Assembly (NCBI GenBank): GCA_002762985.1
Contig: PCXZ01000016.1
Coordinates: 42,088 to 106,087 of the forward strand
Source: Candidatus Woesearchaeota archaeon CG10_big_fil_rev_8_21_14_0_10_44_13
Lineage (GTDB): Archaea; Nanobdellota; Nanobdellia; Woesearchaeales; UBA12501
Length of the DNA: 64,000 nt
Reading direction: 5' to 3'
The translations under genes and the position numbers were made by a program. The notes under the pieces were generated by a model. That model ran no database searches. It was not told the DNA's origin and saw only the letters and a list, made by a program, of their open reading frames with translations. Below are positions 1 through 64,000 of this stretch, piece after piece; the stretch's first letter is position 1, and each line of letters starts with the position of its first letter.

Positions 1-2
1 GG

Positions 3-530
3 CTTGCTTTCAGGCTGGAGAAGAAAGAGTTCCAGGCAATCCCAGGATTAGGGATGGCTTATCATTATTTCTCAGGGGGAGACAAGGACATGCACTCATT
101 GCTTGTCACAAACGGAGGAGTCTATGACATAAAGTGGAGCGAGTTCTTCTCCATGGGGATAGATTACAGGCTCAGGATGATAGGGGATGAGACATCAGAC
201 AAAGACCCGAGCAAGGCAGACGACGGCTTCAAGACAGAGCTCACACTGCACCAGATAGGATTGCAGATGATGTTCGGCAAGAGGAGAGTTGTAGGGTTTG
301 ACGGATCATACATAATCTCAGGAGATTACAGCGAGAGCGGCGTAGGCAATCTAAGGGACCTGGAAGGCAGCGTCACTGGATTCGATCTTGGCCTTATGGG
401 AAGAGTCCCTACAAGATGGGGAGGATTAGGCGTAAGGGCAGGATATGGCCAGAGAAACACCTCATTCAACAATAGCCAGGGCAAGAAGGAAGAGAGCTTT
501 GGCAGCGCAGGTGTTTTTGTCCAATTTTAA
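3..530 (+). CDS. C-terminal part of a beta-barrel-like (outer-membrane-protein-like) protein, truncated by window start
   Basis: Frame is open from base 3 (LAFRLEKKEFQAIPGLG-MAYHYF...). Alternating hydrophobic/polar beta-strand pattern, Gly/aromatic rich, ends in an aromatic residue (...SFGSAGVFVQF*). The listed Met at 54 is probably internal. Confidence 0.55.
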   Translation, partial: LAFRLEKKEFQAIPGLGMAYHYFSGGDKDMHSLLVTNGGVYDIKWSEFFSMGIDYRLRMIGDETSDKDPSKADDGFKTELTLHQIGLQMMFGKRRVVGFDGSYIISGDYSESGVGNLRDLEGSVTGFDLGLMGRVPTRWGGLGVRAGYGQRNTSFNNSQGKKEESFGSAGVFVQF

Positions 531-660
531 CGATTTTAATTTACAATTTAATAAGGCTTACAGTCATTTTTGATTGTGCTTATTTCGGCAAAAGGGTGGT
601 GAAAAGAGCTTATTTATGGGAAAAGGCTGTTAAAAAGGCTTATTTTCCTTCAAAAAAAGA

Positions 661-730
661 GATGGAACGGTTTGGAACAGCGAAAATTGCTGTGCGGGGC
701 CATCCTGCACTAAGACATCATTGTTCCATC
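661..730 (+). ncRNA. Candidate structured leader/ncRNA upstream of the giant gene
   Basis: GATGGAAC (661-668) pairs with GTTCCATC (723-730), enclosing two arms: ACAGC/GCTGT and GCGGG/CCTGC. Confidence 0.3.
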
Positions 731-873
731 AATAATGTATTAATAAATAAGGCATTATTGGTATAAATTAGTATAATTTCATGCGGGGTACATGTGGGTG
801 TGTATTCCAATATCAGGCAGATTATCATTGAAATACATTGGAAATATCCATTGAAATCCGATATCGGGGTGTT

Positions 874-3800
874 ATGAGGATGAATAAAAAGTCAGGAAAA
901 AGTGCATTTTTCACCGTTTTGTTAGTTTCTTTGCTAGTCTTTGCAGCTACAAGCGCAATCTTTGCAAGCGCATCTTCTGTCTACATCACGCCTAAACCCA
1001 CTTTAGACAGCGACAACATAGTCTGCCACGCAACAGGCGGATGCGCAGGATACCACTACATCTACTGGTACAGGAACTCAAACTTCGCAGGATCAGTTCT
1101 TACTAATGCCGCTTCTGTGATTGATGCTTCTCTCACAGCAGCAGGCGACACATGGGCATGCCAGGCATTCGATTACTGCAGCGGAAATTTCATAGGCCAG
1201 GATTCGACAGTTGTACAGGCAAACCCTGTGACAAACACTGCTCCTGTCATCTCGCCTAACATCCCTAATGTCAATCTTTCTGAAAATTCCGGATTCAATA
1301 ACGATGTCCTTGATCTCTGGGTATATGTAACAGATTCACAGTCAGCTGACAATCTTCTTTCATATGTGATAATCTCAGAAACAAACACAGGCATTGTTGA
1401 CTGCACAATAGACCAGAACAGGTATATTGACTGCACTGTACAGCCTAATATGGTGGGATATTCTGATGTGAGGGTGAGGATAACAGATCCTCAGGGAGCC
1501 TTTGCAGAAGATGTCTTCAGCGTCATTGTTTCTCCTATGAACCAGCTGCCTGTAGTGGTCATCGTATCACCTATATCATATCAGCAGTTCGCATTGTGCG
1601 AGAACATAACCCTCTATGTCAATGCAAGCGACAATGACGGCAGCATACAGAGCATAGTTTGGACTATTGACGGAATCATATATAATGGCAATAATATAAC
1701 CTTGAGGGCAGTAGACCTCGGTGTAGGGACTCATCTCGGTTCAGTCGTCGTGACAGACAATGTGGGCGGATCAACAACATTAAACATCAATTTCACAATC
1801 CTCACGCATACGAATCCAGTAGTTGCGATCACACAGCCCATAAACACGCCTGATCCTCTCATATTATACAATTTTGCCCAGGGCACAATGATGACATTCG
1901 ATGCATTGGCATCGCCCACAGACACATGCTCGCCTTATGCGGGATTCCAATATATATGGAGAGAGAACGGCGTAAGCATAGTATCAGATGACCAGACATT
2001 CAGCCTCAACAATCTCACTCTTGGCACACATAATATAACTGTATATGCGACTGACGGGATAGGGGGAGAGGCTTCAGCATCGATCAATATAAACATAACG
2101 CAGCAGCCGAACACCTGCCCGACTGTCCAGATATTGGCCCCAGCAAGCACAGACATCTTCGCTGATCCATGCCAGCAGATAAACTTCAGCTCAAGCGCAG
2201 CAGATGCTGACGGCAGCATAAACTCATTATCATGGATATACAGCAGCAGCATAATCAACACGCAGTCAAATTTCTCATTATTGGCAAGCTATTTCGGAGT
2301 CGGCACGCACACTGTCGCTTTCAGCGCAACAGACAACAGCGGCTGCTCGGCAAATACAAGCGTATCATTCAATGTAGCCCCGCATCAGAACCCCACATGC
2401 ACGATAACAATGCCGATAAATGATCCTGACCCCGCGACATACTTCACATACCCTGAAAATTCCCCGATCACATTCACTGCATCAGCAGCAGCAAATGATG
2501 CATGCGTTCCGCAGTCCTACTCATGGATATGGAGGGACAACAGCATACCTATAGTGACTGACTCAAGCTCATTCACATTGGACAACCTCAGCCTCGGACC
2601 GCACAACATGACTGTCTATGCGACAGACGGTTTCGGCGGAGAATGCTACGACACCATATTGATAAACATATCAGACACGAATCTTCCTCCTGTAGCTACA
2701 ATACTCACTCCTTTCAATGACCAGCTATTCGTAAGGGAATGCGAGCTTATCACTTTCACATCAGATGTATATGACCAGAACGCAGGCGGATCGATAAACA
2801 GCCTGGTATGGCAGTGGAACGGGATCACGCTGAGCCAGCAGGAGGACTTCACGGTCAATGCGAGCACGTTCAACTTCGGCAATAATACAGTGACTCTTAC
2901 AGTGACAGACAATGAAGGCGTTCCTGCATCAGACTCTGTGACATTCAATGTTGTTGCGCATTCACAGCCCGCAGTAATAATCGTCTCGCCAGGAAATGGC
3001 TCAGTCTATATTGAAGGCTCGCCGGTGACTTTCTCTGCACAGGCAAACCCTACAGACGCATGCCAGGCAAACTATGACTGGATATGGACCAACAACCAGA
3101 ATCCCTGGATATCAGGAGAGCAGACATTCACATTGAGCAATCTTTCAGCAGGCCTGCACGAGATAAGGGCTTATGCATATGACCAGTTCGGCCAGTCAAA
3201 TTACAGCAGGATATTCATAAACATAACAGATGTGCCTAACATCCCTCCGGCCATAACATCAATAGTATGCCTCAATTCGACAGGCGGCCCAAGGATAAAG
3301 GAATGGGACCCCATAATATGCAATGCAGTTGCAGATGATCCTGACGGGATAATAACAAGCTGGATATGGAGCGTCAGTGGCCCAGGGACAAGCATAGGCC
3401 CGAACTCATCAACGAGCCAGTTCACAATACTTGAAGGATTGAACGACGGCAATTATACAGTAAGCCTGATGGTGCTCGACAACGGCACGCCTGTCCTTAG
3501 CGCAACGGATTTCATAGACATCCAGGTATTTGCGAACATCGCACCTGTTGTCGTGATAAGTTCCCCTGCAAACGATCCTCAGCAGAACATGGAGTTCTGC
3601 TCAATAAGCTTTGATGCAGCAGCATCAGACATCGACGGCTATATACTCCAGCCATGGGACGAGATATTCACATGGAATATCGCTATGGCAAACGGCACGA
3701 CAGCTTACCTAACTGATAACCATAATTTCACATATCTGGGGAGGCTGCCAGCAGGATACAATATGTTCACTGTATCTGTCACAGATGATGACGGAGCCAC

Positions 3801-6800
3801 AGGAACAGACACCGTTACAATAAACACTACTTCAAATATCCCTCCAACAGTCCAGATAATGCTGCCGATAACATTGCCTACATTCAATATAAGCGAAGGC
3901 AATAACATATCATTCAGCGCAGATATCGTGGATGGCGACCAGGATGACTGCTCCAGCTGCACATTTAATGATTATAACTGGGCCTGGTTTGATGAGTATA
4001 ACGGAGTCACGACCCAGATCTCAACACAGAGATTATTCAATCTTATAAGGCCGGGAATAGGCATCCACAGGATAACTGTCACAGGGACTGACTGCTATGG
4101 CGCTTCAAACATAGACACCATCACAGTGAATGTGACAGAAGTGCCGAACAATCCTCCTGTTGTCACAATCTCACAGCCTGCAGATGCTGCAGTCGATTAT
4201 TATATAGACCACTGCGAGAATGTCCCGTTCAATGCTACTGCAATTGATCCTGACGGAGACAACATAAACGCATGGATGTGGAATTATGAGACTCTTGCAG
4301 GAGTGCAGACAATGACAGTGCCTTCATTCACAGTCAATGCGATGAATTTCTCAATAGGCAACCACACAGCTTATGCTTATGCATTCGACAACCAGACTCC
4401 TCCCGGACTTGGATCTGACTCGATAACTTTCCAGATAAGGGAGCACTCAAATCCCCTAGCGGCAATAAGCTCGCCTCTTAACGGGACGCAATGGTTCATA
4501 GGGACGCCGATAAATTTCAGCGGCAATGGGATAACCACAGACAGGTGCAATGCCAATACATTCTCATGGATATGGACAGAAGACGGCAACATAATGAGCA
4601 CAAGCCAGGATTTCAGCTCGTACGCATTATCACTTGGATGGCATAAGGTGACCTTGTTCATAACAGACCAGTACGGCCATTCAAACTCGACATCAATATA
4701 CATCAACATAACAGAAGTGCCAAACGCAGACCCGATAGTCACAATAACATCACCGGTCGATTCTGCAGCAGGCTATTATATAGACCATTGCGACAATATA
4801 CCTTTCAATGCCACTGCAATCGATCCTGACGGAGATGACATCTCTGCATGGATGTGGAACTATGAGACTATGCTTGGGCTGCAGACAAGGACAATACCTT
4901 ATTTCACTGTCCCGGCCATTGAATTCTCAATAGGCAACCACACGGCAAATGTATATGCATTCGACAACAGGACAACGCCTGGCATGGGCACAGATTCCAT
5001 CACATTCAATGTGATCGAGCATACTAATCCTGTCGTCTCGATAGTCCAGCCCCTGAACGGCACATCATGGCTGTTGGGATCGCCTGTCAATTTCACGGCA
5101 TCAGCTTCTGCGACAGACAGGTGCAATGCATCGCAGTTCTCATGGATATGGACAGAGAACGGCAATCCTATGGGCTCACAGCAGAGCTTCACTACAAGCA
5201 CGCTCACAAGAGGATGGCACAAGGTCAATGTTTTCGTGACAGACCAGTACGGCCATTCAAACTCGACATTCGTATGGCTGAACATAACAGAGCTGGTCAA
5301 CATGCCTCCTGTGATCAGTGGCATAACATGCTATAACATGACGAACAACACGCCGATCATGGAGTTCGAGAACTTCTACTGCTTCGCAAACGCTTTCGAC
5401 ACAGACGGAAATATCATATCATGGATATGGGACATAGACGGCGACGGAGTGAATCCTCAGCCGGCGACAGATACATTCGTGGCTCCAGTGACCCTGGCGA
5501 ACGGCACATACAACCTGAGCCTGACTGTCGTTGACAATGGGACAACAACGCCTCCATTGAGCACAACATACTCAATACCTCTTGTCATAGCAAACAACAG
5601 GCCGAATGTAACATTGACGCCTGCAAACCAGAGCGGAAATGAGCCTTACAATGCAGTATTCACATGCTCTGTATCAGGAGGCAATAAGCCTTACATATAC
5701 TCGTTCAACTTCGGCAATGGAGTCACCGATGTGCTGCCTTCAGGGAACACAACCTCTGCAATATTCAATATAACCTATGTGCAGAACGGCACTTACACAG
5801 TCTCATGCAATATCACTGATATGGATGGTGATATAGGATTCGCGACAGGGACAGTGACGATAGGAGACACATTGCCTGCAGCAAACTTCAATTTCACGCC
5901 TTCACCTGCATACGAGAACCAGACAATCACATTCACAGACCTGAGCACGTGGACAAATGATCCCATAGTGTCATGGTTCTGGGACTTCGGAGACGGAACG
6001 AACACCACCTCATCTGTCCCTACAAATCCGACGCACAGGTATGCGCAGGAAAATCCAGTAGGGGCGCCAATAGGTTCATACACTGTTACATTGACTGTGG
6101 TTGATTCTGACGGCTCCATAAGCACATTCACGCAGACAGTCAATGTGCTCGATACTGTTCCTCAGGCATGGATAACAGCGCCCGCAACAGCAGTAGAAGG
6201 GACAAACGTCACATTCGTAGGATTCGGGCTGGCTTATGATTCACCTTCCCTCAATTACTCATGGAACTTCGGAGATGGAGGAGTTGCGACAGGAAATGTA
6301 GTCGGACATGTATTCGCACAGCAGGCGAACAGGACAGTGAGCCTTACTGTGACAGACAATGACGGCTCTCCTACAACAGTGACCCACACTATCATAATCA
6401 CAGACACTGTGCCTACAGCAAATGCAGGCCCAGACCAGACGGTTTCAGAGTGCAGCGCAGTGCAGTTCAATGGAAGCCTAAGCACAGGCTATGATCAGCC
6501 TTTGACATACGGCTGGGATTTCGGCAATGGTGATTTCGGCTCAGGGGCAGCGCCTCTATATGCAGGATACGCCACACAGGGAACCTATCTTGTGAATCTC
6601 ACAGTGACTGACCTTGGTCTTAGCGCAGCTTCAGACACCTTGACAGTTACAGTGCTTGACACACAGCCTATAGCAAATGCAGGCTCATCACAGATAGTCA
6701 ATGAAGGACAGCTTGTGAACTTTGATGCATCTGCAACCATAGTCAATTCATGCGATGGTCCTCTGACCTATATATGGTATTTCGGAGACGGTTCGAACAC

Positions 6801-9800
6801 ATCAGGCATCACAACAACACACACTTATAATACAACTGGAGACCAGACATTCACAGTGACGCTTGTCGTCAATGACACCGACGGAAGCACAGACAATGCG
6901 ACAATAACAATATTCGTGAATGACCTTGATCCTGTGATAACATCATTCACAGCAGCGCCTAACCCGGTAAATGAGAGCAGCCAGGTGAGCTTCAGCGTGA
7001 TCGCAGCAGATAATGCCCCTTATGACAGGATAGCAAACTATGCATGGAACTTCGGCGATGGAAGCGCCATACAGATGGGAGCAGCGCTCACTAATCCAGT
7101 CCATACATATGCTGACAATGGCACATATAATGTCACAGTGACCGTTTCAGACGAGGATTCAAGCACTATCCAGTCGATGCTTATCAATGTCCTGAATGTT
7201 GCGCCTACAGTGGCTATCCTCGGAGCGCCTTACACATGCATGCAGGGAACCACATTGTATCCTGTCTCAGCAGCAACTGATCCGGCAGGAGCATATGATC
7301 CATTGACTTATGCATGGGATTACGATTATGATAATATCACTTTTGATACAAACTCGACACTGCAGCTGCCTGCGCTATTATGCGACATGCCTGTGGGGAT
7401 CTATGCTCTAGCAGTAAGGGCATATGACGGCGACGGCGGCATGGGCCAGGCTACAGCCATCCTGAATATCACCACATCAGCGATCAACAATCCGCCGCAG
7501 TTCACGCCTGCATTGATGGGCCAGTTCGTGGATGTGAACGCCACACTGATGTATGATATCAATGCGACTGATCCTGACGGAGATGCAATAAACTTCACAG
7601 TCGATGCGCCTTATTCAATCGTTCCATCAGGCATATTTGGAGGATTATTCACATTCGTGCCGACAAACGCAACAAACTACACAGTCAATGTGACGATCTG
7701 CGATGATTCAGGGTTCACGAACGCATGCACGAACGGCACATTCGTGATCTATGCAGGGATAACAAACCTTCCTCCGATAGCATCATTCATAGCTGCGCCT
7801 TCATCACAGAATGAGGGAAGCATAATAACATTCGATGCTTCTGCTTCAACAGACCCTGTAGGGACAATAACAACCTACACATGGAACTTCGGCGACGGCA
7901 ACACAGGCGCAGGCCAGGTGATAAACCACACTTATACAGACAACGGCATCTTCACAGTAAACCTCACTGTGACGGATAATGGCGGCCTGTCAAACTCGAC
8001 GACAAGCACAGTCACGATATTCAATGTGGCGCCTGCTGCTTCAATAATCGGCGGCGGAGTCACAGTGAATGAAGGTTCGACAGTCTCATTGAGCAGCACA
8101 GTCTCTGATGCAGGAACAAACGACACATTCACATATGAATGGGATCTTGGCACAGGAACATTTGTCGCAGGAAGCTCAACTGCAGTTTTCAATGCAACAA
8201 ATAACATAGGAAGCCCGTTCACTATAAAGATAAGGGTGACAGATGATGATCTTGTACCGGTGATAAACACAACCATGATAACAGTCAATAACCTGCCTCC
8301 GACTGCAGTATGCTACGGACCATACACCGGAACAGAGGGCATCGCAGCTTTATTCAATGGCAATGCGACAGATCCAGGAGCATTCGACACATTCACATAT
8401 GAGTGGGACATGAGCTATAATGGCTCGGGATTCGCATTGGACTCTTCACTCCAGAACCCATCATGGATATATACTGACAACTTCGCAGGGACTGTCGCTC
8501 TGAGGGTAAGGGACAACAGCGGAGCATTGAGCGGCATCTGCACAGCAGCAGTGACGATAAGCAATGCAAATCCAGCAATACTTTCAGTCACACCATCACC
8601 GAACCCTGTCGATGAGGGAAGCAGCTCGACAATTACAGTCATAGCAACAGATGTCCCGGCAGACCAGGGCACATTATTGTATGATTATGACTGCAATGGC
8701 GACGGCACTTATGAGGTGCAGAACATCTCGCTGAACAATTATGCCTGCAGTTTCAATGACAACCCGGGCAACACAGTCAATGTCAGGGTTAAAGACAAGG
8801 ACGGCGGCATCGCACTGGGTTCGACAGCAGTCATTGTGAACAATGTGGCTCCGACTGCAAATGCAGGCGGGCCATACGCATGCACGCAGGGAACTCCGAT
8901 CAGCTTCAGCGGAAGCGCGACAGACCCTGCAGGAGCAGCAGACACGCTGTTCTTCGCATGGGATTATGACAATAATGGGGTTTACAATGATGCAGTAGGA
9001 CAGACACCGTTCTATCCATGCTCAGCTTCAGTCGGGCTCCACACAATAGGGCTGAATGTAAGCGATGGCGAAGGAGGATCAAGCACAGTTTCAACAACAG
9101 TCACGATATCAGCAGCACCGGTGAACAATGCCCCTGTATTCAATCCTGCTCTTGCAAACCAGAATGCAGTCGTGGGAGTGCCATTCACATACGACATAAA
9201 TGCGACTGATGTCGATGCAGGGCAAGTGTTGAACTATACTGACAATTCGGCTCTTTTCGACATAAACCTTGCAACTGGCATGATAAGCTTCACGCCTACA
9301 GCAGGACAGGAAGGAGTATATTCAATAATGATAACTGTCTGCGATAATTCCACTTTCGTGAACGCATGCACACCAGGATTGTTCACATTGACTATATCGG
9401 CTGTAGCAAACACACCTCCAACACTGACAGGACTGCCTGACCAGAGCTATCTGCAGGGTTCAGGACTGTATGACAATGTGATGGACTTGTGGACTTATGC
9501 AAATGATTTACAGGATACCTCAGGTACAATGGCCTACACAATAATCTCTCAGACAAACTCAGGACTTGTAAACTGTGTTGTTGATTCGAACAGGTACATT
9601 GACTGCACTACACCGGCAGGAACAGGATTTTCAGATGTAACAGTAAGGGTGACAGATACTGGGGGCTTATTTGCAGATGATATATTCAGAGTAAATGTAT
9701 CTGCATCATTACCTCCAAACGTCCCACCAACAGCAAACGCAGGCGCAGACCAGAGTGTCCTTGTGAACACGCCTGTGGCATTGAACGGAGCAGCCAGCAC

Positions 9801-10347
9801 AGATGACGGCTTGCCCAACCCGCCCGCTTCATTGACATACAGCTGGAGCCAGGTATCAGGCACGAGCGTCGTGATAACAGGATCAAACACAGCGGCTCCA
9901 ACTTTCACATCGCCTTCAGCGACATCAGCATTAGTGTTCAACATGACAGTCTATGACGGGCAGTATTATGCCTCTGATCTCGTCACAATCAATGTCTACA
10001 CTGTGACAGACTCAGTGCTGATAACAGGCCCGATATTCAAGAGCGTCCCTGGAGGAGCGACAATAACGACAACGCCTATGGGAAGCACATTCGATATAAG
10101 GCTGACAATAGATAACATGATAGACAGCACATTGACAGGAGTATCCTCGACAATAACGCTTCCTGCTGGCTTCAACATAACAAGCAACAGCGACGGCACG
10201 ACAAGCGCGACAATATCAAGGAACCTCGATCCAATGGGATCGATAACGATAAACTGGAGAGTGACTGCACCTATGACAGCAAACACTTATGCAATAAACA
10301 CCAATACTGCAGGAGTAGTCAAGACAAACAGCATACAAGTGATATAA
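874..10347 (+). CDS. Giant secreted PKD/Ig-like repeat protein (~3160 aa)
   Basis: Long ORF (track start 838; ATG 874 or 880 preceded by GGGGTG preferred). N-terminal signal peptide KSGKSAFFTVLLVSLLVFAATSAIFAS, many PKD-type motifs (WNFGDG, WDFGDG, YTVTLTVTDNDG), very dense N-x-S/T sequons. Confidence 0.93.
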   Translation: MRMNKKSGKSAFFTVLLVSLLVFAATSAIFASASSVYITPKPTLDSDNIVCHATGGCAGYHYIYWYRNSNFAGSVLTNAASVIDASLTAAGDTWACQAFDYCSGNFIGQDSTVVQANPVTNTAPVISPNIPNVNLSENSGFNNDVLDLWVYVTDSQSADNLLSYVIISETNTGIVDCTIDQNRYIDCTVQPNMVGYSDVRVRITDPQGAFAEDVFSVIVSPMNQLPVVVIVSPISYQQFALCENITLYVNASDNDGSIQSIVWTIDGIIYNGNNITLRAVDLGVGTHLGSVVVTDNVGGSTTLNINFTILTHTNPVVAITQPINTPDPLILYNFAQGTMMTFDALASPTDTCSPYAGFQYIWRENGVSIVSDDQTFSLNNLTLGTHNITVYATDGIGGEASASININITQQPNTCPTVQILAPASTDIFADPCQQINFSSSAADADGSINSLSWIYSSSIINTQSNFSLLASYFGVGTHTVAFSATDNSGCSANTSVSFNVAPHQNPTCTITMPINDPDPATYFTYPENSPITFTASAAANDACVPQSYSWIWRDNSIPIVTDSSSFTLDNLSLGPHNMTVYATDGFGGECYDTILINISDTNLPPVATILTPFNDQLFVRECELITFTSDVYDQNAGGSINSLVWQWNGITLSQQEDFTVNASTFNFGNNTVTLTVTDNEGVPASDSVTFNVVAHSQPAVIIVSPGNGSVYIEGSPVTFSAQANPTDACQANYDWIWTNNQNPWISGEQTFTLSNLSAGLHEIRAYAYDQFGQSNYSRIFINITDVPNIPPAITSIVCLNSTGGPRIKEWDPIICNAVADDPDGIITSWIWSVSGPGTSIGPNSSTSQFTILEGLNDGNYTVSLMVLDNGTPVLSATDFIDIQVFANIAPVVVISSPANDPQQNMEFCSISFDAAASDIDGYILQPWDEIFTWNIAMANGTTAYLTDNHNFTYLGRLPAGYNMFTVSVTDDDGATGTDTVTINTTSNIPPTVQIMLPITLPTFNISEGNNISFSADIVDGDQDDCSSCTFNDYNWAWFDEYNGVTTQISTQRLFNLIRPGIGIHRITVTGTDCYGASNIDTITVNVTEVPNNPPVVTISQPADAAVDYYIDHCENVPFNATAIDPDGDNINAWMWNYETLAGVQTMTVPSFTVNAMNFSIGNHTAYAYAFDNQTPPGLGSDSITFQIREHSNPLAAISSPLNGTQWFIGTPINFSGNGITTDRCNANTFSWIWTEDGNIMSTSQDFSSYALSLGWHKVTLFITDQYGHSNSTSIYINITEVPNADPIVTITSPVDSAAGYYIDHCDNIPFNATAIDPDGDDISAWMWNYETMLGLQTRTIPYFTVPAIEFSIGNHTANVYAFDNRTTPGMGTDSITFNVIEHTNPVVSIVQPLNGTSWLLGSPVNFTASASATDRCNASQFSWIWTENGNPMGSQQSFTTSTLTRGWHKVNVFVTDQYGHSNSTFVWLNITELVNMPPVISGITCYNMTNNTPIMEFENFYCFANAFDTDGNIISWIWDIDGDGVNPQPATDTFVAPVTLANGTYNLSLTVVDNGTTTPPLSTTYSIPLVIANNRPNVTLTPANQSGNEPYNAVFTCSVSGGNKPYIYSFNFGNGVTDVLPSGNTTSAIFNITYVQNGTYTVSCNITDMDGDIGFATGTVTIGDTLPAANFNFTPSPAYENQTITFTDLSTWTNDPIVSWFWDFGDGTNTTSSVPTNPTHRYAQENPVGAPIGSYTVTLTVVDSDGSISTFTQTVNVLDTVPQAWITAPATAVEGTNVTFVGFGLAYDSPSLNYSWNFGDGGVATGNVVGHVFAQQANRTVSLTVTDNDGSPTTVTHTIIITDTVPTANAGPDQTVSECSAVQFNGSLSTGYDQPLTYGWDFGNGDFGSGAAPLYAGYATQGTYLVNLTVTDLGLSAASDTLTVTVLDTQPIANAGSSQIVNEGQLVNFDASATIVNSCDGPLTYIWYFGDGSNTSGITTTHTYNTTGDQTFTVTLVVNDTDGSTDNATITIFVNDLDPVITSFTAAPNPVNESSQVSFSVIAADNAPYDRIANYAWNFGDGSAIQMGAALTNPVHTYADNGTYNVTVTVSDEDSSTIQSMLINVLNVAPTVAILGAPYTCMQGTTLYPVSAATDPAGAYDPLTYAWDYDYDNITFDTNSTLQLPALLCDMPVGIYALAVRAYDGDGGMGQATAILNITTSAINNPPQFTPALMGQFVDVNATLMYDINATDPDGDAINFTVDAPYSIVPSGIFGGLFTFVPTNATNYTVNVTICDDSGFTNACTNGTFVIYAGITNLPPIASFIAAPSSQNEGSIITFDASASTDPVGTITTYTWNFGDGNTGAGQVINHTYTDNGIFTVNLTVTDNGGLSNSTTSTVTIFNVAPAASIIGGGVTVNEGSTVSLSSTVSDAGTNDTFTYEWDLGTGTFVAGSSTAVFNATNNIGSPFTIKIRVTDDDLVPVINTTMITVNNLPPTAVCYGPYTGTEGIAALFNGNATDPGAFDTFTYEWDMSYNGSGFALDSSLQNPSWIYTDNFAGTVALRVRDNSGALSGICTAAVTISNANPAILSVTPSPNPVDEGSSSTITVIATDVPADQGTLLYDYDCNGDGTYEVQNISLNNYACSFNDNPGNTVNVRVKDKDGGIALGSTAVIVNNVAPTANAGGPYACTQGTPISFSGSATDPAGAADTLFFAWDYDNNGVYNDAVGQTPFYPCSASVGLHTIGLNVSDGEGGSSTVSTTVTISAAPVNNAPVFNPALANQNAVVGVPFTYDINATDVDAGQVLNYTDNSALFDINLATGMISFTPTAGQEGVYSIMITVCDNSTFVNACTPGLFTLTISAVANTPPTLTGLPDQSYLQGSGLYDNVMDLWTYANDLQDTSGTMAYTIISQTNSGLVNCVVDSNRYIDCTTPAGTGFSDVTVRVTDTGGLFADDIFRVNVSASLPPNVPPTANAGADQSVLVNTPVALNGAASTDDGLPNPPASLTYSWSQVSGTSVVITGSNTAAPTFTSPSATSALVFNMTVYDGQYYASDLVTINVYTVTDSVLITGPIFKSVPGGATITTTPMGSTFDIRLTIDNMIDSTLTGVSSTITLPAGFNITSNSDGTTSATISRNLDPMGSITINWRVTAPMTANTYAINTNTAGVVKTNSIQVI
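4141..5292 (+). repeat. Tandem duplication of a 576-bp two-domain coding unit
   Basis: Unit 1 4141-4716 (VPNNPPVVTISQPADAAVDYYIDHC...) and unit 2 4717-5292 (VPNADPIVTITSPVDSAAGYYIDHC...) are same length and closely similar. Confidence 0.85.
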
Positions 10348-10348
10348 G

Positions 10349-11476
10349 ATGAAGAAAAACATATTTTTCGGACTGGCATTAATGTTCGTGCTTTCAATAG
10401 CTTCAGCTGTTGTGCTTGCAGGACCCATTGACGCTTCATCTTCAACACTTTACATAAAGCCCGAGAAGAATTTCACTATAAATGACACGGCTTATCTGTC
10501 AGTGCACGTGGTTTCAAGCAACGGCCCTACTCCATTCACATTCAGCATAACGCTGAGCGGCGGAGTGGCGAACATCACTTCCATATATATCTCGAATGTC
10601 ACAGGCACATCAGGAGGATGTGACGCTGACAATGTCTGCTGGTTCAACAAGCTCGTAGGATTCAAGATACTCGGCGCAGGCCCGATAACCTTCAGTGGCA
10701 ACCTGACAGACAACTCAACTGTCCCTCCTAATTCAACGATCATAAACACGACAAACAACGGCACAGTGGATGTCGATGGAGACAGTTACCCTCCGGGAGC
10801 AGACTGCGATGATACAAACCAGGATGTCCATCCCGGCGCAACAGAGGTCTGCGGCAACGGGCTGGATGATGACTGCTCAAACGGAGATGAATCATGCCCG
10901 TCATCACCCCCTTCAAGCGGAGGCGGCGGCCATAGCGGAGGCGGCGGAAGGACAGCAGGCGGTTTCCTAAGCACACTAAATTATGACTGCACTAAAGGCA
11001 ATATCAGCGTCGGAAAGAGCGACAAGATTATAATCGAATATAACCGGGTGAACTACACGTTTTTCGTGAATGATGTATTGGCAAGCGCAATACAGGTGAA
11101 GCTTTACCCTATCCCGAGCAGGGACTTCACAATAGAGGAAGGCAAGAACAAGGAGATGGACCTTGACAGGAACAACAGGAATGACTTCACTATCAGGGTA
11201 GATGATGTGAAGCTGGGAAAAGCCACTGTCACATGCAGAAAATCGACAGAGATAGGCGCTCCTGTAGAAGAGAAGAAAGAGACCATAATCGAGCAGGTCA
11301 CAGAGGTCGCAAGCAATGTTAAGGAGGGGATCCTTAAGATAGCGAGCGAAGTTGTGCCGAACCAGAAGGCATCGCCTGTCGTGGGGTCATTGATAGCATT
11401 GGCGATAGTCGTTGCAGGATTGCTGATATACTTCATCACAAGGAAAGGCAGCGATGACGAGGAAGACTTCGATTAA
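10349..11476 (+). CDS. Secreted, C-terminally membrane-anchored protein with MopE-like motif
   Basis: Signal peptide; DVDGDSYPPGADCDDTNQDVHPGATEVCGNGLDDDCSNGDESC (MopE/Ca-binding-type motif); Gly-rich linker; C-terminal TM and acidic tail RKGSDDEEDFD. Starts one base after the stop of the giant ORF. Confidence 0.85.
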   Translation: MKKNIFFGLALMFVLSIASAVVLAGPIDASSSTLYIKPEKNFTINDTAYLSVHVVSSNGPTPFTFSITLSGGVANITSIYISNVTGTSGGCDADNVCWFNKLVGFKILGAGPITFSGNLTDNSTVPPNSTIINTTNNGTVDVDGDSYPPGADCDDTNQDVHPGATEVCGNGLDDDCSNGDESCPSSPPSSGGGGHSGGGGRTAGGFLSTLNYDCTKGNISVGKSDKIIIEYNRVNYTFFVNDVLASAIQVKLYPIPSRDFTIEEGKNKEMDLDRNNRNDFTIRVDDVKLGKATVTCRKSTEIGAPVEEKKETIIEQVTEVASNVKEGILKIASEVVPNQKASPVVGSLIALAIVVAGLLIYFITRKGSDDEEDFD

Positions 11477-11734
11477 ACTTCCATTTTTGTTTCCTTTATT
11501 ATTTTTTACCTTTATTATATTCTCACTTTTATTATTATATCTATCTCCCTCTTGATCATTCTTGTTTTTAGCCCAAAATCCATCAAAACCCATAAAAACG
11601 CCCTGCATTTTTGAGGTTAGAAAACACCCCATATGTTTTCGTCACAAGCAAAAAGCGAAGCTTTTTGGTGTTCTGGAAATCCCGTGGGGATTTCCATAAC
11701 CTTTTTAAATAAACTATCTTATTTTCCATCTCAT

Positions 11735-11842
11735 GGGCTCGTAGTCTAGCGGCTATGACACTGCCTCGACATGGCAGAGGTCGCCGGTTCGAATATGCTT
11801 GAGAACATCAGGCCTTGAGCAGCGGAAGTCCGGCCGGGCCCA
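11735..11842 (+). tRNA. tRNA-Val-like (GAC) gene with ~35-nt insertion in the T-loop
   Basis: Acceptor GGGCTCG/CGGGCCC, D-stem GTC/GAC, anticodon stem CTGCC-TCGACAT-GGCAG, T-stem GCCGG/CCGGC with loop TTCGAAT interrupted after about A59/T60. Confidence 0.75.
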
Positions 11843-11907
11843 TAGATTTTATTTTTGGTTTTGAATTCTTTTAATTTGTATGTTTTATTTCCATACTTTT
11901 TGCACCA

Positions 11908-12305
11908 TGACCCTCAACAGAAAATCTGCGGATTTTCTTAGTTGATTTGTTTCAAAATCAACAACAGAAACTTTTGGTTTTCTTAGTTGTTTATTGTATA
12001 AACAACAATCCATTCGCCTCCACAGCACAACTGCCGGATACGGCTCATGGCCACACAACTTTGATCTGATTAACTGACTTGCCAAATGCTCCCCTGCCCA
12101 GCAACGCTGTAGGAAGGGGACGAGAGCAGTGGTTTCGTCCATTGACACCGACAGCTAGGACCATTTCGCTGCGCTCAATGGTCCGAACTGAATGAATTAT
12201 TCGGACCACTCCGAACGAAGTGAGGATGTGGTCCTTGCTGTTGCGTATCAAATGCGCGTAACCATTTGGGGCTGGAAACCTTGGTTTCCCCGCAAATATT
12301 GATGA
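11908..12305 (+). repeat. Dispersed intergenic repeat, copy A (hairpin array plus core plus GGACC/GGTCC hairpins)
   Basis: Hairpin array 11908-12003 also present at 48650-48738. Core AACAATCCATTCGCCTCCACAGCACAACTGCCGGATACGGCTCATG plus downstream ~300 bp almost identical to the inverted copy at 63553-63860. Confidence 0.85.
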
Positions 12306-12437
12306 CTTAACTTTTTTATTAAACCTAGAAATAAAAAAATCTAAAACACCCAGCTATATCCACATATCCATCAATAGCTTTATAAATAAATATATACAAA
12401 TACCCTATTAACCATAAAAGACCAGTAAAAACCAGAG

Positions 12438-13547
12438 GTGAACATCATCCCTTTCAAGAAATATCAGAAAGAGATTTTCCTTGTTTCTTTTCTTGCAATC
12501 GCCATACTGTCTTTTCTTATAGTCAAGCCTTTCCTTGCAGCAGTCATCCTGGGCGCAGTGATCGCATATGTATTCTATCCCGTCTTCCTATGGGTCAAGA
12601 AAGGAATAAAAAATCCCCAGATAAGCGCCGTCCTGACCCTCCTTATAATCACGCTCATCTTCACGCTGCCTCTGGTCTTCATATTGAATTCGATGATAGG
12701 CGAGATCTCAGATTTCTACATAAAGACCGGCGAAAACATGCACGCAAAAGAGATCAAGGACATAAGCACTATTCTCACTGAGAAATGCATGGATGGCCAT
12801 GACACGATCAGGTGCAGGGTAAACCAGCACATCGTAAGCCTGATCTCTGACGGGTATATGCAGGTAAGCTTCAGGGAATTCATATCCGATATCTACATGA
12901 AGCTGATAGGCTCTGCGCCTTCTCTCCTGCTCTCGATACCGGCGATGATATTATATGTGCTCATAGTGGTCTTTGTCATATTCTACCTTTTCCTTGACTG
13001 GGAGATGATACTGAAAGAGATAGATTTCGTGCTTCCGTTCAGGGAGGACATGAAAAAGGCATTTGCAAAGCAGATAAGGGATATAATCCATGCCACAATC
13101 TACGGCAATATAGTTGTAGTTATGATGCAGGGAGCGATAGCTGCAGTGGCTTTTTTTGTCTTCGACACGACCAAAGCGCCCATATTCTGGGGGGTCATCA
13201 CCATGATAGCCGGATTGGTGCCTTTTGTAGGGACAGCCCTTGTATGGCTGCCATTGGGCACTATGCAGGTCATAAACGGCGTCCTCCAGGGCTCTAACAG
13301 CATAATATGGAGAGGTGCAGGCATGATGCTTGTCGGGCTTTTCATAATATCTACCATAGACAATGTGATAAAGCCGAGGATGATAGGCAGAAGGGCGATG
13401 ATACATCCCCTGCTCGTGCTCCTTGGGGTTCTCGGAGGGATAAATTTCTTCGGTTTCATAGGGTTCATATTAGGGCCGCTGATAATAGCCATACTTGTGA
13501 CATTGGTAAGGCTGTATAAGAAGGAGAAAAATGAGATTATCAGTTAA
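12438..13547 (+). CDS. AI-2E/PerM family (UPF0118) transporter-like membrane protein
   Basis: GTG start after AGAGGTG; multiple TM helices; C-terminal ...FFGFIGFILGPLIIAILVTLVRLY typical of the family. Confidence 0.85.
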   Translation: MNIIPFKKYQKEIFLVSFLAIAILSFLIVKPFLAAVILGAVIAYVFYPVFLWVKKGIKNPQISAVLTLLIITLIFTLPLVFILNSMIGEISDFYIKTGENMHAKEIKDISTILTEKCMDGHDTIRCRVNQHIVSLISDGYMQVSFREFISDIYMKLIGSAPSLLLSIPAMILYVLIVVFVIFYLFLDWEMILKEIDFVLPFREDMKKAFAKQIRDIIHATIYGNIVVVMMQGAIAAVAFFVFDTTKAPIFWGVITMIAGLVPFVGTALVWLPLGTMQVINGVLQGSNSIIWRGAGMMLVGLFIISTIDNVIKPRMIGRRAMIHPLLVLLGVLGGINFFGFIGFILGPLIIAILVTLVRLYKKEKNEIIS

Positions 13548-15024
13548 GGATATGGATGTTGCGACAGGCGGCCCGATGATCGCTGTCCTGAATGAGAAGG
13601 ATGCCGTAAAGCTGGACCTGCACCTGCTTGACAGGATAAAGATAAGGAGAGGCAAAAGGGAAGCTGTCGTTGTTGTTGATTATGCAAAGTCAGAGAAGGC
13701 TGTTCCCAGGGGGGCGATAGGCCTTTTTGAGGAAGTTCTCGACAAGCTGAATGCAAGGAACAGGGATGAGGTGTCGATCCATTTCGAGGAGAAGCCGAAA
13801 TCGCTCGGTTACATAAAGAAGAAGCTTGACGGGAAAGAGCTGAATTATGACGAGATAAGGGCGATACTCAATGACGCGATCTGCAATAATCTCACAGAAG
13901 TCGAGCTCACTTATTATGTTGCGGCAAACTATACGCGAGGGATGAGCCTGAAGGAGACTGTCGCATTGACAAGGGCGATGATAGACACAGGCGAGAAGCT
14001 TGACCTGAAGAGAAGGTATGTCGTAGACAAGCACTGCATAGGGGGCGTATGCGGGAACAGGACAACACCTGTTGTCGTTCCGATACTTGTTGCAGCAGGG
14101 CTGACTGTCCCGAAGACAAGCTCAAGGTCGATAACCAGTCCGGCAGGTACAGCAGACACCATGGAAGTCCTTACAGACGTCTCACTTTCAATGAAGCAGA
14201 TAAAGAATGTTGTCAATAAGGTCGGAGGGTGCATGGTCTGGGGAGGAGCAGTCGATCTGGCTCCTGCAGACGACACGATAATCAACGTAGAGCATCCATT
14301 GAGCATAGATGCTGAAGGCCAATTGCTCTCTTCCATAATGGCGAAGAAAGGGTCTGTTTCAGCAACACACGTGATCATAGATATCCCTGTTGGCAGAGAC
14401 GCAAAGATTGAGTCAAGGAAAGAGGCCATGCATCTTGGCAGGGAATTCCGGAAGATCGCGAAGTTCCTGAAGATGAAGATGGAAGTTGTGATAACAGACG
14501 GCTCACAGCCGATAGGGAACGGGATGGGGCCTGCGCTTGAGGCCATCGATATAATCAAGGTCCTTAAGAATTCCCCCGATGCGCCGCAGGACCTCAGGAA
14601 AAAATCGCTCATGATGGCAGGGGTTATATTTGAGATGACAGGCAAGGCCAGGAAAGGCCAGGGCAGGAAGATGGCCGAGGGGATAATCAATTCAGGGGAA
14701 GCATGCCATAAATTCATGGAGATCATAAATGCCCAGGGAGCGAAGATAACAGATGAGAGGAAGATAAAGCTTGGCGAATACAAGTTCAATCTCAGGTCGA
14801 AAAGAAATGGAGTTGTGAAGCATATAAGCAACAAGGCGATGGCGAAGATCTCAAGGCTTGCAGGAAGCCCGAATGACAAGGGCGCAGGGATATACCTCTG
14901 GAAGAAGAAGTTCGACAAGGTGAAGAAAGGGGATGTGCTTTTCACGATCTATTCAGAGAGCAAGCAGAACCTGAAGTTTGCCGTCGAAGTGATGGGGCAG
15001 ATAGACGGGTTTGTGGTTGGGTAG
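13531..15024 (+). CDS. deoA: AMP phosphorylase (archaeal thymidine phosphorylase-like)
   Basis: KHCIGGVCGNRTTPVVVPILVAAG and KTSSRSITSPAGTADTMEVLT motifs; N-terminal archaeal extension; overlaps preceding ORF by 17 bp. Confidence 0.92.
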   Translation: MRLSVKDMDVATGGPMIAVLNEKDAVKLDLHLLDRIKIRRGKREAVVVVDYAKSEKAVPRGAIGLFEEVLDKLNARNRDEVSIHFEEKPKSLGYIKKKLDGKELNYDEIRAILNDAICNNLTEVELTYYVAANYTRGMSLKETVALTRAMIDTGEKLDLKRRYVVDKHCIGGVCGNRTTPVVVPILVAAGLTVPKTSSRSITSPAGTADTMEVLTDVSLSMKQIKNVVNKVGGCMVWGGAVDLAPADDTIINVEHPLSIDAEGQLLSSIMAKKGSVSATHVIIDIPVGRDAKIESRKEAMHLGREFRKIAKFLKMKMEVVITDGSQPIGNGMGPALEAIDIIKVLKNSPDAPQDLRKKSLMMAGVIFEMTGKARKGQGRKMAEGIINSGEACHKFMEIINAQGAKITDERKIKLGEYKFNLRSKRNGVVKHISNKAMAKISRLAGSPNDKGAGIYLWKKKFDKVKKGDVLFTIYSESKQNLKFAVEVMGQIDGFVVG

Positions 15025-15083
15025 GGAGTCTCTAACAGTAGCATTAATTTTATGAAATTGATTAATTTAATAATCAAAACTCC

Positions 15084-15237
15084 CCAATCCATTCGCTTCC
15101 ACAGCTGAACTTTCCGATATAGCTCATGCCCTCTTCTTCTTCCCGCTCAACCAATCTCTCAAATGTGCACCAGCCCAGCACAATGCAGGAGGGGGACGGG
15201 GGGCACCTTGGTGCCCCCGTAGATATTGTTGTTTAGT
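15084..15237 (+). repeat. Dispersed intergenic repeat, copy B
   Basis: CAATCCATTCGCTTCCACAGCTGAAC...GATATAGCTCATGCCCTC...GCACCTTGGTGCCCCCGTAGATATTGTTG; same left core and same right terminal hairpin style as copy A. Confidence 0.7.
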
Positions 15238-15294
15238 TCACAAAAAATCCTCATTAAAAATTACACGCTTCACAACAAAAAACAGAACTCCATC

Positions 15295-15828
15295 CTAAAA
15301 CCAGGAGATGACGCTCACAACAGCCTCAAGTATGCTCGTCTTCACAGAAGATGTGATCTTCTCGCCCTTATATTTTATCTCGCCGCTGTCAAGGGCATTG
15401 TTGAGCTCTTCTGCAGGGTCATCTGACTCCGAGATCCTCTTCATGGTGGATTCCCTTATCTCAAGCTGCATTGTTGGATCCTGCATCTCGCCAAGATTTA
15501 TGCTGTCTACCTTCCCCCTCTTGGTCTTTATTGCGAGAAGAGTCCTGCTATTATCCATCCTTATCAGCGTGACATTCAGCCTCTCATTGCCGAAGACCCG
15601 TCTGAGGATAGCAGGCACTTTGTCAAGATTGGAATTGTACATATCTTTCATGCTGTCAAGGTCGCTGAGATATTGGTCCGTCTTCGTGGGATCATAGACC
15701 GCATATGTCGTAGGCATCTTCGCATAATCCAGGAGGAAGAATAGCGTTGCAAGGACGATGACTGCAAAAATTATATATACTGCATACCTCAATTTCAACC
15801 CAGGGTAGAGGTCAGCTTTTTCGTCCAT
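15295..15828 (-). CDS. Membrane-anchored protein with possible SCP2-like C-terminal domain
   Basis: One N-terminal TM (LRYAVYIIFAVIVLATLFFLL); C-terminus MQLEIRESTMKRISESDDPAEELNNALDSGEIKYKGE resembles SCP2-type domains. Confidence 0.7.
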   Translation of the reverse strand: MDEKADLYPGLKLRYAVYIIFAVIVLATLFFLLDYAKMPTTYAVYDPTKTDQYLSDLDSMKDMYNSNLDKVPAILRRVFGNERLNVTLIRMDNSRTLLAIKTKRGKVDSINLGEMQDPTMQLEIRESTMKRISESDDPAEELNNALDSGEIKYKGEKITSSVKTSILEAVVSVISWF

Positions 15829-15934
15829 AAGGACGAAAATGGGCTGTTAATATATAAATTTAATGATTGAAAAGAGATTATGATAACAAGAAGGGTTATG
15901 CGCCGCTAGTGGCGGAAGGGGATTTTTACCGAGA

Positions 15935-16156
15935 ACGCCGCCATCACCGCGGCTCGACGGTCTGCTCACTGCGTTTGCAGCCCTACTCGGCAGCCCGGAG
16001 GGCCCAACCCCAGCCTCGCCGAGCGCGGTGGCGGCGTCCGTTTATCAAACACGCCGCCCTGGCGCAGATGCGACGGGGGTTGCCCCCTACTGGGTGTCGA
16101 GTAGGGCAAATCGAGCGAAGCGAGATTTGACCGTCTGCCGCCAATGGGGCGGCGTG
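15935..16156 (+). other. Pair of GC-rich large stem-loops
   Basis: ACGCCGCCA..CCGCG..CTC (15935-15955) pairs with GAG CGCGG TGGCGGCGT (16021-16037); CACGCCGCCC (16050-16059) pairs with GGGCGGCGTG (16147-16156), with nested hairpins. Confidence 0.65.
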
Positions 16157-16192
16157 CAAAAAAGAATAATACCTAACTTAAAAATACAAAAA

Positions 16193-16489
16193 ATGAACTT
16201 CAATCAAAGAGTCTGGAAATTGACAAAAAGGGTCCCGAAAGGCAAGGTTTCCACATACAAAGAGATAGCCAGGAAACTAGGGACAAAGGCATACAGGGCA
16301 GTAGGCAATGCTCTCAACAAGAATCCCTATTCCCCTGAAGTGCCGTGCCACAGGGTCGTGAAGTCAGATGGTTGTGTTGGGGGGTTTGCGAGGGGAACAA
16401 GGAAGAAGGTTGAGATGCTGAAATCAGAGGGGATAAAGATAAAAAATAATAAGATAATTGATTTCAGAAAAAAATTATATAAGTTTTAA
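16193..16489 (+). CDS. ogt: Methylated-DNA--protein-cysteine methyltransferase / ATL family protein
   Basis: MNFNQRVWKLTKRVPKGKVSTYKEIARKLG...VPCHRVVKSDG: PCHRV motif. ATG at 16193; the upstream extension in the ORF track lies in the GC-rich stem-loops. Confidence 0.85.
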   Translation: MNFNQRVWKLTKRVPKGKVSTYKEIARKLGTKAYRAVGNALNKNPYSPEVPCHRVVKSDGCVGGFARGTRKKVEMLKSEGIKIKNNKIIDFRKKLYKF

Positions 16490-16737
16490 TTTTTTACTTT
16501 TCCAAACATTTTAATAAGAGCACATTTACAAATAAACCAATAACTCAGTCCAGCAACTAGATAAATTATGAAATCAATAAAAAAACTAGGATATTCCTTC
16601 TGTGTAAGATGAGGTATGATTGAAGTAAAAACCCAAAATGTTACTCCTGCCGCTATTCCCGCTAAAAAACTTATTGTAAAATCCTTGGTTATAATATCTG
16701 GGTTATACCTATTCAACTTATTTTTATTCGATGACAT
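16486..16737 (-). CDS. Small two-TM membrane protein
   Basis: 83-aa ORF with two hydrophobic segments; fits the gap between neighbouring genes. Confidence 0.5.
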   Translation of the reverse strand: MSSNKNKLNRYNPDIITKDFTISFLAGIAAGVTFWVFTSIIPHLTQKEYPSFFIDFIIYLVAGLSYWFICKCALIKMFGKVKN

Positions 16738-16745
16738 AATCTTAT

Positions 16746-17675
16746 CTAATCCTTCTTCCTTTTCTTCGTCTTCTTGATCTCCTTCTCAAGCTTCAGCTTG
16801 TCAAGAAGCTCTTTGTACCTGTTCCTGATTGTGACCTCTGTGACCCCGGCGACATCAGCTACCTCTCTCTGCGTCCTCTTCTCGCCGTGTATCAATGCAG
16901 AGACATAAAGAGCAGCAGCAGCAATGCCTGTAGGCCCCCTGCCGGATGTCAATTCTGATTTCTGGGCCATCTCAAGTATCTCAATGGCCTTTGACTGCGT
17001 CTCAGCCGTAAGCTTCAATGAGGATGCGAATCTTGCGATATAATCTGCAGGATTGCTTGGCAATATAGAGATCCCAAGCTCCCTTGTTATGAACCTGTAA
17101 GTCCTTCCCACTTCCTTCTTCTCTATGCCAGAAGCATCGCTCAGCTCATCCAGTGTCCTCGGGACATCATGCCTTCTGCATGCTGCATATAATGAGCCTG
17201 CTACGACAGATTCCATAGACCTTCCCCTGACAAGGCCTCTCTGGACAGCCAAGGTGTATATCCTTGCTGCTTCCTCTTCCACTACTTTTGGCAATTTAAG
17301 ATAAGAAGATACCCTCTTGAGCTCTGCAAGAGCGAGCTTAAGATTCCTTTCGATCGCTGTTGAGATCCTGTACTGCCATTTCCTGAGCCTGAAGAACTTG
17401 TTCTTGTCCTTGCCTTCAAGCTTGTAAAGATCAGCCTTCTGCCCGACTTCTGTGCCAAGGCCCATATCATACTGGGTATAGGTCATAGGGGCCCCTGTCC
17501 TTCTCTTGCTCTCCCCTTCGTCGCCGTTGAAATCCCTCCATTCCTGGTCGAAATCGATCATCTTCTCCTCGACGACCAGTCCGCAGTCTTTGCAGATCAC
17601 TTCACCCTTCTCCCTATTGAAGAAAAGGTTTATGCTGCCGCATTCAGGGCATTTTTTCACGAATTCAGATGTCAT
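16746..17675 (-). CDS. tfb: Transcription initiation factor IIB
   Basis: N-terminal zinc ribbon CPECGS..CKDCG, cyclin repeats, TQREVADVAGVTEVTIRNRYKEL. Confidence 0.97.
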   Translation of the reverse strand: MTSEFVKKCPECGSINLFFNREKGEVICKDCGLVVEEKMIDFDQEWRDFNGDEGESKRRTGAPMTYTQYDMGLGTEVGQKADLYKLEGKDKNKFFRLRKWQYRISTAIERNLKLALAELKRVSSYLKLPKVVEEEAARIYTLAVQRGLVRGRSMESVVAGSLYAACRRHDVPRTLDELSDASGIEKKEVGRTYRFITRELGISILPSNPADYIARFASSLKLTAETQSKAIEILEMAQKSELTSGRGPTGIAAAALYVSALIHGEKRTQREVADVAGVTEVTIRNRYKELLDKLKLEKEIKKTKKRKKD

Positions 17676-17864
17676 AGTACCACCGCTATTATCAGCTTAA
17701 AACGCCTTAATAAGGCCTTAAACCCCCCTTTTATAATCTATATATGATAGTTACAATAAATTTATAAATAAAAATAAGAGGATATATATAAAGCTTTCGT
17801 TTTTTGAAAAGCTTTATAAATGGGTTCTATCTGCTTTTGATAGAGGCTTATATATCAGTTTAAT

Positions 17865-18068
17865 ATGACACAAAAAAAGACAAGCGCACGAAAAGAGCCT
17901 ATACCTAAGGAATTATACGACGTTCTGGCATGTCCTATGTGCAAGTCAGATGTAAGGTATAACGAGGCAAAAACAGCCCTGATATGCGTCAAATGCGGCA
18001 ATAGATACCCTATCAAGGAAGGGATACCTGTGATGCTGCCGCCCGTCTGTTCTTCTGTCAATTCTTAG
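17865..18068 (+). CDS. Trm112-family zinc-binding protein
   Basis: LYDVLACPMCKSDVRYNEAKTALICVKCGNRYPIKEGIPVML. Confidence 0.9.
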   Translation: MTQKKTSARKEPIPKELYDVLACPMCKSDVRYNEAKTALICVKCGNRYPIKEGIPVMLPPVCSSVNS

Positions 18069-18073
18069 GTCTG

Positions 18074-18124
18074 CCAGGCATTACTGCCAGATATCTCTGT
18101 CGGATATCAGAAGCCATGGCCTGG
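18074..18124. terminator. Hairpin between convergent genes
   Basis: CCAGGC (18074-18079) pairs with GCCTGG (18119-18124), enclosing GATATC...GATATC, between convergent stop codons. Confidence 0.4.
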
Positions 18125-18131
18125 TCATAGC

Positions 18132-20678
18132 TTAAAAATCATATCTCTTATAGAACAATCTCTTAGCTGCCTCTACACAGATAAGGTATACTGCCACAAT
18201 GCCCGCTATGCTCAGGAGCACATAAGCTGGGAGCGGGACAAAACCGAAGAATTTTCCAAAGGGAGTGTAAGGCAATACCCACCCCAATGCAACGCACAAT
18301 ATGCTGCTTATGATAAGGGACTTGCTTGCTGTGCTCTGGAAAAAAGGCATCTTCTTGGTCCTTATGACCTGGATCACCAATGTCTGCGTCGCCAATGATT
18401 CTATGAACCATCCTGTCTGGAATGCCCCTGCAGGAAGGTGGAACAGCCAGAACAACGCGAAAAAAGTCAGGAAATCGAATATCGAGCTCACAGGCCCGAG
18501 GAATATCATGAATCTCTTTATGAACTTCATGTTCCATCTCTTGGGCTTTCTTATGAATTCATCATCCACATTGTCATTAGGGATGGTTATCTGCGAGAAA
18601 TCATAGATGAAATTATTCAGCAGTATCTGGGCAGGCAGCATCGGCAGGAAAGGAAGCACCAATATCGCCCCTGCTACGCTGAACATGTTGCCGAAATTCG
18701 AGCTCAGCCCCATCATCACATATTTCATCGTATTGCCGAAAGTCTTTCTCCCCTCAAGTATCCCTTCTCCCAGGACTTTCAGGCTTTTTTGCGTCAGGAC
18801 TATGTGCGCAGATTCTTTTGCGACATCAACGCCGCTGTTCACAGATATGCCTATGTCCGCTGTCCTCATAGAGGGAGCATCGTTTATTCCGTCGCCCAAG
18901 AATCCGACAACGTGGCCGTTTGATTTCAGGGCATGTATGATCCTGTTCTTCTCATCAGGGGAGAATCTCGCGAAGATCGTCGTATTCTCGACCTTCACCT
19001 TGAGCGCGTCATCAGTGATATGCGAGATCTCATTCCCGAGGAGGATCCCCTTGATTGGTATCCTCAGGTCATCGCATATCTTCTTTGTTACAAGCTCATT
19101 GTCCCCCGTTATTATCTTCACATCGACGCCTATGCTCTTAAGGTATTGGATCATCTCTCCTGCATCCTCTTTCGGCGGATCAAGGAAGGACATGAACCCG
19201 AGCATCATCATGTCCTTCTCATCATATTTTGTATATGATCTCTCGTGGGCGACTTCTTTCACAGCAACGCCCAGCACCCTGTAACCCTGCATGCTAAGAT
19301 CATGGTAAAGTCTTGTTATCTCCTCTTTGGATTTTTGTGTGAGAGACACCTTCTTGCCCTTCAGCTTATAGTATCTGCAGGAGAGGAATATGCTCTCTGG
19401 CGCGCCTTTTGTGATGAGATACCTCTTATTGGGCCTGCCTGCCTTTTCCACGACAACACTCATCTTCTTCCTTACGAAATCGAAAGGGATCTCGTCGATC
19501 TTCCTGTAGCCTTCTGCGCTTATGTGCTTGAATTCCATCACTGCTTCATCAAGGGGATTCTTTATCCCTGTCTGGTTTGAGCTGTTAAGGTAAGCGAAAG
19601 AGAGGACCTCTTCGGACTGCCTGCCCGAGATATCAGTGTATCTCACAAGCTTTATCCTGTCCTCTGTCAGGGTTCCCGTCTTATCAGTGCATAATATGTC
19701 CATGCTGCCGAAATTGTTGATCGAAGAAAGTTTTTTTACGATGACCCCTTTCTTGGCCATGTTCATCGAGCCCTTGGCCATCGTTACGGACATTATCATG
19801 GGAAGGAGCTCTGGAGTCAACCCCACTGCGACAGCAAGGGCGAACATGAATGACTGCAGGACATTGTGCTTGACTATGGAATTGAAGAGGAATATGAAAA
19901 GGACGAGGAATATTATCGCTTTCATTATCAGGCTGCCGAAGCTCGCTATCCCCCTGTCGAATTCTGTCTGTTCAGGGGCGGCAGAGAGCTTTGCAGCTAT
20001 GCCCCCGAACTGGGTGTGCTTGCCTGTTTTTACCACAACTGCTGTAGCAGAGCCGCTTACTACGTTCGTCCCCATGAAGACGATGTTCCTCAGCTCGGTC
20101 ACTGACATGTTTTCAGCGGCAATCCTTGCATTCGTCTTCTCGCTAGGGAAAGATTCGCCCGTAAGCGCAGACTGGTTGACGAAGAAATCCTTTTCAGAGA
20201 TTATGCGCGCATCTGCAGGGACAAGGCTTCCTGCGCTCAGGAAGATGATATCTCCTTCGCAAAGCTCTGCATAGCCTATCTCTTTCTTGGCACCATCCCT
20301 CATCACATTGACCCTTGTCTTTACCCCTTCTTTCAGCTTTTCAGCTGCTTTGTGAGCAGTATGTTCCAGGAAGAAATCCATCATGACGCTGAGGATTATT
20401 ATGACCCCTATTATCGCGGCATCGACTATCTCATCAAAGAAAGCAGACACTATGGAAGCTATCAGGAGGATCAGGATAAGCGGGCTCTTGAAATGAGAGA
20501 GGAATTCGAGGATTATGTGGAGTTCTTTTCTCTCTGCTATCTGGTTTTGGCCGTATAGGGAAAGCCTTCTCTCTGCTTCCCCTGTCGAAAGGCCCTGCAG
20601 GCTGCTGCCGAGCTCTTCCATTACCTCTTTTTCCTCAAGGCCTGCATAACCTGCCAGGCTCTTGTCCTTATATGGCAT
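18132..20678 (-). CDS. mgtA: P-type ATPase, MgtA/magnesium-translocating-like
   Basis: DKTGTLT, GDGINDAPSM, NQSALTGES motifs; C-terminal arrangement like type IIIB Mg2+ ATPases. Confidence 0.88.
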   Translation of the reverse strand: MPYKDKSLAGYAGLEEKEVMEELGSSLQGLSTGEAERRLSLYGQNQIAERKELHIILEFLSHFKSPLILILLIASIVSAFFDEIVDAAIIGVIIILSVMMDFFLEHTAHKAAEKLKEGVKTRVNVMRDGAKKEIGYAELCEGDIIFLSAGSLVPADARIISEKDFFVNQSALTGESFPSEKTNARIAAENMSVTELRNIVFMGTNVVSGSATAVVVKTGKHTQFGGIAAKLSAAPEQTEFDRGIASFGSLIMKAIIFLVLFIFLFNSIVKHNVLQSFMFALAVAVGLTPELLPMIMSVTMAKGSMNMAKKGVIVKKLSSINNFGSMDILCTDKTGTLTEDRIKLVRYTDISGRQSEEVLSFAYLNSSNQTGIKNPLDEAVMEFKHISAEGYRKIDEIPFDFVRKKMSVVVEKAGRPNKRYLITKGAPESIFLSCRYYKLKGKKVSLTQKSKEEITRLYHDLSMQGYRVLGVAVKEVAHERSYTKYDEKDMMMLGFMSFLDPPKEDAGEMIQYLKSIGVDVKIITGDNELVTKKICDDLRIPIKGILLGNEISHITDDALKVKVENTTIFARFSPDEKNRIIHALKSNGHVVGFLGDGINDAPSMRTADIGISVNSGVDVAKESAHIVLTQKSLKVLGEGILEGRKTFGNTMKYVMMGLSSNFGNMFSVAGAILVLPFLPMLPAQILLNNFIYDFSQITIPNDNVDDEFIRKPKRWNMKFIKRFMIFLGPVSSIFDFLTFFALFWLFHLPAGAFQTGWFIESLATQTLVIQVIRTKKMPFFQSTASKSLIISSILCVALGWVLPYTPFGKFFGFVPLPAYVLLSIAGIVAVYLICVEAAKRLFYKRYDF

Positions 20679-20795
20679 CTGAAGAAGTTTTAGCCATAAG
20701 AGTTTATATAGTTTGTGAAATGGATATGCGGCTTAATATGCACAATCGCTAAAAAAAGAATAATAAAAAATAATAAAAAAAATGAAAGAATCAAT

Positions 20796-21188
20796 TCATT
20801 TGCCCCAGGCCAATATGCCCATGATGACCAGGTTCACTATCGGGACTATGAGCAATATCGCCCACCATCCTGGCTTGCCTAGTTTCTCTGCAATCATCCA
20901 CCATATATATATGAAGAATGCCATCATTGCTATCCCGCCTATCACTGGTATCAGTCCTGCAATCAGGATCAGAAGCCAAACGGCCGGAAGATTCACGATC
21001 TTCAGCATCAGATACACGTTCAATATGGGTATGAATGCATACCACCCTTCTTTAGTCTTTGTCTTCTTAGCTATGGCCATCAATGCCAATGCAGCATAGA
21101 TATAGAGCGCTAATCCTACCAACATGAACAAAAGAAAGAACGCACCTATCAATGCCAGAACTCCGCCATCCATCATTCCTGCCATCAA
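20796..21188 (-). CDS. DUF5684-like integral membrane protein
   Basis: GWYAFIPILNVYLMLKI...GKPGWWAILLIVPIVNLVIMGILAWGK. Confidence 0.75.
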   Translation of the reverse strand: MMAGMMDGGVLALIGAFFLLFMLVGLALYIYAALALMAIAKKTKTKEGWYAFIPILNVYLMLKIVNLPAVWLLILIAGLIPVIGGIAMMAFFIYIWWMIAEKLGKPGWWAILLIVPIVNLVIMGILAWGK

Positions 21189-21262
21189 ACACCTCCTTAG
21201 AGAAACTTAAAGCAGGATTTCTTTTTAAATTTTGCTGAAATGGGGTCAGTCAACTATTGTAT

Positions 21263-21618
21263 TAAGGCCGGTAAAGATAATTCCGACTAAAGTCGAAATT
21301 ATCAGACTTGCCTCGACAAGCTCGGCAAGCACCACCCAGCGCAGTATACAATTCTCTTTGATAAGCAAATAAATCTGACGCCCATTAAGTTATCATATCG
21401 GTACGGAGCGTGGTGCTGGCCTTACCCGAAAGCCGCTACTGCAAACGGAAAATCTGCTGATTTTCCTAGTTCCAAAAACTGCGTTTTTGGAACCTCCGTA
21501 ATTATGTTTAACCGCTTCTTCGTCAGATTTGTCAAAATCAGAAATCGCCTTGCGGATTTCTGACATATTTGTAATTCTCTGTTTAGAACTTGGACTCCGC
21601 TAGGCAGTAGCGGCTTTC
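21263..21618. repeat. Hairpin-rich intergenic element with nested inverted repeats
   Basis: GAAAGCCGCTACTGC (21428-21442) and GCAGTAGCGGCTTTC (21604-21618) form a perfect 15-bp inverted repeat; TAAGGCC (21263-21269)/GGCCTTA (21418-21424); several internal hairpins. Confidence 0.8.
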
Positions 21619-21631
21619 TCACTTAAGTTTA

Positions 21632-22375
21632 CTATCTCCTGAAATGCGTCCTTTGGACCTTTCCCGAAACAACATCATGCAGGGAATAGCCTATATTGCT
21701 TATCACCATCTCGATTCCGGACTGCATGAGCATCTTCGCCGCATCAAGCTTTGTCTGAAACCCCCCTGTTCCGTCGTTGGATACCCCATTGCACATCCTG
21801 TAAAGCTCATCATTGACTTCATTTATCTCAGTTATCAATCCACCTTTCTTGTCCTTCATCCCGTCATATTTTCCGAGTATCACAAGCCTTTGCGCAGATA
21901 TGTATCTTGCAATGGTCGATGCAAGCGTGTCATTGTCTTTCCTTAATTCTTCAAAATCAACCCCATCATTATAGTTGATGAGCGTGACAATGCTCTGCTG
22001 CACGTCATCCAGTATCCTTTCCCTCACATGATGTTCCTGCTCTACATCTTTCTTTGTGACAAGAAGCTGCGAGACAGTGTATATCCCCTCAAATGCATCA
22101 GTATAGAATCTCACGAGCTCTGGCTGGCCTATGCATGCATACCTCTGCAGCGCAATGGACTCGATATCATCATTTGCCCGTGTTTCAAAGCACTTATGCT
22201 TGCCTAGGGCTATGGCGCCGGATACCACAAGTATGGTCCTTGTCCCTTCTTCACCCATCTCCTGGATCTCTCTTGCGCGCTTCCTTATTGTCTCATAATC
22301 CAGGCCGCTCATGCCAAAGATGCATTTAGAGCCGATCTTTATGACTTGGATCCGGGACGAGTCTGCATTGTTCAT
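21632..22375 (-). CDS. Amino-acid kinase family protein (glutamate 5-kinase-like)
   Basis: VIKIGSK..., TILVVSGAIALGK, NDTLASTIA, GGFQTKLDAAKM motifs. Confidence 0.8.
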   Translation of the reverse strand: MNNADSSRIQVIKIGSKCIFGMSGLDYETIRKRAREIQEMGEEGTRTILVVSGAIALGKHKCFETRANDDIESIALQRYACIGQPELVRFYTDAFEGIYTVSQLLVTKKDVEQEHHVRERILDDVQQSIVTLINYNDGVDFEELRKDNDTLASTIARYISAQRLVILGKYDGMKDKKGGLITEINEVNDELYRMCNGVSNDGTGGFQTKLDAAKMLMQSGIEMVISNIGYSLHDVVSGKVQRTHFRR

Positions 22376-22494
22376 ATATGAAAGAAACAGCTTTTGATTT
22401 ATAAATTTTACTATTATTTAGTGGTTATAACTTTAGGATTATGACCTAGCAATAGACCTGGCATGACAAAAAAATAACCTCATAAAAAAAGAGA

Positions 22495-22776
22495 TCAGAT
22501 CACATCACTCACTTTCTCGTATTTCTTCTCTTCCTCAGGAGTGAGCCTTGCGAATATCTCGCCGCAGTCATTGCAGACTATGTTGTCATCCTTCGGGACA
22601 TAGACCACATTGTCAGAGCCGCATGCAGGGCATTTCCTGATATGAGAAAGATCTTTTACTGCCGATTTGCCTGATCTTTTGGAACTGGCCTTTGCCGCAT
22701 GCTTCACTTTCTTCGGTTTTCCCGCTTTGCCTGCTTTTTTCACGACCTTCTTTTTTGATTTTTTTGCTTTTGCCAT
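22495..22776 (-). CDS. Small zinc-ribbon protein with Lys/Ala-rich basic N-terminus
   Basis: MAKAKKSKKKVVKKAGKAGKPKKVKHAAK...CPACGSDNVVYVPKDDNIVCNDCGEIF; ATG at 22776 chosen over track start. Confidence 0.75.
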   Translation of the reverse strand: MAKAKKSKKKVVKKAGKAGKPKKVKHAAKASSKRSGKSAVKDLSHIRKCPACGSDNVVYVPKDDNIVCNDCGEIFARLTPEEEKKYEKVSDVI

Positions 22777-22871
22777 GGCAGAATGTATAGCGGGAAAATA
22801 TATAAAGCTTGCTATTTGTGCGGGATACACAAAAGAAATATTCTTAAACAAAAGAATCTAAGCCATAATCA

Positions 22872-23561
22872 ATGAAGTCAAAAATCGGCTTTTTGGTATC
22901 GGCACTTATGGTTCTTGGCATTGTTTTTATAGCCGGCTGCACACAGCAATCGCCTCAAAATGCCGCTCAGAGCGCTCCTTCAGATCAAGGAAGGCCCCCT
23001 ACAGTTTCAGAACAATGCCCTTCTCAGTATGACGGCACTTATCAGGGGATATTCACTTACAATTATAAGACTCCTATCAAGGATGCAAACGGACGCACCA
23101 TAGATTATAAGGTTGAAACATCAGGCGTGCGCCTTTCAGTCACCCTTGAATGCGACCTGGTTTATGAAGAAGGGGTATTGCTTAAGGTGACCCATGTTAT
23201 CGCCAGCCATCCTGATTTCGGATGCCAGGTCGGAGGATGCACTCCTTTGCAGAATCCTCCAAGCAATGCTTTTTTGCCGCTTGAAGGCACATCTCCTGGC
23301 GCGTCTTCTGCCTCAGCTATGGGGCTTTTTATCGCTTTCCCGAATGGCTATCAACTGTTTACAAATGGTCAACCAGGCGCATTGTATGTCAGCATGGGCG
23401 GGCAGGTATTATCAAACAGCCTTGATCCATCGATACAAGGATATTCTTATTCTGTCTTGTCTACTGACGGACCATCATCATTCCCATCAGAAGTCAGGGA
23501 TAAAGACGGGACATACATGAATGATTTTGCCAAGAGCTGGACACTCAGCAAGACCACTTAA
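22872..23561 (+). CDS. Putative lipoprotein
   Basis: Signal with lipobox MVLGIVFIAGCTQQ. Confidence 0.8.
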   Translation: MKSKIGFLVSALMVLGIVFIAGCTQQSPQNAAQSAPSDQGRPPTVSEQCPSQYDGTYQGIFTYNYKTPIKDANGRTIDYKVETSGVRLSVTLECDLVYEEGVLLKVTHVIASHPDFGCQVGGCTPLQNPPSNAFLPLEGTSPGASSASAMGLFIAFPNGYQLFTNGQPGALYVSMGGQVLSNSLDPSIQGYSYSVLSTDGPSSFPSEVRDKDGTYMNDFAKSWTLSKTT

Positions 23562-23568
23562 AAGAACG

Positions 23569-24348
23569 TCATTTTACAGTTCGGATATATTTTTCAATAG
23601 GCTCAGAGTTCTTCCACATATTCATGAAATGATTCCTCAGCATCTGGCTGAATGCCTTGCTCTCTGTCCATAAGGTTATGTAATCCTCATCTTTCTGCAC
23701 CTCTGGCCTGCCTATCGTGAGCCTTGCGCTTGTGCCGTCGAAAACAGCGATCCTCGGCAATAAAGGACCGAACATCTTCTGATTGAAAACCCTTATCTCT
23801 GCGCCTGTCTTCAGCCATGCATTGTATGAGCTTATTTTCTTCTTCTCAAAAGTGCATATCAATCTTATCTTGATGCCCCTGTCAACAGCAGCTTTCATGG
23901 ACCTTATGTTCCTGTACATAACCCTTGAAAGCTTGTTGCAGCCGATTATCTCCTTCTGCACCTTTGCGTTCTCTGCAGCAAGCTTTTCCACTATTGCCTT
24001 TTTTCCCTTCATCACCCAGAACAGGTCCCTGAATTCCTTCACCCTTGGCTGTTCGATGAGCTTTATCAGGGAATTGACTGAATTGCTCAGCTCAAGGACG
24101 TCTTCTTTTATCAACTCAGGATTGGTTATCTTGTATTTTCTCGGCGAGACAGGCAGCGATGCAACCTTGTTCTTCTCTTCCAATTTTTGCAAGGTTTCAT
24201 ACGCCTTGTTCCTCGGCAGCTTGCTTTCCATCACAACTTCCTTCACTGTGCTCGGGCCCAGTCTTGCCAGTGACAGATAAGCCCTTGCTTCGTACTCAGT
24301 GAGCCCTATCCTCCTCAATAGCTTAAGCGGGTCCATAGCAGGCAGCAA
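23569..24348 (-). CDS. TrmB-family transcriptional regulator
   Basis: LLRRIGLTEYEARAYLSLARLGPSTVKEVVMESKLPRNKAYETLQKLEEK. Confidence 0.9.
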   Translation of the reverse strand: MLPAMDPLKLLRRIGLTEYEARAYLSLARLGPSTVKEVVMESKLPRNKAYETLQKLEEKNKVASLPVSPRKYKITNPELIKEDVLELSNSVNSLIKLIEQPRVKEFRDLFWVMKGKKAIVEKLAAENAKVQKEIIGCNKLSRVMYRNIRSMKAAVDRGIKIRLICTFEKKKISSYNAWLKTGAEIRVFNQKMFGPLLPRIAVFDGTSARLTIGRPEVQKDEDYITLWTESKAFSQMLRNHFMNMWKNSEPIEKYIRTVK

Positions 24349-24419
24349 TCCGCTTAACTATAAAAACCTTTCCTAAAACCGTACTTTTTGTCCCTTTTGG
24401 AGTAACAGAAGGTTATATT

Positions 24420-25067
24420 ATGCTCTCTCTTAAAGACTTTATGGGGGACTGTCCTTATTGCGGGGAATTTGAGAAAGGAACTTTTCAGCTTAATGGCGGG
24501 GATTTTGGGAGCAGGATGCTTCTTGAATCAGAGAATTTCCTTGTTTTCCCTACATTGGGCCAGATTGTTGAAGGCTATCTCCTTATTGCATCTAAAAAAC
24601 ATTATATCGGGATAGGGGAAGTGCCTTCTGGATTTTATCCAGAGCTTGAAGAAGTCCAGAAAACAGTAAAAAACGTTCTCACAGAAAACTACTCTGCCCC
24701 ATTGTTCTTCGAGCACGGCCCGACCTCAGAAACAAGAAAAGGCGGCTGCTGCATCGAGCATGCGCACATGCATGCTGTGCCTGTCAGGATAGATATATTG
24801 GATGATATTAAGCAGCATTTTGAATGCAGGAGGATAAGCTCACTTAGTGAACTGAAAGAAAATTATGCTAGAGGGATGTCATATCTTTTCCTTGAGACAG
24901 GTTCAGGCGAGAGATATGTCTTCGATGTGCCGGAAGTCTTCCCTTCCCAATATATCCGGCAGCTCATAGCAGTGAAGCTCGGGAAGCCTGAAAGATGGGA
25001 CTGGAGGACATGCTGGGGCCTTGATGAGATGGTGAGGACGATTGATAAGTTGAAGGAGAAATTTTGA
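24420..25067 (+). CDS. HIT-like family protein
   Basis: CIEHAHMHAVPV (HxHxH-like motif), N-terminal CPYCGEF. Confidence 0.75.
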   Translation: MLSLKDFMGDCPYCGEFEKGTFQLNGGDFGSRMLLESENFLVFPTLGQIVEGYLLIASKKHYIGIGEVPSGFYPELEEVQKTVKNVLTENYSAPLFFEHGPTSETRKGGCCIEHAHMHAVPVRIDILDDIKQHFECRRISSLSELKENYARGMSYLFLETGSGERYVFDVPEVFPSQYIRQLIAVKLGKPERWDWRTCWGLDEMVRTIDKLKEKF

Positions 25068-25102
25068 TTTTGTGCTTTTTTTGTTTTTATAATTTGTTTT
25101 GT

Positions 25103-25287
25103 TTTTTCATCAAAAAATACCCCTCCCAAAATTTATGCAGACTCGCAATCCCACCCTTTGCGCCAAATGTGCTCAGAAGTTTCATCTGTGGGCACAGCGT
25201 TTTTAATAGCGGGGAGTTGACCAGAGCTCAGTTGTGAGGGCATGAGCCATATCAAGTGGTTGTGCTGTGGAGGCGAATGGATTGAAG
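25103..25287 (-). repeat. Dispersed intergenic repeat, copy C
   Basis: Minus strand reads CAATCCATTCGCCTCCACAGCACAACCACTTGATATGGCTCATGCCCTCACAAC...GAGCACATTTGGCGCAAAGGGTGGGATTGCGAGTCTGCATAAATTTTGGGAGGGGTATTTTTTGATG; closely matches copy E. Confidence 0.8.
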
Positions 25288-25367
25288 AGTTAGGTGCAAA
25301 AAAGTATGAATAAAAACATTAATTGCCTAAAAAATAGAAAGACCCTCAATTTTCAAAACAAATTCCC

Positions 25368-27257
25368 TTATTCTCCCTTCCCTATCTTCTTCAATATAGC
25401 CTCTTTCCCTTTCCAGTCCAATGCTTCCTTAAGCACCTCAGAGATGTCATTCACAGGTATTATCTCGATCTTCTTCAGCAATACGGGATCTATCACAATA
25501 TCCTTCATGTTCGATTCAGGCACAATCACCCTCTTCAATCCTGCCTCTATCGCCGCTTCCACTTTTGCAGAGACTCCGCCGATAGGAAGCACGCTGCCCC
25601 TCACAGAAAGGCTTCCAGTCATCGCAGTGTCCTGCCTTACTGGCAATCCTTTCAATGCTGATATTATCGATGTAGCGACAGCGATGGAAGCAGAATCTCC
25701 TTCAACTCCTTCATAAGTCTGCATGAACTGCACGTAAATGTCATATTTCTTGATGTCCTCGCCGAAATATTTCTTGATTATCGCAGAGACATTCTTCACT
25801 GCCTCTTTTGCGATCTCGCCCAGCTTTCCAGTCGCAATGATCTCTTTCTCTTTACCGCCAGGAGTGACCTGGCTCTCGATAGGAAGTATTATCCCCGAGA
25901 ATATTGCGGTCTCTCCGCCCATCACAGCAAGGCCATTGACCCTGCCGACTTTCTTGCCTTCTGTCAATATGACCCTGTACTCTTTCTTCCTGTCGATATA
26001 TTTATCAGCGATCTGCTGCTCAAGAGTCCTTGCTATTTTCTTCGCATTGGCAAAATGTTTCTTATAGACAAGGTCTGATTTATCTTCGAGAGCGATGTCT
26101 CCTGCTGCCCTTATCAGGCCTCCAAGTTCTCTCAATCTGAGCGTAAGATGGCCTTTCCTGTTTGCCCTTTTCTTTGCTTCCTCGATTATCTCATCAACGG
26201 CCTCTTTGGAGAAATGCGGGATTTTCTTGTCTTTCACAACTTCCTGCGCAACAAAGATTGCCAGCTTCATCCTGTTCTCAGGAGTGTCAGGCATAGTTTC
26301 GTCCATATAGACCTCATAGCCATACCCTCTTATCCTTGATCTCAATGCAGGATGCATGTTCTTCAATGTCTCATAGTTTCCTGCGGCAATGAGTATGAAA
26401 TTGCACGGCACTGGCTCTGTCCTCACCATCGCCCCTGCGCTCCTCTCACTCTGCCCGGTTATGGGATATTTCCCTTCCTGCAATGATGTCAGAAGCTCCT
26501 GCTGGGTATGGGGCTGCAATGTGGCTATCTCATCTATGAACAAGACGCCCATATGTGCTTTATGTATCATGCCTGCGACCACTCTCTCATTTGCAGGCGT
26601 TCCCAATCCTCCAGTCTGAAAAGGATCATGAAGCACATCGCCGAGCAATGCTCCCGCATGAGCTCCTGTCGCGTCCATGAACGGAGCCTGTTTCTTCTTG
26701 AAATTATCAACTATAAGCCTCGGCGAAATCACCTTGACACCCATCTTCTTTCCCAGGTTCAGGAAAATCACGAAAGCGCCGAGAAAGATCATCGCGCCAA
26801 GGAAAAATGCAGCGAACATTATTGATGCGCCTGTTGTCCCGAATTCCGCCTTGTACTTCGACAGCACCCACCAAGGGGCTATCATCGCAAGTATGACAAG
26901 AGCGAACATGAGGATGTTCTGGTTCTTGAATACATTGACGTCCTGCAGTTTTGACCTGTTGACCAGATCGCGGCCCTGGCCTGCAGGCACTGTCCTTATA
27001 AGGGGCTGGTTCTCATCATTGGGATTGCTGAATGCCAGTATGTCCACAAGCTTTTCCTTTGGCAGCAGCTCTGCCAATGCAAGGCCCAGCATGGATTTTC
27101 CTGTGCCTGGCTCGCCTATCAGGAGGACGTGCCTCCTCTGGCTGCTTGCTTTCTTTATGACCTCGACAGCAGCTGCCTGGCCTATCACCTGGTCGACTAT
27201 CCTTTCAGGTACCTTGATATCCTTTGTGGATTTGAAATTGAAGGATTTATCGGTCAT
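25368..27257 (-). CDS. lonB: Archaeal membrane-anchored Lon protease (LonB)
   Basis: Walker A GEPGTGKS, two TM helices inserted in the AAA+ domain, catalytic [15 protein letters not shown]. Confidence 0.96.
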
Positions 27258-27374
27258 TTTGTTATTTTCCCCATTAGCCCCTTTCTCATTTATTATGTCC
27301 TAAGACTATACAACTCCCTAAGATTATATACTTTATAAATAGGATATTTAAATAGTTTTGGGATTTGCAAGCGA

Positions 27375-27665
27375 CTATTTGAGAAGAATAAGATTGTATA
27401 ATGCTGCAGAAAGCCTTGGAACATTTTTGAATGAAAGATATAATGAATAATACAATGAATAAATCACCCTCTTTGGGCGCTCTGTTTTTGAGATTATAGG
27501 CAGCGCAATCTCCCTTAATTCAACAGCGACGTCATAAACAAGCAGATTCGCATCATCACCTATCCCCTCGAAGACCGCAGTCAGCTGGAAAAGAAATTCA
27601 TGAAACAGCTCAGTTCTGCTGCACTGCAGCCAGCACGCCTTCTCCTCACCTTTTTTGACGAACAT
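27375..27665 (-). CDS. Hypothetical small protein
   Basis: 96-aa ORF in an otherwise empty interval with an upstream TATA-like ATTTAAATA. Confidence 0.4.
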   Translation of the reverse strand: MFVKKGEEKACWLQCSRTELFHEFLFQLTAVFEGIGDDANLLVYDVAVELREIALPIISKTERPKRVIYSLYYSLYLSFKNVPRLSAALYNLILLK

Positions 27666-27761
27666 ACCAACCCCTGAGGAGGGTATATGCCTGATTATTT
27701 AAATCTTTTCAAATTCCAGAACCGCAAAATATAAATAAGCCAGTCCAAATCCAATCTTAAG

Positions 27762-28007
27762 ATGCCATTAATAGACCCTTCAATCGGAGTTAAGATCGTT
27801 TACATACTCGGCATCACAAACGTGATCGGCCTGGCATTGGTCCTCTCGTCCTGCAGGTGCATGCTTGGGATGAGGCCGTCTGCAGGCAATTCTGCCGCAT
27901 ACATGAGATTCTATAGTTACCATTGCTATTACTGGTGGTTCTTCATAATCTCGGTCTTGATGCATGCCACAACAGCGATATTGTCTTTTGGCAATCCTTT
28001 CTTTTAG
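27762..28007 (+). CDS. Small hydrophobic protein
   Basis: 81-aa ORF with two hydrophobic segments; upstream AAATATAAATA promoter-like sequence. Confidence 0.55.
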   Translation: MPLIDPSIGVKIVYILGITNVIGLALVLSSCRCMLGMRPSAGNSAAYMRFYSYHCYYWWFFIISVLMHATTAILSFGNPFF

Positions 28008-28028
28008 GTAAATGATAGAGGTGAAAAA

Positions 28029-28184
28029 ATGCCAGTAAAAAAATTCTGGAGATGCAACGTCTGCAATGATATACATTATGGCATGGCTGGCCCTGATATA
28101 TGCCCTACATGCCAGACAAAGAACGCTTATGCAGAGATCGACAGGAATGAGGCTGTCAAGGCGATGCAGCTGCAGGGAATATGA
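28029..28184 (+). CDS. Rubredoxin-like small protein (51 aa; below ORF-track cutoff)
   Basis: MPVKKFWRCNVCNDIHYGMAGPDICPTCQTKNAYAEIDRNEAVKAMQLQGI*; preceded by GAGGTG. Confidence 0.85.
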   Translation: MPVKKFWRCNVCNDIHYGMAGPDICPTCQTKNAYAEIDRNEAVKAMQLQGI

Positions 28185-28453
28185 ACATGGGAAAGGAAGA
28201 GATGCTGGATGTTTTTGGAACATTCACAGAGAAGAACGATTTCAGGCTGAATCCTGACGCAAAGCACGTCGACATGATACTGAACGGCCTTATGGCAAAC
28301 GAGAAAAAATACGGATTGAAATTCTGCCCATGCAGGCTCAGGGACGGCACAAAAGAGACCGATCTAGGCTTGTTATGTCCGTGCAATTTCAAGGCCCAGG
28401 ATGTCTGGCAGAAGCAGCAGAGATGCTGGTGCGGGTTGTTCGTGAAGAGGTGA
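28181..28453 (+). CDS. Ferredoxin-thioredoxin reductase catalytic subunit-like protein
   Basis: CPCR...CPCNF...CWCGLF cysteine motifs; ATGA overlap with preceding gene. Confidence 0.88.
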   Translation: MNMGKEEMLDVFGTFTEKNDFRLNPDAKHVDMILNGLMANEKKYGLKFCPCRLRDGTKETDLGLLCPCNFKAQDVWQKQQRCWCGLFVKR

Positions 28454-28459
28454 TTGAAA

Positions 28460-28978
28460 ATGATAAAACTATGGAGATGTTTCATATGCGGAGACCCCTA
28501 CATAGGCGATGAGCCTCCTGCAAACTGCCCTTTCTGCGGCGCACATAAGAAATACATACTCGAGGCGAAGAAGGCGAAGGTGAGCTTCGACGTGAAGCTC
28601 AATGCGAAGGACAAGGCGAATGCAGAGCACGCGCTCGAGGTCGAAGTCAGCAATGCAGCATTCTATTTCTGCGCAGCGAAGACCACGGATGATGAAGAAG
28701 GAAAACTGCTGTTCAAGGCCTTGGGCAAAGTCGAGGCAGAGCATGCGTCCATCTGGAAGAAGATCCTGAAGCTTGATGCCGTCCCGCAGGGGAATGAATC
28801 CTGCCATACCAGGAACAAAGAGAACCTCGAGGATTCGCATGCAAGGGAGACAAAGGCCATCGGCTTCTACAGCAAGGCCGCAAAAGAGGCCGAGAATGCA
28901 AGGATAAAGCAGATATTCACTGCCCTTGTCGAGGTCGAGACGGACCATCTGGAGCTGTCAGAGCAGAGATTGGGATAG
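28460..28978 (+). CDS. Rubrerythrin with N-terminal rubredoxin-like domain
   Basis: CFICGDPYIGDEPPANCPFCGAHK then ferritin-like helices (EVEVSNAAFYF, KVEAEHASIW, EVETDHLEL). Confidence 0.9.
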   Translation: MIKLWRCFICGDPYIGDEPPANCPFCGAHKKYILEAKKAKVSFDVKLNAKDKANAEHALEVEVSNAAFYFCAAKTTDDEEGKLLFKALGKVEAEHASIWKKILKLDAVPQGNESCHTRNKENLEDSHARETKAIGFYSKAAKEAENARIKQIFTALVEVETDHLELSEQRLG

Positions 28979-29045
28979 GTCTTTGATATTTTTTGATTTT
29001 ATTCCTATTTTTTTATTTCGGCCGAGCTTTTCTATTTTTTTAAGA

Positions 29046-29224
29046 CAACAATCCATTAGCGATGACAACATCAACTTTACGATATCGCTCATGCCCTCTT
29101 CTTTCCCCAGCACAACTATACTGATTTAAAACCCAATTGCCCTCCTGCTGTTCTTCAAGCACCTTGGGGTGATAGGGAGGGATGGCGATGTGTTTATAGA
29201 TCTGGGCGGGCTAATTTTAGAGGA
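29046..29224 (+). repeat. Dispersed intergenic repeat, copy D
   Basis: ACAACAATCCATTAGCG...ATATCGCTCATGCCCTCTTC...AAGCACCTTGGGGTGATAGGGAGGGATGGCGATG...GGGCGGGCTAATTTTAGAG. Confidence 0.7.
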
Positions 29225-29330
29225 GATTATTGCTCACTAGATTACCCACCAATAAAAAACTCCTCATTCTCAATCAAACCACTTACCCATATATCCCATT
29301 ACAAAAACTTTATATATAAAACAAGGCTTT

Positions 29331-32300
29331 TTGGCTTATGGAAGGGGGCTTATTAAGGGTTATAAGCTCCTTTTTGCAAATAAAAAAGGGTTGAATGCCT
29401 TGTGCACAGGTAAATGGCGTAGAGTCAGAAATAGGAATAGGCAGATTAGCCTGTCTTTTCCCCGAAAACCCAAAAAAGAGAGTGGTAAATTGATCAGTGA
29501 AAAGAGACTTAAGAAGGCAGTAATATTCCTGCTTGTTCTTTTTGCATTATCCATTGCTGTCAATCATGCCTCTGCTGTGACCACTTTGCTGACCGAAGTC
29601 GCAAGCTCAAGCAGCACAGGAGATTCAACAAACCCCGCCATGGCCATGAATCCTAACGATCCCACTCTCATGCACATGGTCTGGGAGGATGATTCTGATT
29701 TTGCAGGATCCACCATAACAAGGGAGATAAATAATGGCCCTGAAAAAGACATAGTATATACAAACAAGGATGATACTGTCTGGCTTTCCAAAGGCATAGG
29801 GACTAGCAGCATCTATATAGTCAGCGACAATACGAGCATGACAAGCTCCCAGAACCCGGACATAACAACAGGATATAACAACATAACCCATGTAGTATGG
29901 CAGGGCATAACAAAGCCAGAAGCATTGACAGCAGATTCTAACACGCTCTTCCTTGCGCATTTTGACGGCCCTTCTTTTGATGCTGATTACTCTGCAGCTG
30001 AGCTGCCTTCAGCCCTGTCTTCCACAGGAGTCGAATTCTCAGACAACAACTCCATCTATAACAAGAGCGTGTATCTCGAAGGCACAGATTACCTCAGTTA
30101 TGATGCAGGGAACAACATAAACATGACAAAGGGGACGATAGAGATATGGTATAATCCCCAGCACAGGTCAAGGAACTATGAATTATATATTCTTTTTTCC
30201 GCATGGAATTCCAGCAACAATCATTTCTACATCGGATTGGATGAAGTGGAAGATCCATCGGGGGAATCAACAAATCCCTATTTCTATATATTTATGGAAT
30301 ACAACTCAAGTAATATAAGAATGAGTTATTACCCTCCTTACGAGCTCAAAAAGAATGAGTGGCACCATATAGCTTTTGCCTATGACTTCTCAGATCCTTC
30401 AGCAGGCATCTGCAGATTCTATCTGGACGGCTATCTTGCTCTTATGAACAATTCCTGCGATTCCTTTTCATTCAATCCTGAAAGCATTGCTGTCGGTAGC
30501 ATTGCAACAGCCCCTTCGTATAGTGCGCGAGGCCAGATAGATGAACTGAGGCTGTCCAATTCGATTAGGACAGATGCCGAGATAAGGGCAGATGCAGGAC
30601 AGAGGGACCTGTTCTACAACTCCATGAACGGAACCACATGGGCAGGGGTTTCGATAATAACATCCGACGATGACAACAACTCATATTTCCCGAGGATGGA
30701 TGTAGACAAGAACGATACGCTCCATCTTGTCTGGGAAAGCTTCCATAATGACACATTCAGCATCGTGAAATACAGGGAAAAGAAGCATGGCTCAGCATGG
30801 TCAAGCTCTGAAGTGGTGAGCGGTTCAGAGACAGCGACTCATTTCCCCGATATAGCAGTGGACCACCTTAATTACAGCCACATAGTCTGGCAGGATGTCG
30901 ATTTATCCTCCGGTAATTTCTCCTATTTCAGCACGATCAGGTACAGCAAAAAAAACCTCACAAGCTGGGCGCCCATAGAGAACATAAGCAATAGGACCTC
31001 TGATGCCTTTGGGGTGTCTCCAACAACATTTAAATTATCCTATTTCTTTTCGACGCCAAGGGTGGCTGTTTCTGCTGACAACATAACGCACGTCGCATGG
31101 TCTACACAGGCGGGTTTCCCTGACAAGGATCTACTGTTCTACCTCTCATTCGATGATCTGGACGGCAATGTGACATATGCGAACGGGAGCAAGTTGAGCG
31201 GACAGAACGAATCATATTTCCATGTGGCCGGCAGGTCCGACACCAGCAATGCCATATACACAGGCTATGCAGCACGTGTGAATGCAACAGGCTACATAAA
31301 CTACTCTTCGCAGAACAACATCAATCCCAATTACGGCACAATAATGATGTGGGTATACCCTCTTTGGGATCCTGGAGTCCAGGAGCCCATGCACGTAAAC
31401 AGCATATTCGCATATTACTCAAGCAATGCAAGCCTTACAGACAAGAGCGAGTACATCACCTCTTATATCAAACAATGTGATGATACCATAACTTTAATAT
31501 GCCTAGGGGATGCAACAACATCATTGCTTTATTTCCATATCTACGACAATAAGACTGAAAATAATGTCATGTATTACAACATATCTTCCTGGGAGAGTTC
31601 TGCGTGGCACCATGTAGCCTTTACATGGAACCTTACAGCAGGGAACAATGCGACAAAGATGTATATAGACGGAGATAATGTTCCAGCGGCTCATTTCCCT
31701 GACAACAATTCTGCCATGTATTTCAATGACACGCCCACTGAGATCGTAATAGGCAACCTATTCAATGAGTCGACAGCAGATTATCCTTACGCGTTCAATG
31801 GCTCGATAGATGAGGTCATGATATTTGACAGGATACTTGATGAGTCAGAGATCGATTCCTGCAGGAAGAGGGACCTGGACATAGCCTACAGGCAGAGGAA
31901 TGAATCAGGATGGCAGAATTATGAATTAGCGAGCGAATTGAGCACAGAAATGTCAATACTTCCTTCTATCGCACCAAAAGACGGCAATGTTTATCTTGCG
32001 TGGGTCGGGGCTGACAGCTCATATGAATATTACACTAACAACTATTATCATGGGGCTTTTTTCAAGGCTGCCATGAACATAAGGAACACAACATCATGGA
32101 AAGGGGTTGAAGTGATAAATGATGAGAGCCCGAAAGAGGCTTATGCCCCTGAAATAAAGGCATCAAGTCCGGGAAAGATAGATATCTTATGGGAGGATAC
32201 CATCAGGATGGGAGGGACAAACCTCCATATCCTCTACAGGGAATTTTCTAACAGCACGACCCCTAAAGTCCAGCTCACTTCGCCCACAGGGGGCGAGGTC

Positions 32301-35300
32301 ATAACCAGCAATCTCGATGTAGAGGCGACATCAGAAGACCCTGATTCGACAATAAGCAATGTCTCTTTCTACTATACTACTGATGATGGGCTTTCGGGCA
32401 ACCTGATCTGCACTGCAACAAGCTCTCCTTATTCGTGCACATGGACAATAGGCCTCACATCTGAGGATTTTTACAAGGTCAAAGCGATAACGACAAGCAA
32501 TGACGGCGGCAGGAACTGGAGCATGTCCAATTACATGTATGTTGACAGCTCTGCTTCTGTCAACATGTACAATTTCAACCTTACGGGCAATGATGCTGGG
32601 TCGAATGTGATATACAACAAGAGCTGGACTAAAGATACTGAACAATTCAACATCCCTGATCCGACTAATGAGAGCACTTTCGGCAATGACATCACTGATC
32701 TTGCGAAGGCTAATGTCTCTGTTTCTGATGGCGATTACTATGTTGTCTCAAACAATCTTGGCTGCGGGATTTATAATCTTACAAACTCTATAATGTTCAA
32801 ATTCTACATTGATGAGACCCCTTCAGACATCCTCAATATGCGGATCCAGTGGCAGGGGTATGGGTATGTCAAAAACGGCTATTACACAAACCTCAGCATA
32901 TGGAATTTTGACACGTCTTCCTGGGAATCCCTTGCAAACAAGAATTTTGTCTATTCAGAGAGAAGCGACCTTTCCTCTTCCCTTACAAGCGGTTTCAGCA
33001 GCTATCTTGACCCGACGGACAATTTCATGTATATCCTTGTCACGACAGACGAATATTATAGCGAGGTGTGCGGTATGACGATGTATCTCCCTTTTGGCGG
33101 CTGTCCTGCATATCTTTCGTGGAACGGTACGGATTACCAGTTTGAGACAGAGGGCATACTCGCGATATTTGACAGGCGTTCTGAGTTCCCGACATACGAC
33201 AAGCTGAACAATATCAAGCCTGTAAATGGCACAATAAGGCTGGCCATAGCAGAAGTTGTCGATGAGACGACATATATGGATTCTGCTGAGCTGATCACAG
33301 TGGACCATGGCACAGATGCAGATGTGCTGCTGGATCTCAATGGGATCCCGCACACGATTATGGACCCAGAGAAAGTGATATGCACTGATATGATGGGCAA
33401 TGATTGCACGGCCCTTGTCGAAGCCCAGGATGAGAAGCCCAAAGGAGCATCGTCAAGCATGAAGAACGGCCTTGTAGGGTCGAGATCGATGGATGATATG
33501 CCTCTCATGAACGGTCCTGAAGGTAATTACTGGGTCAGCGACCTCTCAGCGCTCAACATCGGCGAAAAAGGCACAAGGGATTATATAGGGATCGAGCTGC
33601 CTAAGCAGGATGAGGATCATGCTGCAGCAGACGCAGACGGAAATGACAAGATAAAGATCATAATAAGCGGAAGCGACACAGGGTTACTTTGGGAATCAGA
33701 ATCAGGCTTGTTCAGCCTTGCAGGAGACACACTGCCTTACCTTTATAGCCTTATGGATGACACAAAGATAGGCGAGCTCGGCGCAGATGGCATATTCAAG
33801 GCAGTCCCCCTTAAGATACAGTTCCTTGATGATGGGGGGAGATGGGTGGATTATCCTGGGGATTTCAGGAATGCAGTGTTCGGAAGCTACAGGACGCTTG
33901 TCTTCCCTTTGGACAGGTCCATAATAAGGTCCAGCAGGATAAGGATCAACATGATGGCCTATTCCTATATGATAGATTATGTCGGCGTGGATTATTCAGC
34001 AGACGAGGATGTTGCCGTCAACAGGATAAGGTCAGAAGACCCTCTGCTTAGGGAATCAGATGACTCAAGGAAGATCCTGCATACCGGCGATTTCTATGAG
34101 ATCTCATTCAGGGAACCTGAGAAAGGCGGCAGCAGAAAGACCAAGAGGAGCTATTTCCTGATGACAGAAGGATATTATCATCCGCTTGAAAGAGGGATAG
34201 AGATAACAGAAAACAATATGAAAGAAAAAGAAGGCATAGAAGACGAGGCAAATGACGAAAACATGCCGGACAACAGTATGCCTAAGATAGGGAATATGCT
34301 TGATGCGATAAGCGCAATCTCAAAAGTCAAGAACGGCACAACATATGCAAGGATGATCTATGACCCTGCTTATGCAGAGGAGCATATGCTGGACATGTAT
34401 CTGGACAAGAAGCTCAACGAAGCAAGAAGCAGTTCAGGCCAGCAGGCAGATGGCAGGAAGCACAACAGCCTTTACACTGATTTTGTTAGGGTTATCATCG
34501 GAAAATGCATAGTCCCTGTGGACGGCCTTAAGATATACGAGAACACGCAGCTTTGCGCAAATTCAGCCTTCACAGTCGCCGATTCTGACGGTGACGGCAA
34601 GATAATCGAGATCCTCGGCCAGAACCTTGTCTTTGACTGCAGAAGGTCGTCCATAGACAGCGGCGGAGACGATAACCCTCAGCGCAACCAGGGGGCAGGC
34701 ATAGCGATAGGCCTTAATCATACGCAGAATGTGACTGTGAAGAACTGCAACCTCAGCAGGTACAGCGTCGGCATAGGATGGAACTACAGCAAGGACCTGC
34801 TCATATTTAACAACACAGTCGAGAAGAGCTATATGGGGATTGCGTGCGACAGGTCAAACAACAGCGTGATAAGGGATAATTACATAAACTATCCCTTCTA
34901 TGTCGGGTTCGGGCTGGCTGGCGACAGCAGGAACAACACTGTCGTGAACAACACCGTAGTGAACTCGTCTCTCCTGGCTTATGCGCTTGAAGGCGCTGAT
35001 GAGAACTTGATTGCTTATAACCTTGCGAATGGGTCATCTGACAAGGCCTGCGGCACTGTATGCACCAATGTAGGCGCCCTGGGCCTGACAAAAAGCGCAA
35101 ACATGAATACAATAAGGAACAACACCATAAATAATTTTTACATGGGCATAGGCATGGTCGATGTCGGGAGTTTCTTCGGCCAGAGCTCGTATGGCGAATC
35201 AGGGCAGGGCAATAATTTCAGCTCGAACATAATCACCAATGTGCTTGTCGAGGGCATAGGCCTGCTTTATCCTTACGATGCGGATTATCACAACTATTTC

Positions 35301-38300
35301 GACCAGAACAACCTGATAAAAGGGGAGAAGTTCTATTATTATTATGATGTGCATGGGAATGAGACAAACTATGTCCAGGTAAGCGATCTCAACCTCACTG
35401 CGGGGAACACAAGCATGTTCACAGGCAAGATAACTATTGTGAACTGCAGCTATATCAACATCACGAACAACAATGTCTCAGGGAACTATTATGGCATACA
35501 GGTATTCGAGAGCCACCACATACTATTGTCAAACAACAGGGCATTCAACAACAGGGAACCCCTGTTCGCAAGCCTTTTAGGCGTCCCAAGATTTGTAATG
35601 GGTGCAGGATACGCCATAATGAGATCCCACGACATAAACCTAACAGACAACAATGCTTCTGAGAACTATTTCGGCTATTACACCAAGAATTCATACAACC
35701 TCACTTTCATCAATAACAGCGCATCGATGAGCTTAGGCACTGGCTTTTACATAAATTCGACAAACATATCAAGCTTCATAAACAATACAGCGGACCAAAG
35801 CGGGCTTTCAGCGTACCTGTTCATCAACTCGTGGCTGAACAGGATAGTCAATAATACCGCGAGGGACGGCGCCGCAACATCCTTCGAGACAAGCATAACA
35901 GAGAGGCAAAAAGGGTTCTATTTCGAGAACACATTCAATAATACGATAACTGACAACCTCGCCTATAACTGCACTTATGGTTTCTTCATGAACATAACGA
36001 ACGAGACATTCGCAAACAATACCGCGATCAACAACTCTTTGGCAGGGGTGGTATTCATCAATTGCCTGAGCGGAACGGTCATAAATGAGACCGGCAACAT
36101 AGTAGAGAACAACACAGGAGCAGGATACATATTTGCAGGATGCAACAATGCCCTTGTCACTAACCTCAACACAACGCAGAACAACAGGACTGGATTTGAG
36201 ATATATTCTTCGCACGACCTGACACTCTCTAACCTATGGTCGAAATTGAATGATAAGGGGTTCATATTCAATGCATCATACAACTGCACCCTCACTAACT
36301 CATACTCTATAAACAGCACCTCTCATGAGATATATTTCTATTCATCGACTGACAACAACATAGCCGATTCTACAATCATAAACAATGTATCGGGCAATGA
36401 TGTCTACTCTACGACGAACTCATGGAATTACATGGTGAACACGAGCTTCAATCAGTCGAACATAGCAGATTCTGGCAACTCGAACCTCTCCGTGCAATGG
36501 CATCTTGATTTCTATGTGCAGGACAATGAGAGCATACCTGTCGAAGGCGCAAGCATATGGATGAATGACACGCTCGCACAGGAATATGATGCAGCAACAG
36601 GGACGAATGCAAGGGCAAGGCTCAATCTAACCGAATATGTGACAACTGGCGGAGTGAAGTCCTATTACAGCAATTACACATGGAATGCGACAAAGGCAGG
36701 ATACATGTCGAATGTCTCTATGGTCAATATGACCGAGAACAAGGAGATTAATGTAACAATAAACCTCTTTGGGGGCATAACAGACATATCGCCGCCTACA
36801 TCGCCGATAGTTTATGACGGCTACGATTATGTGGATTATGACTGGACGAACAACGCATCGACTCTTTTCGGCTCATGGAGCAACTCCACTGACAGGCACC
36901 TCATATTCTATGGCTACAGGATATTTGAGAACGGGACATGCCTGCCCGGGAAATGCGCTCCGACAGAGGTTGAGCAGGCGACACAGGTCCAGATAGACGG
37001 CTTGACTTTGAGGGAGGGCTATAACTACACATTGAGCGTCAGGGCAAGGGACAGCTCATACTATTATTCGCCCTTCATATTCTCTGACGGAGCAATAGTG
37101 GACCTTACGCAGCCGAATGTCACAGTGAACAGCACAACACACATGAATTCATCGCAATGGTACTCTAGCCCCAATGCAACATTCACATTCTACGGCAATG
37201 ACTCCCTCTCAGGCATATCGGGATACAGCTTCATGCTCGACGGGAATTCAGGGACAGGGCCTGACTTCGTTGAGGACACAAGGGCAGACCTGCTCCTGCA
37301 GAGCGCTAAGAACAATGGCCAATCCAAGGTATTGAGGGCGAATTCCACAGGATCGGCATTCGCGGCAATAACAAAGATAAACTCCAATCTGACAACAGGG
37401 GATAATCTCACGATAAGGGTCGCGCTTAGAGAGGATGTCTCAGATACATCCGATCCGATGACCATAGAAGCTTACCTCATCCCGAAAGACACTTCCATAA
37501 CTACCTATGAGCTCAACCCGTACAAGATAAGCAATATAGACACAAAAGTTCTTGACCTGAGCAGCAAGGCGCTCACGGAATCGGATTATTACTCATTCAA
37601 CCTTGTGGCCACATCAGCCTCGTCGGACTCATTCTATATAGTTATCGCATCAAATCTTCATGACGACAACAACACCCACAACATAAGCATACTGGGCACA
37701 AGCACGGACCTGGACAATTCAACATCATCATTGATATGCGAGGAAGGCACAAGCTGCACTAACATAACCACCTCATTCGATTACGCGATAGAGGTGAAGA
37801 AAAAAGACAACAGCACTGTCTGGAGCAAGACATACTCAAATCTTGCGAACGGTGAGCACTGGTTCCATGTGAGGTCAAGGGATGTGGCAGGCAGCTGGAG
37901 CGAACCAGGGCATTTCAAGGTCATGATAGACTCTGTGAATGGGACGCCATTGTACACGACAGTGACTCCTGTAGGCTACATAGCCACGACAGAGCCGACA
38001 CTAGTAGTAGAGACGAACGAATATACCGCATGCCTGTACAACACGACAAATACGACCTATACAGAGATGACTTCATATGACGGCCTGCACCACGAATCCA
38101 AACTAACGGGACTCTCATCAGCGACATACACCTACAGTTTCAACTGCACAGACCGCGCAGGCAACTCAGGATATAATGATACGACATTCATTGTCGACAT
38201 GAATGCCGCCCCTGACACGGTCTCCATATATTCAATGGGCAATTACACTGCAGGGAAAACGATGAGCATAGACGTGAATGCTACAAAGACCTATAGCGGG

Positions 38301-38957
38301 ATAGTTTATGGGTTAGGGGAGCTTGCAGGATATTTCACCATCAACGTGACCAACTCCACAGACACTTATAGGATAAGTTCGACTGTCAAGGATATGGGCA
38401 ATGGCAAGTACATCATCACTTTCACTGCGCCTCCAAAGGCGGGCGCTTACACGCTGACAGTGGCAGTAAGAGGAGTATCAGACACCCAGACGTTCAATAT
38501 AGCATCATATTCCGTAACGATAAAATATTCCTCAAGCGATCTTGCGAATGCGAACATAAAGACAAGGATGGCGTACAGCATCGTAGGATCATCCTATATA
38601 ATAGGTGTTGCAGGGGACGCACCCACTGCAACGACATCGGGTTCTACCTCGTCAAACCTGCAGATTGCCGGCCCGGCCATAAACAACAACCTTTACCTGT
38701 TCATAACAAGATCCACAGGAGAGCCAGGTTCTGTTTCCAGATATATAGACGGCGGCATTTTCCTCGACCTCCAGAACGCAGCTTTCGGATATCCTACATC
38801 ACAGGAAGAGCACGTATTGTCAGCAATGCTTGAGTACAAGGACATCTCGATAATAGGCAGCAATAAGGTCCAGGAAGGAAGATATACATTGATAATAAAG
38901 AACGAAGGCGTCAACCAGACGACAGGGAAGACGAAAGTGAGCGTGACGATCATATAG
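29331..38957 (+). CDS. Giant secreted protein (~3200 aa): LamG-like domains, Ig-like domain, right-handed beta-helix (NosD-like) region, C-terminal Ig/FN3-like domains
   Basis: Signal segment KKAVIFLLVLFALSIAVNHASA; two LamG-like modules (GTIEIWYNP...NEWHHIAFAYD; GTIMMWVYP...SAWHHVAFTWN); beta-helix NNTVVNNTVVNSS repeats. Exact start codon uncertain (TTG at 29331 or further downstream). Confidence 0.92.
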   Translation: MAYGRGLIKGYKLLFANKKGLNALCTGKWRRVRNRNRQISLSFPRKPKKESGKLISEKRLKKAVIFLLVLFALSIAVNHASAVTTLLTEVASSSSTGDSTNPAMAMNPNDPTLMHMVWEDDSDFAGSTITREINNGPEKDIVYTNKDDTVWLSKGIGTSSIYIVSDNTSMTSSQNPDITTGYNNITHVVWQGITKPEALTADSNTLFLAHFDGPSFDADYSAAELPSALSSTGVEFSDNNSIYNKSVYLEGTDYLSYDAGNNINMTKGTIEIWYNPQHRSRNYELYILFSAWNSSNNHFYIGLDEVEDPSGESTNPYFYIFMEYNSSNIRMSYYPPYELKKNEWHHIAFAYDFSDPSAGICRFYLDGYLALMNNSCDSFSFNPESIAVGSIATAPSYSARGQIDELRLSNSIRTDAEIRADAGQRDLFYNSMNGTTWAGVSIITSDDDNNSYFPRMDVDKNDTLHLVWESFHNDTFSIVKYREKKHGSAWSSSEVVSGSETATHFPDIAVDHLNYSHIVWQDVDLSSGNFSYFSTIRYSKKNLTSWAPIENISNRTSDAFGVSPTTFKLSYFFSTPRVAVSADNITHVAWSTQAGFPDKDLLFYLSFDDLDGNVTYANGSKLSGQNESYFHVAGRSDTSNAIYTGYAARVNATGYINYSSQNNINPNYGTIMMWVYPLWDPGVQEPMHVNSIFAYYSSNASLTDKSEYITSYIKQCDDTITLICLGDATTSLLYFHIYDNKTENNVMYYNISSWESSAWHHVAFTWNLTAGNNATKMYIDGDNVPAAHFPDNNSAMYFNDTPTEIVIGNLFNESTADYPYAFNGSIDEVMIFDRILDESEIDSCRKRDLDIAYRQRNESGWQNYELASELSTEMSILPSIAPKDGNVYLAWVGADSSYEYYTNNYYHGAFFKAAMNIRNTTSWKGVEVINDESPKEAYAPEIKASSPGKIDILWEDTIRMGGTNLHILYREFSNSTTPKVQLTSPTGGEVITSNLDVEATSEDPDSTISNVSFYYTTDDGLSGNLICTATSSPYSCTWTIGLTSEDFYKVKAITTSNDGGRNWSMSNYMYVDSSASVNMYNFNLTGNDAGSNVIYNKSWTKDTEQFNIPDPTNESTFGNDITDLAKANVSVSDGDYYVVSNNLGCGIYNLTNSIMFKFYIDETPSDILNMRIQWQGYGYVKNGYYTNLSIWNFDTSSWESLANKNFVYSERSDLSSSLTSGFSSYLDPTDNFMYILVTTDEYYSEVCGMTMYLPFGGCPAYLSWNGTDYQFETEGILAIFDRRSEFPTYDKLNNIKPVNGTIRLAIAEVVDETTYMDSAELITVDHGTDADVLLDLNGIPHTIMDPEKVICTDMMGNDCTALVEAQDEKPKGASSSMKNGLVGSRSMDDMPLMNGPEGNYWVSDLSALNIGEKGTRDYIGIELPKQDEDHAAADADGNDKIKIIISGSDTGLLWESESGLFSLAGDTLPYLYSLMDDTKIGELGADGIFKAVPLKIQFLDDGGRWVDYPGDFRNAVFGSYRTLVFPLDRSIIRSSRIRINMMAYSYMIDYVGVDYSADEDVAVNRIRSEDPLLRESDDSRKILHTGDFYEISFREPEKGGSRKTKRSYFLMTEGYYHPLERGIEITENNMKEKEGIEDEANDENMPDNSMPKIGNMLDAISAISKVKNGTTYARMIYDPAYAEEHMLDMYLDKKLNEARSSSGQQADGRKHNSLYTDFVRVIIGKCIVPVDGLKIYENTQLCANSAFTVADSDGDGKIIEILGQNLVFDCRRSSIDSGGDDNPQRNQGAGIAIGLNHTQNVTVKNCNLSRYSVGIGWNYSKDLLIFNNTVEKSYMGIACDRSNNSVIRDNYINYPFYVGFGLAGDSRNNTVVNNTVVNSSLLAYALEGADENLIAYNLANGSSDKACGTVCTNVGALGLTKSANMNTIRNNTINNFYMGIGMVDVGSFFGQSSYGESGQGNNFSSNIITNVLVEGIGLLYPYDADYHNYFDQNNLIKGEKFYYYYDVHGNETNYVQVSDLNLTAGNTSMFTGKITIVNCSYINITNNNVSGNYYGIQVFESHHILLSNNRAFNNREPLFASLLGVPRFVMGAGYAIMRSHDINLTDNNASENYFGYYTKNSYNLTFINNSASMSLGTGFYINSTNISSFINNTADQSGLSAYLFINSWLNRIVNNTARDGAATSFETSITERQKGFYFENTFNNTITDNLAYNCTYGFFMNITNETFANNTAINNSLAGVVFINCLSGTVINETGNIVENNTGAGYIFAGCNNALVTNLNTTQNNRTGFEIYSSHDLTLSNLWSKLNDKGFIFNASYNCTLTNSYSINSTSHEIYFYSSTDNNIADSTIINNVSGNDVYSTTNSWNYMVNTSFNQSNIADSGNSNLSVQWHLDFYVQDNESIPVEGASIWMNDTLAQEYDAATGTNARARLNLTEYVTTGGVKSYYSNYTWNATKAGYMSNVSMVNMTENKEINVTINLFGGITDISPPTSPIVYDGYDYVDYDWTNNASTLFGSWSNSTDRHLIFYGYRIFENGTCLPGKCAPTEVEQATQVQIDGLTLREGYNYTLSVRARDSSYYYSPFIFSDGAIVDLTQPNVTVNSTTHMNSSQWYSSPNATFTFYGNDSLSGISGYSFMLDGNSGTGPDFVEDTRADLLLQSAKNNGQSKVLRANSTGSAFAAITKINSNLTTGDNLTIRVALREDVSDTSDPMTIEAYLIPKDTSITTYELNPYKISNIDTKVLDLSSKALTESDYYSFNLVATSASSDSFYIVIASNLHDDNNTHNISILGTSTDLDNSTSSLICEEGTSCTNITTSFDYAIEVKKKDNSTVWSKTYSNLANGEHWFHVRSRDVAGSWSEPGHFKVMIDSVNGTPLYTTVTPVGYIATTEPTLVVETNEYTACLYNTTNTTYTEMTSYDGLHHESKLTGLSSATYTYSFNCTDRAGNSGYNDTTFIVDMNAAPDTVSIYSMGNYTAGKTMSIDVNATKTYSGIVYGLGELAGYFTINVTNSTDTYRISSTVKDMGNGKYIITFTAPPKAGAYTLTVAVRGVSDTQTFNIASYSVTIKYSSSDLANANIKTRMAYSIVGSSYIIGVAGDAPTATTSGSTSSNLQIAGPAINNNLYLFITRSTGEPGSVSRYIDGGIFLDLQNAAFGYPTSQEEHVLSAMLEYKDISIIGSNKVQEGRYTLIIKNEGVNQTTGKTKVSVTII

Positions 38958-39022
38958 CGCAGAATATTCCCGGGCATATAAGCAACAGGCATGATGCGGC
39001 TGGAGTAATATGAACAAAGATA

Positions 39023-39610
39023 ATGATGGATATGATTGGATATGAAAATAAGATGAAAGATAAAATGAAAAAAAACATGCTCAGGCTGAAGAAGAACAGG
39101 AAATCCCAGCTGTATATAATAACTGCATTGTTCCTCTGCTCGCTTGTTTTCCTGCTTAATTCAAGGGTAGAAAGGATCGAGGAGAGCACGACGGAATTCG
39201 TGTCAACATACAATAATTTCGTGAATGAGGCGAAATATGCCGTCAATAGCGCAATATACCTCAACAGGAATGTTTCGGACGATTTCAGCAGGTTCGCTGA
39301 TGATTATATCGGCTATGCAGAGAGCAAAGGCATAAATGCCTATATGTTTTACGGCATAGTCTATGACGACAAGGTGTATTTTGCAAACAAGCTGAACGAG
39401 AACGTCAATATAACTTCAGGGAATGCAGGAGGCACCGCTAACTTTATATTGACCTCAGGCAACCAAAGCACAATAACGAAGAAAAACTGGCTTAATGCGG
39501 ACATCGGCGGCACAAGCTACTTTTTCAACACATCGATGAATGTCACTGAGATAAAGCTCGTCATGAAGATGTCCCAGGAGAACAAGACAGAGGTAAGGAG
39601 ATATGGCTGA
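39023..39610 (+). CDS. Pilin-like protein with N-terminal hydrophobic segment
   Basis: KKNRKSQLYIITALFLCSLVFLLNSRVERIEE, archaeal type IV pilin-like N-terminus. Confidence 0.7.
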   Translation: MMDMIGYENKMKDKMKKNMLRLKKNRKSQLYIITALFLCSLVFLLNSRVERIEESTTEFVSTYNNFVNEAKYAVNSAIYLNRNVSDDFSRFADDYIGYAESKGINAYMFYGIVYDDKVYFANKLNENVNITSGNAGGTANFILTSGNQSTITKKNWLNADIGGTSYFFNTSMNVTEIKLVMKMSQENKTEVRRYG

Positions 39611-40187
39611 AAAGAGCGTTAAAACGAGCATTAAAAAGGATTTCAAAAATAGCGTCAAAAATAGCTTCCAGACAGGCTTTAAAAAGGCATCATCAGCGCC
39701 TTCATCGGCGTCATTAAGGCCTGCATTAAGGTCCAAGAAGGCAGTTTCAACATGGATCTCCTGGGTCCTTCTTGTAACTTTCGTCATTTTCATAGGCACA
39801 ACGATATTCTATTGGATGAAGGACTATTCTACGACTGCAATGGCAGACCTTGCGAACAGGGTTAAAACGACCGAAGACTGCGATTTAGTGAGTATACAGG
39901 TCTCTGATGTCACATCAAAAAATGCGCAAACTTTAAATATGAAGGTCACAAATAGGTATAATTTAAGAATAGACCAGATAGTAATAAGCTTATATGACAG
40001 CAAGAACAGGTTTATCCTGTCAAACCTGAGCAATACGACCTTAAGGCCCAATTCAACAAAGGAAATTGAGTTTGAGCAGAACAGCAGCATTGCAACAGCA
40101 AGGCTTGAAGCCATACCTGTCATAATAGATGCAGGCAAGCAGATATACTGCATGGAAAGGAAAGTCGAGATCAATGTCACGAGCTGA
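39603..40187 (+). CDS. Type IV pilin-like protein
   Basis: RSKKAVSTWISWVLLVTFVIFIGTTIFYW class III signal peptide; N-terminal extension. Confidence 0.8.
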   Translation: MAEKSVKTSIKKDFKNSVKNSFQTGFKKASSAPSSASLRPALRSKKAVSTWISWVLLVTFVIFIGTTIFYWMKDYSTTAMADLANRVKTTEDCDLVSIQVSDVTSKNAQTLNMKVTNRYNLRIDQIVISLYDSKNRFILSNLSNTTLRPNSTKEIEFEQNSSIATARLEAIPVIIDAGKQIYCMERKVEINVTS

Positions 40188-40188
40188 T

Positions 40189-40212
40189 CCTGATCGGGCC
40201 GGCCCGATCAGG
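40189..40212. promoter_or_regulatory. Perfect 24-bp GC-rich palindrome directly after a pilin stop codon
   Basis: CCTGATCGGGCC|GGCCCGATCAGG; TGA stop ends at 40187. Confidence 0.75.
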
Positions 40213-40336
40213 CTGGATGCCTGGGCCAAGAATCAATGGATCAATAGTATCGCAAGGAATCAATAAGATCATTATCATACGGTCAACATAGGATCAAAAC
40301 AAAAGAGATTATTACTAAAACAAAAGGGGTGCCAAA

Positions 40337-40648
40337 ATGGGCAAAATAAAGGGATTATCTCCTATCGAAAAAGAGATAATTGAGCTCGAGCTTGAGAAAT
40401 CAAGGATAGACAGGGAAAAATCAATGCTTGTCCTGAACAAGGGCCTTTTCCTGTATTTCTGCTTCCTTTTCGTGGCAGTCATGGGATTCATCAACGGCTT
40501 CCTGACAAAAGATCTCCTGAACATACTGATCATAATGAGCCTTTGCATAATAATAATAGCTACTCTGCCTTATATAAAGACGATGCACAAGGAAGAGAAG
40601 AGGCTCAGTTCTCTGATTGATGATCTTAAGTCGAAGAGAGGTGGCTAA
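40337..40648 (+). CDS. Small coiled-coil plus two-TM protein within the pilus cluster
   Basis: EKEIIELELEKSRIDREKSMLVL then two hydrophobic helices. Confidence 0.7.
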   Translation: MGKIKGLSPIEKEIIELELEKSRIDREKSMLVLNKGLFLYFCFLFVAVMGFINGFLTKDLLNILIIMSLCIIIIATLPYIKTMHKEEKRLSSLIDDLKSKRGG

Positions 40649-40649
40649 A

Positions 40650-41210
40650 ATGTCAAATACAAAAAAAGAGGCCCATTCAGGGAAAAGACTAATCAGGTTT
40701 ACAGGGACAAAGGTGATACTGAGCAAGAAGGCCGTTTCGCCGCTCATCGCTACAGTTCTCCTCATAGCATTCGCTGTCGCATTGGGCGCAGTCGTCATGA
40801 ACTGGGGAAGGGGATATGTTGATGACACCACAGCATTCGCGACAGAGAAATCCAACAAGGAGATAAGGTGCAGCATGGACATCAACCTAAAATTCATAGA
40901 GTTCAACGATATAAAGCAGATCTGCCTTGACAACGGCACCAACTCCATAAATTTCACTCTCCAGAACACAGGGACAGTAGGCATCGAGGGAGTCAAGGTC
41001 CAGGCGATCGGCAATTCGTCAATAGTCGATCAGGATGTGAATAGGTCCATCCCAATCGCAAGCATACTCAAGGATTACATCAACTATTCATTGTCGGGCA
41101 ATGGATCCCTTAAGCAGATAAGGTTCACGCCGATGATAAAGGTGGAAGGAGTGAAGATGCTTTGCGCGCAGAACGCCCTCGTGAAAGAGGATGTGGACAT
41201 ATGCACATAG
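40650..41210 (+). CDS. Archaeal type IV pilin
   Basis: LSKKAVSPLIATVLLIAFAVALGAVVMNW. ATG 40650 chosen (track start 40617 is upstream extension). Confidence 0.9.
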   Translation: MSNTKKEAHSGKRLIRFTGTKVILSKKAVSPLIATVLLIAFAVALGAVVMNWGRGYVDDTTAFATEKSNKEIRCSMDINLKFIEFNDIKQICLDNGTNSINFTLQNTGTVGIEGVKVQAIGNSSIVDQDVNRSIPIASILKDYINYSLSGNGSLKQIRFTPMIKVEGVKMLCAQNALVKEDVDICT

Positions 41211-41304
41211 ACATTGATTTTATTTTTATCAATATATTTTATTGATTTCATTTTTATCAAATTAAGCCGACTGACGCAGGCATAAAAGAAATGTCAACCA
41301 AAAA

Positions 41305-41721
41305 ATGGCAGGACAATCAAAGAACATCACACTTTATGTATTCTTATTTGCTCTTTTTATAACCCTTGCGATGGTTTTGGGCGCGAGGACCTATAATCTT
41401 TTCACGGGATCGAAGACGGAAACAGAGAGCACGATGAAATCGACTATGCAGTGCGCATTCTCATACTCGCTTTCGAATATGGAATATTCAGACGGCGTCC
41501 TGAGGTTCGACCTCAAGACGACAGACGAGGAGCTATTCAAAAAGATAATTGTCGTGGGGCACGATGGCCCGAAGGAGATAGCGCTCGGCACTTATATAAA
41601 TTTCAGGCAGGGCGTGAGAGTGGAGCAGATACCGATGGGTGACAGCTTCTTGGTCTATCCTGAAGGGTGTGAAGGACAGAACAACAAGACATGCCTTATA
41701 TCAGAAGGAAGATGCAACTGA
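41305..41721 (+). CDS. Pilin-like/minor pilin protein
   Basis: MAGQSKNITLYVFLFALFITLAMVLGARTYNLF N-terminal hydrophobic helix. Confidence 0.7.
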   Translation: MAGQSKNITLYVFLFALFITLAMVLGARTYNLFTGSKTETESTMKSTMQCAFSYSLSNMEYSDGVLRFDLKTTDEELFKKIIVVGHDGPKEIALGTYINFRQGVRVEQIPMGDSFLVYPEGCEGQNNKTCLISEGRCN

Positions 41722-41739
41722 CCGTAAATCCGGGAGAAT

Positions 41740-42456
41740 ATGCAAAGAAGGTCTAAAATGCCAGAACATAACAAAAAATCGCAGATATGGGAATCAGCAG
41801 TCCTATATGTGCTGATGACAGCGATAATCATGGTGATCGTGCTTGAAGCCGGCGTCCCCATACTGCAGGAGATGAGGGACAAGGCAGTATTCATACAGAC
41901 AAGGGATAATTTCATAAGCCTTAACCAGCACATAGAGGATGTCAGCAATGCAGGCCCGGGCTCGCAGAGGCTTGTCCCAATCCAGATAAAGAAGGGCTAT
42001 CTCAAGATCGATAATGAGAAGATAAAATGGTATATGGACACAAAAGCAGACGTGATCGAGCCGATGTCAAAGATAAGCACAGGCAATGTCAAGATGGCAT
42101 CCGATTCGGACGTGGATGCGTATGAATCAGGCAATTACCTCATAATCGAGAATTTTTATGCCCAGGCAGGGTTCAACAAGATAGGCAATGAGTCGTCATT
42201 CGGCAACATCACCTCGACGAACATACTTGATTATATGAAGTTCAAGGGCACAGGGTCTGTGGCAAACGGCACATTCACGCTGCAGATAGACGGGACGTCA
42301 TTTGAAGGGAACGGCTACACAAAGATCGATGAGGAAGGATATGACAAGGACAGGGCAGTTGTGAGGGCGTTCATAAACACGACATCAGGCGCAAATTACA
42401 CGGTAACATTCACTATGTATGGGGATACGGATTTCATGACAGTAAACATAGAATGA
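41740..42456 (+). CDS. Pilin-like/minor pilin protein
   Basis: NKKSQIWESAVLYVLMTAIIMVIVLEAGVPIL; ATG at 41758 also possible. Confidence 0.75.
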   Translation: MQRRSKMPEHNKKSQIWESAVLYVLMTAIIMVIVLEAGVPILQEMRDKAVFIQTRDNFISLNQHIEDVSNAGPGSQRLVPIQIKKGYLKIDNEKIKWYMDTKADVIEPMSKISTGNVKMASDSDVDAYESGNYLIIENFYAQAGFNKIGNESSFGNITSTNILDYMKFKGTGSVANGTFTLQIDGTSFEGNGYTKIDEEGYDKDRAVVRAFINTTSGANYTVTFTMYGDTDFMTVNIE

Positions 42457-42598
42457 TCCAAATCTGTTCCAATCCGGTATCAAAACACCTTCAAATAACT
42501 TCCAAAGCAGAGTGTTTCAAAAATATTTCAAAGCGATTCATATTGATTTCAAGGGCAATGTACTGCAATTACGCAATGTATAAAAAAAGAGGTGTTAG

Positions 42599-44629
42599 AT
42601 GCCTTCATTCATGGATAAGCTCAAGGGGATAAAGACCCTTGGCGATGTGAAATATCTCATAACAAAAAAAGAGGAGGATAGGGGAAAAGACATACTGAAA
42701 AGTATGGACGAGATCAGTCCTGAAGAGGCCTTTGCTGTAGGAGGAGGCCCCGTGATGATGAAAACGCCGTCCGGATTGGCGAAGCACGATGCCAAGAAGG
42801 AGGAAGAGACCGCTAAGACGCTTGAAGGCGCGCCTATCCAGTCATTGGCTGAAGGCGTCAAGACAAAGATAGAAGGCATATCTTTTTCCATAGACCTGAG
42901 GCCTAAGATAATAGAGCTCCCCCCCTTCAAGGATGTTTCTAGCATTAACGTAAAATATCCAGTAATGCCCCCTTATGCATACGCCCACATCTATTGGGAC
43001 AAGAAGAACAGCGAGCTCCTTTACGAGATAGAAGAGCCCGAGCTTTCGAAGGTCGAGAAGAACCTCCTCAGGCTGATACAGCTCGGATTGGAGGAGATGA
43101 TCAATGTGAGCTTTGTCAGGGCGACAAACTCCAACCTCATAATGCAGTACCTTGAGAAGAACGTCCAGTCCATACTCATAGAGCTGGGCACAAAGGTGAC
43201 AAAAGAGACCTACTTCAAGATAATGTATTATGTGTACAGGGATTCTGTCGGCCTCAATGAGATTGAGCCCATGCTCAATGATTATTTCATAGAGGATATC
43301 GAGTGCAATGGGCAGAACTTCCCCATCTATATAGTGCATAGGAAATACCAGAACCTGAGGTCCAATATACAATTCAATGACCCCCAGAGGATAACTGATT
43401 TTGTCGAGAAGCTAGCCCAGAAGGCAGGGAGATATGTGTCATACGCAAGGCCCATCCTTGACGGCACGCTTCCTGACGGATCGAGGGTGAACGCAACATA
43501 CACAAGCGATGTCACTACGAGAGGACCCACTTTCACGATAAGGAAATTCACAAAGGAGCCATGGACGCCAATACACCTGATAAACATGAACACAGCTTCT
43601 GCTGAAGTGTTCGCGTTCCTCTGGCTGGTGATAGAGAACAAGTTCAACATAATGGTGATAGGGGAGACCGCATCAGGAAAGACCACATTCATGAACAGCA
43701 TACTCCACTTCGTATCGTCAGAGGCGAGGATATGCTCTATAGAGGATACGAGGGAAATAAACATAGCCCACGACAACTGGCTGCCTGCTGTCGTCAGGAC
43801 AGGATTCGGGATACCCAATATCAGCGGAGTGCAGTACGGCGAGATAAACCTTTTCGATCTTCTCAAGGAGACTTTCAGGCAGAATCCTGATTATGTCGTT
43901 GTGGGAGAAGTGAGGGGCATAGAGACTTATGTCCTTTTCCAAGGCATGGCATCAGGCCACCCTTCATTCTCGACGTTCCACGCGAATTCGATGGAAACCC
44001 TGACAAGGAGGCTTGAGACGCCGCCCATAAGCCTGCCGCCGACCCTTGTAGAATCCCTTGATGTAGTCTGCGTCACAAGCCATATCAAAGGGAGGGAGAC
44101 CAACATAAGAAGGATGATGGAGATGGACGAGATAATAGAGGTCAAAGGAGAGGTAGGAAAGGTGGTGATGAACAAGCTCTTCTTATGGGATCCTGTCAAG
44201 GATGTCTTCCAGTTCAACGGCAATTCCCACGTGTTCAAGAAGATATTCGACAGGACAGGAACGCCTATACGGACTCTGATGGACGAGCTGAACACGAGGA
44301 CAAAGCTCCTGAAAAAGATAGCAGAGATGAAGATAACTGATTTCAAAGAGGTGAACGAGATAGTGAACTCGTATGTCAAGAACAAGACAGAGACCCTGAA
44401 GAGATTCGGCATAACTGAAGAGGGCATTGCAAACGAGAAGAAGGTGAAATCGGGAAATGAGGATAAGAAAGAGGGCAAAGAGAAACCCGCACCCAAGTCA
44501 TCGTCCCAGCCGCCATCCCAAAAACCGTCAAAATCACAAACCTCGCCGCCATCCCAACAGCCATCTCCTGCATCCGGGCAATCTTCAAAGAAGAAAAATG
44601 CAAAGAACAAGGCGCCAAATAAAAAATGA
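42599..44629 (+). CDS. Type II/IV secretion system ATPase (ArlI/TadA-like)
   Basis: Walker A GETASGKTTFMNS, DTREI, VVGEVRGIE, HPSFSTFHANS; Lys/Pro/Ser-rich C-terminal tail. Confidence 0.95.
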   Translation: MPSFMDKLKGIKTLGDVKYLITKKEEDRGKDILKSMDEISPEEAFAVGGGPVMMKTPSGLAKHDAKKEEETAKTLEGAPIQSLAEGVKTKIEGISFSIDLRPKIIELPPFKDVSSINVKYPVMPPYAYAHIYWDKKNSELLYEIEEPELSKVEKNLLRLIQLGLEEMINVSFVRATNSNLIMQYLEKNVQSILIELGTKVTKETYFKIMYYVYRDSVGLNEIEPMLNDYFIEDIECNGQNFPIYIVHRKYQNLRSNIQFNDPQRITDFVEKLAQKAGRYVSYARPILDGTLPDGSRVNATYTSDVTTRGPTFTIRKFTKEPWTPIHLINMNTASAEVFAFLWLVIENKFNIMVIGETASGKTTFMNSILHFVSSEARICSIEDTREINIAHDNWLPAVVRTGFGIPNISGVQYGEINLFDLLKETFRQNPDYVVVGEVRGIETYVLFQGMASGHPSFSTFHANSMETLTRRLETPPISLPPTLVESLDVVCVTSHIKGRETNIRRMMEMDEIIEVKGEVGKVVMNKLFLWDPVKDVFQFNGNSHVFKKIFDRTGTPIRTLMDELNTRTKLLKKIAEMKITDFKEVNEIVNSYVKNKTETLKRFGITEEGIANEKKVKSGNEDKKEGKEKPAPKSSSQPPSQKPSKSQTSPPSQQPSPASGQSSKKKNAKNKAPNKK

Positions 44630-44853
44630 CAAAGAGACAGAAGATAGACGAAGTAGTGAAATTGAAGAGAGGCATGAAGAAGGCCCTCGCTTTGGTAGAT
44701 TATTACAACAATCTTGCCGACAGGCAGATATCCAGCGAGGAAGAGCTCAGGGAGACAAGATCGAAGATGGAGTTCACACAGAAGCAGATATTGAGGGCAT
44801 GCCTTGAGATAAAGAAGGCCACGAAAGAGAAGGAATCAGATATCTCAAGCTGA
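44626..44853 (+). CDS. Small coiled-coil protein between ATPase and platform gene
   Basis: 75 aa, ATGA overlap with the ATPase stop. Confidence 0.75.
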   Translation: MTKRQKIDEVVKLKRGMKKALALVDYYNNLADRQISSEEELRETRSKMEFTQKQILRACLEIKKATKEKESDISS

Positions 44854-44933
44854 TGTTAGGGGGGTTCATAAGATGATTCCATGAGCATATCCAATGTGAT
44901 TAGTCGGCATCTTCCAGGATCGGGCGGGTTTCC

Positions 44934-47666
44934 ATGAGAAAAAATGTCAAGAAGGTAATAAACCAGGTATTGTCCCTGCTTGAGGAGGCAGAATCGTACG
45001 AGTTCCACAAGCAGAACCTGATAAGATCAGTTGACACTCTCTTCAGGGAATACCAGGAAGGGAAGTACAATCATGCCGAATACAACAAGCTCCTGCATGA
45101 TATCCTGAAAAGAAGGACAAAAAAAGAGTGGATAGAGTATTATGACGCTTATATCTATTCCATACTCAAGCAGATAGACCCCCTGATATCCCAGGTGATC
45201 TATTATGTCTATAATGATGATTCGATCAGGAGGCTTTCGATAAGCGGAAGGGAAGTGAAAGTGCGCGCTGAAGACCGCCGTTTCCCTGCGCCTTCCATAG
45301 AGGAGGACAAGAAGCACGAGCTCAGGAAGATAAAGCAGAAGGATGAGAAAGCCAAGGAGTTCGTGGAATTCGAGAGAGAGCCGATCCTTGGCGCCCAGCC
45401 TTCCCCACTAAAAGAGAAATACACAGAGGAGATAAGCAGGATAAGGCATGGAAGAGAGAAGACGGCCCAGGAGAAGATAGAGATAAAGACCCCTGAGATA
45501 AAGGGCGGGAAGATATCTTTTTTACAGAAGGCCCTGTTAGACATAAAGGCCAATATTGAGAAAAGAGAGGCGCGCAGGAAGAAGGAGTACATAAACAAAG
45601 AGCTTGAGAAGGCCAGGAAACCCTCGTTGTTCAGCATCATCATGAGGAAAGCGGCAGGGCTCAGGCCAGAGGCGAAGCCAAGACCTGTCAAGGTCAGAAA
45701 ACCATCAGTCTTCGTGAGGCTGGCCGATGGCATAAGATCCATGCTTTCGCCGAGGAAAAAGCTAGAGCTGAAAGAGGCAGTAAAGAAGCCCGTAATAAGG
45801 CCTACAGCGCAGGAAAGAGAACATCTCACTATATCTCTCTTGTCACGTCTCAAATACATACTTGGATTGAGCGGGGATTCTCAAAAGACCGAGATTGAAA
45901 TCAGAAAGCCTGAACCGCTCAAGATAAAGAAGCTGCCTGCGGGGATATCTTCTATCCGGAAAGACGAAGCCCTCGACAAGCTCTTCTCGCAGCTTGATAC
46001 CATAAAGAAAGGGGGCTCAGAGCTTAAGATAACTCCGAAAGGCACTGCAAAAAAGAGCCTGGGGATGAGGATGGACCTTTTCTTCATAAGGCTGCATGCT
46101 GCATTGAAATACAAGAAGCTCGTGATCGCTGGAAGAGCCCGCGGGTCAGGGAAAGCCGGAGCAGAGACCGAAGAGGAGAGGCCAGCTGAGATAATGCTCA
46201 AGCTGCCAGAGGCAAGAGAGGTGAAAACACCTGTTCCTGCAGCCAAAGAGAGGAAGATATCCATATTCAGCAGGATAAGCGAAGCAGCATCAAGGATAAA
46301 ATCCTTCCTGTTCGTGCCTTATGAGAAGCCAGTGCCGGCAAGAGCCGAGAAGAAGAAGGCTGTTCCTGAGCAGAAGATGCCTTCTGCACAGGCAGCTGAG
46401 AAAATATCGCTTGCTGAGAGGCTGCGCACTTATGTTGCTAATCTTTTCAAAGCAGAGAAGCCTTCTCCTAAGCCTTCCCCTGGCGCAGCAGCAGAGGCAG
46501 CGCGCGTATCAAGGGAAGCGGCAGAAGAAGCCAGGCCTGAGCATGTAAGGTTCAGGTTCAGCTGGAGCCAGATCAAGGAATCCTACAACAAGATGATGGA
46601 AAGGGAGAAGATCTTCGTCTCAAAGAAGATGGAAGTGACACCTTCATTGCAGATGCAGGCCCTGAAAGAGAAAGTGAGGGAGATATCAGAGGAGGAGCAG
46701 ATAACCCCTAAACTGCTCAGGGAGGAAGTAGAGAGCATACAGAAGATAATCTCAGAGAAGAAGAAGTACAAGGTCTATCAGCCGTCTTTCATAGGCTCTT
46801 TTGCAAATGCGACAATAAGGAAATTCACCTTTTACCTCATCGAGCAGTACCCGTCATTCTTCAAGACATTATATGACAACTTAAGGCTTGCGAACATCAA
46901 GCTCCTTTCGAATACCTATGTGAATATAATGCTCCTAACAACGATAATAATCTCTGCGATCTCTTCAGTGTTCTTCTTTGCGTTCTTCCTTTTCACGAAT
47001 AACCCTATCCTCATGATATTTCCCAAGGCGATAATGATGGCGGTCCTTTGCGGCGGCGTCACTTTCATGCTGTTCTATTCTTACCCCCAGATGCAGGCGA
47101 AGAACAGGGAGCATAGCATAAACACCAACCTTCCATTCGCAATAAACCACATCTCTGCTGTCGCAGGATCAGGCGTCCCGCCGACTAAGATGTTCAAGCT
47201 GATAATGGAATCAGAGGAATATGGGGAGATGGCTGTAGAGATAGAGAAGATAGTGGAATATGTAGAGCTGTTCGGCTACGATCTCCTCACTGCAGTGAGG
47301 TCTGTAGCATTCACGACCCCTTCCAGCGCATTCAAGGAATTCCTTGAAGGCATGGTCTCGACAATAGAGTCAGGCGGAGACCTGAACGTCTATCTCAAGG
47401 AGAAGACCTCAGAGGCGATGCTCTCATACGAGCTTGAGAGGCAGAAATACACAGAGACATTGTCCACATACTCAGATATATACACTGGCATCCTTATCGC
47501 AGCGCCATTGTTCTTCATAGTGGCCCTCTCGCTTGTCAGCATGCTCGGGGGCACAATCGGGGGATTGGAGGTCAATGTAGTGATTGTAGGGGGAGCTTAT
47601 GTCGTGATACCAGTGCTCAATATCCTGTTCATAATAATACTTGAGCTGACGCAGCCAGAGGTATGA
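44934..47666 (+). CDS. TadC/ArlJ-like pilus platform protein with ~600-aa N-terminal extension
   Basis: C-terminal T2SSF-like region (INHISAVAGSGVPPTKMFKLIMES..., several TMs); basic N-terminal half with repeated amphipathic motifs. Confidence 0.88.
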   Translation: MRKNVKKVINQVLSLLEEAESYEFHKQNLIRSVDTLFREYQEGKYNHAEYNKLLHDILKRRTKKEWIEYYDAYIYSILKQIDPLISQVIYYVYNDDSIRRLSISGREVKVRAEDRRFPAPSIEEDKKHELRKIKQKDEKAKEFVEFEREPILGAQPSPLKEKYTEEISRIRHGREKTAQEKIEIKTPEIKGGKISFLQKALLDIKANIEKREARRKKEYINKELEKARKPSLFSIIMRKAAGLRPEAKPRPVKVRKPSVFVRLADGIRSMLSPRKKLELKEAVKKPVIRPTAQEREHLTISLLSRLKYILGLSGDSQKTEIEIRKPEPLKIKKLPAGISSIRKDEALDKLFSQLDTIKKGGSELKITPKGTAKKSLGMRMDLFFIRLHAALKYKKLVIAGRARGSGKAGAETEEERPAEIMLKLPEAREVKTPVPAAKERKISIFSRISEAASRIKSFLFVPYEKPVPARAEKKKAVPEQKMPSAQAAEKISLAERLRTYVANLFKAEKPSPKPSPGAAAEAARVSREAAEEARPEHVRFRFSWSQIKESYNKMMEREKIFVSKKMEVTPSLQMQALKEKVREISEEEQITPKLLREEVESIQKIISEKKKYKVYQPSFIGSFANATIRKFTFYLIEQYPSFFKTLYDNLRLANIKLLSNTYVNIMLLTTIIISAISSVFFFAFFLFTNNPILMIFPKAIMMAVLCGGVTFMLFYSYPQMQAKNREHSINTNLPFAINHISAVAGSGVPPTKMFKLIMESEEYGEMAVEIEKIVEYVELFGYDLLTAVRSVAFTTPSSAFKEFLEGMVSTIESGGDLNVYLKEKTSEAMLSYELERQKYTETLSTYSDIYTGILIAAPLFFIVALSLVSMLGGTIGGLEVNVVIVGGAYVVIPVLNILFIIILELTQPEV

Positions 47667-47670
47667 TAGA

Positions 47671-48570
47671 ATGGCATTCAATAAGAACTACATACTGACA
47701 TTCGGGATGGGCATTGTGATACTCATACTTGATATCGCCATGTTCTATCATACCTTGTGGTTCATCCCGCTCATAGTAGTGGCTCTCACAATAGGATGGA
47801 GCCAGTACTGGATAGATTTCTTCATGAATATCCAGAGGCAGAAGAACATCGAAGCGAGGTTCCCTGATTTCGTGAGGTATCTCGCAGGAGCAATAAAATC
47901 TGGCATGCCGGTCTCAAGGGCGATAATCTATGTGTCGAAGACGGATTTCGGCGACCTCACGCCTTATGTGAAGAAGCTCGCAAACCAGGTCGAATGGAGC
48001 ATACCTGTCCACAAGGCTCTGAACACCTTTGCGAACGAGACGAAGAATGCCGTGATCAGGAGGGCCATCGCCACTGTTGTCGAGGCAGAGAGGGCAGGAG
48101 GAAATCTCGAGGATGTCCTTGAGAGCGTGACGAACTCCGTCATCGAGATAAAGAAGATGAAGCAGAGGAGGAGGGCCAGCATCCAAGGCCAGATAATCCA
48201 GAACTATGTCATCTTCATAGTGTTCTTGGTCGTCATGATAGTCGTCCAGAACATGGTAGTGCCTTATGTCACTGCAATAGGCGAGACAGAATCAAGGGGC
48301 AGCGATACAGGCATAATCGCGCCTTTGGGTGGTGTTGTCGAGAAGGTGAATTTCGATTTCAGCTCGATTGACGGCTTTTTGAATTCCATGAGGGCATGGT
48401 TCACGAGCCTCAGGGGCGTGTTCCTCATGATAGCCCTGATCCAGGGATTCTTCACTGGGATCGTCATAGGAAAACTTGCAGAAGGCCAGATGGCTCCTGG
48501 ACTGAAGCATTCATTGATACTGATGACGATCGCGTTCTTCGTGATAACACTGTCGCAGGGCGTTGTGTAG
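47671..48570 (+). CDS. Second TadC/ArlJ-like pilus platform protein
   Basis: RFPDFVRYLAGAIKSGMPVSRAIIY..., several TMs, EAERAGGNLEDVLESV. Confidence 0.9.
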   Translation: MAFNKNYILTFGMGIVILILDIAMFYHTLWFIPLIVVALTIGWSQYWIDFFMNIQRQKNIEARFPDFVRYLAGAIKSGMPVSRAIIYVSKTDFGDLTPYVKKLANQVEWSIPVHKALNTFANETKNAVIRRAIATVVEAERAGGNLEDVLESVTNSVIEIKKMKQRRRASIQGQIIQNYVIFIVFLVVMIVVQNMVVPYVTAIGETESRGSDTGIIAPLGGVVEKVNFDFSSIDGFLNSMRAWFTSLRGVFLMIALIQGFFTGIVIGKLAEGQMAPGLKHSLILMTIAFFVITLSQGVV

Positions 48571-48649
48571 GGAAATTTAAGGCAAGCTGTTTGTTTTAAT
48601 TTTGTTGTCTTAAACTATAACTTTTTGCAACACGACCATGACGACCCTC

Positions 48650-48914
48650 AACAGAAAATCTGCGGATTTTCTTAGTTGATTTGTTTCAAAATCAACAACA
48701 GAAAACTTTTGGTTTTCTTAGTTGTTTATTGTATAACCAACAATCCATTCGCCTCCACAGCACAACTGCCGGATACGGCTCATGCCCTCACAATTGAGCA
48801 CTAGCCAACTCCCCCGCTATTAAAACGCTGTGCCTTAAGATAGAACTCTGAGCACCTTGGGGTGGAAGGGTGGGAAAGCGAGTTTGCAGCAATTTTGGGC
48901 GGGGTATTTTTTGA
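48650..48914 (+). repeat. Dispersed intergenic repeat, copy E (hairpin array plus core)
   Basis: Same hairpin array as 11908-12003 followed by CAATCCATTCGCCTCCACAGCACAACTGCCGGATACGGCTCATGCCCTC and the GAGCACCTTGGGGTG...GGGCGGGGTATTTTTTGATT end. Confidence 0.85.
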
Positions 48915-48989
48915 TTAAAAAAGAAATACTGCTGCAAATCATAAAAAGAGCATCATCTTAAAGACATATTTTCATAGAAATCCAAACCA

Positions 48990-49298
48990 CTACCTCACCT
49001 TCACCTGCACGCATGTATTATTTACGCATCTTATCTCGAACATCGCTGCTATGCCTGTGCAGAAATCAGGGCACTGCTGGCTGGGATCGACATATTCCCT
49101 GTTGCCATAGAAGCAGTCTCCTGTGTCCAGGCTTATGCCGCAGGCGCAGTCTGAGTCCTTGCCGCAGAATTTGTCCTTTGGGATGTTGAGCTTCTCTATA
49201 GGCCCACTCTTGAGAAGGCCGCTTGTTAAGGCGATAAGGGATATCACAAACATGGTGAAATATATCATATACTTTATCTTTGCAGATAGCTTGATCAT
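48990..49298 (-). CDS. Small Cys-rich secreted/membrane-anchored protein
   Basis: N-terminal TM then CGKDSDCACGISLDTGDCFYGN...QCPDFCTG...CVNNTC. Confidence 0.75.
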   Translation of the reverse strand: MIKLSAKIKYMIYFTMFVISLIALTSGLLKSGPIEKLNIPKDKFCGKDSDCACGISLDTGDCFYGNREYVDPSQQCPDFCTGIAAMFEIRCVNNTCVQVKVR

Positions 49299-49365
49299 AA
49301 GCAGGGTATTCTTTGCGGGTTTTTAAAGGTTGCGCAGAAGATTATTCTTGTTTTTGAAGTGGCAA

Positions 49366-49495
49366 TCCTCCCTCGCCTGCGCTAGGCGGAGCGCCATACT
49401 AAATTTCTATGCCTTCAGTTAGTTGGTCGAGCACCTTGAGGTGATAGGGAGGGATATCGATGGGTTGATGGATGAGGGAGGGGTAATTTTAGAAC
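49366..49495 (+). repeat. Partial dispersed intergenic repeat, copy F
   Basis: GAGCACCTTGAGGTGATAGGGAGGGATATCGATGG...GAGGGAGGGGTAATTTTAGAAC matches the right half of copy D. Confidence 0.6.
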
Positions 49496-49610
49496 TAAGT
49501 TAGAAGAAAGAGAGACAGTATCTTTTAACATAGATAAACACATTCCCAACGCCCTTGCCCCTTTCTCCATTCGAAATCTATAAATATAAGCTCATACATC
49601 CATCCAGACC

Positions 49611-49970
49611 ATGACCGCAGTCCAGGATACAAAAAGCGCAGTATGCTACCAGTGCAATAAGATGGTGCCTGTCTCTGACCTAAGGTTTGTCCTGGCGGAA
49701 AAAGACACTGCGGTGCCCCTCTGCTCAGAATGCAGGTCAAAGACAAGGACAAAAGTGCATGTGATGAAGAAGGTGGAAGAGGGCAGGGAAGCTAAAACGC
49801 CCGTGAACAGGCCTGATTATTACTGCGAGAGATGCAAGTACAGGTTCAAGCATGATTCTAAGGGAAAGACCAATCTCAGGTGCCCTTTCTGCGGGAAATC
49901 CGACAAGATAAGGCAGCATAAGGAGCATGCAGCAGATGATCTGCTGAAAGAATCAGAAGGATACTATTGA
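49611..49970 (+). CDS. Zinc-ribbon protein (four CxxC motifs)
   Basis: CYQCNKM...CSECRS...CERCKY...CPFCGK. Confidence 0.8.
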   Translation: MTAVQDTKSAVCYQCNKMVPVSDLRFVLAEKDTAVPLCSECRSKTRTKVHVMKKVEEGREAKTPVNRPDYYCERCKYRFKHDSKGKTNLRCPFCGKSDKIRQHKEHAADDLLKESEGYY

Positions 49971-50720
49971 GCTAGGCCTTTTTTTTTCATCTTTGGTTAT
50001 GCATTCAGGGATATGCTCTCTCATAGGTATCCCTTTCGGCAGGAAACTTCCATACATCCCTAACTGGGCAGGAGCAAGCACCTCATTTCTTGCAATGTAT
50101 CTTCCGGCCTCAATAACACCGATGTCATTTGACAGCAAAGCGCATGATTTATTCCCTTCTAATACGATCGCAAGACCTGAGCTCAGGAAATTGATATCAG
50201 GGTAATTGAGCCTGTACACTGTTTGCAGGCCAGTATAAGCCCGTTTGCATACATTATAAGTCGCTTTCTCTTCTGCTGAAAACGAAAGAACTTTGCCTTC
50301 GTTCTGGAGTATTGATACAAGGCGGTTTTCTGCCCTTATCAGCCTCTCTACTGCTTCATGGGGGATCTTATTGCGCATGCATTTGTCAACGGCTTTCCCT
50401 TTATTCTTGAATTTTTCAATTGCGGTCCCTTTTAATTCAGAGAGGATTATATCTGTTGTGCATATGCCATATTTTTCTCTGTTAGGTCCCCTAAACCTTA
50501 CTAGCTCTATAAAAGACTGGAGAAAAGCCTCGCTTTCATGGACATCTGTCACCCTTAGATTATCATAATCAAAATTCCTCTTCTCTCTCAGGCCCAGGAT
50601 CTCAAGGACACCCCCTAAGGAAGTCGGATCAAAAAGCACAATATCATAACTTCTTGCAATCTCAACAATCTTGTTTATAGAATCATCGACAGGATCACTT
50701 GCTTCCATGTTATTCATCAA
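49953..50720 (-). CDS. Possible PIN-like domain protein
   Basis: Spaced acidic residues VLFDPTSLGG, TTDIILSELKG, YPDINFLSSGLAI..., LLSNDIGVIEA. Confidence 0.5.
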   Translation of the reverse strand: MMNNMEASDPVDDSINKIVEIARSYDIVLFDPTSLGGVLEILGLREKRNFDYDNLRVTDVHESEAFLQSFIELVRFRGPNREKYGICTTDIILSELKGTAIEKFKNKGKAVDKCMRNKIPHEAVERLIRAENRLVSILQNEGKVLSFSAEEKATYNVCKRAYTGLQTVYRLNYPDINFLSSGLAIVLEGNKSCALLSNDIGVIEAGRYIARNEVLAPAQLGMYGSFLPKGIPMREHIPECITKDEKKRPSSIVSF

Positions 50721-50862
50721 AACACCCCAAACTAGGCTTTCTGGGCTTTTATTATGGGAGGATTTATAAATGTTTCTACTTTAACTACTATTAAGTAAAG
50801 ATTAAATTTTTACACTCTTAGCTTCAAAAACCTTTAAAAACCCCCCTGCCTACCTTATTCCC

Positions 50863-52980
50863 ATGCCGAAGAAAATAGTGATAACGGCGGCACTGCCGTA
50901 TGCAAACGGCCCCATTCATATGGGCCACATGGTCGAGTATATAGAGACAGACATATTCGCAAGGTTCATGAAGCTGATAGGCGAGCACGCGATATTCTGC
51001 TGCGCTGATGACACTCACGGGACACCCATCGAGATTGCGGCTATGAAGAAAGGCGTCCTTCCTGAAGAGCTGATCTCAGTGATGCACAAGGAGCACCTCA
51101 GGGATTTCATGGATTTCCAGATAAGGTTCGACAGCTATCATTCGACGAACTCGAAGGAAAACAAGTTCTTCAGCGATTTCATATTCAATGAGCTCGACAA
51201 GAAAAAGCTCATCTACCAGAAGGAAGTCGAGCTGACATACTGCGAGAGGTGCAGGAGGTTCCTGCCGGACAGATATGTCAAAGGGAAATGCCCGAAGTGC
51301 GGAGCAGACGACCAGTATGGCGATGTCTGCGAGAGATGCAATGCCGCTTATTCGACAGTAGACCTTGTCGAGCCTTTCTGCGCGATATGCGGAGGGACGC
51401 CCGCAAAAAGGAAATCCACGCATTACTTCTTCAAGCTGAGCCAATGCGCAGACCAGCTCAAGAGCTGGCTTGACAAGAACAAGAACCTCCAGCAGGAAGT
51501 CAAGAATTATGTATTGAACTGGATAAAAGAGGGGCTCAAGGACTGGGACATAACAAGGGACGGCCCATACTTCGGATTCAATATCCCTGGGGAGAAGGAC
51601 AAGTATTATTATGTGTGGCTTGATGCGCCAGTGGGGTATATCGCTTCTACTGAGAACTACTGCAGGAACATAATGAAAGGCAAGGAGAGGTATGAGGAAT
51701 ACTGGAAAGAAGGAAGGATATTCCATTTCATGGGCAAGGACATAATCTACTTCCATTTCCTTTTCTGGCCGGCCATGCTCATGAATTCCGGCTTTGCGCT
51801 GCCAGAGGACATAATCGTGCACGGCTATCTCACTGTCAATGGCGAGAAGATGTCGAAGTCCAGAGGCACGTTCTTCACTGCAAGGGATTACCTGAATGTG
51901 CTTGACCCGCAGTACCTCAGGTTCTATTATGCTGCAAACCTGTCGAAGACCATGTCGGACATCAATCTTGATTTCAATGACCTGAAGAACAGGACGAACA
52001 ATGAGCTTGTCGCTGACCTAGGCAATTTCGCCTACAGGGTCCTCAGCTTCATAAACAAGAATTTCGACTCAAAGCTCTCTGATTTCGACGAGAAAGAGGC
52101 AAAGCCCATAATGGACGATCTCAAAGGGAAATTTGAGGCTATAAAAAATGCGTATCTGAGATGCAATTTCAGGGAAGCCGTAAAGCTGATCCTTGAAGTG
52201 GGCTCGATAGGAAACAAGCATTTCCAGGAGAACAAGCCATGGGAGATGATGAAGGCAGGAAAAGAAAGCGAGAAGAAAGCCATGCAGGTATCGACATTCT
52301 GCGCGAACATAGCGAAGAACATATCCATACTCATGAAGCCCATACTGCCCCAGTTCTCTGCAGAGCTCGAGAAGCAGCTTGGGATTGGCGAGCAGATATG
52401 GGAAGACTTGGGATTTGGCCTTAAGGACTGCAGGATAAACGAAGCGAAGATACTGATCAGGAAGATAGAGCAGGAGGATATAGACAAGCTTTCTGTGAAA
52501 GATGCGTTCTCGATGCTTGACCTGAGGGTCGCCAAAGTCCTCGAAGCGAAAGAGCATCCTAACTCTGACAAGCTTTTGATACTGCAGATCGATGTCGGCT
52601 CAGACAGGAGGCAGCTTGTCGCTGGATTGAAGCAGCACTACAAGCCGGAAGAATTGGTGGGGAAAAAGATAGTGATAATCAAGAACTTAAAGCCGGCAAA
52701 ACTGAGAGGAGAAGTCTCAGCAGGCATGCTGCTTGCAGGCGGGGATGAGAAAGCCGATATCCACAGGATCCTTGAGGCAAAGGATGCGAAGCCAGGGACA
52801 AGAGTGGCTGTTGATGGCATATCATCATTGCCTGATGAAGGCATAACAGAGATAAGGCTGGAAGATTTCCTCAATGTGAAGATTGAGGTCAATGAAGGCA
52901 AGGCGGTCTACAAAGGACAGGCTCTCAAGGCAGGAAAAGATGATATAACATGCGCCCTTGACAGGGGAAATGTAAGATGA
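50863..52980 (+). CDS. metG: Methionyl-tRNA synthetase with C-terminal tRNA-binding domain
   Basis: AALPYANGPIHMGHMVEYIETD, zinc knuckles, KMSKSRG, C-terminal LDLRVAKVLEAKEHPNSDKLL. Confidence 0.97.
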   Translation: MPKKIVITAALPYANGPIHMGHMVEYIETDIFARFMKLIGEHAIFCCADDTHGTPIEIAAMKKGVLPEELISVMHKEHLRDFMDFQIRFDSYHSTNSKENKFFSDFIFNELDKKKLIYQKEVELTYCERCRRFLPDRYVKGKCPKCGADDQYGDVCERCNAAYSTVDLVEPFCAICGGTPAKRKSTHYFFKLSQCADQLKSWLDKNKNLQQEVKNYVLNWIKEGLKDWDITRDGPYFGFNIPGEKDKYYYVWLDAPVGYIASTENYCRNIMKGKERYEEYWKEGRIFHFMGKDIIYFHFLFWPAMLMNSGFALPEDIIVHGYLTVNGEKMSKSRGTFFTARDYLNVLDPQYLRFYYAANLSKTMSDINLDFNDLKNRTNNELVADLGNFAYRVLSFINKNFDSKLSDFDEKEAKPIMDDLKGKFEAIKNAYLRCNFREAVKLILEVGSIGNKHFQENKPWEMMKAGKESEKKAMQVSTFCANIAKNISILMKPILPQFSAELEKQLGIGEQIWEDLGFGLKDCRINEAKILIRKIEQEDIDKLSVKDAFSMLDLRVAKVLEAKEHPNSDKLLILQIDVGSDRRQLVAGLKQHYKPEELVGKKIVIIKNLKPAKLRGEVSAGMLLAGGDEKADIHRILEAKDAKPGTRVAVDGISSLPDEGITEIRLEDFLNVKIEVNEGKAVYKGQALKAGKDDITCALDRGNVR

Positions 52981-54056
52981 TGCAATACAAGAAGATCTCT
53001 TTTCCCAAGGATTCTCTTCCCCACGACCATATAATAGAGTGGTGGTATTTCAACGGCCATCTGCATGACAAGAACGGCAATCATTATGCTTTCATGGACT
53101 GCCTGTTCAGGGCAGACTCGAAAAAAGTGAAGATACCTTTCATAAAAAGGGTGCCATGGAAATACATATACTTCTCGCATTCCCTCCTCACAGACTCAAG
53201 GACAAAAGAATTCCATTCAGACATCAACCCCCTGCTCGCAGTGTCTGAGGACAGCTTCTCAAAACCCCTGTTTTATGTCAATTATACAATGCCTACATTC
53301 AAGGGTTATTTCAATTATGAGATGGAGCAGACCAGCGGGTCATCATTCAGGGTGAAATCGAGGTTCTTCGACCTTGTCATGAGGTCCAGAAAGCGGCCAT
53401 TGCTCGAGGGCGGAAAAGGGTTCCTGGACCTGAACGGCAAGCAGACCTATTATTACTCGCTGACTAACCTCCAGACAGAAGGATGGGTGGCAGTGAAAGG
53501 GAAGAAGATAAGGGTCAAAGGCAAATCATGGATGGACCACCAGTGGGCAGATGTGGCCTACTCTAGGGACAAATGGTCATGGTTCTCTATACAGCTTGAC
53601 AACAACATAGAGATGGTCTGCTTCGAATATGATGACCTGAAGAAGAAGACTTGCCTGATGAGCATGATAGACGGGCATGGCAGGCAGAAGCACACTGATG
53701 ATATCAGGATGACTCCGCTGGGGAAGCCCTGGGAAAGCCCTAAGACAGGGGCAAGATATCCTCTTTCGTGGAAGATAGAAGTCCCATCGTGGGGCATTGA
53801 ATTGAAGACAAGGCATATGATAAGGGAGCAGGAGATGTTCTCCAACATGATAAATTACTGGGAAGGCCCTGTGCTCATCGAAGGGAAGATGGGCGGGAAG
53901 AGAGTGAAAGGGAATGGATTCATGGAGCTCGCATCGTATCCCATGAAAAAATCCATCACAGGGGTTTACAGGGGTGAATTCAGGAGGATACTGAAGAAGC
54001 AGATGAAGATCACAAAAGACAAGTTCTTCAATCTGGACAGGTGGAAGATCAGTTAA
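52977..54056 (+). CDS. AttH/CrtC-like lipocalin-fold protein
   Basis: HIIEWWYFNGHLHDKNGNHYAFMDCLFR, SWMDHQWAD...WSWFSIQLDNN; overlaps metG stop. Confidence 0.8.
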   Translation: MMQYKKISFPKDSLPHDHIIEWWYFNGHLHDKNGNHYAFMDCLFRADSKKVKIPFIKRVPWKYIYFSHSLLTDSRTKEFHSDINPLLAVSEDSFSKPLFYVNYTMPTFKGYFNYEMEQTSGSSFRVKSRFFDLVMRSRKRPLLEGGKGFLDLNGKQTYYYSLTNLQTEGWVAVKGKKIRVKGKSWMDHQWADVAYSRDKWSWFSIQLDNNIEMVCFEYDDLKKKTCLMSMIDGHGRQKHTDDIRMTPLGKPWESPKTGARYPLSWKIEVPSWGIELKTRHMIREQEMFSNMINYWEGPVLIEGKMGGKRVKGNGFMELASYPMKKSITGVYRGEFRRILKKQMKITKDKFFNLDRWKIS

Positions 54057-54062
54057 GCTAAG

Positions 54063-54653
54063 TTAAGCCAGATGCTTCATGCAGTTATATAGATGTATAG
54101 TATGGTTCTTCTCTTCGTCTATCTCGAAGATTGTTATGCTTGTGTTGCCGAAATTCTCTGTCTTAAGTATGTCCTGCGGCGTTTTCCCTTTTATCACGCA
54201 CATGATTGCCTTGTTTATGCCGTTATGGCCAGCAAATAAGACTGTGCCGTCCTTGTGCTTGTGCAGGACAGAATCGAGGAATTTTTTTGAACGTTCGTAC
54301 ATCTGATCAAAGCTTTCAATAGTTTTTGACTGCAGCTTCTCTTTGCTCTCGTCTTTTTTCAATCCCAGCTCTTCTCTTGTCCTGCCCTGGAATTCTGCCA
54401 GATACCTCTCCCTCAGTTCCCTTACAAAATGGACAGGCGTTTTCGGATGAAACTTAAAGATCTCTTTTGTCGTGTCAGCAGTCCTTGCAAGATCAGAAGA
54501 GTAGATGACATCAATCTGCTCGTCCTTAAGGCGTTCAGCGACTTTTCTTGCCTGATCGAGGCCTTTCTCAGAAAGCCTGCCAGGGAGATGGCCCTGGATT
54601 ATATGCTGGACATTCTCAATTGTCTCTCCGTGGCGAGTGAGGATCAATCTCAT
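54063..54653 (-). CDS. Histidine phosphatase superfamily protein
   Basis: LILTRHGETIENVQHIIQGH, SSDLARTADTTKEI, GHNGINKA. Confidence 0.9.
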   Translation of the reverse strand: MRLILTRHGETIENVQHIIQGHLPGRLSEKGLDQARKVAERLKDEQIDVIYSSDLARTADTTKEIFKFHPKTPVHFVRELRERYLAEFQGRTREELGLKKDESKEKLQSKTIESFDQMYERSKKFLDSVLHKHKDGTVLFAGHNGINKAIMCVIKGKTPQDILKTENFGNTSITIFEIDEEKNHTIHLYNCMKHLA

Positions 54654-54671
54654 AATCAGTCATCTAATAGA

Positions 54672-55148
54672 TCATTTCTTCTCAGCAGGTTTTTCCGCCG
54701 GCGCAGCAGCACCTTCAGCGGGCTGTGCAGCTTCCTCTTTCTTGGGGAAAAGGTCGGCCTTCCCGTGCTTTGTGATCTTGACATTGATCTGCGCAGTCTT
54801 GTCGAACACTGTGTTCCCTGCGACGCTGACCCTCTGCCTCATCCCTTTCATAGTCCTCATGTATTTCATGTCTTTTCCGCGGGCCTTCTTCTTGTTGGAG
54901 ACTCCGACGCCTTTGACTGCAAGGATCTTTTTCCTTGCCGAGCCCTCGATGTCTTTTCTCATCGGGAATCCGCAATAGTCTGAGCCGCCTGTTATTGTGA
55001 ACTCATAGCCTGTAAGGTCAAGCATCTCGCCTTTGAATGTGTCGCCTATCTTCAGTCCGACAAGGTTCTTAGCCTGCTCGTCCTTGACTTCCTTCTGCAC
55101 TGTCTTCCCGCTCTTCGGGTCAGAAATCACAATCTTAAATTCTACCAT
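54672..55148 (-). CDS. rps6e: 30S ribosomal protein S6e
   Basis: MVEFKIVISDPKSGKTVQKEV...LTGYEFTITGGSDYCGFPMRKDIEGS. Confidence 0.95.
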   Translation of the reverse strand: MVEFKIVISDPKSGKTVQKEVKDEQAKNLVGLKIGDTFKGEMLDLTGYEFTITGGSDYCGFPMRKDIEGSARKKILAVKGVGVSNKKKARGKDMKYMRTMKGMRQRVSVAGNTVFDKTAQINVKITKHGKADLFPKKEEAAQPAEGAAAPAEKPAEKK

Positions 55149-55246
55149 TTTATGCCTCCCGAGGCTTAGGCCATTTCCGGCTGTCCTTATTGGATGCCTC
55201 AGCTTTGTAGAGGGAAGGTTTTAGGGGGGATTTATAAGGTTTTTGG

Positions 55247-55741
55247 TCAGATCCAGCTGCCCACCCAGTCCCCTATATAATGGGTTATTATTATGACTAC
55301 GATTGCCGTGATAAGATGCTCTGCTATGGCGTGCCATGCTTTTATCTTCTGCATCTTGGCCATGTGGTAGCTGAATATTGTTATGAGCGAAAGGCCCCAT
55401 ATTATGCTTATGATTATTGCTGTGGAAAGCCCGAAGAATAGCACTGGAATCGCAAATGTCAATGCGACCACGAGCTTTGCTATGAATGTGGAGATTGTCG
55501 ATGTCCATATCTCTTTTGTAGTATGCTTATATTCCGATTCCTCAGAGATATGCATGCCAAGGGCGTCAGAAAGCGCGTCTGCGATCGCGATAAGGAATAT
55601 GCCCCCGAGAACGACATTCCTGGAATGGGTGCCTGAATGAAGGCCTACGATCATCCCCAAGGTGGTTATGACTCCTGAAGTAAGGCCGAAGCTGAACCCC
55701 TTTTTCATGGAATCCTTCATATATGCGTTCATGCGGCGGTC
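55247..55741 (-). CDS. VIT1/CCC1-like integral membrane protein
   Basis: GFSFGLTSGVITTLGMIVGLHSG...GGIFLIAIADALSDALGMHISEESE. Start near the MNAYMKDSMKKG region preferred. Confidence 0.75.
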   Translation of the reverse strand, partial: DRRMNAYMKDSMKKGFSFGLTSGVITTLGMIVGLHSGTHSRNVVLGGIFLIAIADALSDALGMHISEESEYKHTTKEIWTSTISTFIAKLVVALTFAIPVLFFGLSTAIIISIIWGLSLITIFSYHMAKMQKIKAWHAIAEHLITAIVVIIITHYIGDWVGSWI

Positions 55742-55877
55742 ATTTATATAATTTTTGGGTTTTAACCGGCTTAAACCGCAAAAAATATAAACAATATGCC
55801 ATATAAACATATAATATGGGCCAGTTATCGGCTGGTTATCAGCTGACTGTCGATTTTAAAACAAAAAAGGTGGTATC

Positions 55878-56651
55878 ATGGGACTTAAAGATTTCTTCAA
55901 GACTGTATTGATGAGCCTGAACCCTGCAGCATATGAGAAGCTTGCAGAGACAAAGATGACAACTGCGATAAACTATTTCATCTCGATGGTCGCAGCGGTA
56001 TTCATAGTGATGTGCCTCCTGTTCATACCTGCATTGGTGATGATGCCAGGCAGCATAGAGGATGCGCTGGGCAATTTCAAAACCCTTGACATAAGGATAA
56101 ACCAGAGCATGAAAGGCCCCATCTACATACCTGCGAGCGGGACCAAGATAACCATAGACACATCAAAAGAATACAACGATGTCGAGAATGGCAACATAAT
56201 AATAACAGAAGGGGCGATACTCTACAAGTTCCTGCCGTTCACGACTCCGCAGATGATAGTCAGGGAAGGGAGTTTCCTAGAGAACAAGGACCAGATCGCG
56301 ACTTTCATCATGGTGCTGATCGTGGCGATGCTCCCGATGATACTGGTCGCATGCTTCCTCTTCCATCTCATTAAATATGCGATAGTGATACTGCTTGCAT
56401 TGCTTATCGGATTCTTAGTGGCAAGGATCGCAAGGTTCGGCATAACATTCGCTGAGACATCCAAAGTCGCATTGTTCGCATCGACTGTGATGGTGATCGC
56501 TGACCTGCTCACAAAACCGTTCCTGCCGACAATATACTTCGTGCAGTATGGGCTTTTCCTGCTGTTCTTCATAATAGGGATCGGAAGGGTGGGGGATTTC
56601 GAGAGTGTCGTGAGGCCTAAGAAGTTCAAGAGAAGCACGTATGAGGAATGA
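55878..56651 (+). CDS. DUF1189-like membrane protein
   Basis: Multiple TMs flanking an extracytoplasmic beta-rich segment; AAAGGTGG upstream. Confidence 0.7.
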   Translation: MGLKDFFKTVLMSLNPAAYEKLAETKMTTAINYFISMVAAVFIVMCLLFIPALVMMPGSIEDALGNFKTLDIRINQSMKGPIYIPASGTKITIDTSKEYNDVENGNIIITEGAILYKFLPFTTPQMIVREGSFLENKDQIATFIMVLIVAMLPMILVACFLFHLIKYAIVILLALLIGFLVARIARFGITFAETSKVALFASTVMVIADLLTKPFLPTIYFVQYGLFLLFFIIGIGRVGDFESVVRPKKFKRSTYEE

Positions 56652-56675
56652 GGCCGGGCGATCCAGGGAATCATC

Positions 56676-57170
56676 ATGAGGATAAGCGAGCTGGCCAATC
56701 CGAGACAGGTCGTTCTTGTAAGCTCTGAAGCAGAGATAGTGCTTCTGGGCAGAAGGATGGAGAAGAAGGATATAATAACGCTGGCCTGGCACATGCCTGT
56801 CTCGATGGAACCTCCGAGGTATGCGATAAGCGTCGGAAAGACAAGGTTCTCATTGAATCTCATAAAGAAATCAAGATGCTTTGCAGTCAACTTCATGCCT
56901 GCAGAAAAGGAGAAGGAAGTTTTGCTCTGCGGCAGGACAACCGGCCAGAGCACAGACAAGTTCAGGGAATCCGGGCTTACAGAAGAGGAATGCGAGAAGA
57001 TACACTGCCCGAGGATAAAGGAAGCGCTTGGATGGCTCGAGTGTGAGGTCGTCGAGGAGATCGATGCAGGGGATCATGTTGTTTTCATAGCAAAAGTAGT
57101 CTATATGCGGGAGAAGAAGGAAGGGAAAAGATTGTTTCATGTCAGCGGGGACAGGTTTGTGAGGGTTTAG
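56676..57170 (+). CDS. Flavin reductase-like (FMN-binding split barrel) protein
   Basis: PRQVVLVSS...ITLAWHMPVSMEPPRYAISVGKTRFS...CFAVNFMP. Confidence 0.9.
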   Translation: MRISELANPRQVVLVSSEAEIVLLGRRMEKKDIITLAWHMPVSMEPPRYAISVGKTRFSLNLIKKSRCFAVNFMPAEKEKEVLLCGRTTGQSTDKFRESGLTEEECEKIHCPRIKEALGWLECEVVEEIDAGDHVVFIAKVVYMREKKEGKRLFHVSGDRFVRV

Positions 57171-57286
57171 ATGGAGCTGGTGGGACGAGGAGGGCATAGC
57201 AGTATTTTCTTACTTCACCATAAAACTTACTGCCGCAGCAGACAAAATTAAGGTCGCCGTCTGGGTCGATACCGAAAGATATTTAA

Positions 57287-57306
57287 ATATTAGGATATTC
57301 TAATAT
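57287..57306. promoter_or_regulatory. Candidate ArsR-type operator overlapping promoter
   Basis: Perfect inverted repeat ATATTAG-GATATT-CTAATAT immediately upstream of the ArsR ORF, next to TTTAAATA. Confidence 0.65.
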
Positions 57307-57312
57307 GTTATT

Positions 57313-57612
57313 ATGAAGGAATTATACAAAATACATGCTGAATTGTGTAAGGTATTCTCAAACCCCACAAGATTAGAAATATTGAATCTTTTGAGGGATA
57401 AAGAAATGTCAGTAACAGGACTTATTGAAAAAACAAAATTGAGCCAGTCCAATATTTCCCAGCATTTGTCAATTATGAAGTCCAAAGGTATTGTTATATC
57501 AAACAGAAAAGGCAAGAATGTCTATTACAAACTTACAAATCCAAAAATCATCAAAGCTTTTGATATAATAAGGGAGGTTTTAAGCGAAAGATTAAGAAGC
57601 AGGGTGCTGTAA
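57313..57612 (+). CDS. ArsR-family transcriptional regulator
   Basis: LCKVFSNPTRLEILNLLRDKEMSVTGLIEKTKLSQSNISQHLSIMKSKGIV. Confidence 0.92.
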   Translation: MKELYKIHAELCKVFSNPTRLEILNLLRDKEMSVTGLIEKTKLSQSNISQHLSIMKSKGIVISNRKGKNVYYKLTNPKIIKAFDIIREVLSERLRSRVL

Positions 57613-57621
57613 GGTGAAACC

Positions 57622-58203
57622 ATGAAAAAGACAATATTGATTTTGGCAATATTTTTGTTGGGTATTGCTGCTGTTTTGGCGCAAGAAAGCCATGATACTG
57701 AAATTGAAGAAGGCAAGAAGCTTGTGGAAAGCAAGATAAGCTGCGACAAGCTGAGTAATGAACAGCTCGAAGCTATCGGGGATTATTACATGGAACAAAT
57801 GCATCCTGGAGAAGCCCATGAAATTATGGACAACATGATGGGTGGAGAAGGCTCTGAATCTTTGAAACAGGTGCATATCAATATGGCAAAAAGGCTTTAC
57901 TGCAATGAGAATGTTTATATCGACTATGGGATGATGGGTTCTGGGGGCATGATGAACATGATGGGCAGAGGAATGATGGGCAGTTATCCAGCGAGTTACG
58001 ATTATAGCAATTATAGCTATTGGAACATTTTCCGGATATTGCTTTTTGCAGGAGTCATTTTTTTAATAGTGTGGATTATTCATAGATTCGGAATAAAAAA
58101 TACTGCCTCCGAGACACCCCTCAATATTTTGAGAAAGAGATTTGCTAAAGGAGAGATAACAAAAAAAGAGTTTGAAGGCATGAAAAAGGAGTTGGTGGGG
58201 TGA
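57622..58203 (+). CDS. Secreted Met-rich SHOCT-domain protein
   Basis: Signal peptide; GMMGSGGMMNMMGRGMMG; C-terminal LRKRFAKGEITKKEFEGMKKEL (SHOCT). Confidence 0.85.
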   Translation: MKKTILILAIFLLGIAAVLAQESHDTEIEEGKKLVESKISCDKLSNEQLEAIGDYYMEQMHPGEAHEIMDNMMGGEGSESLKQVHINMAKRLYCNENVYIDYGMMGSGGMMNMMGRGMMGSYPASYDYSNYSYWNIFRILLFAGVIFLIVWIIHRFGIKNTASETPLNILRKRFAKGEITKKEFEGMKKELVG

Positions 58204-58502
58204 TACTCATGGAAGAAAACAAAAATGTCTGGGTCTGGGTTCTTGCAGCTGCAGCATTGCTTTTCCTGTTCGGCAGTTTTGGAATGGGAGGCTACGGCAT
58301 GATGGGCTTTGGAATGGGATTCGGATTCCTCTTTATGCTGCTTTTCTGGGGGGTGTTAATATGGCTGGTTGTTACTCTTATCAATGCAGCCCAGTCAGGC
58401 AAGAAAGAGGAAGATCCATCAAACATACTTAAAAAAAGGTATGCTTCTGGGGAAATATCCAAAAAGCAATATGAGGAAATGAAAAAAGAACTTTTAAAAT
58501 GA
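58200..58502 (+). CDS. Met-rich TM SHOCT-domain protein
   Basis: GSFGMGGYGMMGFGMGFGFLFML; ILKKRYASGEISKKQYEEMKKELL. Confidence 0.88.
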   Translation: MILMEENKNVWVWVLAAAALLFLFGSFGMGGYGMMGFGMGFGFLFMLLFWGVLIWLVVTLINAAQSGKKEEDPSNILKKRYASGEISKKQYEEMKKELLK

Positions 58503-59116
58503 ACACAACCATTAAAAGCAAAAAAAAGTATAACTGTATCGCGAGATTCTATGATTTACACAGCAAACTTGCTGAAAAGATATGGTTTACAAAATGGAGA
58601 AAACAGTTTATTTTACCGTTAAAAGGAAAAATTCTCGAAGTAGGGATCGGAACAGGAAAAAATATTGGGTATTATAATAAAGAAGCTGAAGTTGTAGGAA
58701 TTGATTTCTCAGAAAAGATGCTGCAGATAGCCGAAGAAAAGTTAGTTAAATCAGGTAAGAGGAATATTACCTTAAAACAGATGGATGCTGAGAATCTTGA
58801 ATTCAAAGATAATTCATTTGATTATGTTGTGACAACCTGCGTTTTTTGTTCAGTTCCCAACCCGATAAAAGGATTAAAAGAAATAAGAAGAGTTCTAAAG
58901 CCAACGGGTAAATTAATCATGATTGAACATGTGTTAAGCAAAAACCCGGTAATTGCATTAATTGAACATGTACATAATCCAATAACAAAATTTTTCATGG
59001 GGGTAAATGTTAATAGAAACACTAAACAAAATATTATTAAATCAGGTTTGAGGGTTGTGGAAGACAGAAATCTGGCATTATTAGATGTGTTTAAATTAGT
59101 TATAGCTAGAAAATGA
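58499..59116 (+). CDS. Class I SAM-dependent methyltransferase
   Basis: ILEVGIGTGKNIGYY, VVGIDFSEKML, FDYVVTTCVFCSVPNP. Confidence 0.92.
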   Translation: MNTTIKSKKKYNCIARFYDLHSKLAEKIWFTKWRKQFILPLKGKILEVGIGTGKNIGYYNKEAEVVGIDFSEKMLQIAEEKLVKSGKRNITLKQMDAENLEFKDNSFDYVVTTCVFCSVPNPIKGLKEIRRVLKPTGKLIMIEHVLSKNPVIALIEHVHNPITKFFMGVNVNRNTKQNIIKSGLRVVEDRNLALLDVFKLVIARK

Positions 59117-59136
59117 TTTCCTAAGGAGGTAAAAGA

Positions 59137-59526
59137 ATGAAAACTGATGATTTCGCATACATTGTTGAAACGAAAAAAAGTTTTGATGATGCTGTTGTTT
59201 CCGTTTTGAAGGCTGTCGAGCAAAAAGGCTGGGCATTATTTCAGATTTATGATGTAAAGGAGAGATTGGCTGCCAAGGGGTTTGAGCAAAGGCCGCTAAA
59301 AATAATCGAAATCTGTTCAGGTAGATATGCAAATCAGTTCTTAAATAAAAATAGATTAATATCCCTCTGCATGCCATGTAAAATCAACGTTCTGGAGGAA
59401 AACGAAAAAGTAAAAATTGTTGGAATGAAGCCGACGATGATTTCTCAATTCTTCCCGGAGGTAAGCAAAAAGGAAGCTGAACAAGTTGAGAAGGATGTAA
59501 TTGAGATGGTTGATAATGCGAGGTAA
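59137..59526 (+). CDS. DUF302-family protein
   Basis: SFDDAVVSVLKAVEQKGWALFQIYDVKERLAAKGFEQRPLKIIEICS. Confidence 0.85.
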   Translation: MKTDDFAYIVETKKSFDDAVVSVLKAVEQKGWALFQIYDVKERLAAKGFEQRPLKIIEICSGRYANQFLNKNRLISLCMPCKINVLEENEKVKIVGMKPTMISQFFPEVSKKEAEQVEKDVIEMVDNAR

Positions 59527-59531
59527 AAATC

Positions 59532-59858
59532 ATGAAAATAGGCATAATTTTAAACACAAACGATGCAGAAACCTGTTGGAATTGTTTTCGATTTGGAAAT
59601 GAAGCTCTTAGCAAAAATCATTCTGTGAAGGTATTTCTTCTTGGGAAGGGGGTTGAGGTTGAAAACGTAAAAGATACAAAATTTCCGCTGCTTGAAGGCT
59701 CAATTAAGAAATTCGTAAAAAATAGCGGTGTTATTCTTGCTTGTGGAACTTGCTTGAAAATGAGGGGAAAAGAAGAGAGCAATATATGCCCTGTTTCTGC
59801 AATGGAAGATATGTTAAAGTTAGTTGAAGAATCTGATAAAATTGTTGCATTTGGTTAG
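59532..59858 (+). CDS. DsrE-like protein
   Basis: IGIILNTNDAETCWNCFRFGNEALSKNHSVKVFLLGKGVEVE...GVILACGTCLKMRG. Confidence 0.85.
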   Translation: MKIGIILNTNDAETCWNCFRFGNEALSKNHSVKVFLLGKGVEVENVKDTKFPLLEGSIKKFVKNSGVILACGTCLKMRGKEESNICPVSAMEDMLKLVEESDKIVAFG

Positions 59859-60009
59859 AAATACGGCGACCCCATAAAAAGTTAGGAAGCAAGCGTACAT
59901 CCTTTAGGTATATCATTTACAACAACAAACTTTAAAAACAAAAAGATAAACCCCGACAGAAGGATTGAGCAGTTTCAACCGATTTCAACCCAACAAAAAA
60001 GGTGCTACA

Positions 60010-60504
60010 ATGGATGTCGAACAGATGCAGAAGATAAACAAGCTCGCAAGAGAGCTTATGCAGCATGGCATCGCCCCTGATATGGAAGAGGCGACAAAGC
60101 AGGCTGAGCTTATGATAAACAAGGGGGACAATAGCATTTCTGAAGTCATAAGGCCTAATAGCACAAAAAGGCCCGAGGAGAGGCAGCAGGTCCAGCAGAG
60201 AGAGGAAAGAAGCGACAATGAAGGCGCTGTCATCATGGAGCTCAGGAAACTGGCCACCCAGCTGGGCGAACAGTCAAGGACAATAAAATCCCTGAAAGAG
60301 CAGCTTGACGGCGTCAAGGATGAGATGGGGAAGCTCAAGGCGATGAAGACCCATCAGCCAGTCATGATCAAGCAGCCATTCGAGGAGCAGGTCCACCTGA
60401 AGAAAGAAGAGGTAAAGAAAGACGAACCGCATCCAAGGGTGGGCGCATATGCGTCAGAGGATGTTTCCATAGAGAAGTTCTTTTATTCCGGGCCGCCGAA
60501 GTGA
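60010..60504 (+). CDS. Coiled-coil hypothetical protein
   Basis: MDVEQMQKINKLARELMQHGIAPDMEEA...; ATG 60010 after GGTG; Gln/Lys-rich coiled coil. Confidence 0.7.
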   Translation: MDVEQMQKINKLARELMQHGIAPDMEEATKQAELMINKGDNSISEVIRPNSTKRPEERQQVQQREERSDNEGAVIMELRKLATQLGEQSRTIKSLKEQLDGVKDEMGKLKAMKTHQPVMIKQPFEEQVHLKKEEVKKDEPHPRVGAYASEDVSIEKFFYSGPPK

Positions 60505-60853
60505 ACAGGCGATAGCAGGCAAACCTTGCATAAACAACAGCGGGCATATAGGTTTTGATTGAATTGAAGTCATAGCTAGATTTATATAAATGGCTGCGCA
60601 GATTAAAGTATTAGGAATTAAGGGAATGGCGGTTTTTGGCCCGATTGCCGCTTGTTGTCACTTATAGTATGTATATACTCCAGTATATAAATGTTTATAT
60701 ATAAAGTGTGACTATTCAAAAATGGCAAAAAAGCTCAAAAGAGGGGTACTTGAGGGTTATTCACCTAGAAAATAGGCTGTTTTGACCTTTTAAATGCATT
60801 TTAAGCATTAATGATAGATACAAGATTATTTAAAGACTATGGAGGTCTGTAAA

Positions 60854-62905
60854 ATGAAAAATAAGGTTATTTTGAGCGTAGTTTTGTTAATTGCCATGGT
60901 TTTAGGCAGCTATTCTGTTTTGGCTGTTAAAAACATCAATATAACAGCTGAAAGCCTAAGCATAACGGGCAGCAGCGGCTCTCAGGCAGGCATATTCACT
61001 GTCAAAAACATAGGGGACGAACAGGTGAATGTAAGCCTTATTATCGTAAACCAGCTCATAGGGCCTCAGGGCAAGACAATAACAATGACAGACCTCAATA
61101 TCACGCCCGGCACAATAAACCCTAATAATATAGCTACTGGACAATTCGTAGTCAATCTTGACAATGCAGTCATGGGCCAGTACACTGGTCTTCTACAGGC
61201 GCAGGTACAGGACAGCTCTGCATCAGACTTCCTTGTAGTCAGCGTCAATGTGACAGACAATGGCCAGAGCTTTATCGTGATCTCGCCTTCTACAAATGCA
61301 TCTTATGCTGACACGACTGTCTACCAGACAGTCAAAGTGCAGAACAATGCAAACAAGGACATAAACCTTGTCATAGCAAAAGAAGGCTATGACGGAATGA
61401 TATTCAATGCTGACAGGATAGGCTCACAGGCAATCCCTGCTTTCGGGACATTGGATGTCGCAGCAAATGTAGTGGTGCCTGCAAACAAGGCAACAGGCAT
61501 GTATACTGCAAGGATAAATGCTACTGACGGGACGAACACAAGGACAGCAAACCTTGCGATAAGCGTCCTTCCGACATACAAGGTCGGAGCTTCAGACTTC
61601 ACGATAAGCAGCGTTGATCCGGGCAGCATGGCAAGCGTAAGCTTCAGCCTGCAGAACACAGGAAACCTTGATCTCACATCGCTTTCAATATCAAACTACA
61701 CCTTGATTGATGCAAGCGGCAACAAGATAAACCTTACATTCAGCCCGGGCCAGGGAATCAACATACCCGTAGGCTCAAGCGCTGCAATAACTGCATCAGC
61801 AGATGTATCAGGCAGCTTCGCTTCAGGCACATACAGCCAGCAGGTCACAGTAAACGGGATGGCAACAAAGACGTTCACAGCAAATGTCCAGGTCAACTCA
61901 TTGCTGCAGATAACTGATGTCGTAGTCGATCCTGACGAATTGATGCCAGGAGAGGAATTTGACGTCGAAGTGACGATAGAGAACATGGCAGACGAGATGG
62001 ATCTGAGGGATGTAGAGGTTGAAGTGTTCATCATGGACGGCAACAGCATCCTGCAGGACGATGATGACGATGATCTGAAAGACACAGCCGACGTAGGCGA
62101 CTTCAATAATGGAGACGAGGAGAAGGTGACATTAAGGTTCACAATGCCTTACAACACAGAAGACGGGGACTCATACACCATAAAGGCTGTCGCAAGGGGA
62201 AAGAATGACGATAACACAAAACAGAAGTTCGAGTATATAGACACAAGCCAGACCATAGATGTCACAAGAGATGACCATAAGGTCGATATATACAATGCTG
62301 AACTTGAGTCATCCACTTTGAGCTGCTCGAGGACAACCTATATCAATGTAGGATTGAAGGACATAGGCGCAAATGACGAGACAGTCATACTTACGATAAA
62401 GAACGACCAGCTCGGCATAAGGATGCAGGATAATTTTGACATGAGCTCAGATTATGACGATGACGAGTTCGATGTCGAGAAGTCATATCAGCTTGATTTC
62501 ACATCAACTCCTACAGGGACTTACCCTGTCACGATAATCGCAGAGAATGATGATGGCGACAAGCTCGGGGACGAGACGATCTCAGTGAATATACAGGATT
62601 GCTCATCCATAACAACTCCGACAACGCCAAGCACACCGACAACTCCGACAACGCCCACTACAACAGGGACAACAAGCAATATAGATGTTGTCTATGGCGG
62701 CAGCCCTTCAGGGATGACAGGAGCAGTCACAGTGCCTGCAGTATCTGCAGCAAGCTCGATATCAAGAGCAAAGAAGGGGTCATGGACAGACTCAACATTG
62801 GGTACAGCGGTCCTTATCCTCGGCAATCTCTTGCTTGTGCTGCTTGTGATCATAGCGGTCATGTATCTTGTCGGCAATTCAGGGAGCAAGAAGGACAGCT
62901 TTTGA
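60854..62905 (+). CDS. S-layer-like secreted repeat protein with C-terminal TM anchor
   Basis: GGAGGT upstream of ATG 60854; signal peptide; Ig/NEW3-like repeats; acidic region; Thr/Pro linker; C-terminal TM. Confidence 0.85.
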   Translation: MKNKVILSVVLLIAMVLGSYSVLAVKNINITAESLSITGSSGSQAGIFTVKNIGDEQVNVSLIIVNQLIGPQGKTITMTDLNITPGTINPNNIATGQFVVNLDNAVMGQYTGLLQAQVQDSSASDFLVVSVNVTDNGQSFIVISPSTNASYADTTVYQTVKVQNNANKDINLVIAKEGYDGMIFNADRIGSQAIPAFGTLDVAANVVVPANKATGMYTARINATDGTNTRTANLAISVLPTYKVGASDFTISSVDPGSMASVSFSLQNTGNLDLTSLSISNYTLIDASGNKINLTFSPGQGINIPVGSSAAITASADVSGSFASGTYSQQVTVNGMATKTFTANVQVNSLLQITDVVVDPDELMPGEEFDVEVTIENMADEMDLRDVEVEVFIMDGNSILQDDDDDDLKDTADVGDFNNGDEEKVTLRFTMPYNTEDGDSYTIKAVARGKNDDNTKQKFEYIDTSQTIDVTRDDHKVDIYNAELESSTLSCSRTTYINVGLKDIGANDETVILTIKNDQLGIRMQDNFDMSSDYDDDEFDVEKSYQLDFTSTPTGTYPVTIIAENDDGDKLGDETISVNIQDCSSITTPTTPSTPTTPTTPTTTGTTSNIDVVYGGSPSGMTGAVTVPAVSAASSISRAKKGSWTDSTLGTAVLILGNLLLVLLVIIAVMYLVGNSGSKKDSF

Positions 62906-62910
62906 TTTTT

Positions 62911-63486
62911 TTATAATTTTTTTATATATTTTTCCATTCTTCTTATCTTTTTTATTGTCCTGCTAAGCTTGCTGTTGCACTCTTCAAAAAGAAATCTCAG
63001 GTAATCATCATCCACAATCAGCTTCCCCTCCCTGGAGACAGGCGCATCTATCCTCTCTGTGTCGATCACTTCCACCATTATCTTCCGGCCGAAAGAGCTT
63101 ATTCCGGCATGCTTGAATGCCGCTTCCTTTGAGGCCTTCACAAGCCTCACAGCATCGTCAAAAGCCCTGCATCTGACATGGAGGATTGCGCCTTCCTGCT
63201 TGAACCAGACTGTCTCATTTGGTGGATTTCTCAGGGAATCTTTCAGCTGATCATGCTGTTTTTTTCCTATCTTCTCGTGGCTGACAAAAAGCCATTCTGC
63301 CTTGTCCTTCCTGTTGTGCTCTGCGGGCTTCAAGAGGACGATCCTGCCTGCGCACGAGCTTGTGGTGTAATAGCAGGGGTTCTTGTTTATCAGGTCGACA
63401 AGCCCTTTTATGTTTTTATCTATGCCCCCTTTCCTTGACTTGTCCTGCTTGCCCAGGAATACCTTTTTGTCGTTATCGAATGACAT
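62911..63486 (-). CDS. taw3: tRNA wybutosine-synthesizing protein Taw3/TYW3
   Basis: KNPCYYTTSSCAGRIVLL, WLFVSHE, FKQEGAILHVRCR motifs. Confidence 0.95.
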   Translation of the reverse strand: MSFDNDKKVFLGKQDKSRKGGIDKNIKGLVDLINKNPCYYTTSSCAGRIVLLKPAEHNRKDKAEWLFVSHEKIGKKQHDQLKDSLRNPPNETVWFKQEGAILHVRCRAFDDAVRLVKASKEAAFKHAGISSFGRKIMVEVIDTERIDAPVSREGKLIVDDDYLRFLFEECNSKLSRTIKKIRRMEKYIKKL

Positions 63487-63552
63487 GGGGTGTGGATTGT
63501 ATAAGGTGGTTTATTAGTTTTTTGGCTGTTTATGTGGGTGTATTTGATATTA

Positions 63553-63860
63553 ATTTAAATCAACAATATTTACGGGGAAACCAAGGTTTCCAGCCCCAAA
63601 TGGTTACGCGCATTTGATACGCAACAGCAAGGACCACATCCTCACTTCGTTCGGAGTGGTCCGAATAATTCATTCAGTTCGGACCATTGAGCGCAGCGAA
63701 ATGGTCCTAGCTGTCGGTGTCAATGGACGAAACCACTGCTCTCGTCCCCTTCCTGCAGCATTGCTGGGCAGGGGAGCATTTGACGAGTCAGTTAATCAGA
63801 TCAAAGTTGTGCGGCCATGAGCCATATCCGGCAGTTGTGCTGTGGAGGCGAATGGATAGA
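63553..63860 (-). repeat. Dispersed intergenic repeat, copy G (inverted near-identical copy of A)
   Basis: Reverse complement nearly matches 12003-12305, including the GGACC/GGTCC hairpins and GGAAACCTTGGTTTCC. Confidence 0.9.
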
Positions 63861-64000
63861 TGAAGATGCAAAAAAGAATGATTCAAAACATCAAAATACA
63901 GAACAATCAGTTTATCGTGAACTACCACGGGTTTCGCTTCGCTCAACCCGTGGCGTCTCGTGCCTAGCATGAAAAGTTGAAGAGCGTTTTCTGCATCTTC

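Follow-up and report, generated by a model that had tools for sequence, protein, structure and literature searches.

The N-terminal extension of about 600 residues carried by the pilus platform protein encoded at 44934 of the window (the whole 64,000-nucleotide stretch of DNA analysed here) is made of three layers, namely an N-terminal domain (residues 1-95, hereafter the N-domain), a linker (about 100-540), and a pre-platform segment (about 541-658), and its N-domain recurs on large surface proteins. A compact three-helix domain, a disordered basic linker of about 440 residues, and a conserved segment running into the platform are each either directly seen or strongly predicted. Our preferred interpretation, which we place slightly below an even chance, is that the extension acts as a docking arm tethered to the cytoplasmic side of this archaeal type IV filament platform, with a presumed common partner for the N-domain and presumed weak binding by helical motifs in the linker. 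The original prediction had seen one array of repeats in this extension; the extension is indeed present, and what had been missed is the folded domain at 1-95 and the conserved part at about 541-658. Of all that precedes the pre-platform segment, only the N-domain is conserved across the family. The pilus cluster and the layers of the extension are as follows:

39603..42456, + strand: pilin-like and small membrane-protein genes (39603, 40337, 40617, 41305, 41740), upstream; from sequence inspection, with weak Pfam support
42599..44629, + strand: assembly ATPase, FlaI/ArlI-like (T2SSE), variable in its N- and C-terminal tails; from domain and model matches
44934-47666, + strand: first half of the platform, ORF of 910 aa with one T2SSF domain
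44934..45218, + strand: N-domain, residues 1-95, helices 2-41, 47-58, and 63-93; from alignments, AF2, and the homologous domain in surface proteins
45231..46553, + strand: variable basic/Pro-rich linker, residues 100-540 (~440 aa), predicted to be disordered (pLDDT mostly <50)
46554..46907, + strand: conserved pre-platform cytoplasmic segment, residues 541-658, containing LRLANIKLLSN; from the alignment
46908..47666, + strand: platform membrane region including T2SSF; from domain matches and AF2
47671..48570, + strand: second half of the split platform, with T2SSF and without the extension; from the ORF and Pfam

That the ORF at 44934 encodes a pilus platform protein, as originally predicted, is borne out, coordinates included: its single T2SSF domain covers residues 737-863 (47142-47522) and scores 56.7 bits against a curated Pfam cut-off of 25.2, and residues 653-905 are ArlJ/FlaJ-like, resembling the first half of ArlJ/FlaJ. 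Because a second T2SSF gene (47671) adjoins it and an ArlI/FlaI-like ATPase (42599) lies upstream, the two genes encode, judging from sequence, a type IV filament platform of archaeal type that is split in two. The ATPase scores 411.8 bits with the FlaI model versus 147.9 with the TadA model. Searching genomes and scanning 84,980 species genomes yielded a family of 78 related loci, with titles naming Woesearchaeota, Nanoarchaeota, Nanoarchaeia, or unclassified archaea and no others; the assembly ATPase adjoins the platform in 70 of these loci (most of the remaining ones are cut by contig ends), and the second platform gene is at most 400 bp away in 57.

Platform proteins are usually regarded as minimal, and we know of no TadC with such an extension; the present case indicates that they can bear large regulatory or tethering arms. 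Like ArlJ/FlaJ, UpsF, and other T2SSF platforms (archaellum, Ups, T4P), this one has a T2SSF domain, a membrane region, and a FlaI-like ATPase as a neighbour; unlike ArlJ/FlaJ and UpsF, it is split into two genes and carries the N-domain and the linker. No ArlJ model reached its NCBIfam equivalog cut-off (PRK06041.1-2 gave 104.6 bits against 550), and ArlJ/FlaJ, taken as an equivalog score plus both T2SSF halves in one protein, does not describe a platform with its second half in a separate gene. Two adjacent platform genes with one T2SSF each (44934 and 47671) recall TadB/TadC of T4cP, for which platform fission has been described (PMC10191384), whereas the sequences here are archaeal FlaI/ArlJ-like. 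Four other T2SSF ORFs in the same genome, on contigs C21 and C23, have open frames of 276-358 aa only, so the extension is special to this pilus system and not a property of the organism's platforms in general. The platform superfamily was already known; in the open-licence papers searched, we met no description of the extension, of the N-domain, of its occurrence on surface proteins as well, or of a long linker that bears motifs.

The N-domain is modelled by AF2 with a pLDDT of 92.7 when taken alone and of 95-98 over most of its length in the full-length model. It has no confident Pfam family, its only matches being weak ones to the SHOCT-like DUF1707, to GvpG, and to PAH, and no structural match in the PDB at E <= 0.001; we gave up assigning it a known fold, as sequence and fold searches return mostly designed or generic helical proteins. 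DUF1707 is the commonest weak Pfam match of the platform N-domains (6/53) and is found in 3 of the 31 surface members, one of which gives the best E value, itself a weak match (7.9e-5). We take this likeness to lie in the helix-turn-helix core, which may resemble L..L...G.I...E[YF]; the N-domain differs from SHOCT/DUF1707 in having two long helices that flank a short one. The function of SHOCT is itself unsettled, and its authors' experiments gave no support for oligomerisation (PMC3581485). Paired amphipathic helix (PAH) domains bind short helical peptides, and the likeness to them consists of sub-threshold PAH_ZNF598 matches in 4 of the 31 surface-protein N-domains (best 2.7e-5); PAH is not among the top families for platform N-domains.

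A first scan of the genome contigs with a single sequence gave no match, and a profile search of the window's own genome with the N-domain found three further proteins, two of which run off contig ends. Among 279 genomes (relatives and phylum), 70 have an N-domain match at E <= 1e-4, platforms counted in. From 20 regions and earlier loci we read a recurrent non-platform architecture: one to four N-domain copies, a single membrane helix, usually an LTGF[AV]-like motif, and then a long part, Thr/Asn-rich or Ig-like in some cases, which should be extracellular on this reading of the sequence. Exceptions are L143, where membrane helices precede an N-domain located C-terminally, and the pair L140 and L144, which have two membrane helices; two of the 20 regions are further platforms (L183 by its T2SSF domain, L180 by sequence). 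Reported ORFs of these surface carriers range from a few hundred residues up to several thousand; the longest, of 9,660 residues, is to be treated cautiously, as one search flagged an internal stop in it. Platform and surface copies of the N-domain are firmly homologous by profile comparison: aligned profile to profile, they match with a probability of 99.4 and an E value of 1.1e-21, and, reciprocally, a profile of surface copies alone retrieves the window gene at 4.5e-13.

The T2SSF domain faces the cytoplasm; from this side and from the order domain, membrane helix, surface part, we infer that the N-domain is cytoplasmic in platforms and surface proteins alike. Its presence at the cytoplasmic end of the surface proteins as well suggests a shared docking partner. 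Co-occurrence of the two kinds of protein is suggestive at best: surface carriers are found in 11 of the 35 genomes with an N-domain platform versus 40 of the 244 without (Fisher p 0.058, uncorrected for kinship, the carriers having been sorted manually according to ORF length and score). That the N-domain is a lineage-specific cytoplasmic docking module of Woesearchaeota and their relatives, bringing a type IV pilus platform and giant membrane-anchored surface proteins together on a single cytosolic scaffold, perhaps where other cells are touched, with leash and motifs tuning assembly, is a speculative proposal that we regard as rather improbable.

Several features of these surface genes deserve mention in their own right. 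A short motif, approximately [LIF]TGF[AV], directly follows the single membrane helix, on its presumed outer side, in most N-domain surface proteins (L173-L192, L116, L117, L138, L139) and could be a processing or packing signal. Four tandem N-domain copies open one membrane protein (L190:1179-2108, - strand). The giant ORFs of the window, 838-10347 (3,169 aa) and 29331-38957 (3,208 aa), have hydrophobic signal-like N-termini, and one of them is directly upstream of the pilus genes; we considered both as carriers and dropped them, since the N-domain profiles find neither. All three N-domain surface genes of this genome are directly preceded, apparently in tandem, by a small gene with HTH matches (sigma-70 region 4-like), suggesting from gene order a paired regulator:

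L116:1066-1656, - strand: small HTH gene ahead of an N-domain carrier
L117:827-1336, - strand: small HTH gene ahead of an N-domain carrier
L118:930-1493, + strand: small HTH gene ahead of an N-domain carrier

The extension as a whole varies widely in length. In the 71 loci with an uncut 5' end, the pre-platform part has 19-661 aa: it exceeds 150 aa in 50 (median 385), lies between 90 and 150 aa in 12, and is below 90 aa in 9, one of which (L078) is probably frame-broken, as its locus has a separate N-domain ORF. The entire extension measures 228-661 aa in the long orthologues, and the window protein (~600) is among the longest. A tree built on the platform part alone gathers all 49 long-linker rows on the same side of one branch (support 100/99), so the long linker probably changed state once, as a gain or a loss depending on the root. 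The other 20 rows, classed by length, comprise 12 with the N-domain alone and 8 with a shorter N-terminus lacking a recognised N-domain; because of these eight related platforms, the N-domain is not essential to filament assembly everywhere. Its conservation extends to the long orthologues and to most of those classed as N-domain-only. The linker, which in the window protein is 24% K/R, shows no column-wise conservation across distant orthologues and can barely be aligned past close relatives; a long linker is kept in every sampled member of the long-linker side, even as the sequence and the number of motifs turn over.

The original prediction listed seven helical segments in the linker. All seven are at the places given, each on its own separate helix predicted by AF2, with the stretches between them mostly at pLDDT <50:

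45507..45557, + strand: segment 1, GKISFLQKALLDIKANI, residues 192-208, beginning a predicted helix 195-228, core match weak (profile, AF2)
45618..45662, + strand: segment 2, KPSLFSIIMRKAAGL, residues 229-243, helix 232-240 (profile, AF2)
45699..45746, + strand: segment 3, KPSVFVRLADGIRSML, residues 256-271, helix 259-271 (profile, AF2)
45822..45869, + strand: segment 4, HLTISLLSRLKYILGL, residues 297-312, helix 295-309 (profile, AF2)
45960..46118, + strand: two-helix element, residues 343-395 (KDEALDKLFSQLD...MRMDLFFIRLHAALKY), helices 345-359 and 376-403 (alignment of close relatives, AF2)
46251..46310, + strand: segment 6, RKISIFSRISEAASRIKSFL, residues 440-459, helix 444-459 (profile, AF2)
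46398..46448, + strand: segment 7, EKISLAERLRTYVANLF, residues 489-505, helix 487-506 (profile, AF2)

Segment 5 (379-393) sits inside the two-helix element, lacks the S-h-h core, and fails the leave-one-out test. The short linker helices, as predicted, often begin at a Ser/Asp/Asn cap. AF2 confidence in the linker helices is moderate (block means about 47-87), which counts against the docking arm. As related repeats, the segments hold in part. A 16-residue repeat across all seven was rejected, as leave-one-out supports two of them only; what stands is a short S-h-h core, beyond shuffled linkers and present in orthologues too, which two segments fit poorly. With a 9-residue profile, again under leave-one-out, shuffled linkers are clearly outscored by KPSLFSIIM, KISIFSRIS, and TISLLSRLK; KPSVFVRLA and KISLAERLR come out as borderline, and KISFLQKAL and RMDLFFIRL do not pass. 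Most segments have the core x-S-h-h, and [KR] frequently stands at +4, with a hydrophobic residue at +5. In the window linker, S-h-h-x-[KR]-h is found 4 times for 0.17 expected, in the two nearest relatives 6 times for 0.34, and in 44 other orthologues 14 times for 2.6 (0/500 shuffles in each case); the excess also holds against a control in which the hydrophobic pattern is preserved. This pattern was chosen after the orthologue linkers had been read, and a profile built from the seven predicted segments is the cleaner test: in the 44 other linkers, which are partly dependent (L039, L041, and L043 are close kin), it gives 10 matches of at least 10 bits versus 0.67 expected, with a maximum of 4 in 60 shuffles. 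The extension occurs in orthologues with a varying number of motifs, so the original prediction stands up to the refuting conditions stated with it. Among close relatives, single motifs are gained or lost, yet the two-helix element is kept. Recent tandem duplication was discarded as an origin, with no DNA-level repeats beyond weak chance pairs. A basophilic kinase site R-K-x-S-h was set aside too: [KR] at -2 is enriched in the window and the two relatives nearest to it, and in no others.

Two further explanations of the linker are, in our opinion, about equally unlikely. The motifs might serve as docking sites for the assembly ATPase and so concentrate it locally beneath the platform. The two genes are neighbours in most loci, as seen above, the N-terminus of the ATPase (MPSFMDKLKGIK) looks motif-like by eye, and in archaella the ATPase is recruited via a cytoplasmic region of ArlJ (PMC12024892). 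Against this, the motif profile gives the same N-terminus 4.6 bits, less than the shuffled maxima, so that we do not count it as an eighth motif, and it is not conserved in other ATPases; moreover, a sister clade retains the same ATPase-platform pair without any linker. The other possibility is that the linker is a passive spacer and S-h-h simply what short helices with a Ser cap normally look like, no partner being bound. Before h-h pairs, the usual capping residues S, N, D, and G are enriched and K, E, and A are depleted, which fits helix capping; the motif number also drops to zero in many orthologues (34/47 linkers lack a strong match). Against a mere spacer stand the conservation of the two-helix element among close relatives and the enrichment that survives a control preserving the hydrophobic pattern (z 4.1 for [KR] at +4, z 3.2 for the hydrophobic residue at +5).

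A basic amphipathic skirt around the platform, its short helices binding the inner membrane face, is less likely still: the protein is membrane-bound, all seven segments have a net charge of +1 to +4, and the linker is basic, but the hydrophobic moments are no higher than those of permuted residues (0.12-0.74 of the permutations reach them), hydrophobic clustering in the linker equals that of shuffled linkers, and the enriched specificity is Ser before h-h with [KR] at +4 rather than amphipathicity itself. Since the moments do not exceed those of permuted copies, the word “amphipathic” in the original prediction is not established, and of its multivalent array of amphipathic helices we retain a multivalent series of short helices within a basic linker, for which both sequence statistics and AF2 speak.

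Retained length combined with turnover of sequence and motif number is what one expects of a leash that carries short linear motifs, and this linker behaves in that way. If the extension is a tethered docking arm, as we prefer to read it, the N-domain would bind a cytosolic partner also bound by the N-domains of surface proteins, the leash would bring that partner within the platform's reach, and the short helices would serve as weak, interchangeable binding motifs for the partner or for neighbouring parts of the machine, adding multivalent contacts. Woesearchaeota are tiny, widespread, uncultured archaea thought to live associated with other cells, and their surface machinery is, to our knowledge, almost undescribed; one unclassified cytoplasmic domain on both a pilus platform and large surface proteins offers a testable link between two surface systems.

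Two other observations concern the pilus genes. The pilin-like protein encoded at 39603-40187 of the window has an unusually long basic leader of ~50 aa ahead of its hydrophobic segment. In several relatives, the pilus ATPase gene contains inteins, mostly with LAGLIDADG domains (ATPase ORFs of L060, L065, L082, L101, and L111); ORF length suggests inteins in L095, L098, and L106 as well, and the insertion sites apparently differ.
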